64,000 bases of DNA from NCBI RefSeq assembly GCF_022768985.1, contig NZ_JALEKL010000003.1:1-64000 (forward strand), read 5' to 3'. The translations under genes and the position numbers were made by a program. Positions 1 to 64,000 of the stretch are shown here, in pieces (position 1 is the stretch's first letter; every line of letters starts with the position of its first letter). Under the pieces are notes generated by a model. It saw only the letters and a program-made list of their open reading frames with translations, did no database searches and was not told where the DNA came from. Source of the DNA: Methanosphaera sp. Its GTDB lineage: Archaea; Methanobacteriota; Methanobacteria; Methanobacteriales; Methanobacteriaceae.

Positions 1-207
1 TTTTTTTTTATATTATTATTTTTTTTTAAGGCTACTTTTTTTTAATAAAGTCTATAAATTTAAAACTATAAATTAACATATAATATAGTAGAATTTTTAT
101 AATTTAATTTTTGATTAGGAATTAAATTATGTGATTTATAAGCTATAAAATTAGAAAATAAATAATATCATTTTTTTATTTTAATTATTTATTTGGAGGT
201 TAATTAC

Positions 208-1758
208 TTGTCTGATAAAAAATCTAAATTAGCAGCAGGTAGTATTATTAATCTACTGGGCTCTATTATTCTTAGATTGGGTGGATTTATTTATAGATTT
301 ATATTAAGTAGACTTTTAACAACGACAGGTTATGGTATTGTTGGTTTAACATTACCTTTCCAGAATGCATTAATTACAGGTGCAAGTGGTGGTGTTCCAC
401 CGGCTATTGCAAAGTATGTTGCACAGTATAATGCTATTGATGAAAAGCAGATGGTGCATCAGATTATTGTCACATCAGTTAAGCTGATGATTTTCATGGC
501 ATTTATTGCATCAACTATTATGTTTATAATATCAGAACCTGTGGCAATTGGTATGTGGCATAAACCTGAAGTTTTAATGCCTCTTCGTATTGTATCTCTT
601 ATTGTTCCATTTAGTGTTCTAGCCGGGGCAATTCGTGGAGTTTTCCAGGGATTTTATAATATGAAGGATTTATTTTACAGTAAATTTTTAGAACAGATTT
701 TCACATTAATATTTGCTGTAGGTTTAGTACTTCTTGGCTGGTATGCATCAGGTGCAGTACTTGGTACAGCTCTTGGATTTTTAATGTCACTTATTGGTTC
801 ATATTATCTTTACTGTCATGATATTCGTGATAAGTATATTGTTGGTGATTTTGAAAAGATACCTGTTAGGGAAGAATTAAAGATTCTTTTTCAGATATTT
901 AAATTTGCAGTTCCTGTTGTTATAACTGGTATTGCTGAGATATTTATCTATGATACTGGTACATTTTTCATTGGTATGTTTATGCCTACTATGTTTGCAG
1001 GATTTTATACTAATGCTAGTGCTCTTTCAAGAATTCCTTTAATGCTTTCTAATGCTGTATCTACATCTGTTCTTCCAGCAACTAGTGAAGCTGATAGTCT
1101 TCAAGATAAGAAGTTACTTGAACTTTATATTCATCAATCATTTAGATATACTACACTTACAACACTTCCAATGTCTGCAATTATCATGGTATTTGCAACT
1201 CCAATTATTTCATTGTTCTTTGGAGCAGAATATGCACCGGGAGCTGATGCTCTTTGGATCTTAGTTGGTGGAATGTTCTTCTTTTCACTATACTTAATTA
1301 CAAGTAGTATGTGTCAAGGTCTTGGAAAACCACAGGCTCCAATGTATGCTTTAATTATTGGTTCAATTATTAATATTGTTGGAAGTTATCTTTTAATACC
1401 TATTTATGGTATTTCTGGTGCTGCATTTGCAACTACTATTGCAACATTTGTATTAATGGCATCTCTTATTGCTAGATTAACACAGATTTCTGGAATTCAT
1501 ATTCCATATTTAGATATTGCAAAGCTTGTTGTTGCATCTGTGGTTATGGTTGGTGTTTTAAAATTGTTCCCTGCAAACTTAATTGGAATGATTTTCGGAT
1601 CAATCATAGGACTTGTAGTATATTTCATATTAGTTCTTGCATTTAAAGCAGTTAAACGTGATGACCTTGGATTTATTGATGAAATTGTAAGTAAATCAGG
1701 TCCACTTAGAAAGTTCATAGAACCTGTAGCTGACATTATATATGATCATGCACAATAG
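208..1758 (+). CDS. Polysaccharide/lipid-linked oligosaccharide flippase (MurJ/Wzx-like, MOP superfamily)
   Basis: This is a 516-residue integral membrane protein with about 12-14 hydrophobic segments along its whole length. The N-terminal pattern (a glycine-rich first helix, RFILSRLLTTTGYGIVGL, then PFQNALITGASGGVPPAIAKYVA) is typical of the polysaccharide biosynthesis/SpoVB/MurJ branch of the MOP exporter superfamily. The family moves lipid-linked sugars across the cytoplasmic membrane; here that could serve pseudomurein or glycoprotein synthesis, which is inference. I chose the TTG at 208 because GGAGGT lies just upstream at 195-200; an in-frame TTG at 193 would place that site inside the gene. 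It stands alone, with a C-then-T-rich 3' end. Confidence 0.85.
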   Translation: MSDKKSKLAAGSIINLLGSIILRLGGFIYRFILSRLLTTTGYGIVGLTLPFQNALITGASGGVPPAIAKYVAQYNAIDEKQMVHQIIVTSVKLMIFMAFIASTIMFIISEPVAIGMWHKPEVLMPLRIVSLIVPFSVLAGAIRGVFQGFYNMKDLFYSKFLEQIFTLIFAVGLVLLGWYASGAVLGTALGFLMSLIGSYYLYCHDIRDKYIVGDFEKIPVREELKILFQIFKFAVPVVITGIAEIFIYDTGTFFIGMFMPTMFAGFYTNASALSRIPLMLSNAVSTSVLPATSEADSLQDKKLLELYIHQSFRYTTLTTLPMSAIIMVFATPIISLFFGAEYAPGADALWILVGGMFFFSLYLITSSMCQGLGKPQAPMYALIIGSIINIVGSYLLIPIYGISGAAFATTIATFVLMASLIARLTQISGIHIPYLDIAKLVVASVVMVGVLKLFPANLIGMIFGSIIGLVVYFILVLAFKAVKRDDLGFIDEIVSKSGPLRKFIEPVADIIYDHAQ

Positions 1759-1780
1759 GTGTAAAAAAAACTATAAATTT

Positions 1781-1825
1781 TTAACCTCCCCCCAATATTT
1801 TATTTTTTTTTATTTTATTTTTTCA
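1781..1825 (+). terminator. C-run plus T-run 3' end of the flippase gene
   Basis: A CCTCCCCCC tract is followed by long T tracts, the usual form of archaeal T-rich termination signals. TTAACCTCC at 1781-1789 is also the exact complement of the gene's own ribosome binding region GGAGGTTAA at 195-203. Confidence 0.5.
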
Positions 1826-1982
1826 TAAATATTCTATTGTTTATAATTACACTTTCTTTTTTACTAAAAATATCTTTATATAACAAATAACATAACTAAT
1901 AATTAGAAAGTATTTATTTAACAATAATAGTGGGTTTGTTAGATAAATTTTAGATAAAATTATTAAAAGGATTGTTTTTTTT

Positions 1983-2297
1983 ATGGCTAATGAAGTTGAA
2001 AGATTAGAAAAGAGAATGGTTGAACTTAACAATGACTTACAAAATAAGAAAACAAATCCAGATTTTGCATTTGAAAATATAAAATCTGTTGATATGTTAC
2101 TTAAAATTATCATAAACTTAAATAAATATGATGATGTAGAAGATGGAATATACCTATATATTGATGATAGTGGTATAATTAATGCTGAATACTTCATTAA
2201 AGAAGATGGTGAAGTTACAATTGTAAGTTTTAATGAAGAACAACTTGCTTTAGTAGTAGAATTATACAGTGATGTATTTGCTGTAAATGTAGAATAA
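1983..2297 (+). CDS. Small acidic protein of unknown function
   Basis: This codes for 104 residues that I do not recognise. The first 25 or so residues (EVERLEKRMVELNNDLQ) look like a short amphipathic coiled coil. The rest is acidic, with a likely alpha/beta fold (YLYIDDSGIINAEYF, EVTIVSFNEEQLALVVELY). There are no membrane segments, cysteines or catalytic motifs. The ATG start has only a weak site (AAAAGGATTG) upstream. It has its own non-coding flanks on both sides, so it is probably monocistronic. Codon use and the lack of stops support a real gene. Confidence 0.6.
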   Translation: MANEVERLEKRMVELNNDLQNKKTNPDFAFENIKSVDMLLKIIINLNKYDDVEDGIYLYIDDSGIINAEYFIKEDGEVTIVSFNEEQLALVVELYSDVFAVNVE

Positions 2298-2459
2298 GTT
2301 TATTTACTTACTCTACAATACTTACTTTTTTTTATAAAATAATAATAAGATTTTTAAACTTTAAAACTATTTTTTCCTATTTTTATCCTTAAATTATATA
2401 TAAATTAATTTCTTAAATTTTATATTGTAAAAGAAATTATTATAGAGATGAATTTTAAT

Positions 2460-3608
2460 ATGTCAATAACATTAGATGAAGTAAAAAGACGAGAAAAAGG
2501 ACTTAGTATTATAAATGATAAAATAAAAAATGATGGTATTGATAGTTTAATTGATCTAACAGGACTTGCTGGTGGATTTGATTTAGAAGCAGAAGATATA
2601 TCATTACTTGAAACATATGCAGGACCTGCAGTATTTGATGCAAAAATTCAGGAACTTGGACGTCAACATCTTGGTGGAGAAAAAATCTTACCTGTAAATC
2701 GTACAACAAGTGGTATTGTTGCAACTATTATTGCACTTGTTAAACCTTCCACAAAAATTGTACATTTTCTTGCAAAAAAACCTGCACATCCATCAATTCC
2801 TCGTACAGCAGAACTTGTAGGTGCTGATTATGAAGAATTTACAAATGTTGATGATGTTGTAGTTGATGAAAATACATCACTTGTAGTTATTACTGGTACT
2901 ACAATGGATTTAGAAGTAATTGATGTTGAAGATTTTAAAGCTGTAATTGCTAAAGCTAAAGAATTTGATGTACCTGTATTTGTTGATGATGCATCTGGTG
3001 CAAGAATTCGTTGTGCTGTATATGATCAGCCTAGAGCTATTGATCTTGGTGCTGATTTATCTGTAACAAGTACTGATAAGCTTATGGAAGGTCCTCGTGG
3101 TGGACTTATGGCTGGAAGTGAAAAACTTATTGATGAAATAAAACTTGTTGTTAATCAGTATGGTCTTGAAGCTCAAGCTCCTCTTGTTGTTGCTATGATT
3201 AAAGGTATTGAAAAATATTCACCTGATCGTATTCGTGAAGCTTTCAAACAAAAAGATGAACTTAATGAAATGCTTATTTCTAGAAATTTAAATCCTCTTA
3301 AAACACCTACAGGTTTCATGTTTAAAGAAGATGAAATTAAAGCTGAACTTGAAAAAAGAGGTGCAACAGTGGATGTTGATGCTGATGTTATTGCATCTGT
3401 ATATTCAATGATTCTTCTTGAAAATTATAACATTATTACTATTCCATCTGTTGGAATGCCTGGTGCTTCTAAAACTGTACGTATTGACTGGTCTGCTAAA
3501 GATTCAGATAAGTTAACTATGGATGAAATGGTTAATGCTATTGATGATACATTTAACAGGACTGTTAGTGTTATTGCTGATGGTAAAATTTTAGATGTAT
3601 TATACTAA
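2460..3608 (+). CDS. PLP-dependent enzyme, MJ0158 / SelA-like family
   Basis: This codes for 382 residues resembling the archaeal MJ0158 family (TIGR03576), fold-type I PLP enzymes related to bacterial selenocysteine synthase SelA. Visible features are NRTTSGIVATIIAL near residue 80, the aspartate of VFVDDASGAR, and STDKLMEGPRGG with the probable PLP-binding lysine at about residue 207. MJ0158 itself does not make Sec-tRNA, and the family's substrate is not settled in my knowledge. The ATG at 2460 has GAGATGA upstream and is preferred; an in-frame ATG at 2448 would add MNFN. It is monocistronic, and no Sec-related neighbours are seen. Confidence 0.85.
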   Translation: MSITLDEVKRREKGLSIINDKIKNDGIDSLIDLTGLAGGFDLEAEDISLLETYAGPAVFDAKIQELGRQHLGGEKILPVNRTTSGIVATIIALVKPSTKIVHFLAKKPAHPSIPRTAELVGADYEEFTNVDDVVVDENTSLVVITGTTMDLEVIDVEDFKAVIAKAKEFDVPVFVDDASGARIRCAVYDQPRAIDLGADLSVTSTDKLMEGPRGGLMAGSEKLIDEIKLVVNQYGLEAQAPLVVAMIKGIEKYSPDRIREAFKQKDELNEMLISRNLNPLKTPTGFMFKEDEIKAELEKRGATVDVDADVIASVYSMILLENYNIITIPSVGMPGASKTVRIDWSAKDSDKLTMDEMVNAIDDTFNRTVSVIADGKILDVLY

Positions 3609-3883
3609 GGTATTTGTAATGAAATCTAAAATTCACCACCCATACTTTTCTATTTTTTTATTTTTTTTATCAGATAATTTCCTACTATGATATTAACTAT
3701 GTTAATTTTTAATTCTATCTTTAATTAAAAGAGGCATATTTAGTAATTGTTTTATAAAATAAGTGGTTTTTTATTAATTTAGATGAAATACTATGAAAAT
3801 TATATTTATTTAAATTTATGATGTATACCAAAAAAAGTTAAAAAAAGAAGAATAAGAGGGGGTGATGTAAAAATATTGTATGT

Positions 3884-4849
3884 TTATATTATTTCAACTA
3901 CACCAGATGAGATCTTGATAAGTTTTCCATCATCATCTTCAACAATTAAAAGTCCTTTATTTGTAATACCTACAGCATCACCATATGTAACTTTTCCATT
4001 TTTATATACTTTTACTCTGTTACCTGTAGTTGATGATAATCTTCTCCATTCAGCAATGATATATTTAAAGTTTCCTTTGTTAAATTCCTTGTATAATTCT
4101 TCAAATACTCCAAGGAATGTTCTGAGAATATCTGCTCTGTTAATTCTTTTATCAATTTCTTTTTTAATTGTTGTTGCAACTTCTTTAAGATCATCAGGTA
4201 TGTCTTCTTCTTTTATGTTTGCATCTATTCCAATACCAACAAGTACTGCTTCAAGTTCATTTGTTTCATAGTTTGTAACAGCTTCAGTTAGAATTCCTGA
4301 AATCTTTTTATCACCAATTAATATATCATTAGGCCATTTAATTCCTGCATTAATACCAAATTTATCATGTAATGTTTTTGCAATTGCTACACCTGTTACA
4401 ATTGTAAGTTTTGATGCTTCCTGTAGTGCAACTTTAGGTCTGAGTATAAGTGTCATGTATATACCACCTTCTGGTGATACCCAATCATCATACTTACGTG
4501 TACGACCTGCTGTTTGGCTTCCTGCAATAATTACAGAACCTTCTTTTGCACCATCTTCTACAAATTTCTTAGCTGTGTCATTTGTTGATTCAAGTGTGTC
4601 ATAGAAGTGAATACTGTTTCCCATCATCTCAGTTTTAAGTCCTCGTGCAACTTCATATGCATCAAGTATATCTGGTACATCTTTAAGTTTGTAACCTTTA
4701 TCTAAATCATATAATATGTCATATCCAACATCTTTAAGATTCAATATGTGATCTTTTAATTTTTCATGTGTTATATCTAATTTTTCTAGTAATTCTTCTT
4801 CTGTAACATATGAATCTTCAATATTTTTTAATATTTTTTTTCTTATCAT
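3884..4849 (-). CDS. birA: Biotin-protein ligase BirA with N-terminal winged helix
   Basis: This codes for 321 residues in the bifunctional BirA layout. An N-terminal helix-turn-helix of about 60 residues (EEELLEKLDITHEKLKDHI) is followed by the ligase domain with STN (88-90), AGRTRKYDDW (114-123, the biotinyl-AMP loop), SPEGGIYM, KWPNDI and a small SH3-like C-terminal domain. It activates biotin with ATP and attaches it to the carboxylase carrier lysine. It is divergent from pycA, whose complex needs the biotinylated partner subunit (not in this window). AAGGGTT precedes the ATG. The DNA-binding domain suggests it may also act as a repressor. Confidence 0.93.
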   Translation of the reverse strand: MIRKKILKNIEDSYVTEEELLEKLDITHEKLKDHILNLKDVGYDILYDLDKGYKLKDVPDILDAYEVARGLKTEMMGNSIHFYDTLESTNDTAKKFVEDGAKEGSVIIAGSQTAGRTRKYDDWVSPEGGIYMTLILRPKVALQEASKLTIVTGVAIAKTLHDKFGINAGIKWPNDILIGDKKISGILTEAVTNYETNELEAVLVGIGIDANIKEEDIPDDLKEVATTIKKEIDKRINRADILRTFLGVFEELYKEFNKGNFKYIIAEWRRLSSTTGNRVKVYKNGKVTYGDAVGITNKGLLIVEDDDGKLIKISSGVVEII

Positions 4850-5327
4850 TTCAATAACCCTTGAATATATTCTTACAAATTCAAAAAAATATATTTATTA
4901 TACATATATTTTCTTTTTTTTAGGATGATGAACTAAACCTATTATTTAAAAATAAAAATAGGATAGTATATTATATTATTGTTATGTATTTTTTTAATAT
5001 AATAATTTCCCAAATAATTACAATGTAGAATAATTTAAATTTAAAAATACATCACATTTAAATTAATTTAGTGTTATTTTTTAGTAAGATAAATGTAATG
5101 TCTATTTTTTAGTAAAATAGGGGATATTTTTTTTATTAATTTATAAGTAAATTGTATTTATTAAATAAATCATATATAGTATATAGTTTAATATAATGTA
5201 TGGATAAAGAATTTATTTTACTAAATTCACATATTATATTTCTTAGGATTTATATAATGAAGTAAAAAAAATATTTTATAAAAAAATTCATTATATAACA
5301 TTAACAAATTGAAGGGAGAAGAAATTC
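4850..5327. other. birA-pycA divergent intergenic region
   Basis: These 478 bp contain no plausible gene. The stretch is extremely AT-rich, with several TATA-like boxes (for example around 5170-5185 and 5250-5258), so the exact promoters cannot be fixed by eye. It carries two operator-like repeats, listed separately. Confidence 0.7.
5075..5119. repeat. Two tandem copies of an imperfect palindrome (possible operator)
   Basis: TATTTTTTAGTAAGATA (5075-5091) and TATTTTTTAGTAAAATA (5103-5119) differ at one base and are phased 28 bp apart. Each reads as TATTTT-TTAGT-AA(A/G)ATA, an inverted repeat with 6-bp arms. The position between birA and pycA makes an operator plausible, possibly for the BirA winged helix. 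That role is inference. Confidence 0.45.
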
Positions 5328-6824
5328 ATGTTTGATAAAGTATTAATTGCAAATCGTGGAGAAATTGCTATACGTGTAATGCGAGCATGTAAAGAGTTAG
5401 ATGTTAATACTGTAGCAATCCACTCAGATGAAGATGAAAAAGCATTATTTACAAAATTTGCAGATGAAGCAGTACCACTTAATTCATCAATTCTTGCAAA
5501 ATCATATCTTGATGTTGAAAAAATTATTAACATCGCAGTAGATACAGGTGCTGATGCTATACATCCAGGTTATGGATTCTTATCTGAAAATCCAACACTT
5601 GGTGAATTATGTGATGAAAATGGTATTACACTCATTGGTCCAAGAAAAAATGCAATTGAAGCAATGGGAGATAAAATTACATCAAAACAATTAATGAATA
5701 AAATTGGTGTACCTACAGTTCCTGGAGATAAGGAAGGAATTGAAGATGTTGATGTTGCAAAAAGCAGAGCAAGAGAAATTGGATATCCTGTAATTATCAA
5801 ATCCTCAGCTGGTGGTGGAGGAATTGGTATGAGAGTAGTTTATGAAGAAGATGAACTTGTTCGTGCAATTGAATCAACTCAGAATCTTGCAAAAACTACC
5901 TTTGGTGATGGAACAGTATATCTTGAAAAATATATTGAAAAACCAAGACACATAGAATTCCAGGTTCTTGCTGATAATTATGGAAATACAATACATGTAT
6001 GTGATCGTGAATGTTCAATTCAAAGAAGACATCAAAAACTTATAGAAGAAGCACCATCTCCTATTATGACTGAAGAATTAAGAGAACGTATGGGAGAATC
6101 TGCAATTAAAGCAGCAAAAAGTGTAGATTATAACAGTGCTGGTACTGTTGAATTTATGTATTCAAATGGTGAATATTATTTCCTTGAAATGAACACAAGA
6201 ATTCAGGTAGAACATCCAATTACAGAGGCAATTACTGGTGTAGATCTTGTAAAACAACAGATTAAAGTTGCATCTGGTGAAAAATTAGAATATACACAGG
6301 ATGATATTAATATAAATGGTCATGCTATTGAATGTCGTATCAATGCTGAAGATCCACTTAATGATTTCATACCAACACCTGGTAAAATCTTAGGTTACAG
6401 ATCACCTGGTGGTATTGGTGTACGTATGGATAGTGGTGTTTATAATGGTTATACTATTCCATCAATTTATGATTCTATGATTGCAAAACTTATTGTTCAT
6501 GCAAGAAATAGGGATGAAGCTATTGCTCGTATGCAACGTGCTCTTAATGAATTTATTGTTGTTGGTGTAAAAACTACAATTCCATTCCATAAGGCTTTAA
6601 TGAAAAATGAAAACTTCAGAAAAGCAAATCTTGATACAAGTTTCATTGAAGAAAACCAGATGGACTTAAGAACTGCTATTGAACAGGTAGTAGTTGAAGA
6701 TGAAGAAAAAATTAATCAGTATAAATCTACATTCCTTCCTAATAAGAAGATTGCAGCAATTTCAACTGGTGTTGCAAGTTACATGACAAGAATAATGGAA
6801 GAACAGGAAAAAGCTAAAAAATAG
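5328..6824 (+). CDS. pycA: Pyruvate carboxylase subunit A (biotin carboxylase)
   Basis: This codes for 498 residues with the biotin carboxylase fold: an N-terminal domain (KVLIANRGEIAIRVMRACKE), an ATP-grasp domain with the glycine-rich loop KSSAGGGGIGMRVV, the catalytic EMNTRIQVEHPITE near residue 287, and a C-terminal domain. It carboxylates biotin with ATP and bicarbonate for transfer to pyruvate, giving oxaloacetate for the incomplete reductive TCA path of methanogens. The length fits the stand-alone archaeal A subunit; the biotinylated B subunit is not in this window. GAAGGGAG precedes the ATG. An acetyl-CoA carboxylase role is unlikely in this lineage. Confidence 0.93.
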   Translation: MFDKVLIANRGEIAIRVMRACKELDVNTVAIHSDEDEKALFTKFADEAVPLNSSILAKSYLDVEKIINIAVDTGADAIHPGYGFLSENPTLGELCDENGITLIGPRKNAIEAMGDKITSKQLMNKIGVPTVPGDKEGIEDVDVAKSRAREIGYPVIIKSSAGGGGIGMRVVYEEDELVRAIESTQNLAKTTFGDGTVYLEKYIEKPRHIEFQVLADNYGNTIHVCDRECSIQRRHQKLIEEAPSPIMTEELRERMGESAIKAAKSVDYNSAGTVEFMYSNGEYYFLEMNTRIQVEHPITEAITGVDLVKQQIKVASGEKLEYTQDDININGHAIECRINAEDPLNDFIPTPGKILGYRSPGGIGVRMDSGVYNGYTIPSIYDSMIAKLIVHARNRDEAIARMQRALNEFIVVGVKTTIPFHKALMKNENFRKANLDTSFIEENQMDLRTAIEQVVVEDEEKINQYKSTFLPNKKIAAISTGVASYMTRIMEEQEKAKK

Positions 6825-7020
6825 TTTTATGAATTTTCCCTTCTTTTATTTTATTTTTTTAAATTATTAAGTCTTATTTTATTTATGAATCAATTTGGTT
6901 TTATTTTTTTTAGAAATAGGATAATTTAAGCAATATTTTTCACATTTTAAGAATTAATTTAATTATTTTTATTAAAAATAATTGATTTTACTCATTTTTT
7001 TTAGATTTATTATAGGTAAG

Positions 7021-7030
7021 TTTATATATA
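7021..7030 (+). promoter_or_regulatory. Candidate TATA box for the ribosomal protein supercluster
   Basis: TTTATATATA lies 86 bp before the first ATG of the cluster, which would give a leader of about 65 nt. A second TATA-like sequence (AATATATAAT, 7041-7050) is an alternative. The call rests on sequence resemblance only. Confidence 0.4.
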
Positions 7031-7115
7031 GTATAAAAACAATATATAATATAGTATTCCAAATGATACTATCTTTCCTTAAAATTTTAATATGTTTTAA
7101 AACATAAGAATCTTT

Positions 7116-7928
7116 ATGGAGAAAATTTCAATATTCGTACCAAATAGTTATTTGGCCGAATCAAAAGATTCGAAAATTAGAACATATAAAGTTGGATTAT
7201 TGGGAAGATATGCTGCTCTATATAGGGCTAATAACATAGTTATTTACAATGATAATTCAGACGGAGGTAGTAGAGATGATGCTCTCTATATGAAAACTAT
7301 CCTAGAATACATGGATACACCTCAATACTTGCGTAAACAAGTATTTCCGATTACACCGGAGCTGAAGAATGTAGGAATACTTCCACCACTTAGAACACCT
7401 CATCATCCATTAACAGTTGATGCTGAAGTTGGACAATACAGACAAGGTCTTACACTTAAACGTGTCCGTAAAGGAACTGTTGTAGATATTGGTCTGGAAA
7501 GAACAGCTTTATGTAAGGAAAAACTAAGTGTTAATAAAGTACATAGTTTTCGTATAGTAAAACTAGGTAAAGAAATTTTAGTAGAACCTGATGAACCTGA
7601 TAGCGTTTATTGGGGATATAAGACGATTACTAGTGACAGTAACCTCTATGACAGCATAACCATGATGGAACCTGACTTAGTTATTGGTACATCAAAATAT
7701 GCTCCTAACATTAATTCTATTCTTAATGAGGTTCAAGACAGTATTAAACAAGCATCTCATGTAGCTATTTTATTTGGAGGTCCATACTCTGGAATAAACA
7801 GCTTAATAAATGAGCGAAAGTTAGATTTTGAAATAAACACACTTCCTTGTCAAGGTACTGAAACAGTAAGAACCGAGGAAGCTTTAATTAGTACATTATC
7901 AATTCTAAATATTCTTAATCAGGATTAG
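7116..7928 (+). CDS. SPOUT-class RNA methyltransferase (MTH1 / C9orf114 family)
   Basis: This codes for 270 residues in the family of Methanothermobacter MTH1, a trefoil-knot SPOUT methyltransferase with a small OB-like insert. Seen are FVPNSYLAESKDSKIRTYKVG at the start, the PPLRTPHHPL segment near residue 90 and the C-terminal SAM-binding region ILFGGPYSGINSLI. Relatives methylate RNA, probably rRNA uridine N3; the target here is inferred. As in related methanogens it is the first gene before rpl3, 86 bp away, so it probably shares the operon and acts in ribosome maturation. Confidence 0.85.
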   Translation: MEKISIFVPNSYLAESKDSKIRTYKVGLLGRYAALYRANNIVIYNDNSDGGSRDDALYMKTILEYMDTPQYLRKQVFPITPELKNVGILPPLRTPHHPLTVDAEVGQYRQGLTLKRVRKGTVVDIGLERTALCKEKLSVNKVHSFRIVKLGKEILVEPDEPDSVYWGYKTITSDSNLYDSITMMEPDLVIGTSKYAPNINSILNEVQDSIKQASHVAILFGGPYSGINSLINERKLDFEINTLPCQGTETVRTEEALISTLSILNILNQD

Positions 7929-8014
7929 CTTAGCTGATCGTTGTATTTTATTACATAAACATGTAAATAACAAAAATTAAAATTAAAATTTATTAAATAT
8001 AGGAGAAACATAAC

Positions 8015-9028
8015 ATGACTAGACATCACCAACCAAGAAAAGGATCGGTTGCATTCAGTCCACGTAAGAGAGTGGCTAAAGAAACACCTAGCGTAAGTAC
8101 TTGGCCAGAATCTGACGAGGCAGGATTGCTTGGATTCGCAGGATATAAAGTGGGTATGACCCATGTAACGGCTCTGGATTCTAGAAAAGGTTCTCCAACA
8201 GAAAACATGGAACTTTCCGTTCCTGTTACAATATTAGAGGCACCACCTTTAGTAGTGTTGGGAATTAGAGCTTACACAAAAACAACATACGGTTTAAAAA
8301 CATTAACCGATGTACTTGCAAACGATAATTTAGACGATGAATTATCAAGAAAAATTTCAATTCCAAAATTTGAAGATGTAGAATCTAAAATTGAGGATTT
8401 AAAAAGTAGAATAGATGAAATCGCTGATATAAGAGTTCTAGTTCACACAAAACCAAAACTCACCAGTGTGCCTAAGAAAAAACCAGAAGTACTTGAATTC
8501 GGTGTAGGTGGAAAATCAGTTGCAGAAAAACTCGACTATGCAATAAGTATGCTTGGACAAGAAATCAATGCTCAAGACGTATTTGAAGCAGGAGAATTTA
8601 CAGATGCAATAGCAACCACCAAAGGTAAAGGAGTTCAAGGACCTGTAAAAAGATTCGGTGTAAGAATCCAATATGGTAAAGCAGCACGTAGTGGTATTGA
8701 AAGACACGTTGGTTCAATAGGACCATGGACACCTAACAGAACAATGTGGACCGTTGCTATGCAAGGTCAAATGGGTTACCATAAAAGAACAGAATATAAC
8801 AAAAAACTCCTAAAAATAGGAGATGAATCTGAGGTTGATTTAATAAACCCAGATGGTGGATTTGTAAAATATGGATTTGTTAAAAACAATTACATAATGG
8901 TTAAAGGTTCACTTCCTGGACCATCAAAAAGATTAGTTGTTTTAAGAAAAGGAGTAAGAAACGCAAGTAAAGATGCAACAGCTCCAGAAATATCTTACAT
9001 AAGCACAACTTCAAAACAGGGAGTCTAA
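8015..9028 (+). CDS. rpl3: 50S ribosomal protein L3 (uL3)
   Basis: This codes for 337 residues, the usual archaeal/eukaryotic length. It binds 23S rRNA near the peptidyl transferase centre and is an early assembly protein. The signature MQGQMGYHKRTEYNKK (about 247-262) and the basic N-terminus (RHHQPRKGSVAFSPRKR) are clear. AGGAGAAA precedes the ATG. It begins the S10-type run; rpl4 follows after 18 bp. Confidence 0.97.
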   Translation: MTRHHQPRKGSVAFSPRKRVAKETPSVSTWPESDEAGLLGFAGYKVGMTHVTALDSRKGSPTENMELSVPVTILEAPPLVVLGIRAYTKTTYGLKTLTDVLANDNLDDELSRKISIPKFEDVESKIEDLKSRIDEIADIRVLVHTKPKLTSVPKKKPEVLEFGVGGKSVAEKLDYAISMLGQEINAQDVFEAGEFTDAIATTKGKGVQGPVKRFGVRIQYGKAARSGIERHVGSIGPWTPNRTMWTVAMQGQMGYHKRTEYNKKLLKIGDESEVDLINPDGGFVKYGFVKNNYIMVKGSLPGPSKRLVVLRKGVRNASKDATAPEISYISTTSKQGV

Positions 9029-9046
9029 ATATAAAGAGTGATTATT

Positions 9047-9826
9047 ATGGCAAAAGTTAACGTTTATTCATTAAAAGGCGAAGTCACTGACGAAATTGAA
9101 CTCCCAGAAATATTCGAAGAAGCATACAGACCTGATGTTATTAAAAGAGCTGTAATTTCTTCACAAACTGCTAGAATTCAGCCATGGGGAGCAAACCCAA
9201 TGGCAGGTAAAAGAACTACAGCAGAGTCTTTTGGTTCTGGTAGAGGAGTTGCAATGGTACCTCGTGTAAAAGGTTCATCAAAAGCAGGATTTGTACCACA
9301 AGCAATTGGTGGTAGAAAAGCTCACCCTCCACGAGTAAATACAATTTATCATGAAAAAGTAAACAAAAAAGAAAGAGTATTAGCAATTAGATCAGCAATT
9401 GCAGCAACAGCTGATAAAGATTTAGTAGCTGAAAGAGGTCACAAAGTAGAAGATCTTGAACAAGTACCTTTCATTGTTGATGATGAATTAGAAACCATTA
9501 AAACAGCTAAAGAAACCAGAGAAATCTTCAAAGATCTTGGTATCATGGACGATATCTTAAGAGCTAAAAAAGGAAGAAAAATCAAATCTGGTAAAGGAAA
9601 ACTAAGAGGAAGAAAATACAGAACACCTAAAGGACCTCTAGTAGTTGTTGGTAACGACCGCGGAATTAAACTCGGAGCAAGAAACCATGCTGGAGTAGAA
9701 GTTGTTGAAGTAGAAAACATCAACGCTGAATTACTTGCACCAGGAACACACGCAGGAAGATTAACAATTTACACAAAATCTGCTATAGAAAAACTTGCAG
9801 ATTTATTCCAACAAAATAGGAGTTAG
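9047..9826 (+). CDS. rpl4: 50S ribosomal protein L4 (uL4)
   Basis: This codes for 259 residues. The long basic loop GRGVAMVPRVKGSSKAGF is the part that reaches into the peptide exit tunnel. The C-terminal half has the expected KLRGRKYRTPKGPLVVVG and NHAGVEVVEV. The ATG at 9047 follows GAGTGATT; an in-frame GTG at 9038 belongs to that ribosome binding site. rpl23 starts 5 bp after the stop. Confidence 0.97.
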   Translation: MAKVNVYSLKGEVTDEIELPEIFEEAYRPDVIKRAVISSQTARIQPWGANPMAGKRTTAESFGSGRGVAMVPRVKGSSKAGFVPQAIGGRKAHPPRVNTIYHEKVNKKERVLAIRSAIAATADKDLVAERGHKVEDLEQVPFIVDDELETIKTAKETREIFKDLGIMDDILRAKKGRKIKSGKGKLRGRKYRTPKGPLVVVGNDRGIKLGARNHAGVEVVEVENINAELLAPGTHAGRLTIYTKSAIEKLADLFQQNRS

Positions 9827-9831
9827 TTATT

Positions 9832-10092
9832 ATGGATCCATATTCAGTAATAATCAAACCACGATTATCAGAAAAAACAATGAATCAAATTTATGATGAA
9901 AATAAAATTACATTTGTTGTTCGTAAATCTGCTAATAAAAGAGTAATCAAAACTGCATTCGAAGAATTATACGAAGCAAAAGTTACAAAAGTAAATACTC
10001 ATATTACTCCTAGAGGAGAAAAAGTAGCTACTATTGAATTAGATTCATCTGAAACAGCTGAAGATATAGCTTTAAGTTTAGGTATATTCTAA
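9832..10092 (+). CDS. rpl23: 50S ribosomal protein L23 (uL23)
   Basis: These 86 residues match archaeal L23 end to end (SVIIKPRLSEKTM at the N-terminus, ANKRVIKTAFEELYEAKVTKVNT in the core). It sits at the tunnel exit and forms part of the docking site for SRP and the Sec translocon. TAGGAGTTAG precedes the ATG, inside the end of rpl4. Confidence 0.97.
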   Translation: MDPYSVIIKPRLSEKTMNQIYDENKITFVVRKSANKRVIKTAFEELYEAKVTKVNTHITPRGEKVATIELDSSETAEDIALSLGIF

Positions 10093-10120
10093 GGTAGATA
10101 TTAACATAGGAGGAATGATT

Positions 10121-10846
10121 ATGGGAAAAAGATTGATTATTCAAAGAAGAGGTAGAGGAACTCCAACATATCGTAGTTCATCACACAGATTCAGAGGAAA
10201 AGTAGCATACCGTTCATACGATAAACTTGAAAAAGAAGGATGTTTAAAAGGTATAGTTACAGATATTATTCACGATCCTGGAAGATCAGCACCTGTTGCA
10301 GTAGTTAAATTCGAAAATGGTGAAGAAAAATTAGTTCTTGCACCAGAAAGTATTGCAATAGATGAAGAAATTGTATGTGGTGTAACAGCACCAGTAGAAC
10401 CAGGAAACACATTACCATTAAGTGAAATTCCAGAAGGAACACCAGTTTTCAACATAGAAAACAACCCTGGAGACGGTGGAAAATTCGTTAGATCATCTGG
10501 AACATATGCTTCATTAATTACACACGATGTTGGTAAAACAATGATTGAATTACCATCAGGTGAATTAAAAGCATTCAATCCTAGAAGCAGAGCAACCGTT
10601 GGTGTAGTTGCAGGTGGAGGAAGAAAAGATAAACCATTCCTCAAAGCTGGTAACAGATACCACGCACTCAAAGCTAAAGGTAAGAAAATGATGACTGTAA
10701 GAGGAGTTGCAATGAACGCTGTAGATCACCCACACGGTGGAGGTAACAGACAACATCCAGGAAGACCTACTACTATCTCAAGACACGCACCTGCAGGTAG
10801 AAAAGTTGGTTCCATAGCAGCTAAACGTACAGGTAAAAGACGATAG
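10121..10846 (+). CDS. rpl2: 50S ribosomal protein L2 (uL2)
   Basis: This codes for 241 residues. It is needed for subunit joining and peptidyl transferase activity. The most conserved segment, GVAMNAVDHPHGGGNRQHPG, with the essential histidine, is intact near residue 195. I use the ATG at 10121, 7 bp after AGGAGG (10108-10113); the in-frame ATG at 10115 is too close to that site. The C-terminus is strongly basic (KRTGKRR). Confidence 0.97.
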   Translation: MGKRLIIQRRGRGTPTYRSSSHRFRGKVAYRSYDKLEKEGCLKGIVTDIIHDPGRSAPVAVVKFENGEEKLVLAPESIAIDEEIVCGVTAPVEPGNTLPLSEIPEGTPVFNIENNPGDGGKFVRSSGTYASLITHDVGKTMIELPSGELKAFNPRSRATVGVVAGGGRKDKPFLKAGNRYHALKAKGKKMMTVRGVAMNAVDHPHGGGNRQHPGRPTTISRHAPAGRKVGSIAAKRTGKRR

Positions 10847-10861
10847 AAAGGAGGCACTTAA

Positions 10862-11272
10862 TTGGCTCGTAAGATATTTAAATTTAGAGGATTTACTCTT
10901 GAAGAGCTTCAAGAAAAGTCACTTGATGAAATTATAGAATTATTACCATCAAGACAAAGAAGATCTCTTAAAAGAGGATTTTTACCAAGACAACAAAAAG
11001 TTCTTGATAAAATAGAAAAAGTTAAAAACATGAAAAATGAAGATGGAAGACCAATAGTTATCAAAACACATTGTCGTGATATGATCGTACTTCCAAACAT
11101 GGTAGGATTAACATTCGGTATTTACAACGGACGCGAATTTGTAGAAGTTACAATTAAACCAGAAATGATCGGATGCTACTTTGGTGAATTTGCACAAACA
11201 CGTGGAAGAGTACAACACGGTGACCCAGGTATGGGAGCTACAAGATCTTCAATGTTCGTACCACTTAAATAG
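10862..11272 (+). CDS. rps19: 30S ribosomal protein S19 (uS19), TTG start
   Basis: This codes for 136 residues beginning [16 protein letters not shown]. It binds the head of the small subunit next to S13. The family motif appears as [23 protein letters not shown] near the C-terminus. AAGGAGG lies 7 bp before a TTG start, and no in-frame ATG exists nearby, so the non-standard start is secure. Confidence 0.96.
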
Positions 11273-11287
11273 AGGAGATTGTTATTT

Positions 11288-11752
11288 ATGGCTAAGAAAA
11301 ACACATATTCATATCAAGCAAAAGCTGATGAAAAAATTGCAAAAGCTTCAGGTCACAATCTTAAAATATCTCCAAAACACTCAGTGGAAATATGTAGATC
11401 TATTCGTAACATGTACTTAGAAGATGCTAAAGCATTCTTAGAAGATGTAATTGCTAAAAAAGCAGTTGTACCTTTCAAAAGACACAACAAAAAAGTTGGT
11501 CACAGATCAGACTTAAAAGGATGGCCTTCAGGAAGATACCCTGTTAAAGCAGCAGCAGCTATCTTAAAAGTTTTAGAAAATGCAGAAGCTAATGCAGAAA
11601 ACATGGAATTAGATGTAGAAAACTTAAAATTAGTTCATGCATCTGCAAACAGAGGAGTAATCATAAGAGGTTGGACTCCAAGAGCATTTGGAAGAGCAAG
11701 CCCTTCAAATACACCTACTACTCACATTCAAATCGTATTAGGGGAGGCATAA
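11288..11752 (+). CDS. rpl22: 50S ribosomal protein L22 (uL22)
   Basis: This codes for 154 residues with the C-terminal signature [20 protein letters not shown], whose beta hairpin lines the exit tunnel. The N-terminal [19 protein letters not shown] is typical of the archaeal form. The ATG at 11288 follows AGAGGAGATTG; an in-frame TTG at 11279 overlaps that site and is rejected. It ends 6 bp before rps3. Confidence 0.96.
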
Positions 11753-11758
11753 GTACAC

Positions 11759-12511
11759 ATGATTGAAAAAGATTTCGTTAAAGAAGGACTAAAAAGAACA
11801 CGAATAGATGAATATCTTGAAGAAAAACTCGAAAGAGCAGGTTACGGTGGAATGGATATTCAAGTAACACCTGTAGGAACTATGGTTATTGTTTATGCTG
11901 AAAAACCTGGTATGGTTATCGGTAGAGGTGGAAAAACTGTAAGATCAATTACAAAAACACTTAAAAACAATTTCGACCTAGAAAACCCACAAGTTGAAGT
12001 TAAAGAAGTAGAAGTTCCTGAATTAAATCCTAGAATTATGGCTCACAAAATCGTTGCAATGCTTCAAAGAGGTATGCAATTCAGAAGAGTAGCATATTCA
12101 ATTATTAGAAGAATTATGTCTGCTGGAGCTCAAGGGGTAGAAGTAACAATTTCTGGAAAAATCAGAGGTTCAAGATCAGCATGTGCTAAATTCAATGATG
12201 GATACATCAAAAAATGTGGAGAACCTTCAATTAAACACGTAAAAGAAGGATTTGCTACAGTACAATTAAAACCTGGTGTTCTTGGAATTTATGTAAGAAT
12301 CATGCCACCTGAAGTAATTTTACCTGATAATATACAAATCAGTGAACCTGAAGAAGTTGAAGAAGCAGCAGTTGAAGCACCTGTAGAAGCTGCAGAAGCT
12401 GAAGAAACAATTCAAGAAGAAATCACTGGTGAAGATATTTTAGAAGAACTTGCAGAAGAATCTGAAGTTGAAGAAATTACTGAAGAAGATATCGAAACAG
12501 TAGAAGAATAA
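11759..12511 (+). CDS. rps3: 30S ribosomal protein S3 (uS3) with acidic tail
   Basis: This codes for 250 residues: a KH domain with PGMVIGRGGKTVRSIT near residues 57-72, then the S3 C-terminal domain with GAQGVEVTISGKIRGSRSA. It sits at the mRNA entry of the small subunit. Residues from about 200 on form a long glutamate-rich tail (EEVEEAAVEAPVEAAEAEE) beyond the conserved fold; such acidic extensions occur in methanogens but their role is unknown. GGGGAGG inside the end of rpl22 serves as its ribosome binding site. Confidence 0.96.
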   Translation: MIEKDFVKEGLKRTRIDEYLEEKLERAGYGGMDIQVTPVGTMVIVYAEKPGMVIGRGGKTVRSITKTLKNNFDLENPQVEVKEVEVPELNPRIMAHKIVAMLQRGMQFRRVAYSIIRRIMSAGAQGVEVTISGKIRGSRSACAKFNDGYIKKCGEPSIKHVKEGFATVQLKPGVLGIYVRIMPPEVILPDNIQISEPEEVEEAAVEAPVEAAEAEETIQEEITGEDILEELAEESEVEEITEEDIETVEE

Positions 12512-12524
12512 GGGGATATTACTA

Positions 12525-12731
12525 ATGGTTATTTTAAGAAGTAAAGAGTTAAGAGATTTAAGCGCTGATGAACTTCAGGCTAAATTAAACGAACTTCATG
12601 CTGAATACGATACCTTAATTGGTAAAGCATCAGTTTCTGGAGTAGATAATCCTGGTAAAATTAGAGAAACCAGAAGAACTATTGCCCGTGTTCTTACTAT
12701 AATGAATGAAAACAAACAACAGGGAGAATAA
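12525..12731 (+). CDS. rpl29: 50S ribosomal protein L29 (uL29)
   Basis: These 68 residues match the usual small helical L29 ([19 protein letters not shown]; the basic helix [16 protein letters not shown]). It lies near the tunnel exit beside L23. AGGGGATA precedes the ATG. Its stop is 7 bp before the aIF1 start. Confidence 0.95.
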
Positions 12732-12738
12732 GCTAGAG

Positions 12739-13044
12739 ATGAAAATCTGTGAAATATGCGGTCTTCCAGAAGATCTATGTGTCTGTGAAGAAATAGCACG
12801 TGAAGTTCAGAAAGTTAAAGTATATACTGTACGTCGTCGATTTGGTAAACTTATGACTATAGTTGAAGGTATTGATGAACATGATATAGATATACGTGAG
12901 TTAACAAAAACTCTTAAATCTAAATGTGCTTGTGGAGGTACTTCCAAAAAAGGTCAAATTGAACTTCAAGGAGACCATAAACGTAAAGTTAAAGAAGTAC
13001 TTGCAGGAATGGGATTTTCCTCAGATACTATAGAAATAAAATAG
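12739..13044 (+). CDS. Translation initiation factor aIF1 (SUI1 family)
   Basis: This codes for 101 residues. A short cysteine motif ([13 protein letters not shown], residues 3-15), common in archaeal forms, is followed by the SUI1 domain ([42 protein letters not shown]). It monitors start codon choice on the 30S subunit. I start at the ATG at 12739, after AGGGAGAATAAG; an upstream in-frame ATG at 12706 lies within rpl29. Its place between rpl29 and rnp1 is standard for these archaea. Confidence 0.95.
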
Positions 13045-13082
13045 ATAGATTATCTATTTAATGAGAAGATTAAAAATAATAA

Positions 13083-13128
13083 TTTCAATAAAAAGAGGAA
13101 TTTTTTTATTTAATTATTTTTATTGAAA
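13083..13128. repeat. Perfect 12-bp inverted repeat in the aIF1-rnp1 gap
   Basis: TTTCAATAAAAA (13083-13094) and TTTTTATTGAAA (13117-13128) are exact reverse complements around a 22-nt loop. They lie in the 117-bp space between the aIF1 and RNase P genes, one of the few large gaps in this otherwise tightly packed cluster. In RNA it would form an AU-rich hairpin just before the rnp1 leader. Confidence 0.6.
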
Positions 13129-13161
13129 CAGGGGAATTAAATTAAATAAGATGTGTAGTTT

Positions 13162-13443
13162 ATGATAACTCCACAAAATGTATTCCGACATGAACTTATA
13201 GGTTTGACTGTTGAAGTTACAGACAGTAACCATAAGCAAAACATAGGAATTAAAGGGAAAATTATTGATGAAACTCGTAATACAATCGTTGTAGATACGG
13301 GTAGCCAGGAGAAACAACTTATTAAGGATACGGTAGTATTTACATTATACTTACCTGAAAATAAGAAGGTTTCTGTTGATGGAAAATATATAGTAGCCCG
13401 CCCTGAAGACCGGATAAAGAAGAAATTTAAGAAAATTAGGTGA
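13162..13443 (+). CDS. rnp1: RNase P protein component 1 (Rpp29/Pop4)
   Basis: These 93 residues match archaeal Rpp29: an Sm-like barrel with [30 protein letters not shown] and the basic C-terminal helix [12 protein letters not shown]. It binds the specificity part of RNase P RNA with its partner Rpp21 and helps process the 5' ends of tRNAs. It is separated from aIF1 by 117 bp but only 4 bp from rps17, so it is probably co-expressed with the downstream ribosomal genes. Confidence 0.95.
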
Positions 13444-13447
13444 AAAT

Positions 13448-13768
13448 ATGGTAGGCATTAACGTAGAGCAACCAGAAAAAGAATGTCAAGATCCTAACTG
13501 TCCATTTCACGGTGAACTCTCTGTAAGAGGTCAAGTTATAGAAGGAACAGTTACTAGTGACAAGGCAGATCGTACAATTACTGTAGAAAGAAGTTTTTAC
13601 AAGTATATTAAAAAATTCGAAAGATACGAAAAAAGAAAATCTAAAATACAAGCACATAAACCAGATTGTATTGATGTTAAAGTTGGAGATTCTGTTAAAA
13701 TTGCAGAATGCAGACAACTTAGTAAAACTAAACATTTTGTGCTAGTTGAAGTTAAAAAAGGAGAATAA
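13448..13768 (+). CDS. rps17: 30S ribosomal protein S17 (uS17)
   Basis: These 106 residues have the OB fold expected of S17 ([31 protein letters not shown]; the [15 protein letters not shown] end). The N-terminal [16 protein letters not shown] is the archaeal extension. It binds the 16S body early in assembly. The ATG follows AGGTGAAAAT, which overlaps the rnp1 stop. Confidence 0.96.
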
Positions 13769-13771
13769 ATC

Positions 13772-14170
13772 ATGAAAGCAATTACATCAAGCGTCTCCAA
13801 ATCACTTCCAATCGGTGCTAGACTTAAATGTGTAGATAATACTGGTGCACGTGAAGTAGAAATTATTTCCGTAAAAGGATTTAAAGGAGTAAGAAGAAGA
13901 CTTGCTACAGCTGGAGTAGGTGACATGGTAGTAGTTTCAGTTAAGAAAGGAACTGCTGACATGAGAAGAGAAGTAACAACCGCAGTAATAGTTCGTCAGA
14001 AAAAAGAATACAGACGTGCTGATGGTCTAAGAGTTAAATTCGAAGACAATGCAGCTGTAATTATTACAGAAGATGGTGTACTTAAAGGTTCAGAAATCAG
14101 AGAACCTGTAGCAAAAGAAGCTGCAGATCTTTGGCCAGCAATTGGTAGTGCTGCAAGTATAATTGTATAA
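13772..14170 (+). CDS. rpl14: 50S ribosomal protein L14 (uL14)
   Basis: This codes for 132 residues, matching archaeal L14 ([20 protein letters not shown]; the conserved [11 protein letters not shown] and [23 protein letters not shown]). It contacts both subunits and is a binding point for aIF6-type factors. AAAGGAG at the end of rps17 is its ribosome binding site; the intergenic distance is 3 bp. Confidence 0.97.
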
Positions 14171-14184
14171 ATAGGGTGGTAATT

Positions 14185-14538
14185 ATGTCAAAACAACCAA
14201 GAAAACAACGTAAAGCATTATATACAGCACCACTACATAAACGTCACAACTCAATGAGTGTACACTTATCAAACGCTCTTAAAGATGAATTCAACAGAAG
14301 ATCATTCCCTGTAAGAAAAGGGGACAAAGTTGAAATAGTACGTGGTGACTTTAAAGGAACTGAAGGAAAAGTTGAAGGAATAGATCTTAAAAATTACCGT
14401 GTTCTTGTTGATGGTGCATCAAGTCAAAAACAAGATGGATCTAAATTATATCAACCAATTCACCCATCAAACTTAGTTCTAACAGAAATTTATTTAGATG
14501 ATGAAAGAAGAAACGATGCATTAAATAGGAAGTTATAA
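14185..14538 (+). CDS. rpl24: 50S ribosomal protein L24 (uL24)
   Basis: This codes for 117 residues with the KOW motif VRKGDKVEIVRGDFKGTEGK in the middle and the archaeal N-terminal PRKQRKALYTAPLHKRHN. It is an assembly initiator for the large subunit. The ATG at 14185 follows AGGGTGGT; an in-frame GTG at 14176 belongs to that site. It ends 2 bp before rps4e. Confidence 0.96.
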   Translation: MSKQPRKQRKALYTAPLHKRHNSMSVHLSNALKDEFNRRSFPVRKGDKVEIVRGDFKGTEGKVEGIDLKNYRVLVDGASSQKQDGSKLYQPIHPSNLVLTEIYLDDERRNDALNRKL

Positions 14539-14540
14539 GC

Positions 14541-15266
14541 ATGGCAAATATGGGATCAAGAAAACACTTAAAAAGATTCAAAGCACCTAAAATGTGGCCT
14601 ATTCACAAAAAAGAAGAAACTTGGACTACAAAAACAAGTGCAGGACCACACGCTTTAAACGAATCTATACCTCTTGTAATGGTATTAAGAGAAATTTTAG
14701 GATTAGCAAAAAACACACGTGAAGCTAAAATTATCTTAAACAATGGTGATGTATTAGTTGATGGTACAGCAAGAAAAGATCACAGATTCCCTGTAGGATT
14801 TATGGATGTTATTGCAATACCAAAAATCAATAAATACTACAGAATGTTACAAGATGAAAAAGCAAGATTAGTACTTAAAGAAATTGAAGAAAAAGATTCA
14901 ACTTTCAAACTTGCAAGTATTAAGGATAAAACCACAGTTAAAGGTGGAAAAACACAACTTAACTTACACGATGGAAGAAATGTATTAACAGACGATGAAT
15001 ACAGTACAAAAGATGTTCTTTTATTAAGTATTCCTGATCAGAAAATCTCTGATTCAATTGAATTTAAAGAAGGAGCAATTGGTTTAATCACAGGTGGTAA
15101 ACACACAGGTGAAATCGGACAAATTAAAGAAATCAATGTAACTAAATCTTCAAAATCAAACACAGTATTAATGGAAACTGAAGAAGGATCATTCTTAACC
15201 TTAGAACAATACGTATTTGTTGTTGGTAATGACAAACCTGTTATATCATTATTAGGAGATGACTAA
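14541..15266 (+). CDS. rps4e: 30S ribosomal protein S4e (eS4)
   Basis: This codes for 241 residues. Three parts are visible: an N-terminal [21 protein letters not shown] segment, an S4-type RNA-binding fold ([39 protein letters not shown]) and a C-terminal KOW-like region ([20 protein letters not shown]). It is shared by archaea and eukaryotes only. GGAAG at the end of rpl24 precedes the ATG. Confidence 0.96.
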
Positions 15267-15268
15267 TC

Positions 15269-15778
15269 ATGAATGTAATGGAAAAACCATACATTGCAAA
15301 AGCAACTGTAAACATTGGTGTAGGTGAAGGTGGAGAAAAACTTACAAGAGCAGAAAAATTAATTGAAACTCTTGTAGATCAAAAACCTGTAAGAACATAC
15401 TCAAAAGTTACAAACCCTGAATTTGGTATCAGAAAAAAACAACCAATCGCATGTAAAGTAACTTTAAGAGGAGAAAAAGCTGACAAAATTATATCAATGG
15501 TTTTAGCTGGACTTGAAAATAGAATAAAAGCTTCTCAATTCGATAAAGAAGGAAATGTATCCTTCGGTATCAGAGAACATATTGATATTCCAGGTGTAAG
15601 ATACGACCCTGATATAGGAATTTTCGGTATGGATGTTTCTGTAACATTCCAAAAACCAGGTCACAGAATCAAAGAAAGAAGATTAAGACCTAAAAAAATA
15701 CCACAAGCACAAAGAGTTACAAAAGAAGAATCAATGGAATTAATGAGAGAAAAATTCCAAGTAACCATAGAAGAATAG
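15269..15778 (+). CDS. rpl5: 50S ribosomal protein L5 (uL5)
   Basis: This codes for 169 residues. It binds 5S rRNA and contacts the P-site t[23 protein letters not shown] opens the fold, and [22 protein letters not shown] is the conserved central strand region. GGAGATGA overlaps the end of rps4e; the ATG is 2 bp after the rps4e stop. An internal ATG three codons later is possible but has poorer spacing. Confidence 0.96.
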
Positions 15779-15790
15779 AAGGTGATTATT

Positions 15791-15934
15791 GTGGCAAAAA
15801 AATACGGAAAAGCAGCAAGAAAATGTAGTCGATGTGGAGATCATTCTGCTATTGTAAGAAGATACGGATTAAACTTATGCCGTCAATGCTTTAGAGAAAT
15901 AGCTCCAAAAATCGGATTTAAAAAATACAACTAG
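15791..15934 (+). CDS. rps14: 30S ribosomal protein S14, zinc-binding short form (uS14), GTG start
   Basis: This 47-residue gene starts with GTG after AAGGTGATT (15779-15787) and ends at TAG 15932-15934. The product has the zinc ribbon CSRC-17 residues-CRQC of archaeal S14 and the C-terminal [12 protein letters not shown]. It fits exactly between rpl5 and rps8, where S14 belongs. Confidence 0.96.
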
Positions 15935-15950
15935 AAGGAGTGTTTAAAGA

Positions 15951-16343
15951 ATGTCTCTTATGGATCCTCTTGCAGATGCACTAACAAACATCAGAAACAA
16001 TGAGTTACAAGGTAATAACAAATGTGTTATTAAACCTGCATCAAAACTTATTGGTCGTGTATTAGACACAATGCAAAAGGAAAATTATATAGGTAATTTT
16101 GAATTAGTTGATGATGGTAAAGCTGGTATATTCAATGTTGAATTAAATGGTAACATAAACAAATGTGGAGTTATCAAACCACGTCACGCTGTAAAAAATA
16201 CAGAATTCGAAGATTATGAGAAAAGATACTTACCAGCAAAAAACTTTGGTATACTAATTGTAACAACACCTCAAGGTGTAATGACTCACCACGAAGCTAA
16301 AGAAGCAGGTATTGGTGGAAGATTATTAGTATATGTTTATTAA
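15951..16343 (+). CDS. rps8: 30S ribosomal protein S8 (uS8)
   Basis: These 130 residues match archaeal S8 ([20 protein letters not shown] at the start; [19 protein letters not shown] and [11 protein letters not shown] at the end). It binds helix 21 of 16S rRNA and, in some systems, represses its own operon. AGAAGGAGTG precedes the ATG. Confidence 0.97.
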
Positions 16344-16361
16344 ATTTAAGGTGAATACAAA

Positions 16362-16922
16362 ATGGTTAAATTAGCAAATATAACAGAGACAATCCCTATT
16401 CCTGAAGGAGTTACAGTTGATGTTTCAGAAAACGCAGATGTAACTGTAAAAGGTAATGGCGGAGAAATTAAGAGAAACTTCAACCATAATAATATTACCA
16501 TATCTAACGATGATGAAAATGTTACAGTTTACGTAGCATTCCCAAATAAAAAAGATAAAGCTATGGTTGGAACTATCAGATCACACATATCAAACATGAT
16601 ATACGGTGTAAAACATGGTTTTACCTACAAAATGAAAATTGTTTACGCTCACTTCCCTATGACAGTGAAAGTAAAAGGTAAACTTGTAACAATCGACAAC
16701 TTCCTAGGGGAAAGACATCCACGTACAGCAAAAATTATTGGTGACGATGTAAAAGTATCAGTTAAAGGTGACGATGTAACAATTACTGGTATTAACAAAG
16801 AAAATGTTGGTCAAACAATGGCAAACATTGAACAAGCTACCAAAATTAAAGGAAGAGATCCTCGTATATTCCAGGACGGAATTTACTTAGTGGACAAAAA
16901 ACAGGAAGAATTAGAAGAATAA
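16362..16922 (+). CDS. rpl6: 50S ribosomal protein L6 (uL6)
   Basis: This codes for 186 residues as two repeats of the L6 fold. The archaeal central motif YAHFPMTVKVKGKLVTI and NFLGERHPRTAKI are clear. It lies near the GTPase-associated centre. TTTAAGGTGA precedes the ATG. The C-terminus ends in a short acidic tail. Confidence 0.97.
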   Translation: MVKLANITETIPIPEGVTVDVSENADVTVKGNGGEIKRNFNHNNITISNDDENVTVYVAFPNKKDKAMVGTIRSHISNMIYGVKHGFTYKMKIVYAHFPMTVKVKGKLVTIDNFLGERHPRTAKIIGDDVKVSVKGDDVTITGINKENVGQTMANIEQATKIKGRDPRIFQDGIYLVDKKQEELEE

Positions 16923-16944
16923 ATTTAATAGAGGAAGTTATTTT

Positions 16945-17274
16945 ATGACTAAAAAACCAACCTTCAAAAGACAAGAATATTGGAGATATAAAAAACTTGG
17001 TGATAGTTACCGTAGACCTAGAGGTAAACTAAGTAAAAGACGACGATACCAGGCAAGAAAACCTGCTATGGCTAGAGTTGGATACCGTTGTCCTAAAGCA
17101 ACCAGAGGATTACATCCTTCAGGTTACAATGACATCCTAGTTGAAAACGTAGAACAAATCAAAGCTTTAAATCCTGAATCTGATGCAGCAAGAATTGCAT
17201 CATCAGTAGGAAAAAGAAAAAGACAGTTAATTGAAGCAGAAGCTAAAAATTTAGGGGTAAAATTATTAAATTAA
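16945..17274 (+). CDS. rpl32e: 50S ribosomal protein L32e (eL32)
   Basis: These 109 residues begin with PTFKRQEYWRYKKLGDSYRRP, typical of eL32 in Methanobacteriales, and continue with GRYQARK-like basic segments and VGYRCPKATRGLHPSGYNDI. This is shorter than many archaeal L32e proteins because the N-terminal extension is absent. AGAGGAAG precedes the ATG. A 93-bp gap follows. Confidence 0.95.
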   Translation: MTKKPTFKRQEYWRYKKLGDSYRRPRGKLSKRRRYQARKPAMARVGYRCPKATRGLHPSGYNDILVENVEQIKALNPESDAARIASSVGKRKRQLIEAEAKNLGVKLLN

Positions 17275-17367
17275 GATTATAATTTAGTTGTAATGATTCA
17301 TTAATTTGAATACATTATACTCTCTTATCTTAATTAATAATTTCAATTTTATTTAAGGAGGATTTTC

Positions 17368-17826
17368 ATGAATCTTACCACACAGAAAAAATTAGCTGCA
17401 AAAATCCTAAAAGTAGGAGTTAACAGGGTATGGATTGACCCAGAACACATCGAAGAAGTGTCAAGAGCAATCACAAGAGACAGTATCAGAGCTTTGATTA
17501 ATGATGGAATTATCAAAGCAAAACCTGTTCAAGGAATAAGCAGTTACAGAAGCAAAAAGAACGCTAGACAAAAAAGTAAAGGTAGAAGAAAAGGTCAAGG
17601 TAGTAGAAAAGGGGCAAAACACGCAAGAACTCCTAAGAAACAAGCATGGATGAGTACCATCCGTTCATTAAGAGTTGTTCTCAAAGACATGCGTGACAAT
17701 GATGAAATTGACAGAACTACTTACCGTAAATTATATAACATGGCAAAAGGTGGATCATTCAGAAGTAAGTCTTACATGAAAACTTATGCTAAAGATCACG
17801 GAATGCTCAAAGAAGTGGAGGAATAG
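17368..17826 (+). CDS. rpl19e: 50S ribosomal protein L19e (eL19)
   Basis: This codes for 152 residues of the highly helical, basic eL19 (NLTTQKKLAAKILKVGVNRVW; the KGRRKGQGSRKGAKHARTPK linker). It forms an intersubunit bridge in archaea and eukaryotes. AAGGAGG precedes the ATG after a 93-bp non-coding gap that may hold an internal promoter. rpl18 follows after 2 bp. Confidence 0.96.
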   Translation: MNLTTQKKLAAKILKVGVNRVWIDPEHIEEVSRAITRDSIRALINDGIIKAKPVQGISSYRSKKNARQKSKGRRKGQGSRKGAKHARTPKKQAWMSTIRSLRVVLKDMRDNDEIDRTTYRKLYNMAKGGSFRSKSYMKTYAKDHGMLKEVEE

Positions 17827-17828
17827 AA

Positions 17829-18410
17829 GTGGCACGTAGCGCAACTTATAAAGTACATTTCAAAAGAAGAAGAGAAGGAAAAACTAACTATAATCAAAGA
17901 TATAGATTAGTAGATCTTGATAAGACAAGAATGGTTGTTAGAGTTACTTCTAATCATACTATTGTACAACTTGTAAAAATCGGAGAAAACGGTGACGAAA
18001 CATTAGTTTCAGCTAACTCCAAACAATTAAAACAATACGGATGGTTAGGTAATGGTAAAAACACATCTGCTGCTTACTTAACTGGTTACTTATTCGGTAA
18101 AAAAGCATTAGCTGAAGGATATGATGAAACAATACTTGATATTGGTCTTCAACCATCAATCAGAGGTACAAAAATTTATGCAACACTCAAAGGAGTTCTT
18201 GATGCAGGAGTTTACGTACCACACAACGAAGTTGTATTACCTGAAGAATCCAGAATCAGAGGAGAACATATTGCAGAATATGCAAAAAGCATGGATGATG
18301 AAGAGAAAAATGCTAAATTCGCTAACTACATAAGATGTGGATTATCTCCAGAAGAAATACCAGATCATTTTGAAAGCGTAAAAAGTAAAATAGATGAGGC
18401 AACACAATGA
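17829..18410 (+). CDS. rpl18: 50S ribosomal protein L18 (uL18), GTG start
   Basis: This codes for 193 residues of the archaeal long form, which binds 5S rRNA ([46 protein letters not shown]). The GTG start follows GTGGAGGAATAGAA at the end of rpl19e. Its last bases overlap the rps5 ATG by 4 bp, so the two are probably translationally coupled. Confidence 0.96.
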
Positions 18411-19087
18411 GCAAAAGATCAAATAGATCAAACAACAAGAACAACTCTAATAGATTCAATATTGAAGCATGGGAACCTAAAACCGAACTTGGACGTAAAG
18501 TAAAAGACGGTGAAATTACAGATATTGATCAAATATTAGACAAAGGACTTCCAATAATGGAATTAGAAATTGTTGACGCACTATTACCAGATCTTGAAGA
18601 AGAAGTTATGGATGTTAACCTTGTTCAAAGAATGCACAAATCTGGTAGAAAAGTTAACTTTAGAGTAATTGTAGCTGTAGGAAACAGAAACGGATATGTA
18701 GGTCTTGGAGAAGGTAAATCTCAAGAAGTAGGACCAGCTATCAGAAAAGCTGTAGACGAAGCTAAATACAACCTTATTAAAGTTCGAAGAGGTTGCGGTG
18801 ACTGGGGTTGTGGATGTGGAAGACAACACACAGTACCTTACAAAGTTGAAGGTAAAAGAAGCAGTGTAAATGTTACACTTATGCCAGCACCAGCAGGAGT
18901 AGGACTTGCAATAGGAGATGTAGGAAAAACAATATTATCACTTGCAGGAATAGCAGATGTATGGTCCATGACACGTGGACAAACACAGACTACAATCAAC
19001 TTCGCAGGTGCAGTATTTGATGCTCTTAAAGTTCTATCAAGTGTAAAAACAAGTGAAGATGATCTTAAAGCTCTTGGAGTAATATAA
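18407..19087 (+). CDS. rps5: 30S ribosomal protein S5 (uS5)
   Basis: This codes for 226 residues: a basic, asparagine-rich N-terminal tail, the double-stranded RNA-binding domain ([20 protein letters not shown]) and the C-terminal domain ([20 protein letters not shown]). Cysteines in [10 protein letters not shown] are typical of archaeal S5. It acts in decoding accuracy on the small subunit. The start overlaps rpl18. Confidence 0.97.
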
Positions 19088-19103
19088 ATTTGAGGTGTAA
19101 TTT

Positions 19104-19562
19104 ATGTATGCAGTTATAAGAGTTCGTGGAAGAACAGGAATTAAAAAGAATATCGCAGATACCCTTGACATGCTCAATCTTACAAGAATTAGTCATGCTG
19201 TAGTAATACCTGAAACACCAAGTTACAAAGGTATGTTACAAAAAGGTAAAGATTACATCACTTGGGGAGAAGTTTCAGAAGATACATTCAAATTATTAGT
19301 TGCAGAAAGAGGAAGACTTCCTGGAAATAAAAGAGTAACTGATGAATATGTAAAAGAAAATACAGATTATGAATCTGTAGAAGAATTAGCTGTTGCTATA
19401 TTCAACCAAGAAACAACTCTCAAAGAATCTGGTTTAAAACCAATATTCCGTTTAAACCCTCCTAGAAAAGGATATGAAGGTACAAAACAAGCATATACTA
19501 AAGGAGGATCACTTGGTTACAGATCAGAAAACATTAATGAATTACTTGAAAAGATGATCTAA
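19104..19562 (+). CDS. rpl30: 50S ribosomal protein L30 (uL30)
   Basis: This codes for 152 residues, the archaeal long L30 (AVIRVRGRTGIKKNIADTLDML at the N-terminus; the C-terminal FRLNPPRKGYEGTKQAYTKGG). The first 60 residues align with the bacterial core protein. TGAGGTGTAA precedes the ATG. Confidence 0.96.
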   Translation: MYAVIRVRGRTGIKKNIADTLDMLNLTRISHAVVIPETPSYKGMLQKGKDYITWGEVSEDTFKLLVAERGRLPGNKRVTDEYVKENTDYESVEELAVAIFNQETTLKESGLKPIFRLNPPRKGYEGTKQAYTKGGSLGYRSENINELLEKMI

Positions 19563-19579
19563 ATAAGCAGGTGTTATGA

Positions 19580-20017
19580 ATGATTAGAAAAACTAAAAAA
19601 ATCAGAAAACAACGAGGTTCAAGATCAGTTGGTGGAGGATGTACCAAAAAAAGACGTGGTGCAGGACACCGTGGAGGTCGTGGACTTGCAGGTGGAAACA
19701 AACATCACTGGACTTGGATGGTAATAAACGATCCAAAACACTTTGGTAAATATGGTTTTAAACGTCCACAAAAAACAGTTCAAAAATTTAATCCAATAAA
19801 CTTATCAACTATTGATAATGATATTGAAAAATTATTAGATGCTGAAATTGCAGTTAAAGAAGATGGACAAATTGTTATTGATGTAACAGATTTAGGTTAC
19901 AACAAAGTATTAGGTAAAGGTTCATTATCTCAAGCTATAACAATAAAAGCACCTAAATTCTCAAAAAGTGCAGTAGCAAAAATTGAGGATGCTGGTGGAG
20001 TTGCAGAAATTATTTAA
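19580..20017 (+). CDS. rpl15: 50S ribosomal protein L15 (uL15)
   Basis: This codes for 145 residues. A glycine/arginine-rich N-terminal arm (KKRRGAGHRGGRGLAGGNK) threads into the large subunit, followed by the compact C-terminal domain (VIDVTDLGYNKVLGKGSLSQ). It is the last gene of the spc block before secY, as in nearly all prokaryotes. Confidence 0.96.
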   Translation: MIRKTKKIRKQRGSRSVGGGCTKKRRGAGHRGGRGLAGGNKHHWTWMVINDPKHFGKYGFKRPQKTVQKFNPINLSTIDNDIEKLLDAEIAVKEDGQIVIDVTDLGYNKVLGKGSLSQAITIKAPKFSKSAVAKIEDAGGVAEII

Positions 20018-20088
20018 AATTTCTCCATCTCATTTATAAATTATAAGGGAATATAATAAAGTTATATTTCTTTTCATGGGTAGTAGAT

Positions 20089-21438
20089 ATGTCATCACTA
20101 GATTTTGTTAAACCATTTTATTCTCTTTTACCTCATGTGAAGTCTCCAACTGGAAACATCGGGTTTAAAGATAAGCTTAAATGGACAGGAATAATTTTAA
20201 TATTATACTTTGTATTGACACAAGTATCACTTTTTGGTCTCAGTCCTACAGCTGTGGATCAATTTGCGCAGTTAAGATCAGTTATGGCAGGTAGTTTTGG
20301 TTCAATTATTACTTTAGGTATAGGACCAATAGTAACTGCCTCTATTGTAATGCAGCTATTAGTTGGTGGTAAGCTGATAAATCTTGATTTGTCAGATGCC
20401 AATGATAAGGCTGCTTTTCAGGGAACACAAAAATTATTAGCTATCATATTCACTCTCTTTGAAGGTTTAGTTCTTGTACTTACAGGTTCTCTTCCTCCAA
20501 TTTCTGGTGATTACACCTTGATTCTTATCATTCAGATGGTTCTTGGTGGTATAATAATAATTTATTTAGATGAAGTTGTAAGTAAATGGGGATTCGGAAG
20601 TGGAATCGGACTATTTATTGCTGCAGGAGTTGCAGAACAAATTATAGTTGGTGCATTTAACTTCTTACCTGCTGTTGGTACAAATACCCCTGCAGGAAAA
20701 ATACCTGCTTTCATATATTCATTAATAGCTGGACAGCCAAACTTTGGTTTACTAATTCCGGTTATTGCAACAATTGCTGTATTTTTAATTGTTGTATATG
20801 CTGAATGTATGAGAGTTGAAATTCCATTATCTTACGGTGGAGTTAAAGGAGCAAGATCAAAATATCCATTAAAATTTGTATATGCAAGTAACATGCCTGT
20901 TATATTAGTAAGTGCATTATTTTTAAATGTACAATTATTTGCAGGTTTATTCCAGTCTCTTGGTTATCCAATTCTTGGTGAAGTTTCACAGGGACAAGCA
21001 ATTAGTGGAATAGCATATTATCTTACTACACCATCAAGTATATCTGTACTATTTACAGATCCATTACGTGTAATATTCTATGCAATAGTCTTTGTTGGAC
21101 TTTGTATGATATTTGCACTTTTATGGGTTGAAATTAGTGGTATTGGTCCTAAACAAGTTGCAAAACAATTATCTGGAATGGGAGTTCAAGTTCCTGGATT
21201 CAGAAACAGTAGAGTTCATTTCAGAAAAATTATGGATAAATACATACCTCCTATCACAGTTTTAGGTGGAGCATTTGTAGGACTTCTAGCATTTGTTGCT
21301 GATCTTACAGGAGCTTTAGGTGGAGGTACTGGTGTACTTTTAACTGTTGGTATAGTATACAAGTTATATGAAGAAATTGCTAAAGAACAACTCATGGATA
21401 TGCATCCAATGATGAGAAGATTCTTTGGTGATGAATAG
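20089..21438 (+). CDS. secY: Preprotein translocase subunit SecY (Sec61 alpha)
   Basis: This codes for 449 residues with about ten membrane segments, forming the protein-conducting channel. The plug/TM2a region (LRSVMAGSFGSIITLGIGPIVTASI), the cytoplasmic loop EIPLSYGGVKGARSKYPLKF and the C-terminal loop PGFRNSR are clear. It works with SecE and Sec61 beta, encoded elsewhere. It lies 71 bp after rpl15; the gap has an AT-rich TATA-like sequence that could be a second promoter. Confidence 0.97.
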   Translation: MSSLDFVKPFYSLLPHVKSPTGNIGFKDKLKWTGIILILYFVLTQVSLFGLSPTAVDQFAQLRSVMAGSFGSIITLGIGPIVTASIVMQLLVGGKLINLDLSDANDKAAFQGTQKLLAIIFTLFEGLVLVLTGSLPPISGDYTLILIIQMVLGGIIIIYLDEVVSKWGFGSGIGLFIAAGVAEQIIVGAFNFLPAVGTNTPAGKIPAFIYSLIAGQPNFGLLIPVIATIAVFLIVVYAECMRVEIPLSYGGVKGARSKYPLKFVYASNMPVILVSALFLNVQLFAGLFQSLGYPILGEVSQGQAISGIAYYLTTPSSISVLFTDPLRVIFYAIVFVGLCMIFALLWVEISGIGPKQVAKQLSGMGVQVPGFRNSRVHFRKIMDKYIPPITVLGGAFVGLLAFVADLTGALGGGTGVLLTVGIVYKLYEEIAKEQLMDMHPMMRRFFGDE

Positions 21439-21577
21439 AAATGGGAAAAAATAACTTTAAAAAGGAAGTGGAATTTGTATAAAGTTTTTAATTAACTTTT
21501 TACATCTTTTCTCTTTTTATAGTTTGAAATATCGAATTATCAATAAATATTATAAAATTAAATTTGAAGTGATTATA

Positions 21578-22135
21578 ATGAACATAGTAGTACTTGCAGG
21601 AATTCCTGGTACTGGTAGTACAACAGTATTAAATGAAGTATTAGAACAAGTTGATTATGTAAATATCAACTATGGTAATGTTATGTTTGATATTGCATCT
21701 GAAAAAGGATTAGTTGAAACACGTGATGATATGCGTAAATTAGATCCTTCAATTCAAAAAGATGTACAAAAACAAGCAGCTGAGAAAATCCATGAAATGG
21801 CTCAGGATGATAATGTTATCATTGATACACACTGTACTATAAAAACACCTAAAGGTTTCCTTCCAGGATTACCTGTTTGGGTATTAGATCAGTTACAACC
21901 TAATCAGTTTATATTAGTTGAAGCTGAACCTAGTGAAATTATTTTCAGAAGATTAAATGACGAATCACGTGTACGTGATGTTGAATATACTGATGATATT
22001 GATTTACATCAGAAAATGTCAAGAGCAACAGCTATGGCTTATGCTGTACAAACAGGATGTACTGTAGCAATTGTTCAAAATAATGATAATGGATTAGAAA
22101 AAGCTGTATCTGATATAGTTGATATATTATCATAA
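21578..22135 (+). CDS. adkA: Archaeal adenylate kinase AdkA
   Basis: This codes for 185 residues matching the trimeric archaeal adenylate kinase of methanogens. The P-loop reads GIPGTGSTT, lacking the usual lysine as in other archaeal AdkA proteins. KTPKGFLPGLPVWVLDQLQP is a strong signature. It interconverts ATP + AMP and 2 ADP. The ATG at 21578 follows GAAGTGATT; an upstream in-frame start at 21524 has no ribosome binding site. The order secY-adkA is conserved in this order of archaea. Confidence 0.95.
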   Translation: MNIVVLAGIPGTGSTTVLNEVLEQVDYVNINYGNVMFDIASEKGLVETRDDMRKLDPSIQKDVQKQAAEKIHEMAQDDNVIIDTHCTIKTPKGFLPGLPVWVLDQLQPNQFILVEAEPSEIIFRRLNDESRVRDVEYTDDIDLHQKMSRATAMAYAVQTGCTVAIVQNNDNGLEKAVSDIVDILS

Positions 22136-22150
22136 ATATAGGGATTAGTT

Positions 22151-22690
22151 ATGAATTATTTAGATTTTATCTTAACTCCTTTAATGAGTCTTGATGCAAC
22201 ACCATCAAATCCTATCTTTACAATATTTCTTATTGCAGCAATAATTTCATTTATTATTGTTGTATTCCAGAAAATATTGATTGATTATGATAAGATGCAT
22301 GAGCTTCAAGATGAGATGAAACAACTACAAGATGAAATGAGAGCAGCTCAAAGTTCAGGGGATCCAAAAGCATTAGCTAAAGTTCAGAAAAAACAGATGG
22401 AACTTCTACCAAAAAATACGGAATTAATGAAGATGCAGATGAAACCAACTATTCTTACAATGATTCCTATATTAATTATTTATTATGGTATGATTTTCAA
22501 TCACACAATAAGTCATGTTGTAATTAATATTGCAGCACCACAGTATTACTTATTGTTAATTCCTATATGGAACATTTTCTGGACTCAGGCAAATCCATTA
22601 ACAATTAACTTCTTTGGATGGTACTTACTTGTATCATTTACAATGAGTTTCATATTCAGAAGATTGTTTGGATTAAATACAACAAATTAA
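22151..22690 (+). CDS. DUF106 membrane protein (YidC/Oxa1/EMC3-like insertase)
   Basis: This codes for 179 residues: one N-terminal membrane helix (about 22-42), a charged coiled coil (HELQDEMKQLQDEMRAAQSSG), then two or three more helices. This is the DUF106 layout, structurally shown to be an archaeal YidC/EMC3-like insertase. Its position directly after secY-adkA, 15 bp from adkA, fits a role in membrane protein insertion. Client proteins are unknown. Confidence 0.88.
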   Translation: MNYLDFILTPLMSLDATPSNPIFTIFLIAAIISFIIVVFQKILIDYDKMHELQDEMKQLQDEMRAAQSSGDPKALAKVQKKQMELLPKNTELMKMQMKPTILTMIPILIIYYGMIFNHTISHVVINIAAPQYYLLLIPIWNIFWTQANPLTINFFGWYLLVSFTMSFIFRRLFGLNTTN

Positions 22691-22736
22691 ATATATAAAG
22701 ACGTTTAAAAGAAAAAATTAAAAAGGAGGATTATTT

Positions 22737-23006
22737 ATGCCAGCACCAAGATTTAGAAATTCAACATTTAAAAGAGTATCAAAAGTTGCTCCTGGTGGAA
22801 GAAAAATTACTCATTACAAAAAGAAAAAACCTTCCAAACATGTTTGTGCTAAATGTGGAAAAGTTTTAGATGCTGTTCCTAGAGGAAGAGCTTATGAGAT
22901 TAAAAAATTATCTAAAAACCAGAGAAGACCAAACAGACCATACGGTGGAATGTACTGTACTAACTGTACAAAAAAATTAGTTAAAGAAGAGGCAAGATCA
23001 TTATGA
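22737..23006 (+). CDS. rpl34e: 50S ribosomal protein L34e (eL34)
   Basis: These 89 basic residues carry a zinc ribbon (CAKCGK near 37-42, CTNC near 79-82), an archaeal/eukaryotic ribosomal protein. AAAAAGGAGG precedes the ATG. Its stop overlaps the cmk start by 4 bp, indicating coupled translation. Confidence 0.96.
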
Positions 23007-23521
23007 TTATTACTATTGGTGGACTTGCAGGAACTGGTACAAGCACTGCTGCTAAGAATTTATCAGAGTGTTTAGACATACCTTATATCTCTGCAGGTGA
23101 TGTTTTCAGACAGATGGCTGCAGAAAGTGGTATGACTTTACTAGAATTTAGTGAGTTTGCTGAGGGTAATGATGATATTGATAAGGCTTTAGATAAAAGA
23201 CAAGCTGAAATAGCAAATAATTCTGATAACTTGATTGTTGAAGGTAGAATTTCTGCTTTTTTTGTAGATGCTGATTACAAGTTTTGGCTTATGGCTCCAG
23301 ATAACATTCGTGCACAACGTATTAGTTACAGAGAAGACAAAGATCTTGACGTTGTAATTTCCGAGATGGAAGAAAGAACAGCTAGTGAAAGAAAAAGATA
23401 TATGGAAATTCATGGTATTGATATTGACAATTTAGATATTTATGATCTTATTGTTAATACTCATACTTTTGATGAAAAGTTAACAGTTGAAATTTTACAA
23501 AATTGTATTAATAGAAAATAA
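23003..23521 (+). CDS. cmk: Cytidylate kinase, archaeal type
   Basis: This codes for 172 residues with an N-terminal P-loop [19 protein letters not shown] in the archaeal CMP kinase pattern, a lid region [11 protein letters not shown] and [15 protein letters not shown]. It phosphorylates (d)CMP using ATP. The start overlaps rpl34e; rpl14e follows after 16 bp. The linkage rpl34e-cmk-rpl14e-cbf5 is a known archaeal order, here broken after rpl14e. Confidence 0.94.
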
Positions 23522-23537
23522 AGTATAGGTGATATGA

Positions 23538-23759
23538 ATGCCAGCAATAGAAAAAGGAAGAGTATGTGTTAAAATCGCAGGAAGAGAAACTGGAGAAAAA
23601 TGTGTTATTGTAGATGTTATTGATGAAAACTTCGTAGAAATTGCAGGAGTTAACGTTAAAAATAAAAGATGTAACATCAAACACTTAGAACCAGTGGATG
23701 AAACTGTAGAAGTATCAGATGATATTGAAGCAGTTAAAGAAGCTTTAGCAAACTTATAA
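23538..23759 (+). CDS. rpl14e: 50S ribosomal protein L14e (eL14)
   Basis: These 73 residues match the compact archaeal eL14, a KOW-type barrel ([36 protein letters not shown]). AGGTGAT precedes the ATG. It is the last core gene before the accessory island; cbf5, its usual neighbour, lies 16 kb downstream. Confidence 0.95.
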
Positions 23760-24131
23760 GTTTAGAGTTTCTTTTTATTACTCACTTTATTTTTTTAACC
23801 CCCATTTATTTTTATTTTTTTTTATGTAGATTTTTTTTTGATTATTGAATTTTTAAGTTAATTTTTATCTAGTTTTTATAAATTATTATCTTCTCATGTA
23901 GATTAACTATTTTTTATTTAGAAATTTATCGATCCTCTATTATTTATGAGGTGTATGTTTTAATTATTTAATAAAATTACATTTTATTTTTAATATATTT
24001 ACATCTAGTTTTAATTAAAATGTATATAATTTATAAGGAATATATTAATTATTTTAAAAATAAGTAAAAAAAAAGAAAAGTTTTGGGGTGTTGATAATTA
24101 TCCTAGATTTTTTACACATTACCCCAAATTT
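23760..24131. other. Convergent 3' region between rpl14e and nudC
   Basis: These 372 bp hold no gene that I can see. They contain T-rich termination signals for rpl14e (around 23770-23835) and a hairpin with T-run for nudC, listed separately. Confidence 0.6.
24063..24128 (-). terminator. Hairpin plus T-run terminator of nudC
   Basis: TTTGGGGT (24082-24089) pairs with ACCCCAAA (24121-24128). On the minus strand the stem is followed by a T-rich run (24063-24080), the form of an intrinsic terminator just after the nudC stop. Confidence 0.55.
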
Positions 24132-25007
24132 TTATTGTTTTGAATGTTCTGCTATAAATTTCTTAATTAAAAATGATGATATGCTAATATCAGATTTAGG
24201 TTCTCTGATTTTTTCTACATCAAACCATTTAGCATCAACAATTTCATTACCATCAACTTTAATTTCACCAGATTTATAATCAGCAGTAAATCCTAGCATA
24301 AGAGAGTTTGGAAATGGCCATGCTTGACTTGTAACATACTGGATATTTTCAACTTCAAGACCAACTTCTTCTTTAACTTCACGTGCAACTGTTTGTTCTA
24401 TTGATTCACCAATTTCAACATATCCTGCAATAAGTGCATATGCATCTGTATGATGATAGCTGTGTTTTGCCATTAGTAGTTTATCATTATTATTTATTGT
24501 TACAATGATTGCTGGTGCCATCATAGGATAGTGCATCTGTCCACATTCTGGACATTTCATCATCATATCTACATCATCAACAACAGTTTTACATCCACAT
24601 CCACCACAGTACTGGTTGCGTATATACCAGTCATTTATAAGTGCAGCACGTGATGCTACATAGTATAAGTCCTCATTAAGATCATAGATATTAATAAGTG
24701 GTGTGAAGTAATCATTTACACGTTTTTTGTTATATGCTTCATTAACACTAAATACTCCACATTTTTCTGTTTTACTATTTATATTTGCAACAAGACATGG
24801 TTCATCTTTGTATTGTCCTATGTAGAGTATGAAGTTTACATCACATACTTCTTCTAATTCTTTAACATCTACTATTTCTATATCATCTTCACTATTTAAG
24901 TAGAAGTTACGGTTTTGATCTATAATAAATGCATAAGCTTTTTCATATTTACTATAATCATCACTAAAATCTATCTCATAATTATCATATAATGTATTTC
25001 TTAACAT
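24132..25007 (-). CDS. nudC: NADH pyrophosphatase NudC (Nudix, zinc ribbon)
   Basis: This codes for 291 residues. An N-terminal domain is followed by a zinc ribbon (Cys134, 137, 152, 155), then a Nudix box at 195-217 (G-x5-E-x7-REVKEEVGL) and SQAWPFPNSLM (227-237), the NudC signature with alanine in place of the usual proline. Relatives cleave NAD(H), and some decap NAD-RNA. It lies opposite to all its neighbours at the left border of the island, so it is not part of the ribosomal operon. Confidence 0.92.
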   Translation of the reverse strand: MLRNTLYDNYEIDFSDDYSKYEKAYAFIIDQNRNFYLNSEDDIEIVDVKELEEVCDVNFILYIGQYKDEPCLVANINSKTEKCGVFSVNEAYNKKRVNDYFTPLINIYDLNEDLYYVASRAALINDWYIRNQYCGGCGCKTVVDDVDMMMKCPECGQMHYPMMAPAIIVTINNNDKLLMAKHSYHHTDAYALIAGYVEIGESIEQTVAREVKEEVGLEVENIQYVTSQAWPFPNSLMLGFTADYKSGEIKVDGNEIVDAKWFDVEKIREPKSDISISSFLIKKFIAEHSKQ

Positions 25008-25160
25008 ATCACATAGTTATATAATTCATATACCATAAAAATTACATACATTTTATATAATATTTAAGGAATAGTTTATTTATTATTTAAATAAAAAATA
25101 ATAGTTATTATAGATATAAAAATATTATAACTATAAAATTTAAAGGGAGGAAGAAAAACC

Positions 25161-26132
25161 ATGGATTTAACAGATATTTTTAAGAAATCTTTAAAATTTC
25201 CATTTGAAAATCATTCAGTATGGATAATGGCAGCAGTTATTGCACTTGTTTCATCTATTTCATCACTTATTTCATTAAAATTTGATAATGGAATTGTTGT
25301 TATAGTATTTTCACTTCTTATGATGCTTGCATCTATTATAAGTTCAGGTTATTATTTGAAAGTTATTAAAAATCAGATAGATGGATCTGAAATTACAATT
25401 GATCTTGAAAATAAGAATTCAAATCCAATGACTGGAAGTAAAGCTGATCAACTTATTGGAAATATTAAAGATGATCTTATTAGTGGTATAAAATACTTAG
25501 TATTAGATGTAGTTTACATGTTTATTGCATTTATTATATTTGCAATTGTTGCATTTATTACTGGTGCATTTGATGCTTTTGCTAAAATTATTCCATACAT
25601 GGAAAATGTAGCAGCATTTGCAGATTCAACAGCATTTATAAATTCAATACCTGAGGATATTCTTATGAACTTTGCTGGTTCATTTATGATACTTTTCATT
25701 GTTGGAATTATTCTTTTAATATTATATTCATTATTATTATATATTGCAACAGCAAAACTTGCAGACACTGGTAGTTTAGGCGATGCATTAAATATTGTTG
25801 ATGTATGCAGAACAATTAAAGAAATTGAAATATTTAGATATCTTGGATTTTACGTGTTACTTACATTAATTACAGTTATTATTACGTTTATATCAGGCTT
25901 TATTGGTGAATTAATTCCAGTTGTTGGTACAATTATTTCTGTTGTTATTATTGATACATTTAGTAGTATATTTATATACACAGCTATTGGTACATTATAT
26001 GCTGAATATAGAAATAAACAACAACCACAATCACAACAGCCACAACAACCACAGCAAGTACAACAAGCACAGTATGATAATGATATTATTCAACAAGATG
26101 ATGATACAGTGTATTTTAACAACCAATACTAA
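25161..26132 (+). CDS. DUF4013 membrane protein 1, with glutamine-rich tail
   Basis: This codes for 323 residues. The body has the DUF4013 layout seen in all eight members here: a short N-terminal amphipathic helix (TDIFKKSLKFPFENHSVW), about six membrane helices, the YYLKVIKNQIDGSEI motif after helix 2 and ELIPVVGTIISVVIIDTFSS before the last helix. Uniquely, about 40 residues follow the last helix, rich in glutamine (QQPQSQQPQQPQQVQQAQ) and ending in an acidic stretch. Function is unknown. GGGAGGAA precedes the ATG. It opens the array. Confidence 0.8.
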   Translation: MDLTDIFKKSLKFPFENHSVWIMAAVIALVSSISSLISLKFDNGIVVIVFSLLMMLASIISSGYYLKVIKNQIDGSEITIDLENKNSNPMTGSKADQLIGNIKDDLISGIKYLVLDVVYMFIAFIIFAIVAFITGAFDAFAKIIPYMENVAAFADSTAFINSIPEDILMNFAGSFMILFIVGIILLILYSLLLYIATAKLADTGSLGDALNIVDVCRTIKEIEIFRYLGFYVLLTLITVIITFISGFIGELIPVVGTIISVVIIDTFSSIFIYTAIGTLYAEYRNKQQPQSQQPQQPQQVQQAQYDNDIIQQDDDTVYFNNQY

Positions 26133-26303
26133 AAATTAAATAATTTAACCACCATAATTCTTTTTTTATTTTTTTTTATAGAAGTATCCTAAATTTTTAG
26201 TAATCTTTCATACTCTTTTATTATACATAAAGTTTAAATACATAAAATCTAAAAATAAATAATCATAATTTTATATAATTTAATAAATAAGAGGTGAAAA
26301 AGT

Positions 26304-27128
26304 ATGGATGTAGCAGATATAATTAAGGATTCTTTGAAATTTTCATTAGATAATCCATTTATATGGGCAATGATGGCTGTATTATTCTTCATTACAAGTG
26401 TACTAACAGTGGTTTCAAATAATGTTGGAGAAGTAGGTCAGGCAATTATCTTAATTATCAACCTTATAGTTGAAGTTATAGTTATGGGATACTGTTTAAA
26501 GCTTGTAAGAAACCAAATTGATGGTTCTGAAGTTACAACTGTAAATGTTGTTGATCTTGCAACAAATGTTGTAGATGACTTCATAAATGGTATTAAATTA
26601 TTAATTGTAAATATTGTATACTTTATAATTCCTACAATTATCATAACAATTCTTGGATATCTTAGTGGTTCAATTGATAAAATATGCAACAGTATATTAT
26701 ATGTATCTGATGCTTTAGCAAAAGCTGGAGCTAGTGCAAATGTTGCAGATGTAATTAGCACTATGCCTGCTGATATGATGACAAATCTTCTTTCATCATT
26801 TGTATTTATTGCAGTAGTGGGAGTTGTACTTTTAGTAGTATTTGGATTACTTGATGCTATTGCATGTGCAAAGTTAGCTGAAACTGGTGATGTTTTAGCT
26901 TCATTAAACTTTATTGATGTAGCACATAAAATTGGTGATATAGGAGTTGTAAAATACTTTGTATTCATAGTACTTCTTGCTGTTATGTTAGTAATACTTG
27001 CATTAGTTTCTGGTATTGTTGAAATGATTCCAGGTGTAGGTAGTATACTTGCAGCAACAATAGTAACATCATTTACATCAGTATTTACATACGTTGCAAT
27101 AGGAAAATTATATGCTGATGCTTATTAG
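26304..27128 (+). CDS. DUF4013 membrane protein 2
   Basis: This codes for 274 residues with six predicted membrane helices and the family landmarks MDVADIIKDSLKFSLDNPF, YCLKLVRNQIDGSEVTT, CAKLAETGDVLASLNFIDV and EMIPGVGSILAATIVTSF. No catalytic motif is visible. AGAGGTGAAAAAG precedes the ATG. Its last 28 bp (27101-27128) reappear with one mismatch at 32159-32186, beyond the restriction-modification genes that separate it from the rest of the array. Confidence 0.8.
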   Translation: MDVADIIKDSLKFSLDNPFIWAMMAVLFFITSVLTVVSNNVGEVGQAIILIINLIVEVIVMGYCLKLVRNQIDGSEVTTVNVVDLATNVVDDFINGIKLLIVNIVYFIIPTIIITILGYLSGSIDKICNSILYVSDALAKAGASANVADVISTMPADMMTNLLSSFVFIAVVGVVLLVVFGLLDAIACAKLAETGDVLASLNFIDVAHKIGDIGVVKYFVFIVLLAVMLVILALVSGIVEMIPGVGSILAATIVTSFTSVFTYVAIGKLYADAY

Positions 27129-27333
27129 TGGTATAATTTTTCCTTTTACCTTTATTTTTTTTAAAACTAATTCTTTCTTATTTTTATATTATTTAAATTA
27201 TTCTCAGCAATCATATTCTTTTTTTAAAAAATTATCTATCCCTTCTATTTTTTTTTATATATTATTATAATGATAAATTACATAAATTAAAATAATATTA
27301 AAAAAATTTGATAAATTTAAAAGGGTGAACATT

Positions 27334-29145
27334 TTGGAGGAAATTAAATTAACAGGTGAAAGTAAAAATATTGTTTCAGATAATATTCAAAAACTTAAAG
27401 AAATATTTCCAGATATTTTCACAGAAAATAAAATTGATTTTGATAAATTAAAATGTAATTTAGGTGAATTTGTTGATGATTCAAAAGAAAAGTATAGTTT
27501 TACTTGGCCTGGTAAAACACAAGCTATTCGTGAATCACAAAAACAATCAACAGGAACATTAAGACCATGTGAAGAAGAATCTAAAGATTGGGATACAACA
27601 CAAAATTTATATATTGAAGGAGATAATCTAGAAGTTCTCAAATTACTTCAAAAAAGTTATAATAATAAAATAAAAATGATTTATATTGATCCTCCATATA
27701 ATACAGGTAATGAATTTGTTTATATGGATAATTATGATGATAATCTGGATAATTACTTAAAATTAACATCTCAAATTAAGGACAGGAATAAAGTATCTAC
27801 AAATACTGAAACTATGGGTCGTTTTCATTCAAATTGGCTTAATATGATGTATCCTCGTTTAAAATTAGCGAGAAACTTATTGTCTGATGAAGGAATTATA
27901 TTTATAAGTATAGATGATAACGAAAAAGATAATCTTAAAAAAATATGTGATGAAATTTTTGGTGAAGATAATTTTATTACTACAATATGTCAAAAATCCC
28001 GAGGAGGAATTTCAAATGATAAAATAATTTCCGAAAATCATAATTATCAACTATTTTATGCAAAAAACAAGTCAATTATACATGAAACAAGATCAGAATA
28101 TGGTGTTAAAAAGACTGAAGATGATTTTAAACGTTTCAATAAAGATGATAATGATGGTAAAGGACCTTACTCTTTAAATCCAGTAAGTGGTCCTGGTGGT
28201 GCAAGAAAAGGTAATCCATATTATAATTTTTTAGGAGTTGAAGGTTATTTTAGATTTTCTGAAAAAACTATGACTAAATTATATAATGAGGGAAAAGTTA
28301 TCAAAAAAAATAATAATTTATATCAAAAAACTTATTTGTCTGATTTAAAAGATAAAGTAAAAAAAATAAGCACGTGGTGGGATGAAGCTGGAACAACAAG
28401 TAGTGGAACTAAATTAATAAAACAATTATTCCCTGAAGTTAATGACTCAATTTTTGATCATCCTAAACCTATTGAACTTATTGAATTAATGATTGAATAT
28501 TGTAATTTTAAAGAAAATGATATAGTCTTAGATTTCTTTTCCGGATCGTCTACAACAGCACATGCAGTTATCAAAGCTAATTCTAATGAAAATAAGAATT
28601 ATAAATTTATAATGGTTCAAATACCAGAACCAACTGATAAAAAAACAGAAGCATATAAAGAAGGGTATATGGATATTTGTGAAATTGCAAAGGAACGTAT
28701 CAGAAGAGCTGGTGAGAAAATTATTGAAGAATCTGGAAATGAAGATTTAGATATTGGTTTTAAAGTTTTCAAACTTGATTCTTCTAATTTAGAAAAATGG
28801 GATCCTGATTATAATAATATTCAAAAATCTTTAATTATTGACCAAATCAAAGAAGGAAGATCTGATAAAGACTTAATTTATGAAATAATGATAAAATATG
28901 GAATTGAATTAACATATCCAATTGAACAATATGGTAAAATTTATTCAGTTGGTTCGGGTGAATTAATAATATGTCTTGATGATAATATAACTAAAGAAAT
29001 TGCTTATGATGTTATTAATTTAACTAAAAATGATTCAATATCACGAGTTGTTTTTAAAGACAGCGGATTTGCTTCTGATGCAATTAAAACTAATATTAAA
29101 GAAATATTAAAAACCAATAATATTGATGAGTTCATAACAATATAA
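27334..29145 (+). CDS. mod: Type III restriction-modification methyltransferase (Mod), TTG start
   Basis: This codes for about 603 residues of a beta-class N6-adenine methyltransferase. Motif IV (IDPPYNTGNEF, about 119-128) precedes motif I (DFFSGSSTTAHAV, from about 400), and the target recognition region lies between them. It methylates one strand of an asymmetric site and forms the complex with Res encoded 17 bp downstream. AAGGGTGA sits before the TTG at 27334; a GTG at 27325 within that site is the alternative. It interrupts the DUF4013 array, suggesting acquisition. Confidence 0.92.
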   Translation: MEEIKLTGESKNIVSDNIQKLKEIFPDIFTENKIDFDKLKCNLGEFVDDSKEKYSFTWPGKTQAIRESQKQSTGTLRPCEEESKDWDTTQNLYIEGDNLEVLKLLQKSYNNKIKMIYIDPPYNTGNEFVYMDNYDDNLDNYLKLTSQIKDRNKVSTNTETMGRFHSNWLNMMYPRLKLARNLLSDEGIIFISIDDNEKDNLKKICDEIFGEDNFITTICQKSRGGISNDKIISENHNYQLFYAKNKSIIHETRSEYGVKKTEDDFKRFNKDDNDGKGPYSLNPVSGPGGARKGNPYYNFLGVEGYFRFSEKTMTKLYNEGKVIKKNNNLYQKTYLSDLKDKVKKISTWWDEAGTTSSGTKLIKQLFPEVNDSIFDHPKPIELIELMIEYCNFKENDIVLDFFSGSSTTAHAVIKANSNENKNYKFIMVQIPEPTDKKTEAYKEGYMDICEIAKERIRRAGEKIIEESGNEDLDIGFKVFKLDSSNLEKWDPDYNNIQKSLIIDQIKEGRSDKDLIYEIMIKYGIELTYPIEQYGKIYSVGSGELIICLDDNITKEIAYDVINLTKNDSISRVVFKDSGFASDAIKTNIKEILKTNNIDEFITI

Positions 29146-29162
29146 AAAAAAGGGGGATAATA

Positions 29163-32075
29163 ATGAAGTTTAAATTTGATTCTAATCTTGATTATCAAAC
29201 CGAAGCTGTAGATGCAGTTGTTGACCTATTTAAAGGTCAAAATTCCATGCATCAATATTTTAATGTTTCAAATATATTTACTTTATATTCAAGACAAGGT
29301 ATTGGAAATAAAATTGATATTTCAAATGAAGATATCTTAGAAAACTTAAGGAGAGTACAATCTTATCATAAACTAGCCCCTTCTGAAACACTTCCAAGTT
29401 TAGATTTTAATATTGAAATGGAAACAGGTACTGGTAAAACCTATGTTTATCTTAAAACAATTTTCGAACTAAATAAAAAATATAATTTTACAAAATTTAT
29501 TATTGTTGTTCCAAATATCGCTATTAAAGAAGGAGTTAATAAAACCCTTGAAATTACAAAAGAACACTTTAAAGGATTATATAATAATGTTATCTATGAC
29601 TATTTTATTTATGATTCATCTAAATTAGAACAGGTGCGTAAATTTGTAGTTAGTTCTAATATTCAAATAATGATAATTAATATAGATGCTTTTAATAAAA
29701 GTTTTAAGGATCCTTCTAAGGAAAATAAAGCAAATATTATTCACAGGGAACAAGATAAATTAAATGGATATAAACCTATTGATTTAATTGCTAAAACTAA
29801 TCCAGTTGTTATTATTGATGAACCTCAATCAGTTATGGGCGGTAAAGGTGAAAAAGCTGTTTCATCCTTAAATCCACTGTGTACATTAAGATATTCTGCA
29901 ACACATAAAGAAATACAAAATCTTATTTATAAACTTGATGCAGTTGATGCATCTGAAATGGAACTTGTAAAACAGATCGAAGTAGCAAGTTTAGTATCTG
30001 AAGGTCAACACAATAAAGCATATGTGGAATTAATTTCAACTAATAATAAACCAGGTTCTCCAATATCAGCAAAGATTAAAATTGATGCTAATGTAGGAGG
30101 TTCTATAAAAAGAAAAACAGTTAATGTAAGAAAAGGAAATGATTTATCAGAACTAAGTAAACGAGAAATTTATAATAGTTATATTGTTAGTGAAATTAGT
30201 TGTGAAGAAGGAAATGAATTTATTAAATTTAGTCCAATAGATGAAAAATTAATAAAAGGTCAAATTATTGGAGATTTTGATGATTTGACAATTAAAAGAG
30301 CACAAATTCGTAAAACAATTGAAGAACACTTAGATAAAGAACTTAGATTTGCAAGAGCTGGTAAAAAGATTAAAGTATTAAGTTTGTTCTTTATTGATAG
30401 TGTGGATAAATATCGTAAATATAATCCTGATAATACATGGTCTAATGGAATTTATGCAGATATATTTGAAGAAGAATATAAAAAACTTGTAAAGAAACAT
30501 AAATATTCAACATTATATAATTACCTAGATTTAGATATTGATTTAGATTTAGAAGCTCATGAAGTTCATAAAGGATATTTCTCACAAGATCGTAAGGGAA
30601 AAAATAAAGATAAATTTAAAGAAACAAAAACTGGAAAGGCAGATGCTGATAATTATGCATATGAATTAATCATGAAAGATAAAGAAAAACTTTTAAGTTT
30701 TGATACTAAATTAAAATTTATTTTTTCACATTCTGCTTTAAGAGAAGGATGGGATAATCCAAATGTCTTCCAAATTTGTACATTAAATGAAACTAAATCA
30801 ACTATGAAAAAACGTCAAGAAATTGGTCGAGGTTTAAGACTTTGTGTAAACCAAGATGGTGAACGTGTTCATGATAAAACAGTAAATACATTAACTATTA
30901 TGGCTAATGAGTCTTATGAAGAATTTGCACATAATCTTCAAAAAGAAATTGCAGATGAAACTGGAATTAAATTTGGCATAATTGAAAAAGATGCGTTTGC
31001 ACATATTCATAGGATAAATAAAAAAGGAAATAAAGAGCCACTAGGAAAACAATACTCACAATTAATTTTCAATCACTTTAAACTTAAAAAATATGTTGAC
31101 TCAAAAGGTAAAATACAAGATGCACTTAAAGTTGCTGTAAGAGATAATACTGTTGATGTACCTGATGAATATGAAGATATTAAAGAAGAGATTGTTAAAG
31201 TTGTTGAAAAATCAACCAAAGGTCTTAAAATACAAAATGCTGCTACTAAACGTCGTCAAGTTAAACTTAAAGAAAGTGTATTTGATAATGAAGAATTTAA
31301 ATTATTATGGGATAAAATTAAACATAAAACAACATATTCTGTTGACTATGACACTGATGAACTAGTTTCAAAAGCAATAAAAGTAATGAAAGAAAAGTTA
31401 GATATACAACCTCCAAAATTAATTTATACCAAAAGTGGTTTAACTATTGAATCATCTGGAGTTAATTGTGATAAAAATGGATTTATAACTTCAGAAATAT
31501 ATGAAGATGAAGAAATAGCTCTTCCAGATATTGTCAAATATTTACAAAATGAAACAGATTTAACTAGAAGGACAATTGTTAGAATATTAAAAGATAGTGA
31601 AACTTTAGATCAATTTAAGATAAATCCTCAAGAATACATGCAACAAACTGCAAAATTAATTAATAAAGTCTTGGGTGAGTTAATTGTTGATGGTATCAAA
31701 TATACAAAAACAGGTGAATCTTATTCACAGGAGTTATTCAAAAATGAAGAATTATTTGGATATCTAGAAAAAAATCTTGTTAAAACTGAGCATTCTGTTT
31801 ATGATTATATTATCTATGATAGTGAAGTTGAAAAATGTTTTGCTGAGAGATTAGATCATGATCCTGAAGTTAAATTCTTTGCTAAACTTCCAGGATGGTT
31901 TAAAATAAAAACACCAGTTGGTAATTATAATCCTGATTGGGCAGTGATGTTAGGTGAAGAAGGTGAGGAAAAAATGTATTTTGTTGTTGAAACAAAAGGA
32001 ACAATTGAATACTTAGGAAATAGACCTTTAGAATCTGATAAAATTAAATGTGGTAAAAACACTTTGAGGCATTAG
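29163..32075 (+). CDS. res: Type III restriction enzyme Res subunit, 3' end frameshifted
   Basis: This codes for 970 residues. The SF2 helicase core has Walker A (GTGKT near 89-93), DEPQ (219-222) and QEIGRGLRL; a C-terminal PD-(D/E)xK nuclease has PDW near 924-926 and E943-T-K945. With Mod it translocates and cuts DNA. After KIKCGK the reading frame slips and ends with NTLRH. Restoring one A in the A5 run near 32055-32059 gives KKHFEALDNDIKF and a natural end at 32134 (about 990 residues). The catalytic parts are intact, so activity is possible. The GGGGGAT site precedes the ATG. Confidence 0.9.
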   Translation: MKFKFDSNLDYQTEAVDAVVDLFKGQNSMHQYFNVSNIFTLYSRQGIGNKIDISNEDILENLRRVQSYHKLAPSETLPSLDFNIEMETGTGKTYVYLKTIFELNKKYNFTKFIIVVPNIAIKEGVNKTLEITKEHFKGLYNNVIYDYFIYDSSKLEQVRKFVVSSNIQIMIINIDAFNKSFKDPSKENKANIIHREQDKLNGYKPIDLIAKTNPVVIIDEPQSVMGGKGEKAVSSLNPLCTLRYSATHKEIQNLIYKLDAVDASEMELVKQIEVASLVSEGQHNKAYVELISTNNKPGSPISAKIKIDANVGGSIKRKTVNVRKGNDLSELSKREIYNSYIVSEISCEEGNEFIKFSPIDEKLIKGQIIGDFDDLTIKRAQIRKTIEEHLDKELRFARAGKKIKVLSLFFIDSVDKYRKYNPDNTWSNGIYADIFEEEYKKLVKKHKYSTLYNYLDLDIDLDLEAHEVHKGYFSQDRKGKNKDKFKETKTGKADADNYAYELIMKDKEKLLSFDTKLKFIFSHSALREGWDNPNVFQICTLNETKSTMKKRQEIGRGLRLCVNQDGERVHDKTVNTLTIMANESYEEFAHNLQKEIADETGIKFGIIEKDAFAHIHRINKKGNKEPLGKQYSQLIFNHFKLKKYVDSKGKIQDALKVAVRDNTVDVPDEYEDIKEEIVKVVEKSTKGLKIQNAATKRRQVKLKESVFDNEEFKLLWDKIKHKTTYSVDYDTDELVSKAIKVMKEKLDIQPPKLIYTKSGLTIESSGVNCDKNGFITSEIYEDEEIALPDIVKYLQNETDLTRRTIVRILKDSETLDQFKINPQEYMQQTAKLINKVLGELIVDGIKYTKTGESYSQELFKNEELFGYLEKNLVKTEHSVYDYIIYDSEVEKCFAERLDHDPEVKFFAKLPGWFKIKTPVGNYNPDWAVMLGEEGEEKMYFVVETKGTIEYLGNRPLESDKIKCGKNTLRH

Positions 32076-32158
32076 ATAATGATATTAAATTCACCGAATC
32101 TGATTCATATGAAAACTTTAAAAAGAAAATATAATTATTAGGTTAATATAGATTAATT

Positions 32159-32186
32159 AGGAAAATTATATGCTGATGATTATTAG
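32159..32186 (+). repeat. 28-bp copy of the DUF4013 gene-2 end
   Basis: This matches the last 28 bp of the gene ending at 27128 (AGGAAAATTATATGCTGATG then TTATTAG) except for one base (A for C). The two copies flank the mod-res module in direct orientation. It may be an insertion footprint or the remnant of a lost DUF4013 copy. Confidence 0.7.
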
Positions 32187-32604
32187 TATAAAAAATGAAA
32201 GGAGAAGGAGCAGATAAATATTAAAGACCCTTAACCAACATTATTTAATGATCGATATCTGATAAATTTAATTATATGATTTTAAATCCACCTTATAATT
32301 GTAATTAGAAAAAAAAAAGATAAATAAGAAGTTGTTGCTGAAGTAGAACTTAGATTTAATGGAATATTATGGGCAGAATTACCTGGTATAAATAATGGAT
32401 AGTTACCCATAGAAAATAGAACATAATTCAAAAGAGACTGTATCAGTAATATTTGATAAATTATTAGATAAACAGTTAGTAAATATTTTCCAAAGTAATA
32501 AGAAATTTTACAATAAGATAAACACTAATCAAGAATTTAAAAAAACATTAGAATATGATTCAGTAGATCTTTTGTATGAAGAAGGGAGAACAGGTCTAAT
32601 ATGA
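32187..32604 (+). pseudogene. Decayed type I restriction-modification remnants (hsdM- and hsdR-like)
   Basis: No intact frame exists here, but fragments read like type I R-M proteins. DKFNYMILNPPYN (about 32259-32300) contains the NPPY motif of N6-adenine methyltransferases, with TLFNDRY just upstream in another frame. A 55-codon open stretch ending at 32604 (FDKLLDKQLVNIF, FYNKINTNQEFKKTLEYD) resembles the extreme C-terminus of HsdR. Several stops and frameshifts separate the pieces. The final stop overlaps the next ATG. Assignment is by eye and moderate in certainty. Confidence 0.5.
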
Positions 32605-33173
32605 TTAATAAAGATAATCTAGTTAAAATCATTTTAAATAATATTGTTGAAGGAGCCATATCTTTTATAATTGGACTAATTCCATTTTTATATGCATATT
32701 TTAGTTCAATATTTAATAATATGACTTTTTATGAGTATTTAAAAAGCATATCATGGTATATTTATATTATCTTTTTTATTCCATTCATTGCAATGCTAAT
32801 TATTGTAGTAATAAAATCAAAAATGAAAGAAGGTACATTACCATTTCGAATTGTTCATTGTGGTTTTACTACTATATGTAGATATAATTATAATGGATTA
32901 TGTTGGGATATAAGTATTTCATCAGATTATGATGATCATCCTTCATTATATCAAATTCTTAATCATTTCAATGTGGAAGATACACCCCGATGTCCAAAAT
33001 GTGGAACAAAACTTGAATATTCAAAACATTTATTATGGTATACTTGGAATTGTATAGAATGTAATTTTAAATATAGAACTTGGAATTCCCATCAAAAAAT
33101 GGTTAAAAGAGTCAAATATTTATTTGAAAGAAAATTAGAAAAAGAATTAGAAGAAAGATACAATGATAATTAA
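32601..33173 (+). CDS. Two-helix membrane protein with C-terminal zinc ribbon
   Basis: This codes for 190 residues that I cannot name. Two membrane helices lie at about 16-36 and 48-70, followed by a soluble part with one zinc ribbon (CPKC-16 residues-CIEC, about 133-156) and a charged helical end (KYLFERKLEKELEERY). The ATG overlaps the stop of the decayed hsdR-like stretch by 4 bp (ATGA), with AGGT upstream, so it was once the tail gene of that operon. A role in restriction or DNA defence is therefore possible but unproven. Confidence 0.65.
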   Translation: MINKDNLVKIILNNIVEGAISFIIGLIPFLYAYFSSIFNNMTFYEYLKSISWYIYIIFFIPFIAMLIIVVIKSKMKEGTLPFRIVHCGFTTICRYNYNGLCWDISISSDYDDHPSLYQILNHFNVEDTPRCPKCGTKLEYSKHLLWYTWNCIECNFKYRTWNSHQKMVKRVKYLFERKLEKELEERYNDN

Positions 33174-33323
33174 TCTATTTACTATCTTTAAAAAAATAGT
33201 TTGTATTTTCCTATTTTTATGTTCTCTTATAAGTTTTATTCTAGATTAAAATTGTAACTAAAAGTATTTATTAAAAAGTACATATCTATAAGTAATATAA
33301 ATTTAAAAGGGGTGAAAAAGACA

Positions 33324-34148
33324 ATGGATATAGTAGATATTATTAAAGATTCACTACAATACCCAGTAGATAACTACGTTGAATGGATCATGATGGCAAT
33401 ATTATTCTTTGTATCATCACTTGTTTCAGTAGTAATTGGAAGTAGTGCAGATAATGCAGTAGTGGGAGTAATCTTTTCAGTTATTAGCTTAGTTATATTA
33501 CTCATAACAGAAGGTTATGCTTTAAAATTTGCTAAAAAACAGATCGTAGGATCAGAAGTTACATCACTTGATATGAATGAACTTCCAACAAACCTTGTAG
33601 CAGATCTTATTAACGGTTTCAAATTAGCAGTTATTGGTTTAGTATACTTACTTGTATATGGAATAATCATGGCAATTATATCATACCTACTTGGATTCTT
33701 TGATAAAGTTACACAATTTTCATCATACTTTATTAATGCATACCAAGCAAATCCAGCTGCATTTAATATAAACGCTGTAATTAACACTATACCTACAGAT
33801 GTTTTAGCAAATGTTATGACAGCATCATTTATAGTAGCAGTTATTGGAGTTATTCTTATAATAATTACAGCAGTTATTTCATATGTTGCTATTGGTAGAT
33901 TTGCAGAAACAGATTCAATAGTTGCAGCATTAAATGTTCCTGAAGTATGCAAAAAAATATCAGAAATTGGTATTGGTAAATTTGTAGTATTTTGTATAAT
34001 CTTTATTATTGTATTGATAATTCTCGATATTATTAGTGGTATCGTAGCATTAATTCCTGCAGTAGGTAATATTATTGCAGCAACAATTGTAGAATCATTC
34101 ATTATGATGTTTGTATATGTTGCTTTAGGTAAAATTTATACAGAATAA
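33324..34148 (+). CDS. DUF4013 membrane protein 3
   Basis: This codes for 274 residues. The family pattern is clear: MDIVDIIKDSLQYPVDNYVEW, YALKFAKKQIVGSEVTSL, NLVADLINGFKLAVIGLVYL and ALIPAVGNIIAATIVESF, with six membrane helices. The ATG at 33324 follows AGGGGTGAAAAAG; an in-frame GTG at 33312 lies inside that site. It is the first member after the R-M interruption. The long open frame on its complementary strand is a by-product of AT-rich hydrophobic codons. Confidence 0.8.
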   Translation: MDIVDIIKDSLQYPVDNYVEWIMMAILFFVSSLVSVVIGSSADNAVVGVIFSVISLVILLITEGYALKFAKKQIVGSEVTSLDMNELPTNLVADLINGFKLAVIGLVYLLVYGIIMAIISYLLGFFDKVTQFSSYFINAYQANPAAFNINAVINTIPTDVLANVMTASFIVAVIGVILIIITAVISYVAIGRFAETDSIVAALNVPEVCKKISEIGIGKFVVFCIIFIIVLIILDIISGIVALIPAVGNIIAATIVESFIMMFVYVALGKIYTE

Positions 34149-34164
34149 ATAAACTAATAATATA

Positions 34165-34192
34165 AACCTTCCCTTTTTTTTATTTTTTTTTT
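34165..34192 (+). terminator. C/T-rich 3' end of DUF4013 gene 3
   Basis: AACCTTCCC is followed by T7 and T10 tracts. The same pattern recurs after another member at 37084, suggesting that each gene in the array ends its own transcript. Confidence 0.5.
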
Positions 34193-34344
34193 AAATTATT
34201 AAACTCAAAATTCCTTATTTTTTCTATGAAAGTTTCCTCATACCTATTATTTTAGAAATTTTCCATTTTAATATTGTAAACTATTAAATATTTTAAGTAA
34301 TATAATATATTAATTGATTTAATGATATGGAGGTGAAATAATAG

Positions 34345-35166
34345 ATGGGATTGTCAAATATAATTAATGATTCTTTAAAGTTTCCATTTAAAAATCCTAA
34401 AATATTACTTGTTGATGCAATGCTGAGTTTTATTAATTCATTACTTATTGCATATACTATGAAAACTGATGATATATTACAATTTTTCATATTTTTAATT
34501 TTAACATTGATTGCAACATTTGTAATTAAGGGATTTGCATTAAAGATATTAAAACATCATATTGTTGGTGAAAGTCTAACTGTAACACTTAAAACTTTAC
34601 CTGCAATGATTCTTGAGGACTTTGTTGATGGTATTAAAATTACAATTGTCAGAGTATTTTATAATATTGTGCCGGCTGTAATTGTTATAGTGGTAGGATT
34701 TATAACAGGAACATTTGAAAAGCTTTTCATATTCCTAGGTTATCTTGATGATGCAATAAATTTAACAACTAATGCTGTAACTATTTCATCTATATTTAAT
34801 TCAATACCATCAGATGTTACATCATCTCTTATATCTTCACTCTTTGTTTTATGTGCACTGGCAGCTTTATTGTATATTCTTTTTAACTTACTTACCTATG
34901 CTGCATATGGAGTTCTTGCACAGACTGGAAGTATTAGAGAGGCAATTAAAATTAGAGATGTGCATTCTAGAATATCATCTATTGGTTGGATGAAATACTT
35001 TGGATTTTGGATATTTTCATCACTTACTCTTATTGTTCTTGGAGTTGTTGGTGAGCTTTTATCAAAAATTCCAGTAGTAGGTGTAATTATTGGGGCAACA
35101 GTTTTTGAAACTTTTATTGTTATATTTACATATACAGCTATTGGAATGGTATATACAGATAATTGA
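34345..35166 (+). CDS. DUF4013 membrane protein 4 (divergent member)
   Basis: This codes for 273 residues with the same six-helix layout but the most divergent sequence of the set: MGLSNIINDSLKFPFKNPKIL at the N-terminus, FALKILKHHIVGESLTVTL in place of the KxQIxGSE motif, and KIPVVGVIIGATVFETF near the end. The regulatory-looking loop TGSIREAIKIRDVHSRISSIGWMKYF is kept. GGAGGTGAAATAA precedes the ATG. Function is unknown. Confidence 0.78.
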   Translation: MGLSNIINDSLKFPFKNPKILLVDAMLSFINSLLIAYTMKTDDILQFFIFLILTLIATFVIKGFALKILKHHIVGESLTVTLKTLPAMILEDFVDGIKITIVRVFYNIVPAVIVIVVGFITGTFEKLFIFLGYLDDAINLTTNAVTISSIFNSIPSDVTSSLISSLFVLCALAALLYILFNLLTYAAYGVLAQTGSIREAIKIRDVHSRISSIGWMKYFGFWIFSSLTLIVLGVVGELLSKIPVVGVIIGATVFETFIVIFTYTAIGMVYTDN

Positions 35167-35342
35167 AAAATATAATTCTCCCCCCTCACCATCTTTTTTT
35201 TTATTTTATTCTAATTTTTCTAAATGGACTTGTTTTTTTTTGGGAGATAATTTATAAAACATATATTACATGATTATTTAAAAAAATATTAACTAGAAAG
35301 GGATTTATAATTTAAAAATTTAAAGGAGGAAGATTAAAAATC

Positions 35343-36140
35343 ATGAATTTAGTAGGTTTATTTAAAAAATCATTAAAATATCCGGCAGACAACTACAAAG
35401 TATGGATAATTGTTGCAATTTTATGTTTTTTATCATCATTGCTTGATATAGTATCTAAAGTTACAACAAATATGATATTATCATCTATTATTGCATTAAT
35501 GTCATTTATTATAACGCTTATGATTGCAGGTTTTTGTTTGAAAGTTCTTAAAAGTCAAATTAATGGATCTGAAATTAAAGTGGCAACTAAAGATAAATTA
35601 ATTGGAAATCTTAAAGATGATTTTATCTGTGGTTTAAAAGTTTTAGTTGTTGAAATGGTATACTTCCTTATTTTTGCAGTAGTAGTTGCTATAATTTCAT
35701 ATATTACAGGGGCAGAAGGTAGTGTTATAAGTTTTATATCACAACTTCTCATTACAGCAGATATTAGATTGATTCCAACAAGCTTATTTGATGAATTTTT
35801 CACATCAGCAATACTTATAGTGGTAATTAGTTTAATTTTTGCAATTATATTATATGTATTTACTACAATTGCAACAGCAAAACTTGCAGAAACTGGAAAA
35901 ATATTAGATGCATTTGATATAAAATCTATACTTAGTAGAATTTCATCAATTGGATGGGGAGGATATATTTCATATCTTCTACTACTTTTATGTGTAGGTG
36001 TTGTTATTGGTCTTATCTTCATAGTTATGGGTTCAATACCATATGTTGGAAATATTGCAGCAGATACTATTGTTAAATCATTTATGTTGATATTTACTAA
36101 TGTATCAATTGCTAAAATTTACACATATAATAATGAGTAG
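35343..36140 (+). CDS. DUF4013 membrane protein 5
   Basis: This codes for 265 residues: MNLVGLFKKSLKYPADNYKVW, FCLKVLKSQINGSEIKV, TAKLAETGKILDAFDIKSI and SIPYVGNIAADTIVKSF. Six membrane helices are predicted by eye. AAAGGAGGAAGA precedes the ATG. It is closest in sequence to members 6 and 8 (shared LSRISSIGWG segment), which suggests recent duplication within the array. Confidence 0.8.
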   Translation: MNLVGLFKKSLKYPADNYKVWIIVAILCFLSSLLDIVSKVTTNMILSSIIALMSFIITLMIAGFCLKVLKSQINGSEIKVATKDKLIGNLKDDFICGLKVLVVEMVYFLIFAVVVAIISYITGAEGSVISFISQLLITADIRLIPTSLFDEFFTSAILIVVISLIFAIILYVFTTIATAKLAETGKILDAFDIKSILSRISSIGWGGYISYLLLLLCVGVVIGLIFIVMGSIPYVGNIAADTIVKSFMLIFTNVSIAKIYTYNNE

Positions 36141-36216
36141 ATTTTTTTATCTTGATCTTCTCTTTTTTTATTCTTTTTTTTTAATATGGCTATTTTTATT
36201 ATCTAAACTTATATGA

Positions 36217-36237
36217 ATAACTTATTATAAATTAACT
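36217..36237 (+). promoter_or_regulatory. Shared 21-bp promoter element, copy 1
   Basis: This 21-bp sequence (ATAACTTATTATAAATTAAC plus T) is identical to that at 38221-38241 and ends 33 bp before the ATG in both cases. It contains the TATA-like TTATAAATTAA. Flanking bases differ, so the match is not simply a recent block duplication. Confidence 0.55.
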
Positions 36238-36270
36238 CTAAACACACAAACTATAATGGGGTGAAAAAGT

Positions 36271-37062
36271 ATGGATTTAGTAGATTTATTTAAGGATTCA
36301 TTAAGATATCCGGCAGAAAATCGTATGGCATGGCTTATGATTATGGTAATTTGTTTTGTTAATTCAATATTTTCTATGGCTTTAGCATCAATTGAAGATA
36401 ATATTGTTGTAACAGTAATTGTTTCAATCATAGTACTTATTGTATCTTTAGTATGTGCGGGTTTTTCTCTTAAAGTTATAAGAAGTCAAATTGATAATAC
36501 AGAAGTTACAACAAATGACATGACACAATTACCTGAAAATATTACATCAGATCTAGTAGGTGGAATAAAAGTTGCAGTTGTTGAAATAGTATATTCACTT
36601 GTTGCATTTGCAATTACATTTATATTCACATATCTTTCAGGATCATGGGATAAAATTATAAGTTTCATAAGTCAACTTCTTGCTGTTGGAAATGTTGATG
36701 TTATCCCAACAAGTCAAATTGTTAGCTTTGCATATTCTATGATATTTGTTGTATTTGTTGGAGTAATTCTTGCAATTATTGTATATTTACTACAAACAAC
36801 ATCTATAGTAAAACTTGCAGAAACTGGAAGTATAATGGATGCTCTTAATATTAAAGATGTATTATCCAGAATTTCAACAGTTGGATGGGGAAGATACATT
36901 ATATTCATGGTACTTCTTGCAATTATACTATTTGTTGCTGTAATTGTACTTGGTATTGTTTCTATGATTCCATATGTTGGTGGAATTATTGCAGATACAA
37001 TCGTTGGATCATACATAATTCTTATGATGTATGCATCTATTGGTAAATTATTTGCAAACTAG
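36271..37062 (+). CDS. DUF4013 membrane protein 6
   Basis: This codes for 263 residues: MDLVDLFKDSLRYPAENRMAW, FSLKVIRSQIDNTEVTT, VKLAETGSIMDALNIKDV, SRISTVGWGRYI and MIPYVGGIIADTIVGSY. Likely helices lie at about 20-40, 44-66, 100-120, 150-172, 212-235 and 240-260. The acidic loop after helix 2 (TTNDMTQLPENITSDLVGG) is conserved across the set. GGGGTGAAAAAG precedes the ATG, and a 21-bp promoter-like element is shared with member 8. Confidence 0.8.
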   Translation: MDLVDLFKDSLRYPAENRMAWLMIMVICFVNSIFSMALASIEDNIVVTVIVSIIVLIVSLVCAGFSLKVIRSQIDNTEVTTNDMTQLPENITSDLVGGIKVAVVEIVYSLVAFAITFIFTYLSGSWDKIISFISQLLAVGNVDVIPTSQIVSFAYSMIFVVFVGVILAIIVYLLQTTSIVKLAETGSIMDALNIKDVLSRISTVGWGRYIIFMVLLAIILFVAVIVLGIVSMIPYVGGIIADTIVGSYIILMMYASIGKLFAN

Positions 37063-37083
37063 AATATGAAAAAAAAATTATTT

Positions 37084-37115
37084 AACCTTCCCTTTTTTTT
37101 ATTTTTCTTTTTTTT
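37084..37115 (+). terminator. C/T-rich 3' end of DUF4013 gene 6
   Basis: AACCTTCCC is followed by T8, ATTTTTC and T8, nearly the same arrangement as after DUF4013 gene 3. Confidence 0.5.
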
Positions 37116-37262
37116 ACCCGGGCTTATTTTCATTATTTAAAAAATTATATCAATTAGTTAGGATAAAAACAATATTTTATATGTAAATCTAATTTTTTTT
37201 AATGGGAAATTAATATTATAAACAAAAAAATAATTTTATTAGGAGTGTTTGGTGATGATTTT

Positions 37263-38066
37263 ATGCTAAATATAGAGGGTAGTTTAGATTTATTTAAGGA
37301 TTCATTAAGATATCCAATAGAAAATCCAAAAGTTTGGCTAAGTTTTATTATTCTATTTTTTATAACAACAATTTTTAGTTTAACAGTATTTTCAACTATA
37401 GATAATACACCTTTATTTGTAATATTTGGTATCTTATTTATTGTTATGTCTGTTATAACACTTGGTTTTAGTATGAAGATTATAAGAAATCAAATATATG
37501 GATCTGATGTAATAGTAGATGATATGGATGAAATTCCATCAAATATTAAGGATGATTTTATTGAAGGAATCGAGGCAGTAGTAGTTGAAGTTATATATCT
37601 GGTTATTCCTGCCATGTTTTTATTTATCCTAACATATATTACAGGTTTATTTGACTGGATTGTTAATTTTACAATACAACTTCTTATGAGTAGTGGTATT
37701 GATGGTGTAGTATTTAGTCAACTTAGTAGTTTTATTCATACATTAATATCTATAGTATTTTGTGGTGTTGCTGTTGAATCTGTAATGTTTCTAATTTCAA
37801 CAATTGCTATTGCAAAACATGCAGCAGATGAAAGTATGATGAGTGCATTAAATATCAGGGGTATTCTTTCAAAAATTTCATCAATTGGATGGGATGAATA
37901 TGTAGTGTATCTAATTTTACTTATACTAACAATATCAGTTCTTAATATTATACTCACTATTGTTTGTATGATTCCATATGTTGGTAAGGTTATTTCATTT
38001 ACAATGGTAGGATCATATATCTTAATTGTTACTAATGTATCACTTGGGAAAATTTATACACAGTAA
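37263..38066 (+). CDS. DUF4013 membrane protein 7
   Basis: This codes for 267 residues: SLDLFKDSLRYPIENPKVW, FSMKIIRNQIYGSDVIV, DMDEIPSNIKDDFIEGIEA, LNIRGILSKISSIGWDEYV and MIPYVGKVISFTMVGSY. The usual AKLAETG segment has changed to AKHAADESMM. I start at the ATG at 37263, preceded by GGTGATG; an in-frame GTG at 37245 would add MFGDDF. Function is unknown. Confidence 0.78.
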   Translation: MLNIEGSLDLFKDSLRYPIENPKVWLSFIILFFITTIFSLTVFSTIDNTPLFVIFGILFIVMSVITLGFSMKIIRNQIYGSDVIVDDMDEIPSNIKDDFIEGIEAVVVEVIYLVIPAMFLFILTYITGLFDWIVNFTIQLLMSSGIDGVVFSQLSSFIHTLISIVFCGVAVESVMFLISTIAIAKHAADESMMSALNIRGILSKISSIGWDEYVVYLILLILTISVLNIILTIVCMIPYVGKVISFTMVGSYILIVTNVSLGKIYTQ

Positions 38067-38220
38067 TAATTCACTTAATCTTCTTTTTTCTTTTTTTTAA
38101 GAGCTTTAATTTAGCAGTATTTCAATATTTTATCTTATTTTTTAAAATATCACTTTCATTTATGTTTTTTATTGTATGAATTTTTATTCATATGTTTATT
38201 TTATTAACTAAACTATAATA

Positions 38221-38241
38221 ATAACTTATTATAAATTAACT
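38221..38241 (+). promoter_or_regulatory. Shared 21-bp promoter element, copy 2
   Basis: This is identical over 21 bp to the element at 36217-36237, with the same 33-bp distance to the ATG. It includes a TATA-like TTATAAATTAA core. Confidence 0.55.
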
Positions 38242-38274
38242 TTATCAAATCTAATTTTAATGAGGTGAAAAGAT

Positions 38275-39093
38275 ATGGATTTAGTAGATATGATTAAGGA
38301 CTCATTAAGATATCCAACAGAAAATTATATGACATGGGCAGTACTTGCTGTAATATGTTTCATAATAAGTATATGTTCACTAGCACAATACTCAGTAAAT
38401 AACTCTATAGTATCAGCTGTAATGTCAATTATAGTAATACTTGTAACATTTATTGAACTTGGATATTGTCTTAAACTTACAAAAAGTCAAATTAATGGTC
38501 CTGAAGTAACAGTAAAGAAAATGGATGAACTTCCAGAAGTAATTAAAAATGAATTTATAGATGGTATAAAATTAACAGTAGTGGCAATAGTATACATGAT
38601 TGTACCTGCAATTATATTTGCAATTCTTGCATTCCTTACAGGTGCATGGAGTAAAATTAGTGTATTTGTAGGATATTTTACAAATGCAGGAATTAATGCA
38701 GTTATGTCAAATCCTGAAGCTGTTGTAAATGCAATTCCTAACGCTGTAATTGTAGACTTTGCATCATCTGCAATGTTCCTTACAATTCTTGGTGTAATTC
38801 TTATGATTGTATTTACATTACTTCTTGAAATTGCAACAGCTAAACTTGCAGAAACAGGAAGTATAACAGATGCAATTAACTTCAAAGTTGTAGTTGAAAA
38901 AATATCATCAATTGGATGGGGAAGATACATTGTATATGCAATTATAATGGCTATTCTTGGAATTGTTTGTTTTATCATTCAATTAATTGTAAGTATGATT
39001 CCAGCAGTTGGTCCTATAGTTTCAGATACAATTGTAGTATCATTCTATATAATGTTTTCATCTATTGCACTTGGTAAACTTTGTGCATACTAA
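38275..39093 (+). CDS. DUF4013 membrane protein 8
   Basis: This codes for 272 residues, the last of the array: MDLVDMIKDSLRYPTENYMTW, YCLKLTKSQINGPEVTV, DELPEVIKNEFIDGIKL, TAKLAETGSITDAINFKVV, SSIGWGRYI and MIPAVGPIVSDTIVVSF. Six membrane helices are likely. GAGGTGAAAAGAT precedes the ATG. It carries the same upstream 21-bp element as member 6, which implies joint control. Confidence 0.8.
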   Translation: MDLVDMIKDSLRYPTENYMTWAVLAVICFIISICSLAQYSVNNSIVSAVMSIIVILVTFIELGYCLKLTKSQINGPEVTVKKMDELPEVIKNEFIDGIKLTVVAIVYMIVPAIIFAILAFLTGAWSKISVFVGYFTNAGINAVMSNPEAVVNAIPNAVIVDFASSAMFLTILGVILMIVFTLLLEIATAKLAETGSITDAINFKVVVEKISSIGWGRYIVYAIIMAILGIVCFIIQLIVSMIPAVGPIVSDTIVVSFYIMFSSIALGKLCAY

Positions 39094-39507
39094 GATTGGA
39101 AAACATTTTTTTTCTTTTCTTTTTTTTATTTTTTTTATAAAATTCTAATTTCTTCAAGACTATTCTATTTTTTTTAGATTATTTTTTATTTCAATTTCAG
39201 ATTCAAAGTATATTTCATATTATTATGTGTAAGTGCATTGTTTATGTAGTAAGTGGATTTAGTATGTGTAAATAATTAATTATATTCATTTAATTCTTTT
39301 TTTGTTAATTTACAATTATTTAAATTAGTTTTATCATATATAGCAGTATTATTTCATTAATGTTGCTGTAATAAGAATAATATATTGATAATTAATATAT
39401 AATACAAAAAAATATACTAGTAATTATATAAAAAAGATTAAATATTTCTTTTTTTAAGTATTAATAAACTTTTAAAAAGAATTTTTCTAATTAAGAGGTG
39501 AAAAACT
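39094..39507 (+). other. Non-coding, very AT-rich stretch
   Basis: These 414 bp contain a T-rich 3' end for the last DUF4013 gene (39107-39140) and otherwise only short AT-rich repeats such as two TATGTGTAA copies near 39223 and 39261. I see no gene or clear structure. Confidence 0.5.
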
Positions 39508-39867
39508 ATGAAATTAAATAAAATAATTGCTGTTTTAATGGTACTACTTTTTAGTATGACAATGATGGGAATGGCAACAGCAACACCAGTAACTACAATA
39601 GAAGATGGAAGTGATAATCCTTTTATCCTTCATCATACTGATTGTAATTGTAAGTCTATGGATAAAGTAGAAGCACTTAAAGAACATCATCTTTATCATG
39701 CAGCAGCAGAAGTGGCATGTGAAAAAGTAAAACATGATAAAAATGCTAAAAGTAGTTATGGTGTACACTGTCCTAGTTGTGGAAGTGATAATGTTGGAAT
39801 GAGATTTGCTCTTGAAGGACGTTCATGGAAATGTTATTCTTGTGGATATGGATGGGGTAGTCTATAA
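39508..39867 (+). CDS. Exported small zinc-ribbon protein
   Basis: This codes for 119 residues that I do not recognise as a family. An N-terminal signal peptide is clear (KLNKIIAVLMVLLFSMTMMG, likely cleaved after ATA near residue 27). The mature part has a His/Cys-rich segment (HHTDCNCKSMDKVEALKEHH) and a C-terminal zinc ribbon (CPSC-16 residues-CYSC). A zinc ribbon outside the membrane is unusual. AAGAGGTGAAAAAC precedes the ATG, the same site style as the DUF4013 genes. It closes the island before cbf5. Confidence 0.7.
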   Translation: MKLNKIIAVLMVLLFSMTMMGMATATPVTTIEDGSDNPFILHHTDCNCKSMDKVEALKEHHLYHAAAEVACEKVKHDKNAKSSYGVHCPSCGSDNVGMRFALEGRSWKCYSCGYGWGSL

Positions 39868-40009
39868 TTTAGATCCTTTTTTAATTAAATCATTATGATT
39901 TCTATTTTTTTCTTTTTTTCTCTTTTTTTATATTTTCCTAAAATCGTGGATTTTATTAATTATTAACTTTATAAATTAATTATATAAGCGTAATATAAAG
40001 TTGATATTT

Positions 40010-40975
40010 ATGGCAGATTATGAGTATTTATGTGAGGCTGAAACTGATTATAGTTATGGTTGTCCTCCAGATGAAAGAAGTATTGAAGAACATATAGATC
40101 GTGGAATTATTAATCTTGATAAACCATCAGGTCCAACATCACATGAAATTGATATATGGGTAAAAGATATAATGCATACATCAAAAACAGGTCATGGTGG
40201 AACACTTGATCCTAAAGTTACAGGAGTACTACCTGTTGCATTAAATTCTGCAACAAAAGCATTACAACTACTACTTTTATCACCAAAGGAATATGTATGT
40301 CTTATGAGATTACACAAACCAATAGATGATGATGTAATACGTAGTGTTCTTGATGAATTTACAGGTAAAATCTATCAATTACCACCTGTTAAATCAGCAG
40401 TAAAACGTGAATTACGTGTAAGAAAGGTGTATGAAATAAAGCTTCTTGAAATACAAGATAACCAGGATGTACTTTTTAGAGTAACATGTGAGGCTGGAAC
40501 ATATATTCGTAAATTATGCCATGATATAGGTGAAGTTATTGGCTGTGGTGCACACATGGCAGAACTTAGACGTACAATGGCTGGTGCATTTAAAGAAGAT
40601 GAAACACTAACAACACTTCAAGATGTAACAGATGCATATTACTTCTATGAACATGAAGATGATCCATCATATCTATTTGATATAATACAGCCAATGGAAA
40701 ATGCAACACGTTATGTAAAGAAAATATATGTAAAAGATTCAGCAGTTGATGCAGTATGTCATGGATCTGATCTTGCAAATAGTGGAATTGTAAAACTAGA
40801 TAGTAAAATTAATAAAAATAATATTGTTGCTGTTATGACACTTAAAGATGAACTACTTGCAATTGGTCAGGCACTATGTTCAACTAGTGAAATTATTACA
40901 TCAGATACAAAAATTGTAGTAGATATACAAAAAGTATTTATATTACCAAAAACATATCCTATGATGTGGAAGTAA
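40010..40975 (+). CDS. cbf5: rRNA pseudouridine synthase Cbf5 (H/ACA RNP)
   Basis: This codes for 321 residues. The catalytic motif GHGGTLDPKVTGVLP holds Asp67, YVCLMRLHKP and TYIRKLCHDIG complete the TruB-type domain, and a PUA domain follows (about 233-310). With Nop10, Gar1 and L7Ae it makes guide-directed pseudouridine in rRNA, and it can act on tRNA position 55. The ATG at 40010 is the natural start; an in-frame TTG at 40001 lies upstream. In related genomes it follows rpl14e directly; here 16 kb intervene. Confidence 0.95.
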   Translation: MADYEYLCEAETDYSYGCPPDERSIEEHIDRGIINLDKPSGPTSHEIDIWVKDIMHTSKTGHGGTLDPKVTGVLPVALNSATKALQLLLLSPKEYVCLMRLHKPIDDDVIRSVLDEFTGKIYQLPPVKSAVKRELRVRKVYEIKLLEIQDNQDVLFRVTCEAGTYIRKLCHDIGEVIGCGAHMAELRRTMAGAFKEDETLTTLQDVTDAYYFYEHEDDPSYLFDIIQPMENATRYVKKIYVKDSAVDAVCHGSDLANSGIVKLDSKINKNNIVAVMTLKDELLAIGQALCSTSEIITSDTKIVVDIQKVFILPKTYPMMWK

Positions 40976-41316
40976 TTACATAGTAAAAAATAATAAAATT
41001 TATTTTTTTAGTATGAATTATTCTTCAATATGAAAACATTTTTTATTAACTGTAGAACCTTTAATTTAGTTAAGGGCGAGGTCAATATTTAAAAACAACA
41101 CATTATCCAATATGATTTTTTGGATGATATTTTAATGATTTTATGTAGATTATTAGCTTTGGCTATGTAAAATTATTCAAGGAAAAATGAAACTCAATTA
41201 AATTTTTCTAGATAGTAGTTGTTAAATAAGAAATTTAGTATTAATCTTGTAGAAAATTCTATGGCAAATGAAAAATTAGCTATTGAAGCAATGATTAATA
41301 TTAGAAAATTACAACT
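40976..41316 (+). other. Non-coding leader region before tRNA-Ser
   Basis: These 341 bp are mostly AT-rich. A promoter-like GGTCAATATTTAAAAAC lies at 41080-41096. A short hairpin (ATCCAA ... TTGGAT) follows at 41106-41126. An open 36-codon stretch (about 41217-41326), containing NLVENSMANEKLAIEAMINI, runs into the tRNA. It has protein-like composition but no convincing start, so I do not call it a gene. Confidence 0.4.
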
Positions 41317-41400
<84 letters not shown>

Positions 41401-41875
41401 TTTATAATTATTTTTTATAAATAAGAGAAATATTTTTTATTTAATTAATAATTATCTAGAAAAAGATTTCATTTTAAAAAAAATGACTTTTTTTATAAAT
41501 TATTAAAATTATTTATTATGCATATACTTTTTTTTAATCACAATTTAACTGTAAAAAAATTTCTTACAATAAAAAGTTTATTATTAGCTTTTGAGAATAT
41601 TTTTTCATCTGAATAAATTGTAAAAAGAATTCTAAACTAGATGGATTAGAAAAAATATAATAAATAAGAGAAATCACCTTCTAGATAAAACAATTAAACA
41701 CCAAAAAATAATATTTCTTAGTTGAAATAATTATAATGAAAATCAAAGCTTATTTTTTTCTTATAAACTAGAAATTACTTTCAAACACACAAATCTAGTT
41801 TAGAATTATTATTGAGTTATTTATTCAGAACTTTTTTAGTAAAATTAATAAAAACAAATAAATTGGAGAATTAGC
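41401..41875 (+). other. Long leader region between tRNA-Ser and rps13
   Basis: These 475 bp contain no gene. They carry a 15-bp exact direct repeat (ATAAATAAGAGAAAT at 41417-41431 and 41660-41674) and a 15-bp exact inverted repeat (AATTCTAAACTAGAT at 41628-41642 against ATCTAGTTTAGAATT at 41793-41807). The promoter of the rps13 operon must lie here, but too many TATA-like sequences exist to choose one. Confidence 0.55.
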
Positions 41876-42331
41876 ATGGCTGAAGAATTTAGACATATGG
41901 TTCGTATAACTCGTAAAGACGTTGACGGAAACAAAACAATAGCTTCTGCTTTAACAGAAATTAAAGGTATTGGTAAAGCTTTCGCTGTTGCAATATGTAA
42001 AGTTGCTGACTTAGATCAAGATGCACAAATCGGATACATCGATGATGAATCAGTACAAAAAATCGAAGAAGTTCTTGAAAACCCTCAAGAATTCGGAATT
42101 CCTGAATGGTTCTTAAACAGAAGAAACGACTATACAACAGGTGAAACAAAACACTTAATCGAAGCTGACTTAAACATGACACTTCGTGACGACCTTAACA
42201 GAATGAAAATGGTTAGAAGTTACAAAGGTAAAAGACATGAAGTTGGACTTCCAGTACGTGGTCAAAGAACTAAATCAACATTTAGACACGGATCTTCTGT
42301 TGGTGTAAGCAGAACAAGACCTGGTCAATAG
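41876..42331 (+). CDS. rps13: 30S ribosomal protein S13 (uS13)
   Basis: This codes for 151 residues of the archaeal long form. It contacts P-site tRNA and 23S rRNA from the head of the small subunit. It shows [20 protein letters not shown], the helix-hairpin-helix [16 protein letters not shown] and the basic C-terminus [16 protein letters not shown]. It starts the alpha-type operon rps13-rps4-rps11-rpoD. Confidence 0.96.
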
Positions 42332-42380
42332 ATAAGGAAATACAAAAATTTTTTAATATAAATTTAAAGGAGATTTGATT

Positions 42381-42947
42381 ATGGGAAATCCTAAAAAACC
42401 ACGAAAACAGTATGACACTCCATCACATCCATGGAATGCAGAACGTATTAAAGAAGAAAACAGATTAGCAAGTAAATATGGATTAAAAAACAAAAAAGAA
42501 ATATGGAAAGCTGAATCTAAAGTAAAAAGATACCGAAGAGATGCTCGTATCATCTTAGGTATGGATGCAGATGAAAGAGAAGCACAAGAAACTGAATTAA
42601 TGAATCATTTAGTAAGACTTGGATTCATTTCACCTAATGCTAAACTCGAAGAAGTATTAGATCTTAACGTAGAAGACGTATTAAGACGTAGATTACAAAG
42701 TTTAGTATTCAAAAAAGGTTTAAGTAACACAGCTAAAGAAGCAAGACTATTTGTTGTACACGGTCACATTACACTTAACGGTAAAAAAATTAATGCACCA
42801 GGACATTTAGTTGAAAAAGCTGACGAAGATAACATAGGATTCTATCCAGGTTCACCAGTTGCTAAAAACTTCACAAGCACAGAAGAAACAAAAGAAGAAG
42901 CTGCAGAAGTAGAAGCAACAGCAGATGAAGAACCAAAGGACGAATAG
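42381..42947 (+). CDS. rps4: 30S ribosomal protein S4 (uS4)
   Basis: This codes for 188 residues: an N-terminal basic region ([17 protein letters not shown]), the S4 RNA-binding domain ([35 protein letters not shown]) and an acidic tail ([21 protein letters not shown]) from about residue 165. It is a primary 16S binder. The ATG at 42381 follows AAAGGAGATTTG; an in-frame TTG at 42375 lies within that site. Confidence 0.96.
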
Positions 42948-42983
42948 ATCCAAATATAAGGAATAAATTATAAGGGTGATAAA

Positions 42984-43376
42984 ATGGCAGAACAAGAGAA
43001 ATGGGGTGTAGCTCACGTTTACTCATCTTTTAACAACACTATTATAACTGTTACAGATATTACTGGTGCTGAAACCATAACACAATGGTCTGGTGGAAAA
43101 GTTGTAAGATCAGACAGACAAGAATCATCACCATTTGCAGCTATGGAAGCAGCAAACAGAGTAGCAGATGATATTAAAGAAAAAGGAATTGCTGGTCTTC
43201 ATATTAAAGTACGAGCTTCTGGAGGAAATGGTCCAAGAACACCAGGACCTGGTGCTCAAGCAACAATAAGAGCATTAGCAAGAGCTGGTATAAAAATTGG
43301 TAAAATTGAAGATGTAACTCCTATACCTCACGATGGTACTGGTAGACCTGGTGGTAAAAGAGGTAGAAGAGTATAA
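42984..43376 (+). CDS. rps11: 30S ribosomal protein S11 (uS11)
   Basis: These 130 residues match archaeal S11 ([40 protein letters not shown]; the basic end [13 protein letters not shown]). It forms part of the platform near the mRNA exit site. AAGGGTGAT precedes the ATG. Confidence 0.97.
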
Positions 43377-43400
43377 GTATTTTAAGAAAAGGGTCATAAC

Positions 43401-44198
43401 ATGAATATAGAAATTAGATATAAGGATGAAGAAAAAGCTGTATTTGTTGTAGATGGTGTAGATGATACATTTATTAATACAATAAGAAGAATTTGTCTTG
43501 TTGAAATTCCAACATTTGCAATAGAAGATGTAAATATTTACAAAAACGATGCAAAAATGTTTGATGAAGTTTTAGCTCACAGATTAGGATTAATTCCATT
43601 AGTAACTGATCTTGATTCTCATATCATGCCGAAAGATTGTGACTGTGAATCACACTGTGAAAAATGCAGCGTTTCATTTCTTCTAAAAGAAAAAGGTCCT
43701 AAAATAGTATATTCAAAAGATCTTAAATCAGACGACCCAGTTGTAAAACCAGTTTATGATACAATACCAATAGTAAGACTTCGGGAAGGCGAAGAAGTAG
43801 AACTTGAAGCTATTGCAGAAATAGGATTAGGTTCAGAACATGCAAAATGGCAGGCAACAACAACTTGTGGATATAAATATTATCCAAGAATTTCAATAGA
43901 ACAGGATAAATTATCAGATCTTGAAGAATATGTTGAAGAATGTCCAAGAAATGTATTATCAATTGATGGTGATGAACTTGCAATTGGTGATATTGAAAAA
44001 TGTTCAACATGCCGAACATGTCAAAGATTATCTGAAAAAGATGACAATGCAATAGTAGTTGACTTTGAAGAAAATAAATATATTTTCAACCTTGAAACAG
44101 ATGGTTCACTAACACCTGTTGAAGTTCTTACAATAGCTTGTGATATACTATCAGAAAAAGCAGATAATATCATAAATTTTGTGAATGAGGAGGAATAG
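43401..44198 (+). CDS. rpoD: DNA-directed RNA polymerase subunit D with Fe-S domain
   Basis: This codes for 265 residues, the archaeal counterpart of Rpb3 and of half the bacterial alpha dimer; it pairs with subunit L to start polymerase assembly. The dimerisation segment FINTIRRICLVEIPTFAIEDV is at the N-terminus. A cysteine cluster (CDCESHCEKC, then CPRNV and CSTCRTC near 175-215) forms the ferredoxin-like domain that holds one or two Fe-S clusters in methanogens. Its place after rps11 mirrors bacterial rpoA. Confidence 0.96.
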   Translation: MNIEIRYKDEEKAVFVVDGVDDTFINTIRRICLVEIPTFAIEDVNIYKNDAKMFDEVLAHRLGLIPLVTDLDSHIMPKDCDCESHCEKCSVSFLLKEKGPKIVYSKDLKSDDPVVKPVYDTIPIVRLREGEEVELEAIAEIGLGSEHAKWQATTTCGYKYYPRISIEQDKLSDLEEYVEECPRNVLSIDGDELAIGDIEKCSTCRTCQRLSEKDDNAIVVDFEENKYIFNLETDGSLTPVEVLTIACDILSEKADNIINFVNEEE

Positions 44199-44203
44199 TA
44201 AAA

Positions 44204-44563
44204 ATGAAATTAACAAAAACTAACCCAAATACTGTAAATTTAATAAAATCCCTCACCAAACAATCATCTGCAGAAAATGCTCCTATATGGAAAGCTGTTG
44301 CTAACGATCTTTCAAGAGCTAATAGAAAAAATAAAGAAGTAAATGTTTACCATATAGCAAAAAACACAGCTGAAGATGATACTATAGTTGTACCAACAAA
44401 AGTTTTAGGTGAAGGTAACATAGAACACAGCGTAACTGTAGCAGCATTTAAATTCTCAGCAGAAGCAGAAGAAAAAATAACAGCTGCAGGCGGAAAATGC
44501 CTAAAAATCGATGAACTTATGGCTGAAAATCCAAAAGGATCTAACGTTAAAATCATAAAGTAG
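44204..44563 (+). CDS. rpl18e: 50S ribosomal protein L18e (eL18)
   Basis: These 119 residues (IKSLTKQSSAENAPIWKAVA; VVPTKVLGEGNIEHSVTVAA) match the archaeal/eukaryotic protein with an L15-like fold. The overlapping site GAGGAGGAATAG lies in the end of rpoD. rpl13 follows after 10 bp. Confidence 0.95.
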   Translation: MKLTKTNPNTVNLIKSLTKQSSAENAPIWKAVANDLSRANRKNKEVNVYHIAKNTAEDDTIVVPTKVLGEGNIEHSVTVAAFKFSAEAEEKITAAGGKCLKIDELMAENPKGSNVKIIK

Positions 44564-44573
44564 GTGAATTTGA

Positions 44574-45002
44574 ATGGTTACAATTATAGATGGAGAAGGA
44601 CTTGTATTAGGAAGACTAGCAAGTACAGTCAGTAAAAGATTACTTAACGGGGAAGAAATTACAATAATCAATGCTGACAAAATTATTATATCTGGAAATA
44701 AAGATTTTATCTATGCAAGATACAAACAAAGAGTGGACAGAGCAAGTATCTCAAACCCAAGAGATTTAGGTCCAAAATACCCACGTAGACCAGATGATAT
44801 ATTCAGAAGAACAGTTCGTGGAATGCTTCCATACAGAAAAGCACATGGAAGAACAGCTTACAAAAACTTAAAAGTAAATGTAGGTGTTCCAGTAGAACTC
44901 GAAGGACAAGAAACAGTTGAAGTAAAAGAAGCACAACCTAAAAACATAACAAAAAGTATGCAATTAGGTACAGTATCAAAATTATTAGGTGCTAAATTTT
45001 AG
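44574..45002 (+). CDS. rpl13: 50S ribosomal protein L13 (uL13)
   Basis: These 142 residues match archaeal L13 ([41 protein letters not shown]). It is an early 23S rRNA binder. TAGGTGAATTTG precedes the ATG; rps9 follows after 25 bp, as in bacteria. Confidence 0.96.
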
Positions 45003-45027
45003 ATAAATTCAGAAGGTAGTGTAAATT

Positions 45028-45432
45028 ATGGCTAAAACAGTACACGCTAGTGGAAAAAGAAAAACCGCTATTGCTAGAGGAACAGTTAAAGAAGGTAGCG
45101 GAAGAATAAAAATTAACAGTAAACCAGTTGAATTATATAACCCTGAATTAGCAAGACTTAAAATTTATGAACCTATAGAGCTTGCAGGGGAAGACTTAAT
45201 AAACTCTGTAGATATCAGCATAAGAGTTGTTGGTGGAGGAGTAATGGGTCAAGCAGAAGCAGCTCGTATGGTTATTGCTAAAGGACTAGTTGAATACACT
45301 GGTGACATGAATCTTAAAGACAGATACGTACAGTATGACAGAACAATGTTAGTAGGAGACCCACGTCGTACAGAATCCAAAAAATTCGGTGGACCTGGAG
45401 CAAGAGCAAGAAAACAAAAAAGTTACAGGTAA
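45028..45432 (+). CDS. rps9: 30S ribosomal protein S9 (uS9)
   Basis: These 134 residues match archaeal S9 ([43 protein letters not shown]), with the basic C-terminal tail RARKQKSYR that reaches the P-site tRNA. AGAAGGTAGTG precedes the ATG. rpoN begins 6 bp after its stop. Confidence 0.97.
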
Positions 45433-45438
45433 TTTTTT

Positions 45439-45606
45439 ATGTTACTCGTAAGATGTTTTACGTGTGGAAAGGTTATTTCAGCAAGTTTTGATGAATTTCA
45501 AGAAAGAGTAGCAGATGGTGAAGATCCTGGAGCTGTTCTTGACGATCTTGGAATTACAAAATATTGTTGTAGAAGAATGTTTATCTCACATGTTGATGTA
45601 TGGTAG
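45439..45606 (+). CDS. rpoN: DNA-directed RNA polymerase subunit N (Rpb10)
   Basis: This 55-residue gene starts at the ATG at 45439 and ends at TAG 45604-45606. The product [20 protein letters not shown] shows the CxxC half and KYCCRR the CC half of the unusual Rpb10 zinc bundle. It binds subunits D and L in the polymerase assembly platform. The order rpl13-rps9-rpoN is standard in archaea. Confidence 0.96.
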
Positions 45607-45757
45607 ATATTTAGATACTAAAATAATAAGGAGCTAATATGGAGTATTTACTTCATTTATTTTGAACTCCTCTCCCCTTTTTTACATGTTAATTTGGGGA
45701 ATTTAGTTGAGTTGTTGAATAGTATTAGAAAAACTAAATAAGGAGCATTTAATTATA

Positions 45758-45976
45758 ATGCAATCTAGAAGTAATACAAGATTTGATAGAGCTAGATTAA
45801 TTGGTTCAAGAGGATTACAAATTTCTATGGGAGCATATCCTAAAGTTGAATTTAGTCCTGATGAAGATCCTATTAAAATAGCAATAAGAGAATATGAGGA
45901 AGGAGTACTTCCATTAGATGCAGTAGTTAAAAATGAGAAATTTTCAGAAAATAATGATGAAGCTGATGATGAATAG
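45758..45976 (+). CDS. rpoK: DNA-directed RNA polymerase subunit K (Rpb6)
   Basis: These 72 residues match archaeal Rpb6/omega (NTRFDRARLIGSRGLQISMGA; DPIKIAIREYEEGVLPLDAV), with a short acidic C-terminal tail. It clamps the largest polymerase subunit. AAGGAGCATTTAATT precedes the ATG. The 151-bp gap after rpoN includes a possible weak terminator (GGAGT/ACTCC then T6, 45641-45682), so rpoK may have its own promoter. Confidence 0.94.
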   Translation: MQSRSNTRFDRARLIGSRGLQISMGAYPKVEFSPDEDPIKIAIREYEEGVLPLDAVVKNEKFSENNDEADDE

Positions 45977-46128
45977 ATCATCATTATAAATTATTTTTTT
46001 TCATAGTAAAATTGATTGTTGATAACTAAATGTAAAAACTAACTTTCTTTATTTCTACACTTTTTAAGAGATAAAAAAATAGCCCTTTAATTAAGCAACT
46101 ATTTCTACATTTAAAAGAGGTGTTTTTT

Positions 46129-47373
46129 ATGGATAGTGTAATAGAAGACGTACGATTAAGAAAAATTATAGATAGTAGAGGAAATCCTACCGTTGAAGCT
46201 GATGTTTTAACATGGAATGGATTTGGAAGAGCAGCAGCACCTAGTGGAGCAAGTACTGGAGTTAACGAAGTAGTATCTTTCCCTGATGGTGGAGTAGACA
46301 GAGTAGTTGAAGATATTGAAGATTTAATATCCTCAGAAATTATAGGAATGGAAGCAGAAGACATCAGAGAAATTGATAATGTTCTTAAAGAAATTGATGG
46401 AACAGATAACTTCTCAAATATTGGTGGAAATACAGCAGTAGCAGTTTCAATGGCAACTGTTAAAGCTGCAGCATCAAGCTACAACCTTCCAGTATACAAA
46501 TTCCTTGGCGGAGTTATGCCAACAGCAATTCCTTATCCTTTAGGAAACATGATTAATGGTGGAGCTCACGCAGGAGTTAATGCACCTGATATTCAAGAAT
46601 TCCTTGTAATTCCTGTTGGTGCATCAAACATAACAGAAGCAATTACAACTAATATTAATGTTCACAGAAGAATTAAAGAAAAGATTCAAAATGTAGATTC
46701 TACATTTACTGGTGGTAAAGGAGACGAAGGTGGATGGGCACCTAACCTTACAAACCAACAAGCTTTAGAAATTCAATTCACATCATGTGAAGAAATTAGT
46801 GACGAAACTGGTATTTTAGTAAGACCTGGTTTAGATGTTGCATCTAGTGAATTTTGGAATGAAAAAGAACAAAAATATGTATATGAACGTGAAGGTGTTC
46901 AAAGAACAACTGGCGAACAAATCGACTACATTGCAGATTTAATTGATACATATAAATTATTCTATGTAGAAGATCCAATTGAAGAAAATAATTTCGAAGC
47001 ATTTGCTGAACTTACAGCAAAAAGTGGAGATAATTGTCTTATTTGTGGTGACGACTTGTTTGTAACAAATGCTGAAATCCTTGCAAAAGGTATTGAAGCT
47101 AATGCTGGTAACAGTTTAATTATTAAACCAAACCAGATTGGAACACTTACAGATACATATAATACAATTGAGTTAGCAAAAGATAATGGATATGTTCCTG
47201 TTGTATCACACCGTTCTGGTGAAACAACTGATGAAACCATTGCACACCTTGCTGTAGCATTCAATGCACCTATTATTAAAACAGGAGCAGCTGGTGGAGA
47301 AAGAATTGCAAAACTCAATGAACTAGTCAGAATCGAAGAAGAATTATTAAATCCTAAGATGGCTGATTTATAA
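46129..47373 (+). CDS. eno: Enolase (phosphopyruvate hydratase)
   Basis: This codes for 414 residues. It converts 2-phosphoglycerate to phosphoenolpyruvate, used here in gluconeogenesis. The N-terminal [14 protein letters not shown] and PSGASTG loop, [21 protein letters not shown] with metal ligands, IIKPNQIGT with the catalytic lysine, and [19 protein letters not shown] are all present. The ATG at 46129 follows AAGAGGTG; an in-frame GTG at 46120 lies in that site. Its place between rpoK and rps2 is conserved in Methanobacteriales. Confidence 0.97.
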
Positions 47374-47435
47374 TTAAAGAAATTAAAAGATAATATTTTA
47401 ATGAATAAAAATTTACAATAAAAGAGGAAATTAAT

Positions 47436-48032
47436 ATGTCAGAATTATTAATACCATTAGACAAGTACCTTGCAGCAGGATTACACATAGGTACACAACA
47501 AAAAACAAAAGATATGGAAAAATACATCTACAGAGTAAGAGCAGATGGGCTTCACGTACTTGATGTAAAAAGCAGTAACAATAAAATTATTGTTGCAGCA
47601 AAACTTTTATCAAAATACGACCCTGATGAAGTACTTGTAGTATCAACAAGACAGTATGGTCAAGCACCAGTTAAAAAATTCGGAGAAGTAACAGGTACAA
47701 AAACAATACCAGGTAGATTCATACCAGGTACACTTACAAACCCTCAATACTCCAAATTTATTGAACCAAAAATCTTAGTTGTAACAGACCCAAGAGCTGA
47801 CTCACAAGCTGTTATTGAAGCTAAACAGAACAACATTCCTGTAGTAGCTTTATGTGATACAGAAAACTTATTATGTAACGTTGATGTTACAATTCCTGTA
47901 AACAACAAAGGAAGAAAAGCTATTGCTTTAGTTTACTGGTTACTTGCAAGACAAATTCTAAGAGAAAGAGGTATCTTATCCTCTGATGAAGAATTTGATT
48001 TAGAACCATCAGACTTTGAATTAAAAATATAA
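47436..48032 (+). CDS. rps2: 30S ribosomal protein S2 (uS2)
   Basis: This codes for 198 residues, the archaeal S2 without the bacterial coiled-coil arm ([64 protein letters not shown]). It binds the junction of head and body of the small subunit. AAGAGGAAATT precedes the ATG. In relatives a MEMO-family gene follows; here an 820-bp non-coding stretch does. Confidence 0.96.
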
Positions 48033-48100
48033 TCTTATTTAACTAAGGTTATATGTAGATGGTAATTTGACTTTTGAATATATTTGTACACAGACACTTT

Positions 48101-48154
48101 AAAGATTAACATTGTAGGCTATAATTTTTATAGTTTACCTGTGTTTTAATCTTT
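48101..48154 (+). ncRNA. Candidate structured RNA or 3' UTR hairpin after rps2
   Basis: AAAGATTAA (48101-48109) pairs with TTAATCTTT (48146-48154), and the inner arms (GTAGGCTATAA against TTATAGTTTAC) pair imperfectly around a T-rich loop, making a hairpin of about 54 nt. It starts about 70 bp after the rps2 stop. It may be a processing or termination structure rather than a stand-alone RNA. Confidence 0.3.
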
Positions 48155-48309
48155 TAATTAAAGAGAAAACTTATTTTTTATTAAACTTTTTTTATTTATA
48201 ATTTTCAGATTTTTTTTACTAAATTAAAGTAATGTAATTATTTTTAGTTATAAATTATTAAATTAGAGTAATATTTATTATATACTTAATACATAAATAC
48301 TTCATAACA

Positions 48310-48373
48310 GATTCTCATAATAAATAATTCAGATTTGTAATTTAAGTATAATAGGTTTTTATACTTGAGAATC
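48310..48373 (+). repeat. Nested inverted repeats
   Basis: GATTCTCA (48310-48317) pairs with TGAGAATC (48366-48373). Inside, AAGTATAA (48344-48351) pairs with TTATACTT (48359-48366) around a 7-nt loop. AAAAGGGG follows nearby but leads to no convincing gene. Confidence 0.4.
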
Positions 48374-48854
48374 ATATTAAAAGGGGTATTTATCTTTAGA
48401 GATTGGATTTTTATTTTTCCATTCTATAGAGATATATGATATATTTTTTGTTCAACACCAATTAAATTAGGAAATTTAAGCATATATTATTTTGCAGGTA
48501 TGATTTAAATTCTGAAAATTTAATTACTAATGATAGATATTATAAGAAAAAATTTATTTTATAGTAGATTTAATATTTAATTCCAAAGAATTGATACTTG
48601 AAATATTTACTGCTATAACAAGTTTTTTTCTATAAATATGGGAGTGGAAAGTTTTAAAATCTTTTTTTTCCATGTTTTGTATTTATCATATTTATAAAGA
48701 GGAAAATATTTTCCGACATATTTAGTGTGTGTGTGGGAAATTGTTGTCTTTTTAATTTAAAAACTCTTTTTTTTGAACAAAATTTTCATTATCATTTTTA
48801 CCTTTTATTTTAAAAAAAATTAATAATATTGACTATTAGGAATTGATTCATTTT

Positions 48855-49826
48855 ATGAAAATAAAAGCATTTGCACCAGGGAAAATAATTCTTTTTGGTG
48901 AACATACAGTTGTATATAACAAGCCTGCTATTGCAGTTGCAATAAATCGGGGAGTAGATGTAACACTTACATCACGTAGTGATGATATTGTTAATATTAA
49001 TGTTGAAACAATTAACTATTCAAAGAAATTAAAGCTTAATAATGGAAAGCTAGTCTATGAATATGATGATAGTCAAAAACAGATTACTGATTATATATAT
49101 GAAGTTATAAGCCTCTTTGAATATGAGGGTGGCTTTGACTTATCTGTTGATATTAAAATGTATTTAGGTGCAGGTTTAGGATCATCAGCTGCTGTAACTG
49201 TATCAACACTTAAAGCACTTGCACTCTATAGTGGTAATGACTTATCACTTGATGAGATTGCAAAAATTGCACGTTCTATTGAAATTAAAATACAAGGAGC
49301 TGCAAGTCCTATTGATACAGCAATGAGTACATATGGTGGAATTATCTATATTGATGAAAATTCAAATCTTAATCCTATAGATTTTGATATGAAATTACCA
49401 TTACTAGTTTCAAATTGTGAAATTGCTGGTAATACAGGAAAGCTTGTTGCATCAGTACGCAATAAATATGAGAAGTATCCAGAGGTTTTAGAGCATATCT
49501 TCACAGCAACAGCAAACGTTGCAATAGATGCAAAAAAGGCATTAGAAGATGGTAATTCTCAGAAACTTGCTGATTTAATGAATATTAATCAGGGACTTCT
49601 TGATGCAATGGGTGTAAATACTGCAGAGTTATCTGACATGGTATATCAATCACGTAAATTTGGATCTGCTGGATCTAAACTTACAGGTAGTGGTGGTGGA
49701 GGATGTATTATTGCATATACACCAGATGATATAGATTATGTCTACGTGAAATTATCAAAACTTTATCCTACATTTATGTGTGAACAGTCACAAAGTGGGG
49801 TTTATGCTGAGATAATAGATGAATAA
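48855..49826 (+). CDS. mvk: Mevalonate kinase
   Basis: This codes for 323 residues of the GHMP kinase family. The N-terminal APGKIILFGEHTVVY (GEH at 15-17), the ATP loop GAGLGSSAAVTVSTLKAL and the C-terminal KLTGSGGGGCIIAY are complete. It phosphorylates mevalonate, the entry to archaeal isoprenoids. The ATG at 48855 is preferred to an in-frame TTG at 48843. It leads the cluster mvk-ipk-fni-rnj-idsA. Confidence 0.95.
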   Translation: MKIKAFAPGKIILFGEHTVVYNKPAIAVAINRGVDVTLTSRSDDIVNINVETINYSKKLKLNNGKLVYEYDDSQKQITDYIYEVISLFEYEGGFDLSVDIKMYLGAGLGSSAAVTVSTLKALALYSGNDLSLDEIAKIARSIEIKIQGAASPIDTAMSTYGGIIYIDENSNLNPIDFDMKLPLLVSNCEIAGNTGKLVASVRNKYEKYPEVLEHIFTATANVAIDAKKALEDGNSQKLADLMNINQGLLDAMGVNTAELSDMVYQSRKFGSAGSKLTGSGGGGCIIAYTPDDIDYVYVKLSKLYPTFMCEQSQSGVYAEIIDE

Positions 49827-49879
49827 GAAAAATAAAAAATATAATTTAAAGAAATAAATTAGATAAGTAGGTTTTTTAT

Positions 49880-50668
49880 ATGATGATAATAAAACTCGGT
49901 GGAAGTGCTCTTACAATAAAAGATGCAAAATCACCAACTATAGATGAAGTTAATTTAGAGCGAATTGCTGATGAATTAACATCATACAACCAAGACATGA
50001 TAATAGTACATGGAGCAGGATCTTTTGGACATATCTATGCACGAGACTATGAAATAGGCAGTGAAGTAAAAGATGTAAATGATCATCTACGTAAAATTGA
50101 GGGAATGTGTATAACACAAACATCAGTACATCGCCTAAATTACATGGTGTGTCGTAAACTTCAACAAAAAGGAATACCTGCTGTGGCAATTAAGCCATCA
50201 TCATTTATAATAACAGAAAATAAAAGAATTGCAGTATGTGATACAACTGTTATTAAAAACTACCTGGAAAATGGTTTTGTACCAGTACTTTATGGTGATG
50301 CTGTACTTGACTATAATGATGCAATTAAGTTTGCAATTCTTTCAGGTGATCAGATAATAACATATCTTGCAGAAGAACTAAATGCTGATAAGGTAATTCT
50401 TGCATCTGATGTTGATGGAATCTATACAGATAATCCAAAAACAAATCCTGATGCACAACTAATCGAGGAAGTAACAAAAGATACACAACTTAATCTTACA
50501 TCAAAAAATTCTCATGCAGATGTAACAGGTGGAATGGAAGGTAAAATTAATGAACTTCTAGAACTTGCAGATAAAGGTATTACATCCCAGATTATTAATG
50601 GTGAAGTTGAAGGAAATATAAAAGCTGCAGTATCAGGTAGTAAAGTTAAAGGAACAATTATAAAATAA
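49880..50668 (+). CDS. ipk: Isopentenyl phosphate kinase
   Basis: This codes for 262 residues in the amino acid kinase fold: IIKLGGSALTIKD at the N-terminus, HGAGSFGHIYARDY with His51 (equivalent to His50 in the Methanothermobacter enzyme), LYGDAV, LSGDQII and DVDGIYTDNP. It makes isopentenyl diphosphate from the monophosphate in the archaeal mevalonate variant. Two consecutive ATG codons open the gene. It lies 53 bp after mvk. Confidence 0.95.
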   Translation: MMIIKLGGSALTIKDAKSPTIDEVNLERIADELTSYNQDMIIVHGAGSFGHIYARDYEIGSEVKDVNDHLRKIEGMCITQTSVHRLNYMVCRKLQQKGIPAVAIKPSSFIITENKRIAVCDTTVIKNYLENGFVPVLYGDAVLDYNDAIKFAILSGDQIITYLAEELNADKVILASDVDGIYTDNPKTNPDAQLIEEVTKDTQLNLTSKNSHADVTGGMEGKINELLELADKGITSQIINGEVEGNIKAAVSGSKVKGTIIK

Positions 50669-50743
50669 GGTTTCTCTTTATTTTTTGAATATTAAAAAAT
50701 TATAGAATTAAATAAAATAAAATTTAAAGGATGTGATTAATGT

Positions 50744-51793
50744 ATGATATCAGATCGAAAACTTCAACATCTTGAAATATGTAAAAACTACGATGTTGAA
50801 CATACAATAACCACTGGATTTGAAGATATAAATCTTGTTCACAGATCATTACCAGAAGTAGACTATGATGAAATTGATACATCAATTGATTTTAATGGAA
50901 AAACACTAGATTCACCACTAATAATAACAGCAATTACTGGTGGACATCCTGAAAGTACAAAGATTAATGAAACTCTTGCAACAGCAGCAGAAAATATGAA
51001 CATTGCAATGGGTGTTGGAAGTCAAAGAGCAGGAATTACAAATCCTGAACTTAAAGAAACATTCACAGTAGTACGCAATTGTGCACCTGAAGCTGCAATA
51101 ATAGGAAATATTGGAGCACCACAGGTAGAATATGCATACGATGCAATAGAGATGCTTAACTGTGATGCACTAGCAATACATCTTAATCCATTACAGGAAA
51201 TTATACAACCTGAAGGAGATATTAATGCTAAAGGATATGTAGATTCTATATCTGAAATATGTTCAAATGTAGATATTCCAATCATTGCAAAAGAAACTGG
51301 TGCAGGAATTAGTAGCCAGGATGCAAAGATCCTTGAAGATATTGGTGTTAATATGATTGACATTGAAGGTGTTGGAGGTACAAGCTGGGCTGCTGTTGAA
51401 ACATACAGGGCTGAAAATCCCTCCCTTGGAAATCTATTCTGGGATTGGGGTATAACAACTGCTGTAAGTACTGTTGAAGTACTTGAGGCAACAAATCTTC
51501 CTGTAATTTCATCAGGTGGTATAAGAAATGGACTTGAAGCTGCAAAGGCAATAGCACTTGGTGCTGATTGTGTTGGTATGGCTCTTCCATTTTTAAAACA
51601 TTCCTATCTTGGACATACCTATGTTGAGGAGAAAATTAAACAGTTTAATCGTGAACTTAAAACTGCAATGTTCCTTGTTGGAGCAGAAAACATTGAACAA
51701 TTACAACAAAAAAAGGTTATTATAACAGGAAAAACACGAGAAGTATTAGAACAACTAGAAATTGATACAAAAAAATTTGCAAGGAGAATATAA
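50744..51793 (+). CDS. fni: Isopentenyl-diphosphate isomerase type 2 (FMN)
   Basis: This codes for 349 residues, a TIM-barrel flavoenzyme that interconverts IPP and DMAPP using reduced FMN. Seen are [58 protein letters not shown] and [11 protein letters not shown], followed by the phosphate-binding [28 protein letters not shown] precedes the start. Only 4 bp separate it from the RNase J gene. Confidence 0.95.
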
Positions 51794-51797
51794 ATAT

Positions 51798-53138
51798 ATG
51801 ACAATAGAAGTAATTGCAGTTGGAGGATATGAAGAAATTGGAAAAAACATGACTGCTGTAAAAGTAAATGATGATGTAGTAATATTTGATATGGGTATAC
51901 ATCTTGACAGACTTCACATACATGAAGATACTGATATTTCACGGATGCATAGTTTAGATTTAATTGAACGTGGAGTAATACCTGATGATACACTTATGCG
52001 TGAGGTAGATGGAAAGGTACGTGCAATTGTATGTACACATGGACACCTTGACCACATTGGTGCTATTGCAAAACTTGCACACCGTTATGAAGCACCAATT
52101 ATTGCAACACCATATACTCTTGCATTAATTGAAAAAACAATAAAAAGTGAACGTAAATTTAAGGTAAACAATCCACTTAAAGCATTAAATCCTGGAGAAA
52201 AACAACAAATTTCACCAAATCTTACACTTGAATTTGTAAGAACAACACACAGTATACCACAAACAATAACAGCAGCACTACACACACCAGAGGGTGTTGT
52301 AATATATGCAAACGACTTTAAATTTGACAACCACCAGATGGTATCACCACCACCTGATTATAGAAGATTCAGAGAACTAGGTAAAAAAGGTGTAAAAGCA
52401 GCAATTGTAGATACAACTAATATTAAGGAAGTTCAGGAAAGTAAAACCTACTCTGAAAAAATTGCACGAGATCTTCTAAAAGATGTTCTTAAAGAACCAC
52501 TCGAAGAGAAAAAAGGTCTTATTGTAACAACATTTGCAAGTCATATTGAAAGAATTCAGGCAATTACAAAAATTACAGAAAGAAGTCGTAGAAAAATTAT
52601 GATTCTTGGTCGTTCAATGGAACGTTACTGTTCAATTGCAGAGTCAATGGGAATATTAAATCTTCCACGTAATGTAAGTTTATATGGAAATTCTAAGGCA
52701 ATAAATAAGGCATTAGCACGTGCAAATGATCACCGGTCAAAGTACATGCTTATTGTAACAGGACACCAGGGAGAACCTGATGCACTTCTTCCAAGAATAG
52801 CTGCAAATAAGACAAACTTTGAAATAAAACCTGGAGATAACGTTGTATTTTCATCATCAACAATACCAAATCCTATAAATATTGCAAATCGTAACTTACT
52901 TGACAGACGTCTTAAAGAAAGAGGAGCAAGAATTTATAACAATGTACACGTATCAGGACATGCAGGACCTGAAGATATGCGTGACTTTATACGTATGCTT
53001 CAACCAGAACAACTAATACCTGCACACGGTGATATTAGCCATCTTTCAGCATTTGTAGAACTTGCAGAAGAAGAAGGATATAAACTTGGCAACGATGTAC
53101 ATGTACTACGTAATGGACAGGCACAAGTATTTAACTAG
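51798..53138 (+). CDS. rnj: Archaeal ribonuclease J (beta-CASP metallo-beta-lactamase)
   Basis: This codes for 446 residues. The metal-binding motif HGHLDH is at 81-86, other ligands follow (TTHSIPQ, ANDFKFDNHQM), and the beta-CASP and C-terminal motifs include VTGHQGEPDALLPRIA, HVSGHAGPEDM and PAHGD. The family degrades RNA 5' to 3'. The ATG at 51798 follows AAGGAG; an earlier in-frame ATG at 51762 lies within fni. Its placement inside the isoprenoid cluster is conserved in Methanobacteriales. Confidence 0.93.
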   Translation: MTIEVIAVGGYEEIGKNMTAVKVNDDVVIFDMGIHLDRLHIHEDTDISRMHSLDLIERGVIPDDTLMREVDGKVRAIVCTHGHLDHIGAIAKLAHRYEAPIIATPYTLALIEKTIKSERKFKVNNPLKALNPGEKQQISPNLTLEFVRTTHSIPQTITAALHTPEGVVIYANDFKFDNHQMVSPPPDYRRFRELGKKGVKAAIVDTTNIKEVQESKTYSEKIARDLLKDVLKEPLEEKKGLIVTTFASHIERIQAITKITERSRRKIMILGRSMERYCSIAESMGILNLPRNVSLYGNSKAINKALARANDHRSKYMLIVTGHQGEPDALLPRIAANKTNFEIKPGDNVVFSSSTIPNPINIANRNLLDRRLKERGARIYNNVHVSGHAGPEDMRDFIRMLQPEQLIPAHGDISHLSAFVELAEEEGYKLGNDVHVLRNGQAQVFN

Positions 53139-53220
53139 AAAAGAAAAATTAAAAAAGTAGTAATATTAAAACATAGAAATATACTATATAAGAGAATTTT
53201 ATATAATAGGGTGATTTATA

Positions 53221-54204
53221 ATGGATATATTAGAAATATTAAAAGCATACTCAGAAGATGTAGATAGAGAAATAGAATCGTTACTATCTACTTTACAACC
53301 AGATGAACTTAGAGAGTCATCAGAATATCTAACAAAAGCTGGTGGAAAAAAAATTAGACCAGCTCTTACAATGTTAAGTTGTCAGGCAGTATCAGGATCA
53401 ACAGAAAGAGCTCTTAAAGCTGCTGTTGCTATTGAATTAATCCATACATTCAGTCTTATACATGATGATATAATGGACAATGATGATACACGTCGTGGAA
53501 TGCCTGCTGTACATAAAGTATGGGGAGAACCTACAGCTATTCTTGCAGGAGACACACTATTTTCTAAAGCATATGAATCATTAATTTCAACAGCTTCAGA
53601 AAACATACCATATGAAAAAGTTCTTGACTCACTAAGAATTTTATCTGATGCATGTATAAGTATCTGTGAAGGACAAGTACTTGACATGTCATTTGAAGAT
53701 ACATTTGATGTAACACTTGATGCATACAATGATATGATCTATAAAAAAACAGGTGCACTTATCACTGCATCAACTACAATTGGTGCAATTATTGGTGGAG
53801 CATCAGAAATACAAATTGATGCACTACGTAAATATGGTGAAAATATTGGTATTGCATTCCAGATACAAGACGACTACATCGACCTTACAGGTGATGATTC
53901 AATAGGAAAACCTGTTGGTAGTGATCTTGTAGAAGGTAAAAAAACAATGATGGTTCTCTTTGCACTTGAAAAAGCAAATAGTGAAGATCATGACAGACTC
54001 ATTGAGCTTCTCCAGGCAAATGATGAAGCTATTATTCCTGAAGCAATGGAATTACTTAACAAGTATGGTGCTATTGATCATGCAAGACTTGCAGCATATG
54101 ATCATGTAATAAGAGCAAAAGAAGCACTTAGTGTACTTCCAGATTCAGATGCAAAAGAAGTATTATTTAAACTTGCTGATTATGTATTTAGTAGAAAAGT
54201 ATAA
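53221..54204 (+). CDS. idsA: Geranylgeranyl/farnesyl diphosphate synthase
   Basis: This codes for 327 residues of a trans-prenyltransferase. The first aspartate motif is DDIMDNDD (82-89) and the second DDYID (217-221), with GGKKIRP near 41-47. It condenses IPP onto allylic diphosphates to give the C15/C20 chains of ether lipids. It follows rnj by 82 bp with a TATA-like sequence between them, so it may have its own promoter. Confidence 0.94.
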   Translation: MDILEILKAYSEDVDREIESLLSTLQPDELRESSEYLTKAGGKKIRPALTMLSCQAVSGSTERALKAAVAIELIHTFSLIHDDIMDNDDTRRGMPAVHKVWGEPTAILAGDTLFSKAYESLISTASENIPYEKVLDSLRILSDACISICEGQVLDMSFEDTFDVTLDAYNDMIYKKTGALITASTTIGAIIGGASEIQIDALRKYGENIGIAFQIQDDYIDLTGDDSIGKPVGSDLVEGKKTMMVLFALEKANSEDHDRLIELLQANDEAIIPEAMELLNKYGAIDHARLAAYDHVIRAKEALSVLPDSDAKEVLFKLADYVFSRKV

Positions 54205-54504
54205 TTATTCTTAGAAAAAATGTTTTAAGATTAATTTACACCCTAAAATATTTTTTAAAGCCACTAACCTCCCCCCTTTTTTTATACCATTTTTATTTTT
54301 TTTAGTGATATTTTTATTTTTTAATTTTAATTGATAAATAAACAATAAATATTTAAATATAATGGCTACTATATTTTTAATTGTTAACGAGTAAATACAA
54401 AAAAAATTTTTTTAAGGATATTATTCAATAACAAAAAAAAGTAGGATATAATTTACAACAAAGTGGTTGGATATATAAAACTAAAATATAAGGAGATATT
54501 TTAA
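54205..54504 (+). other. Intergenic region between idsA and ferritin
   Basis: These 300 bp carry a C/T-rich terminator (54265-54283) and AT-rich sequence. TATA-like AATATTTAAATATAAT (54347-54362) and GATATATAAAA (54470-54480) are possible ferritin promoter elements; the second is too near the ATG to leave room for the AAGGAGA site. Confidence 0.45.
54265..54283 (+). terminator. C-run plus T-run 3' end after idsA
   Basis: AACCTCCCCCC runs straight into T7. This is the same CCTCCCCCC pattern as after the first gene of the window. Confidence 0.5.
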
Positions 54505-55005
54505 ATGTTAGATAAAAGAATGGAAGAAGCATTAAATAAACAAATCAACGCAGAATTAGCATCAGGATACTTATACTTATCAATGGCAACATACTTTGAA
54601 GATGAAGACTTACCAGGATTTGCAAACTCCCTCAGAGTACATGCAGAAGAAGAACTTGAACATGGTATGAAAATCTATGATTACATCATCCGTAAAAATG
54701 GTAGTGTAGTACTTGAAGGATTTGAAACACCAGAACGTCAATGGGATGGAATTGTAGCTGTATATGAAGCTATTCTTGAACACGAAGAACTTGTAACTTC
54801 ATTAATTAACGACTTAATGGATTTAGCAGAAGAACTTAATGATCATGCAACAATCCAATTCTTATTATGGTTTGTAGAAGAACAAGTTGAAGAAGAAGAA
54901 TTAGCACATGAAGATCTAAGAAAAGTAAGAATGGCTGTAGATTCAAGACACCTCTTATATGAATTAGACAAAGAATACGGAAGTTTAACTTCAAACGAAG
55001 AATAA
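54505..55005 (+). CDS. ftnA: Ferritin (FtnA-like)
   Basis: This codes for 166 residues in a four-helix ferritin. The ferroxidase ligands fall at the E. coli FtnA positions: Glu17, Glu50, His53, Glu94 and Gln127 with Glu130 nearby. It oxidises and stores iron as a 24-mer, which also limits oxidative damage. TAAGGAGATA precedes the ATG. It is monocistronic with its own T-rich 3' end. Confidence 0.93.
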   Translation: MLDKRMEEALNKQINAELASGYLYLSMATYFEDEDLPGFANSLRVHAEEELEHGMKIYDYIIRKNGSVVLEGFETPERQWDGIVAVYEAILEHEELVTSLINDLMDLAEELNDHATIQFLLWFVEEQVEEEELAHEDLRKVRMAVDSRHLLYELDKEYGSLTSNEE

Positions 55006-55173
55006 ATTTTCTAAATTTTTATTCTTTTTATTTTTTCACCACCCTATTTTAAAATTAAAAAAAACTATTTTTATTATAAAACTTGAATACTACTTTTTAT
55101 TAAGATAATTAATTAAATATATAATATAATTTTTAAAATAGAGTTAATTGAGTTTAAAACTGAAGGAATTTTT

Positions 55174-55938
55174 ATGAATAAGTATGTGAGTTTTATTAGT
55201 GATGAAGATTTTTTAGATGCTGTTGAATTTGTTGTTAAATCATACATAGTGGAAAATTCTGTGAAAATGATTGAAGATGAATTAAAACATGGAAAAAATA
55301 CTACTGATTTTATTAAATTAATCTTTGATGTATATACAAAACAAATATCACTTCAAGGATGGTTAGATTCTGAAATTAACAGACAAAAAGATAAATCACG
55401 AAATAATAAGATTGGTGAATTCCATCAAAAAGTATTGGGAAAGGTTCCAGGATGGCAAGATTTAAAGATTGGAAGTCCATATGGTGTTGATCTTAAAAAT
55501 GATGATAACACTGTATTTATTGAATTGAAAAATAAGTTTAATACTTTAAATTCTTCTTCATCTTTAGCAACAATGTTAAAACTTGAAAATATTATTCATG
55601 AACATCCTAATGCTAAGGCTTATATTTGTTATATTGTTGAGAAGAAATATAAATCAAAAGATAAAATATGGCATGTGAAAGAAAATAGGGAAAATTCAGA
55701 TGGAAGTAAAGTTACAATTGATCATTGTAATGAAAATATAAAATTAGTTAGTGGATATAAGGTGTATGAACTTGTAACAGGTGATAGAACTGCACTTAAA
55801 CAGGTATATGAAGCACTTCCTTTGGCAATAAATGATGTTTTAAAAAATAAATATGATCTTCCTGATTTTAAATTATCAAAAAGTGATCAGGAAATCTTAG
55901 ATAGTTATGGTGATTATGTTTTTAATTATGATGACTAA
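55174..55938 (+). CDS. Type II restriction endonuclease, Eco47II family
   Basis: This codes for 254 residues resembling the Eco47II/Sau96I family (PF09553), which cuts GGWCC or GGNCC sites. The nuclease centre reads as PYGVDLKNDDNTVFIELKNK, with Asp106, Glu117 and Lys119 in a PD-(D/E)xK arrangement. GAAGGAATTT precedes the ATG. It converges on its partner methyltransferase, and the two 3' ends overlap by 4 bp. The exact site specificity is inferred. Confidence 0.85.
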   Translation: MNKYVSFISDEDFLDAVEFVVKSYIVENSVKMIEDELKHGKNTTDFIKLIFDVYTKQISLQGWLDSEINRQKDKSRNNKIGEFHQKVLGKVPGWQDLKIGSPYGVDLKNDDNTVFIELKNKFNTLNSSSSLATMLKLENIIHEHPNAKAYICYIVEKKYKSKDKIWHVKENRENSDGSKVTIDHCNENIKLVSGYKVYELVTGDRTALKQVYEALPLAINDVLKNKYDLPDFKLSKSDQEILDSYGDYVFNYDD

Positions 55939-56948
55939 AATGGTAATTTTGTTTGTATAGATTTTGTTGTACTACTTTCACTTAAACTGTTTTGAGTTAA
56001 TGCAGATACTATTGATTTACCAACAGCTTCGGCTAATTTAACAGGTACTGCATTACCAATCTGTTTATATTGTGATGAGGTTGTTCCACTAAATTGCCAT
56101 GCATCTGGAAATGATTGTATTCTTGCATACTCACGTATAGTAAATGGTCTTGTTTCATCAGGATGACATCTTTCTGTTTGTTTTTGTGCCGGACTTGTTG
56201 TAAGTGTAAGTGATGGTTCATCCCATGCAAGTCTTCTTGCCATACCTCTTTTTCCACCACCACTATAGTAACTTTTACCCATGTACTGTTTTTGTATATC
56301 AACAGGTAAATCTACCCAGCATCCACCTGGAGGAACAAGTTCAAGAACTTTTCTTTTATTTTCAGAATAACTCATACCATCAGATTCTGGTACATCTTTT
56401 AGAACATCAGCAAGTGTAGGTTTTTCATCTGAAACTTCAGGATAGTTAAATATAATACCATCTTTAACTCCTATGAGAAACATTCTTTTTCTTTTCTGTG
56501 CAACACCATAATCCCATGCATTAAGTACTTTATATTCTACTCTATAACCAAGACTTTCAAGTACTTCAATCATTGTCTTTAATGTTCGACCTTTATCATG
56601 TCTTATGAGTCCTTGAACATTTTCTGCTACACAAATTTTAGGTGAAACTTCCTTTACACATCGTGCAAATTCAAAAAATAATGTTCCACGTGTATCTTCA
56701 AATCCAAGTCTTTTACCAGCATAACTAAATGCTTGACATGGAAAACCACCTGCAACTATATCTGCATCATATTTACTAAAATCAACATTATGAACATCAT
56801 CATGTATAACATTCCAGTTTGGTCTATTATTTTTTAATGTTTCAACACAATCTTTGTCAATTTCAACAAGAAGTTCATGTTCAATTCCTGCATTTTCAAG
56901 ACCTAATGCAAGACCTCCTGCTCCTGTAAATAATTCAATAGCTTTCAT
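55935..56948 (-). CDS. C5-cytosine DNA methyltransferase (Eco47II/Sau96I-type)
   Basis: This codes for 337 residues with the C5-methyltransferase motifs in order: I (LFTGAGGLALGLENAG), IV (GGFPCQAFS, catalytic Cys71), VI (AENV, 109-111 region), VIII (QKRKRMFLIGV) and X (QIGNAVPVKLAEAV). The short recognition region includes GGGKRGMARRLAWDEPSLTL, as in methylases of GGNCC-type systems. It protects host DNA from the endonuclease encoded tail to tail with it. It has its own upstream region at 56949-57196. Confidence 0.93.
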   Translation of the reverse strand: MKAIELFTGAGGLALGLENAGIEHELLVEIDKDCVETLKNNRPNWNVIHDDVHNVDFSKYDADIVAGGFPCQAFSYAGKRLGFEDTRGTLFFEFARCVKEVSPKICVAENVQGLIRHDKGRTLKTMIEVLESLGYRVEYKVLNAWDYGVAQKRKRMFLIGVKDGIIFNYPEVSDEKPTLADVLKDVPESDGMSYSENKRKVLELVPPGGCWVDLPVDIQKQYMGKSYYSGGGKRGMARRLAWDEPSLTLTTSPAQKQTERCHPDETRPFTIREYARIQSFPDAWQFSGTTSSQYKQIGNAVPVKLAEAVGKSIVSALTQNSLSESSTTKSIQTKLPF

Positions 56949-57196
56949 TTTATTTAATATTCCCCTAAATGTATAATTCTTTTTTTTATTATTTATATTC
57001 TATATTATATATGTTTCATATTATGTTTAATTTTTATGATTATATACTATTATTATTTTTATTTTTTTATATATTTTTCTAAGATCTTTTGAAATATTTT
57101 CAATATATTTTAATTATTTTAATATTATTTATATTTAAATTACTAGATTATATAAATAGAGTACAAAAATTATTAATTGGGAGATGAAATTATAAA

Positions 57197-57940
57197 ATGA
57201 ATACAAAAGAATATGACTGTTTTGTTGGTAGTGAAAAAATTTACATAAAAGCTTACCTACCTGACATGGAAGGTAATGATGAGTTGCTTGATTGTGTTAT
57301 ACTATCACATGGACTTTCTTTAAATCATACATTTATGATTGCATATGCACAAAAACTTCAAAGTATGGGTGTTGCAGCATTTGTATTTGATTTTCGTGGT
57401 GGTGGTTATGACTCACTTAGTGATGGTAAAATATGTGATATGACATTAACATCAGAAGTAGAGGATTTAGAATGTGTTATAGAATTTATCAAAGATCTTG
57501 AATTTATTAACAATGATAGTATCTACCTTGCAGGTCACAGTCAGGGAGGATTCATAAGCAGTCTTGTTGCAAATAAAAGATCTGATATTAATGCATTGTT
57601 CTTATTTGCTCCTGCATATGTTATAGTTGATGATATGACAAATACAACACGACCAAAAAATGTCTTAGAACTTATGCCAGAACACCTGGGAGATACATAT
57701 ATCAATGATGCACTAAGTGTAAATTTATATGATGATATAGATGATTTTAAAAATCATGTTATAATCTTCCATGGAAAAAAAGATATGCGAGTTCCTATAA
57801 GCTATGCACATGATGCATTTGATGCATATAGTGATTGTGAATTAATTGTCTTTGATGATGAAGAGCACAGATTCACAGACAAAACCAAGGATATTGTAGT
57901 TATGAAAATTATTGATTTCATACACAAAAATAAGAAATAA
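57197..57940 (+). CDS. Alpha/beta hydrolase (serine esterase-like)
   Basis: This codes for 247 residues. The nucleophile elbow GHSQGG holds Ser115; Asp in HGKKDMRVP (near 197) and His in DEEHRF (near 226) complete the triad, and the oxyanion region is SHGLSLNHT. It resembles small cytoplasmic esterases/acyl hydrolases. The substrate is unknown. GGGAGATGAAA precedes the ATG. No signal peptide is seen. It is monocistronic. Confidence 0.88.
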   Translation: MNTKEYDCFVGSEKIYIKAYLPDMEGNDELLDCVILSHGLSLNHTFMIAYAQKLQSMGVAAFVFDFRGGGYDSLSDGKICDMTLTSEVEDLECVIEFIKDLEFINNDSIYLAGHSQGGFISSLVANKRSDINALFLFAPAYVIVDDMTNTTRPKNVLELMPEHLGDTYINDALSVNLYDDIDDFKNHVIIFHGKKDMRVPISYAHDAFDAYSDCELIVFDDEEHRFTDKTKDIVVMKIIDFIHKNKK

Positions 57941-58252
57941 TACCCTTGTAACTATATGAATTAACATTATCTTTTTTAATTTAATTCATCCTAACATGCT
58001 AATTTTAATTTTTAAATGTTATCATATATAGGATAGCATACTATTTTTTTTTATTAATTTAATATTTCATTTATCAATCTCCTTTTTTTTAGTTGTTTAA
58101 TAGCTACAATCATATTTTTTCCATATAAAATTACTTAAAATTAGTTAATAAGTCTTATTTTAACTATAATATTAATATTTAATAAAAAATATAGTTATTA
58201 TTATAATTTATAACGTATTTTATGGATTAAATAATTAAATTGGGGGATATTT
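57941..58252 (+). other. AT-rich intergenic region
   Basis: These 312 bp have T-rich runs suited to termination of the hydrolase gene and generic TATA-like sequences before the MATE gene. I see no gene or clear repeat. Confidence 0.5.
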
Positions 58253-59644
58253 TTGGAGGCAAATTCTAAAAATATAGAATTAATTCGTGGAGACTATAAG
58301 AAGGCTGTAAAGAAGCTTTCTGTACCTACAATGATAAGCTTGCTTGTTGCATCATTATATAATCTTACAGATAGTATTTGGATCTCAGCACTTAGTGCTG
58401 ATGCTCTTGCTGCACTTGGTTTTATTCTACCATTTTTCTATATTGTTATGGGATTTGGAAGTGGACTTGCAGTTGGAGTAAATAGTGCAATTTCACGACA
58501 AATTGGGGCAAATGATCACAAGCAGGCAAGTAACACTGCAATTCATGGAATTCTTCTTGCAATAGTATTTTCAATACTTATAGGTGTATTTTCATATTAT
58601 ACAATTCCAATTTTTCTAGATATTGGTCTTGTTGGTGTTGAAGTTGGACTTTCAGAATCTCTTGCACTTGAATATGGACAAATTCTTTTTGCTGCAATTA
58701 TACCATTTATATTATGTGAAGTTGAAGTTGCAATTCTAAGATCAGAGGGTGATGCAAAACGTGGAATGTATGTGATGCTTGCAACTGTAATTCTTAATAT
58801 TATTCTTGATCCAATAATGATATTTACATTAAATATGAATATAGCAGGAGCAGCACTTGCAACAGTAATTAGTGAAACAATTGGATGTCTTATTCTTATT
58901 TACTGGATTCATTATAAAAAGGATACATATCTTGGTATTAAGCGTGAAAACTTCACTTTTAGCTTTTATCATATAAAGCAGATATTATCTATTGCACTTC
59001 CATCAACTTTTGAAGATCTTATAACAAGTATATTAAATATGGCAGAAAATATAATACTTCTACTTTCAGGAGGTTATCTTGCAGTGGCTGCATATTCTGC
59101 TGTTTGTCGACTTACACAGCTTATAATTATCCCAATTAAGGGATTGGGTGTTTCTATGATAACACTTGCTGGAAATATGTATGGTGAGAAAAATTATGGG
59201 AAGCTTAAAAGTACATACTTCTATACTTTAAAGTTAAGTATTATCATAACAACACTTCTCATAGTACTTTCATACGTCTTTGCTCCACAAATTGGAGTAC
59301 TTTTTGCATCAGGTGATATTAAGCTTTCAGTTGAGGTAAGTAAAGCTCTACGTTTAATGATAATAACAATTCTCAGTGTATGTTTTGGTGTTATATCATG
59401 TAACTTCTTCCAGGAAATAGGAAAAGGAACAATTTCACTTATAATTACTGTTATTCGAAGCTCAATACTTAAGGTAATTTTCACAATATTCCTATTTTAT
59501 TTCATATTTAATATGGGAGTAAATGGTGTGTATTTTGGTGTTATGATGTGTGGTATAATTAGTGGAACTATAGCATTTAGCTGGGCATTATATTACCTAC
59601 GGAAACTATTAAAACATGATGATGATAGTAGTATTTCCAACTAA
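58253..59644 (+). CDS. MATE-family efflux transporter, TTG start
   Basis: This codes for 463 residues with about 12 membrane helices in two homologous halves (KLSVPTMISLLVASLYNLTDSI at the start of the first; LSIALPSTFEDLITSILNMAE of the second). MATE proteins export cationic compounds in exchange for Na+ or H+. Substrate is not predictable. GGGGGATA lies just before the TTG at 58253, and no ATG fits the N-terminus better. It is monocistronic. Confidence 0.9.
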   Translation: MEANSKNIELIRGDYKKAVKKLSVPTMISLLVASLYNLTDSIWISALSADALAALGFILPFFYIVMGFGSGLAVGVNSAISRQIGANDHKQASNTAIHGILLAIVFSILIGVFSYYTIPIFLDIGLVGVEVGLSESLALEYGQILFAAIIPFILCEVEVAILRSEGDAKRGMYVMLATVILNIILDPIMIFTLNMNIAGAALATVISETIGCLILIYWIHYKKDTYLGIKRENFTFSFYHIKQILSIALPSTFEDLITSILNMAENIILLLSGGYLAVAAYSAVCRLTQLIIIPIKGLGVSMITLAGNMYGEKNYGKLKSTYFYTLKLSIIITTLLIVLSYVFAPQIGVLFASGDIKLSVEVSKALRLMIITILSVCFGVISCNFFQEIGKGTISLIITVIRSSILKVIFTIFLFYFIFNMGVNGVYFGVMMCGIISGTIAFSWALYYLRKLLKHDDDSSISN

Positions 59645-59810
59645 CCTCTCCACTACTTATTTTTTTTTAATTCTCTTATTTTTTTAATAATAACTTAATT
59701 ATCTATTAACAATAAAAATAATAATATAATTGAAAAATTTTATACTACAAATAAATTAAAAGGGTATAATGATTATTTTTTTTAAGTAACTATATAGGAG
59801 TTTATTATTA

Positions 59811-60632
59811 ATGGTTAATCCAAATAAGAAAGTTAAAAGACCAGATGGTTTAGGTAAAATATTTAAATATAAAACATCAGAAGATGGTGAGGAAATATTC
59901 ACACTTCCAATTATTAAAACATTAAATGATAACTACATCTATCTTCTTCGTGCAATAAGAGCAGAAAACTATTATATTCCAGAAAATGATTCATGCTTCT
60001 TTTTTAAGGAAATTGTATATGACAATGAAGTTGTAGGATTTGCAGCATATCGTCCAAGTAATATTAATGAAAGTTCACTTATTATGCAATACATGTATGT
60101 ACTTGATGAATATAGAAACAAAGGACTTCTTGCAGAAGAACTTGATGAGGCAACAACACTCTTTGAATCAAGTATTCTTATTGAATATCCATCATGTGAC
60201 ACAGTTAAAACATTAATTAAACACAGACTTGCACGTGTATTTAATGATAGATTTGCAATTTCAAGAATTCCATTTTATGTACCTATGGTTGATATAGACG
60301 ATGCAACAAGTGGAGTTCTTCGTGAAGGATATGAATATCCAGAAAAAGTATACAGTAAACTATCACTAGTATATGACCTAGAGCTTTGTTGTGTTGTTGG
60401 TGTTGCAAGTGATGATATTGAAAATATGTACAAAGAAGGAGTTGCTGATGAAGAAACTATTAACAACTACAATATCATGAGTCTTGCACTAGCTGAAGAT
60501 GATGCTAAATATGGCTGTGTTGAGAAAAGACAAAATGATGAAGATATAGCAAATGGAACATACTTTGCTAAACTTAAAGATCTTCTCGATGAAAACGACA
60601 GTGTAATTGAAAACTGGTTAACATTAATGTAG
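59811..60632 (+). CDS. GNAT-like acetyltransferase of unknown target
   Basis: This codes for 273 residues. The middle part looks like a GNAT fold (EIVYDNEVVGFAAYRPS; MQYMYVLDEYRNKGLLAEEL, where RNKGLL fits the acetyl-CoA loop). The C-terminal half (from about 150) has no family that I know and is acidic. TAGGAGTTTATTATT precedes the ATG. The flavodoxin gene follows after 119 bp. The function is unassigned. Confidence 0.6.
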   Translation: MVNPNKKVKRPDGLGKIFKYKTSEDGEEIFTLPIIKTLNDNYIYLLRAIRAENYYIPENDSCFFFKEIVYDNEVVGFAAYRPSNINESSLIMQYMYVLDEYRNKGLLAEELDEATTLFESSILIEYPSCDTVKTLIKHRLARVFNDRFAISRIPFYVPMVDIDDATSGVLREGYEYPEKVYSKLSLVYDLELCCVVGVASDDIENMYKEGVADEETINNYNIMSLALAEDDAKYGCVEKRQNDEDIANGTYFAKLKDLLDENDSVIENWLTLM

Positions 60633-60751
60633 ATAAAATATGAAATAATGAGCAGAGGGTAAAATAATATAGATAATACATATGACATGTATATCATCTA
60701 CTCATATTTTTTTATTAGAAAAATACTATTTTTTTGAGGGATTTAATTTTT

Positions 60752-61171
60752 ATGAATTTTGAAGTTTTCTATTATTCAAAAACAGGACATACAAAACAAC
60801 TAGCCGATGCAATAGGTAGCATAATAGGAAAAGATGCAAAAGATATTACATCAAATAGTATAGATGAAGATATTGATGTACTATTTTTTGGAAGCAGTAT
60901 CTATGGAAATGGAATAGATCCTGCAGTTGTAAGATTTTTCAACAACAATATAGATGCAAATATTGGATGTATTGTTAACTTTTCAACATCAGGTGTTGGA
61001 AGATCAACATACGATGAAATAAAAGCACTAGCAGAAAGTTATTCAATAAAAATGGCAGAAGACCAATTCTACTGTATAGGTGAATTTGCAGGAATGAATA
61101 GTGACAAACCAGATGCAAACGACATTTCAAAAATCAAAACATTTGCACAAGATATTGTTAACAAATACTAA
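60752..61171 (+). CDS. Flavodoxin
   Basis: This codes for 139 residues. The N-terminal FEVFYYSKTGHTKQLADAIG provides the FMN phosphate loop, and FFGSSIYGNGIDPAVVRFF and NFSTSGVGRSTYDEI supply the isoalloxazine-side loops. It is probably a low-potential electron carrier, or a flavodoxin-domain protein with another role. The ATG at 60752 follows GAGGG; an in-frame TTG at 60734 is too close to that site. It converges on hsdR. Confidence 0.85.
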   Translation: MNFEVFYYSKTGHTKQLADAIGSIIGKDAKDITSNSIDEDIDVLFFGSSIYGNGIDPAVVRFFNNNIDANIGCIVNFSTSGVGRSTYDEIKALAESYSIKMAEDQFYCIGEFAGMNSDKPDANDISKIKTFAQDIVNKY

Positions 61172-61184
61172 ACACCCAAAGAAT

Positions 61185-61262
61185 CTTTTTTTTATTATTC
61201 TTTTTTTAAAAAAATCTAATTTTACTATTTTATACTATTTTTATTTTTAAGATAAAAAATAA
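61185..61262. terminator. Convergent T/A-rich terminator between flavodoxin and hsdR
   Basis: A run of T8 and T7 serves the plus strand, and a T-rich stem (ATTTTTATTTTT against AAAAAATAAAAT, about 61237-61265) could serve both directions. Confidence 0.4.
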
Positions 61263-61280
61263 AATAGAATATATGCTCTA

Positions 61281-64000
61281 TTAAATTTTAGCATACTTTT
61301 TAAAGTTTTCAGCTTGTTCAAATACTTCTGAAAATACCTCATCATTATATTCTGGAGGATAATCATTTTTATCTAATAATAAAATTAAATCTACTTTTAA
61401 ATTTGCTTTAATATCTTCTCTGTTGTCCCAATCAACATATGATGAATTATCTTCAACAATTTTCTTAATCTCTTTAGCTAAATGAAGTAATTTTTCATGA
61501 GGATATTCAAATTCATGTTTAATGGAAACATCTTTTAAAATATCATAAAATGCTTTTTCTTCAAAACTTATATCTAAACTCTCAAAAGAACACTTATCCT
61601 CTTTAAATTCCTTAACTAAATTCATAATTTCACTAATAACATCTTCAAAAACTTCTTCAGCCACTTGTTTATCATTTCTAAGTCGATTATAAAAATCAAT
61701 TAAGTCATTTAATTTTTCACTAAATGCTTTAGCTTTAACCCTATTAACTTTACCATATTCTTTAATTTCATTCCTCATTAAACGTTCTAATATTTTAATT
61801 TTTGTATTTACCCTAGGAATTTGGTTAATTTTATTAATATAATCTTCAGAAAGTAAATCTATTCCATGAATATTTTTATTAGCTTGAAGAACATCCTCAA
61901 CACCATCTGAAAGTATTGCTTCTTCAACCATTTTAATAACTTTCCTATTCATTTTACTAATATCAGGTGCATCTCCTTTAGTTAATTTATATATTATAGA
62001 ACGAACTCCAGTATAGAAGAAAATTTCATCTCTTTCTTTTTTAGATATCTCATCAGATATCACACATAAATCATAAGCAGATTTTAATCTTTTAACATTA
62101 CGCATAAACATTTTTTCTGTTTTTTCAGTTATCTGAACATATTCTGCAGCATCTTTTAAACAGTTTAATTTATCAAGTGCAGTTCCTTCATAGTATTGTT
62201 CTGTATTAAAATTATAAAACATACTATCTAAAATTGATAATTGATCTTTAACTATTGTAATTGATGGAGTTAAATCTTCTATTTTTTCTTTTTCAAAATT
62301 TGTATATGTTCTTAATGCATCATTCATTGCCTTATAAATTCCAATATAATCAATAATTAAACCTTTTTCTTTGCCTTCATAAACCCTATTAACACGAGAA
62401 ATTGTTTGAATTAATGTATGTTTTTTAATAGGTTTATCAATAAAAATAGTATCCAAACAAGGTACATCAAAACCAGTTATCCACATATCTACTACAATAG
62501 CTATTTTAAAGTTAGATTTTTCATTTTTAAATTGATCAGCAAATGATTCTCTATCTTCTTTTGTACCTAATAAATCATATAACTCTTTTTCATCATCTTT
62601 ATTTCGAGTCATTATCATTTTTATTTTAGGCATTTTCTTTATTGTTCTTTTTTCCTCTTCATAAATGGTTTCTTCTTCAGAATATTTACTTATTGCCCAT
62701 TCAGGTCTTAAATTTATTACTTTTTTATAAAATTCATAAGCTATTGATCTTGATGCACATACAAACATAGCTTTACCTTTTACTGTTGATTGTTCTTCAA
62801 TACGTTGTTCATAAAGTTCAATAAAATCTTCAGCAACAGATTGTAATCTATCTGAATCTCCAATTATCGTATTAATATTAAGAATTGCTTTTTTACTAGC
62901 TTCAATTTGATATTCATTTGCACCTTCTTCAGCACATTGTTTATAATAATCCTCAATTTCTTTTACTTTTTCATTATCCACATTTACTCTTGCAGCACGA
63001 CCATCATAAACCATATTTACAATTATTCCATCTTCTACTGCATCAGTCATTGTATATGAATCAACAATTTCTCCAAACACATCAATTGTTTCATCAATAG
63101 GTGTTCCTGTAAAACCAACATAAACAGCATTTGGTAATGAATCATGTAAATATTTAGCAAAACCATATTTCTTTTCAACACCATTTTCAGTATAAACATG
63201 AGTAGCTTCTAAGTTCAATTGAGACCTATGAGCTTCATCAGAAATACAAATAATATTACTTCTTTCACTTAATAAATCAATATCTTCTGTGAATTTCTGA
63301 ATATTTGTAAGATAAACTCCACCACTTAAACGATTTTTAAGCTCTTCTTTTAAATCATTACGAGAAAGTATTTTTTTAACCTTATTATCACCTAAGAAAT
63401 TTTTAGAATTAACAAATAATTTTGATAATTGTCTTTCCAAGTCAGTTCTATCAGTAATTAAAAGTATTGTTGGATTTTTTAATTGTTTATCTTTCATTAA
63501 AATACGAGATAAAAATAACATTGCTAAACTTTTTCCAGATCCAGTTGATCCAAAATAAGTTCCACCTTTACCTTCACCTTTTGGTTTGATATTTTTCAAA
63601 ATATTATCATGTAATTTAGTAACTGCATAATATTGTGGGTATCTACAAATTATTTTCTTATCAGAATTTGTATTATCTGGAAAATAAATAAAATCATTAA
63701 TAATTTTCAATAATCTTGATTTATTAAACATTCCTTTTACTAAAGATAATGCAGAATCAATACCTTCATATTCATTATCTTCCCTATTAATTTTTTTCCA
63801 TGAATAGAAGAATTCATACTCTGTAAATAAAGTACCATATTTATTATTTACCCCATCACTTATTACAATAAATGCATTATACTTAAACAATTCAGGAATA
63901 TCTCTAGCATACCTTACAGTCAACTGTTCATATGCATTAAAAATAGTAGTATTTGTTTTAATCGCACTTTTAAATTCAAAAACAACTAATGGTAAACCAT
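61281..64000 (-). CDS. hsdR: Type I restriction enzyme R subunit (HsdR), 5' end beyond the window
   Basis: At least 906 residues are present, and the frame stays open to the window edge, so the true start lies to the right. The beginning seen here, LPLVVFEFKSAIKTNTTIFN, holds the E-x-K of the N-terminal nuclease, followed by TVRYARDIPELFKYNAF. The motor domain shows Walker A (GSTGSGKS), DEAH (SDEAHRSQ) and QTISRVNR. The C-terminal helical part ends in YPPEYNDEVFSEVFEQAENF. It translocates and cuts DNA with HsdM/HsdS, which presumably lie outside the window. Confidence 0.93.
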   Translation of the reverse strand, partial: GLPLVVFEFKSAIKTNTTIFNAYEQLTVRYARDIPELFKYNAFIVISDGVNNKYGTLFTEYEFFYSWKKINREDNEYEGIDSALSLVKGMFNKSRLLKIINDFIYFPDNTNSDKKIICRYPQYYAVTKLHDNILKNIKPKGEGKGGTYFGSTGSGKSLAMLFLSRILMKDKQLKNPTILLITDRTDLERQLSKLFVNSKNFLGDNKVKKILSRNDLKEELKNRLSGGVYLTNIQKFTEDIDLLSERSNIICISDEAHRSQLNLEATHVYTENGVEKKYGFAKYLHDSLPNAVYVGFTGTPIDETIDVFGEIVDSYTMTDAVEDGIIVNMVYDGRAARVNVDNEKVKEIEDYYKQCAEEGANEYQIEASKKAILNINTIIGDSDRLQSVAEDFIELYEQRIEEQSTVKGKAMFVCASRSIAYEFYKKVINLRPEWAISKYSEEETIYEEEKRTIKKMPKIKMIMTRNKDDEKELYDLLGTKEDRESFADQFKNEKSNFKIAIVVDMWITGFDVPCLDTIFIDKPIKKHTLIQTISRVNRVYEGKEKGLIIDYIGIYKAMNDALRTYTNFEKEKIEDLTPSITIVKDQLSILDSMFYNFNTEQYYEGTALDKLNCLKDAAEYVQITEKTEKMFMRNVKRLKSAYDLCVISDEISKKERDEIFFYTGVRSIIYKLTKGDAPDISKMNRKVIKMVEEAILSDGVEDVLQANKNIHGIDLLSEDYINKINQIPRVNTKIKILERLMRNEIKEYGKVNRVKAKAFSEKLNDLIDFYNRLRNDKQVAEEVFEDVISEIMNLVKEFKEDKCSFESLDISFEEKAFYDILKDVSIKHEFEYPHEKLLHLAKEIKKIVEDNSSYVDWDNREDIKANLKVDLILLLDKNDYPPEYNDEVFSEVFEQAENFKKYAKI

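What the first reader, a model, noticed from the sequence alone, without database searches (positions are those of the whole stretch)
27101..32186. Type III R-M module flanked by a 28-bp direct repeat from a DUF4013 gene end
The last 28 bp of DUF4013 gene 2 (27101-27128) recur at 32159-32186 with one mismatch, just after res. This brackets mod-res exactly and is much longer than a usual target duplication. It points to insertion by recombination at the gene end, which regenerated the terminus, or to loss of another DUF4013 copy that once stood beyond res.
Basis: partly seen in the sequence, partly recalled or inferred. Interest (0 to 1): 0.65.

Follow-up and report, generated by a model that had tools for sequence, protein, structure and literature searches.

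The report
Restriction-system graveyard between DUF4013 genes
A 30-base copy of one gene's end lies beside a DNA-restriction system in a gut methanogen, but it most likely marks a scar where an older, decayed restriction system was cut away rather than the edge of a mobile element, so the case is fairly ordinary.

Summary
The repeat is real. It is 30 bp long (27100-27129 and 32158-32187, 29/30 identical), not due to chance, and found nowhere else in its genome or in 19 congeners. The stated refuter (a common DUF4013 3' end) fails.

It does not bracket mod-res exactly, and it is not the border of the inserted DNA. All eight DUF4013 genes of this Methanosphaera-type genome form one array, broken only between genes 2 and 3. 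The break holds mod-res, then a decayed Type I R-M system (hsdM fragment 32195-32399 fused to the hsdR 3' end 32409-32550), then a zinc-ribbon gene. A congener has an intact version in the same order. The right copy is therefore internal, 1.1 kb from DUF4013 gene 3, and touches the broken end of hsdM. DUF4013 gene 2 keeps its own T-rich terminator after the left copy; the right copy has none.

Best reading: the right copy is a short DUF4013-2-derived patch at the junction left when the Type I remnant met res. [quoted passage not shown] No conspecific genome was available, so the empty-site test could not be run. Interest is low.

The parts
25161..26132 (+). DUF4013 gene 1 of an 8-gene array
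   Evidence: Pfam PF13197 E=4.9e-15; all 8 genome copies lie here
26304..27128 (+). DUF4013 gene 2; its last bases are the source of the repeat (encodes the conserved tail ...IGKLYADAY*)
   Evidence: PF13197 E=1.3e-17; C-terminal GK(L/I)Y motif shared with paralogues
27100..27129 (+). left copy of the 30-bp repeat (native end of DUF4013-2)
27130..27324 (+). DUF4013-2 terminator-like T-rich tract, then the mod leader; no hsdM N-terminal remnant; weak, unproven likeness to the tail of a DUF4391 gene just before mod
27325..29145 (+). mod, Type III DNA methyltransferase (606 aa, DPPYN motif), appears intact
   Evidence: PADLOC MTase_III E=9e-201; PF01555
29163..32134 (+). res, Type III restriction subunit; the ORF ends at 32075 after a frameshift near 32060, and homology to congener Res ends at 32134
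   Evidence: PADLOC REase_III E=0; PF19778 and PF04851; alignment to L041 ends at the Res stop
32158..32187 (+). right copy of the 30-bp repeat, 29/30 identical, at the junction between res and the hsdM remnant
32195..32399 (+). hsdM pseudogene fragment (NPPY region) with several frameshifts and stops
   Evidence: frameshift-tolerant alignment score 87-123 to 10 HsdM proteins, shuffled maximum 36
32409..32550 (+). hsdR 3'-end remnant
   Evidence: alignment score 99 vs shuffled maximum 58; tblastx E about 1e-8
32601..33173 (+). zinc-ribbon membrane protein, 190 aa; its only congener homologue lies downstream of an intact Type I R-M system
33312..34148 (+). DUF4013 gene 3; the array resumes here
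   Evidence: PF13197 E=2e-15

Best explanation
The DUF4013 array of a Methanosphaera-type archaeon is interrupted between genes 2 and 3 by an R-M region built and eroded in steps. It holds a Type III mod-res pair, then the stump of a Type I hsdM-hsdS-hsdR operon, then the zinc-ribbon gene that accompanied it. The right copy of the 30-bp sequence is a patch copied from the nearby end of DUF4013-2. It lies at the break junction where the front of hsdM was lost and the remainder was joined to the DNA behind res, by template switching, short ectopic gene conversion or filler synthesis during repair. Shown: the repeat, its DUF4013 origin, its position at the hsdM breakpoint, and its internal position in the island. 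Inferred: that copying happened during repair, and the order of events.
For: The repeated stretch encodes the conserved DUF4013 tail, so DUF4013-2 is the source. Similarity stops sharply at both ends. Secure hsdM homology starts 7 nt right of the copy, at about codon 270, with the hsdM front missing. DUF4013-2 keeps a terminator after the left copy; the right copy has none. The right copy is 1.1 kb inside the island, separated from DUF4013-3 by hsdM, hsdR and zinc-ribbon DNA in the same order as in the intact congener locus. No integrase is nearby. A congener carries a Type I system in the same L14e-to-cbf5 interval, so turnover of R-M genes here is plausible.
Against: No ancestor or sister strain was available, so the repair event is inferred. 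A 30-bp templated patch is unusual in itself. Whether hsdM homology also continues to the left of the copy could not be settled (DNA test in register p about 0.05, protein gain 7/100 shuffles). T-rich terminators are common, so the one after DUF4013-2 could have come with the insert.
Confidence: 0.45

Rival explanations
1. mod-res entered as one unit at the end of DUF4013-2 with a 30-bp target duplication (the 'insertion with long target duplication' described for R-M genes), or by crossover of a circular molecule sharing those 30 bp.
For: A direct repeat of 29/30 flanks a complete-looking mod-res pair. Long variable target duplications are reported for R-M insertions (PMC3874152, PMC3031569, PMC1643837). 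The 30-mer is unique to this genome.
Against: DNA beyond the right copy is hsdM remnant, not native DUF4013-2 flank, so DUF4013-2's stop would first have had to fuse to the middle of hsdM. DUF4013-2's terminator is on the wrong side. No integrase or transposase lies in the bracket. Published duplications are of order 100 bp.
Confidence: 0.25
2. The right copy is the last scrap of a lost duplicate of DUF4013-2 that once stood between res and the Type I system.
For: DUF4013 genes are duplicated in tandem here (8 copies), and the scrap ends at the stop codon.
Against: No DUF4013 similarity lies left of the 30 bp and no shared 3' flank beyond 1 bp. It needs two independent deletions, each ending within a few bases of a 30-bp remnant. 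Other paralogues differ far more from DUF4013-2 in this stretch.
Confidence: 0.2
3. Chance similarity or an assembly error.
For: AT-rich, low-GC region in a draft assembly of 15 contigs.
Against: Expected number about 3e-5 in the window; zero in shuffles. The repeat is far shorter than typical misassembly repeats, and the two copies differ by one base.
Confidence: 0.05

Closest known systems
Insertion of R-M genes with long target duplication (Nobusato et al. 2000, as cited in PMC3874152, PMC3031569 and PMC1643837)
   Same: R-M genes lie between direct repeats derived from a neighbouring host gene; no integrase present.
   Different: Only 30 bp (reported order 100 bp); DNA beyond the right repeat is another R-M remnant, not the host flank; empty site not seen.
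Type III R-M systems of Methanosphaera (M. stadtmanae-sized genome G016, and G013)
   Same: Homologous mod-res pairs, about 67-71% DNA identity over res.
   Different: Those sit behind a helicase gene and a DUF4391 gene, which are absent here; they are not beside DUF4013 genes.
Type I R-M locus of G018 (hsdM-hsdS-hsdR-Schlafen/AlbA_2-zinc ribbon)
   Same: Order hsdM ... hsdR ... zinc-ribbon gene matches the remnant order right of the repeat.
   Different: In the window hsdM and hsdR are fragments, and hsdS and the AlbA_2 gene are gone.

Membership tests
Type III restriction-modification system | adjacent mod methyltransferase with DPPY-type motif | tested here: met
   PADLOC MTase_III 9e-201, PF01555 2.9e-30; DPPYNTGNEF and FSGSSTTAH in the translation
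Type III restriction-modification system | res with helicase motifs and PD-(D/E)xK endonuclease domain | tested here: met
   REase_III E=0, ResIII 4e-13, RE_endonuc 9e-33; the last ~20 aa are lost by a frameshift
Type III restriction-modification system | methylation and cleavage activity | not testable with these tools
   sequence only
Insertion with long target duplication | direct repeat at both ends of the R-M insert | tested here: met
   29/30 bp
Insertion with long target duplication | native host flank resumes immediately beyond the second repeat | tested here: not met
   hsdM/hsdR remnants and a zinc-ribbon gene follow, no terminator
Insertion with long target duplication | related strain with a single repeat and no R-M genes | not testable with these tools
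   no conspecific genome; no 28-mer in 19 congeners or in genome contigs
Integrase-mediated element at a gene 3' end | integrase gene within the bracketed DNA | tested here: not met
   PF00589 hits only at C9:396905 and C3:65366
Type I restriction-modification system (right-flank remnant) | intact hsdM, hsdS and hsdR | tested here: not met
   only an hsdM fragment of about 68 codons and an hsdR tail of about 47 codons, with frameshifts and stops; a pseudogene remnant, not a member

The most novel reading that the evidence does not exclude
Type III mod-res pairs in Methanosphaera may move as minimal units without an integrase, using about 30 bp of a host gene's end as the exchange site and leaving an exact terminal duplication that could allow later excision.
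Probability: 0.1. Interest if true: 0.5.

Novelty: new member of a known kind. Interest (0 to 1): 0.2.

Why it matters
It shows a recurrent R-M turnover site (the L14e-to-cbf5 interval) in a gut methanogen, with one system decayed behind another, and cautions that a direct repeat beside an R-M pair need not be an insertion footprint. If the insertion reading were true it would extend the Helicobacter-type R-M mobility pattern to a methanogen.

Tried and rejected
(1) The 28-mer as a common DUF4013 3' end: rejected, 2 matches in the own genome and none in 19 congeners at up to 3 mismatches, none in genome contigs or viral contigs.

(2) DUF4013-2 relatives through genome contigs: no confirmed locus.

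(3) hsdM homology running through and to the left of the right copy: first suggested by a frameshift-tolerant alignment starting at 32152, then found unproven; not claimed.

(4) A remnant of DUF4391 between DUF4013-2 and mod: DNA score beat 1000 shuffles, but 12 of 1930 other windows do as well and the protein test was at shuffle level; left as a lead.

(5) hsdM N-terminal DNA left of mod, which would have meant mod-res inserted into hsdM: not found.

(7) Pfam on the joined hsdM remnant gave no hit; direct alignment to HsdM relatives was needed.

Full report
OBSERVATION. The last 28 bases of the second DUF4013 gene (27101-27128) occur again at 32159-32186 with one mismatch. Extension gives 30 bp, 27100-27129 and 32158-32187, 29/30 identical, with no similarity outside. 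No shuffle of the window gives even one match; composition predicts about 3e-5 such pairs in the window and about 9e-9 matches to this 30-mer in the genome. It is the only pair of at least 24 bp (one mismatch or fewer) in the window that is neither DUF4013 against DUF4013 nor a T-rich terminator. It is not a common DUF4013 end: two matches in the own genome, both described here, and none in 19 congeners, and none in genome contigs or viral contigs.

WHERE IT LIES. The window belongs to a Methanosphaera-type genome of 1.61 Mb. One congener handle, G016, has a contig of 1,767,403 bp, the size I recall for M. stadtmanae; the genus name rests on that recollection. All eight DUF4013 genes of the genome form one array at 25.2-39.1 kb, between ribosomal protein genes plus cmk on the left and cbf5 on the right. 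Congeners carry zero to two DUF4013 genes in this interval. Neighbouring genes of the array are about 100-210 bp apart, except genes 2 and 3, which are 6.2 kb apart. The gap holds mod, res, a decayed stretch and a 190-aa zinc-ribbon protein.

MOD-RES. Mod and Res are ordinary Type III subunits (MTase_III 9e-201, REase_III E=0). The res ORF is frameshifted close to its end; similarity to the congener Res runs on in another frame to a stop at 32134. In G013 and G016 the homologous mod-res stands behind a helicase gene and a DUF4391 gene; neither is present here.

THE RIGHT FLANK. The region after the right copy is a broken Type I R-M operon. A frameshift-tolerant alignment places 32195-32399 on ten HsdM proteins with scores 87-123, against a shuffled maximum of 36. 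32409-32550 matches the HsdR C-terminus (score 99 against 58; tblastx about 1e-8). The zinc-ribbon gene that follows has a single congener homologue, in G018, which stands behind intact hsdM-hsdS-hsdR and a Schlafen/AlbA_2 gene. The order is the same, so the window holds a decayed relative of that locus. The first 270 or so codons of hsdM are missing, and the right copy ends 7 nt before the surviving hsdM begins.

WHY THIS IS NOT A SIMPLE FOOTPRINT. If mod-res had landed at the end of DUF4013-2 with duplication of its last 30 bp, native DUF4013-2 downstream sequence should follow the right copy. It follows the left copy instead: every DUF4013 gene, gene 2 included, has a run of at least 8 T within 60 nt of the stop, whereas the longest run behind the right copy is 3. 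The right copy is also 1.1 kb from the far end of the foreign region. Neither end is exact: 195 bp separate the left copy from mod, and 23 bp separate the ancestral res stop from the right copy. No integrase lies in or near the bracket. The 30-bp text encodes the conserved DUF4013 tail (GK[L/I]Y...), so DUF4013-2 is the source and the right copy the derivative.

BEST EXPLANATION. A short DUF4013-2-derived patch was left at the junction where the front of hsdM was deleted and the rest was joined behind res. This needs one event, and it explains why the copy touches the hsdM break. The copying mechanism (template switch, filler synthesis or short conversion) is inferred. Insertion with long target duplication, described for R-M genes (PMC3874152, PMC3031569, PMC1643837), remains possible if DUF4013-2 had earlier been fused to mid-hsdM. 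A scrap of a lost DUF4013 copy remains possible but needs two deletions ending on either side of 30 bp. Only another strain of the species can decide, and none was available.

LIMITS. I first thought hsdM homology ran through the right copy. Further tests did not establish that (in-register DNA p about 0.05; protein gain matched by 7 of 100 shuffles), and I do not claim it. A DUF4391 remnant before mod is likewise unproven.

VERDICT. The repeat is real; 'exact bracket' and 'insertion footprint' are not supported as stated. It is an eroded R-M region at a recurrent site, ordinary in kind.

Noticed in passing
window 25161-39093: All eight DUF4013 genes of the genome form a single tandem array; most congeners have zero to two at this place, so this is a lineage-specific expansion of membrane proteins.
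   Followed up: partly
L064 (G004:C11:1-14200): Another congener carries a Type I R-M system (HsdR, HsdM) in the same L14e-to-cbf5 interval, which suggests a recurrent site for defence genes.
   Followed up: partly
window 29163-32134: res is frameshifted in an A-run near its 3' end, so the product would lose about 20 residues; this could be decay, phase variation or a sequencing error.
   Followed up: no
window 32601-33173 and L068:905-1441: A zinc-ribbon protein with hydrophobic, membrane-like stretches accompanies a Type I R-M system in two species; no Pfam family reaches its cut-off; a possible accessory gene.
   Followed up: partly
window 55174-56948: An Eco47II-type restriction endonuclease gene next to a cytosine methyltransferase gene on the opposite strand.
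   Followed up: no
window 61281-63923 and G000:C3:65366-65833: A Type I HsdR gene with a tyrosine recombinase gene about 1.4 kb beyond it, perhaps an hsdS-switching locus.
   Followed up: no
L042 5186-8672 (G016): In the M. stadtmanae-sized genome the mod gene of the homologous Type III system is interrupted by a transposase-like ORF (6557-7831).
   Followed up: no
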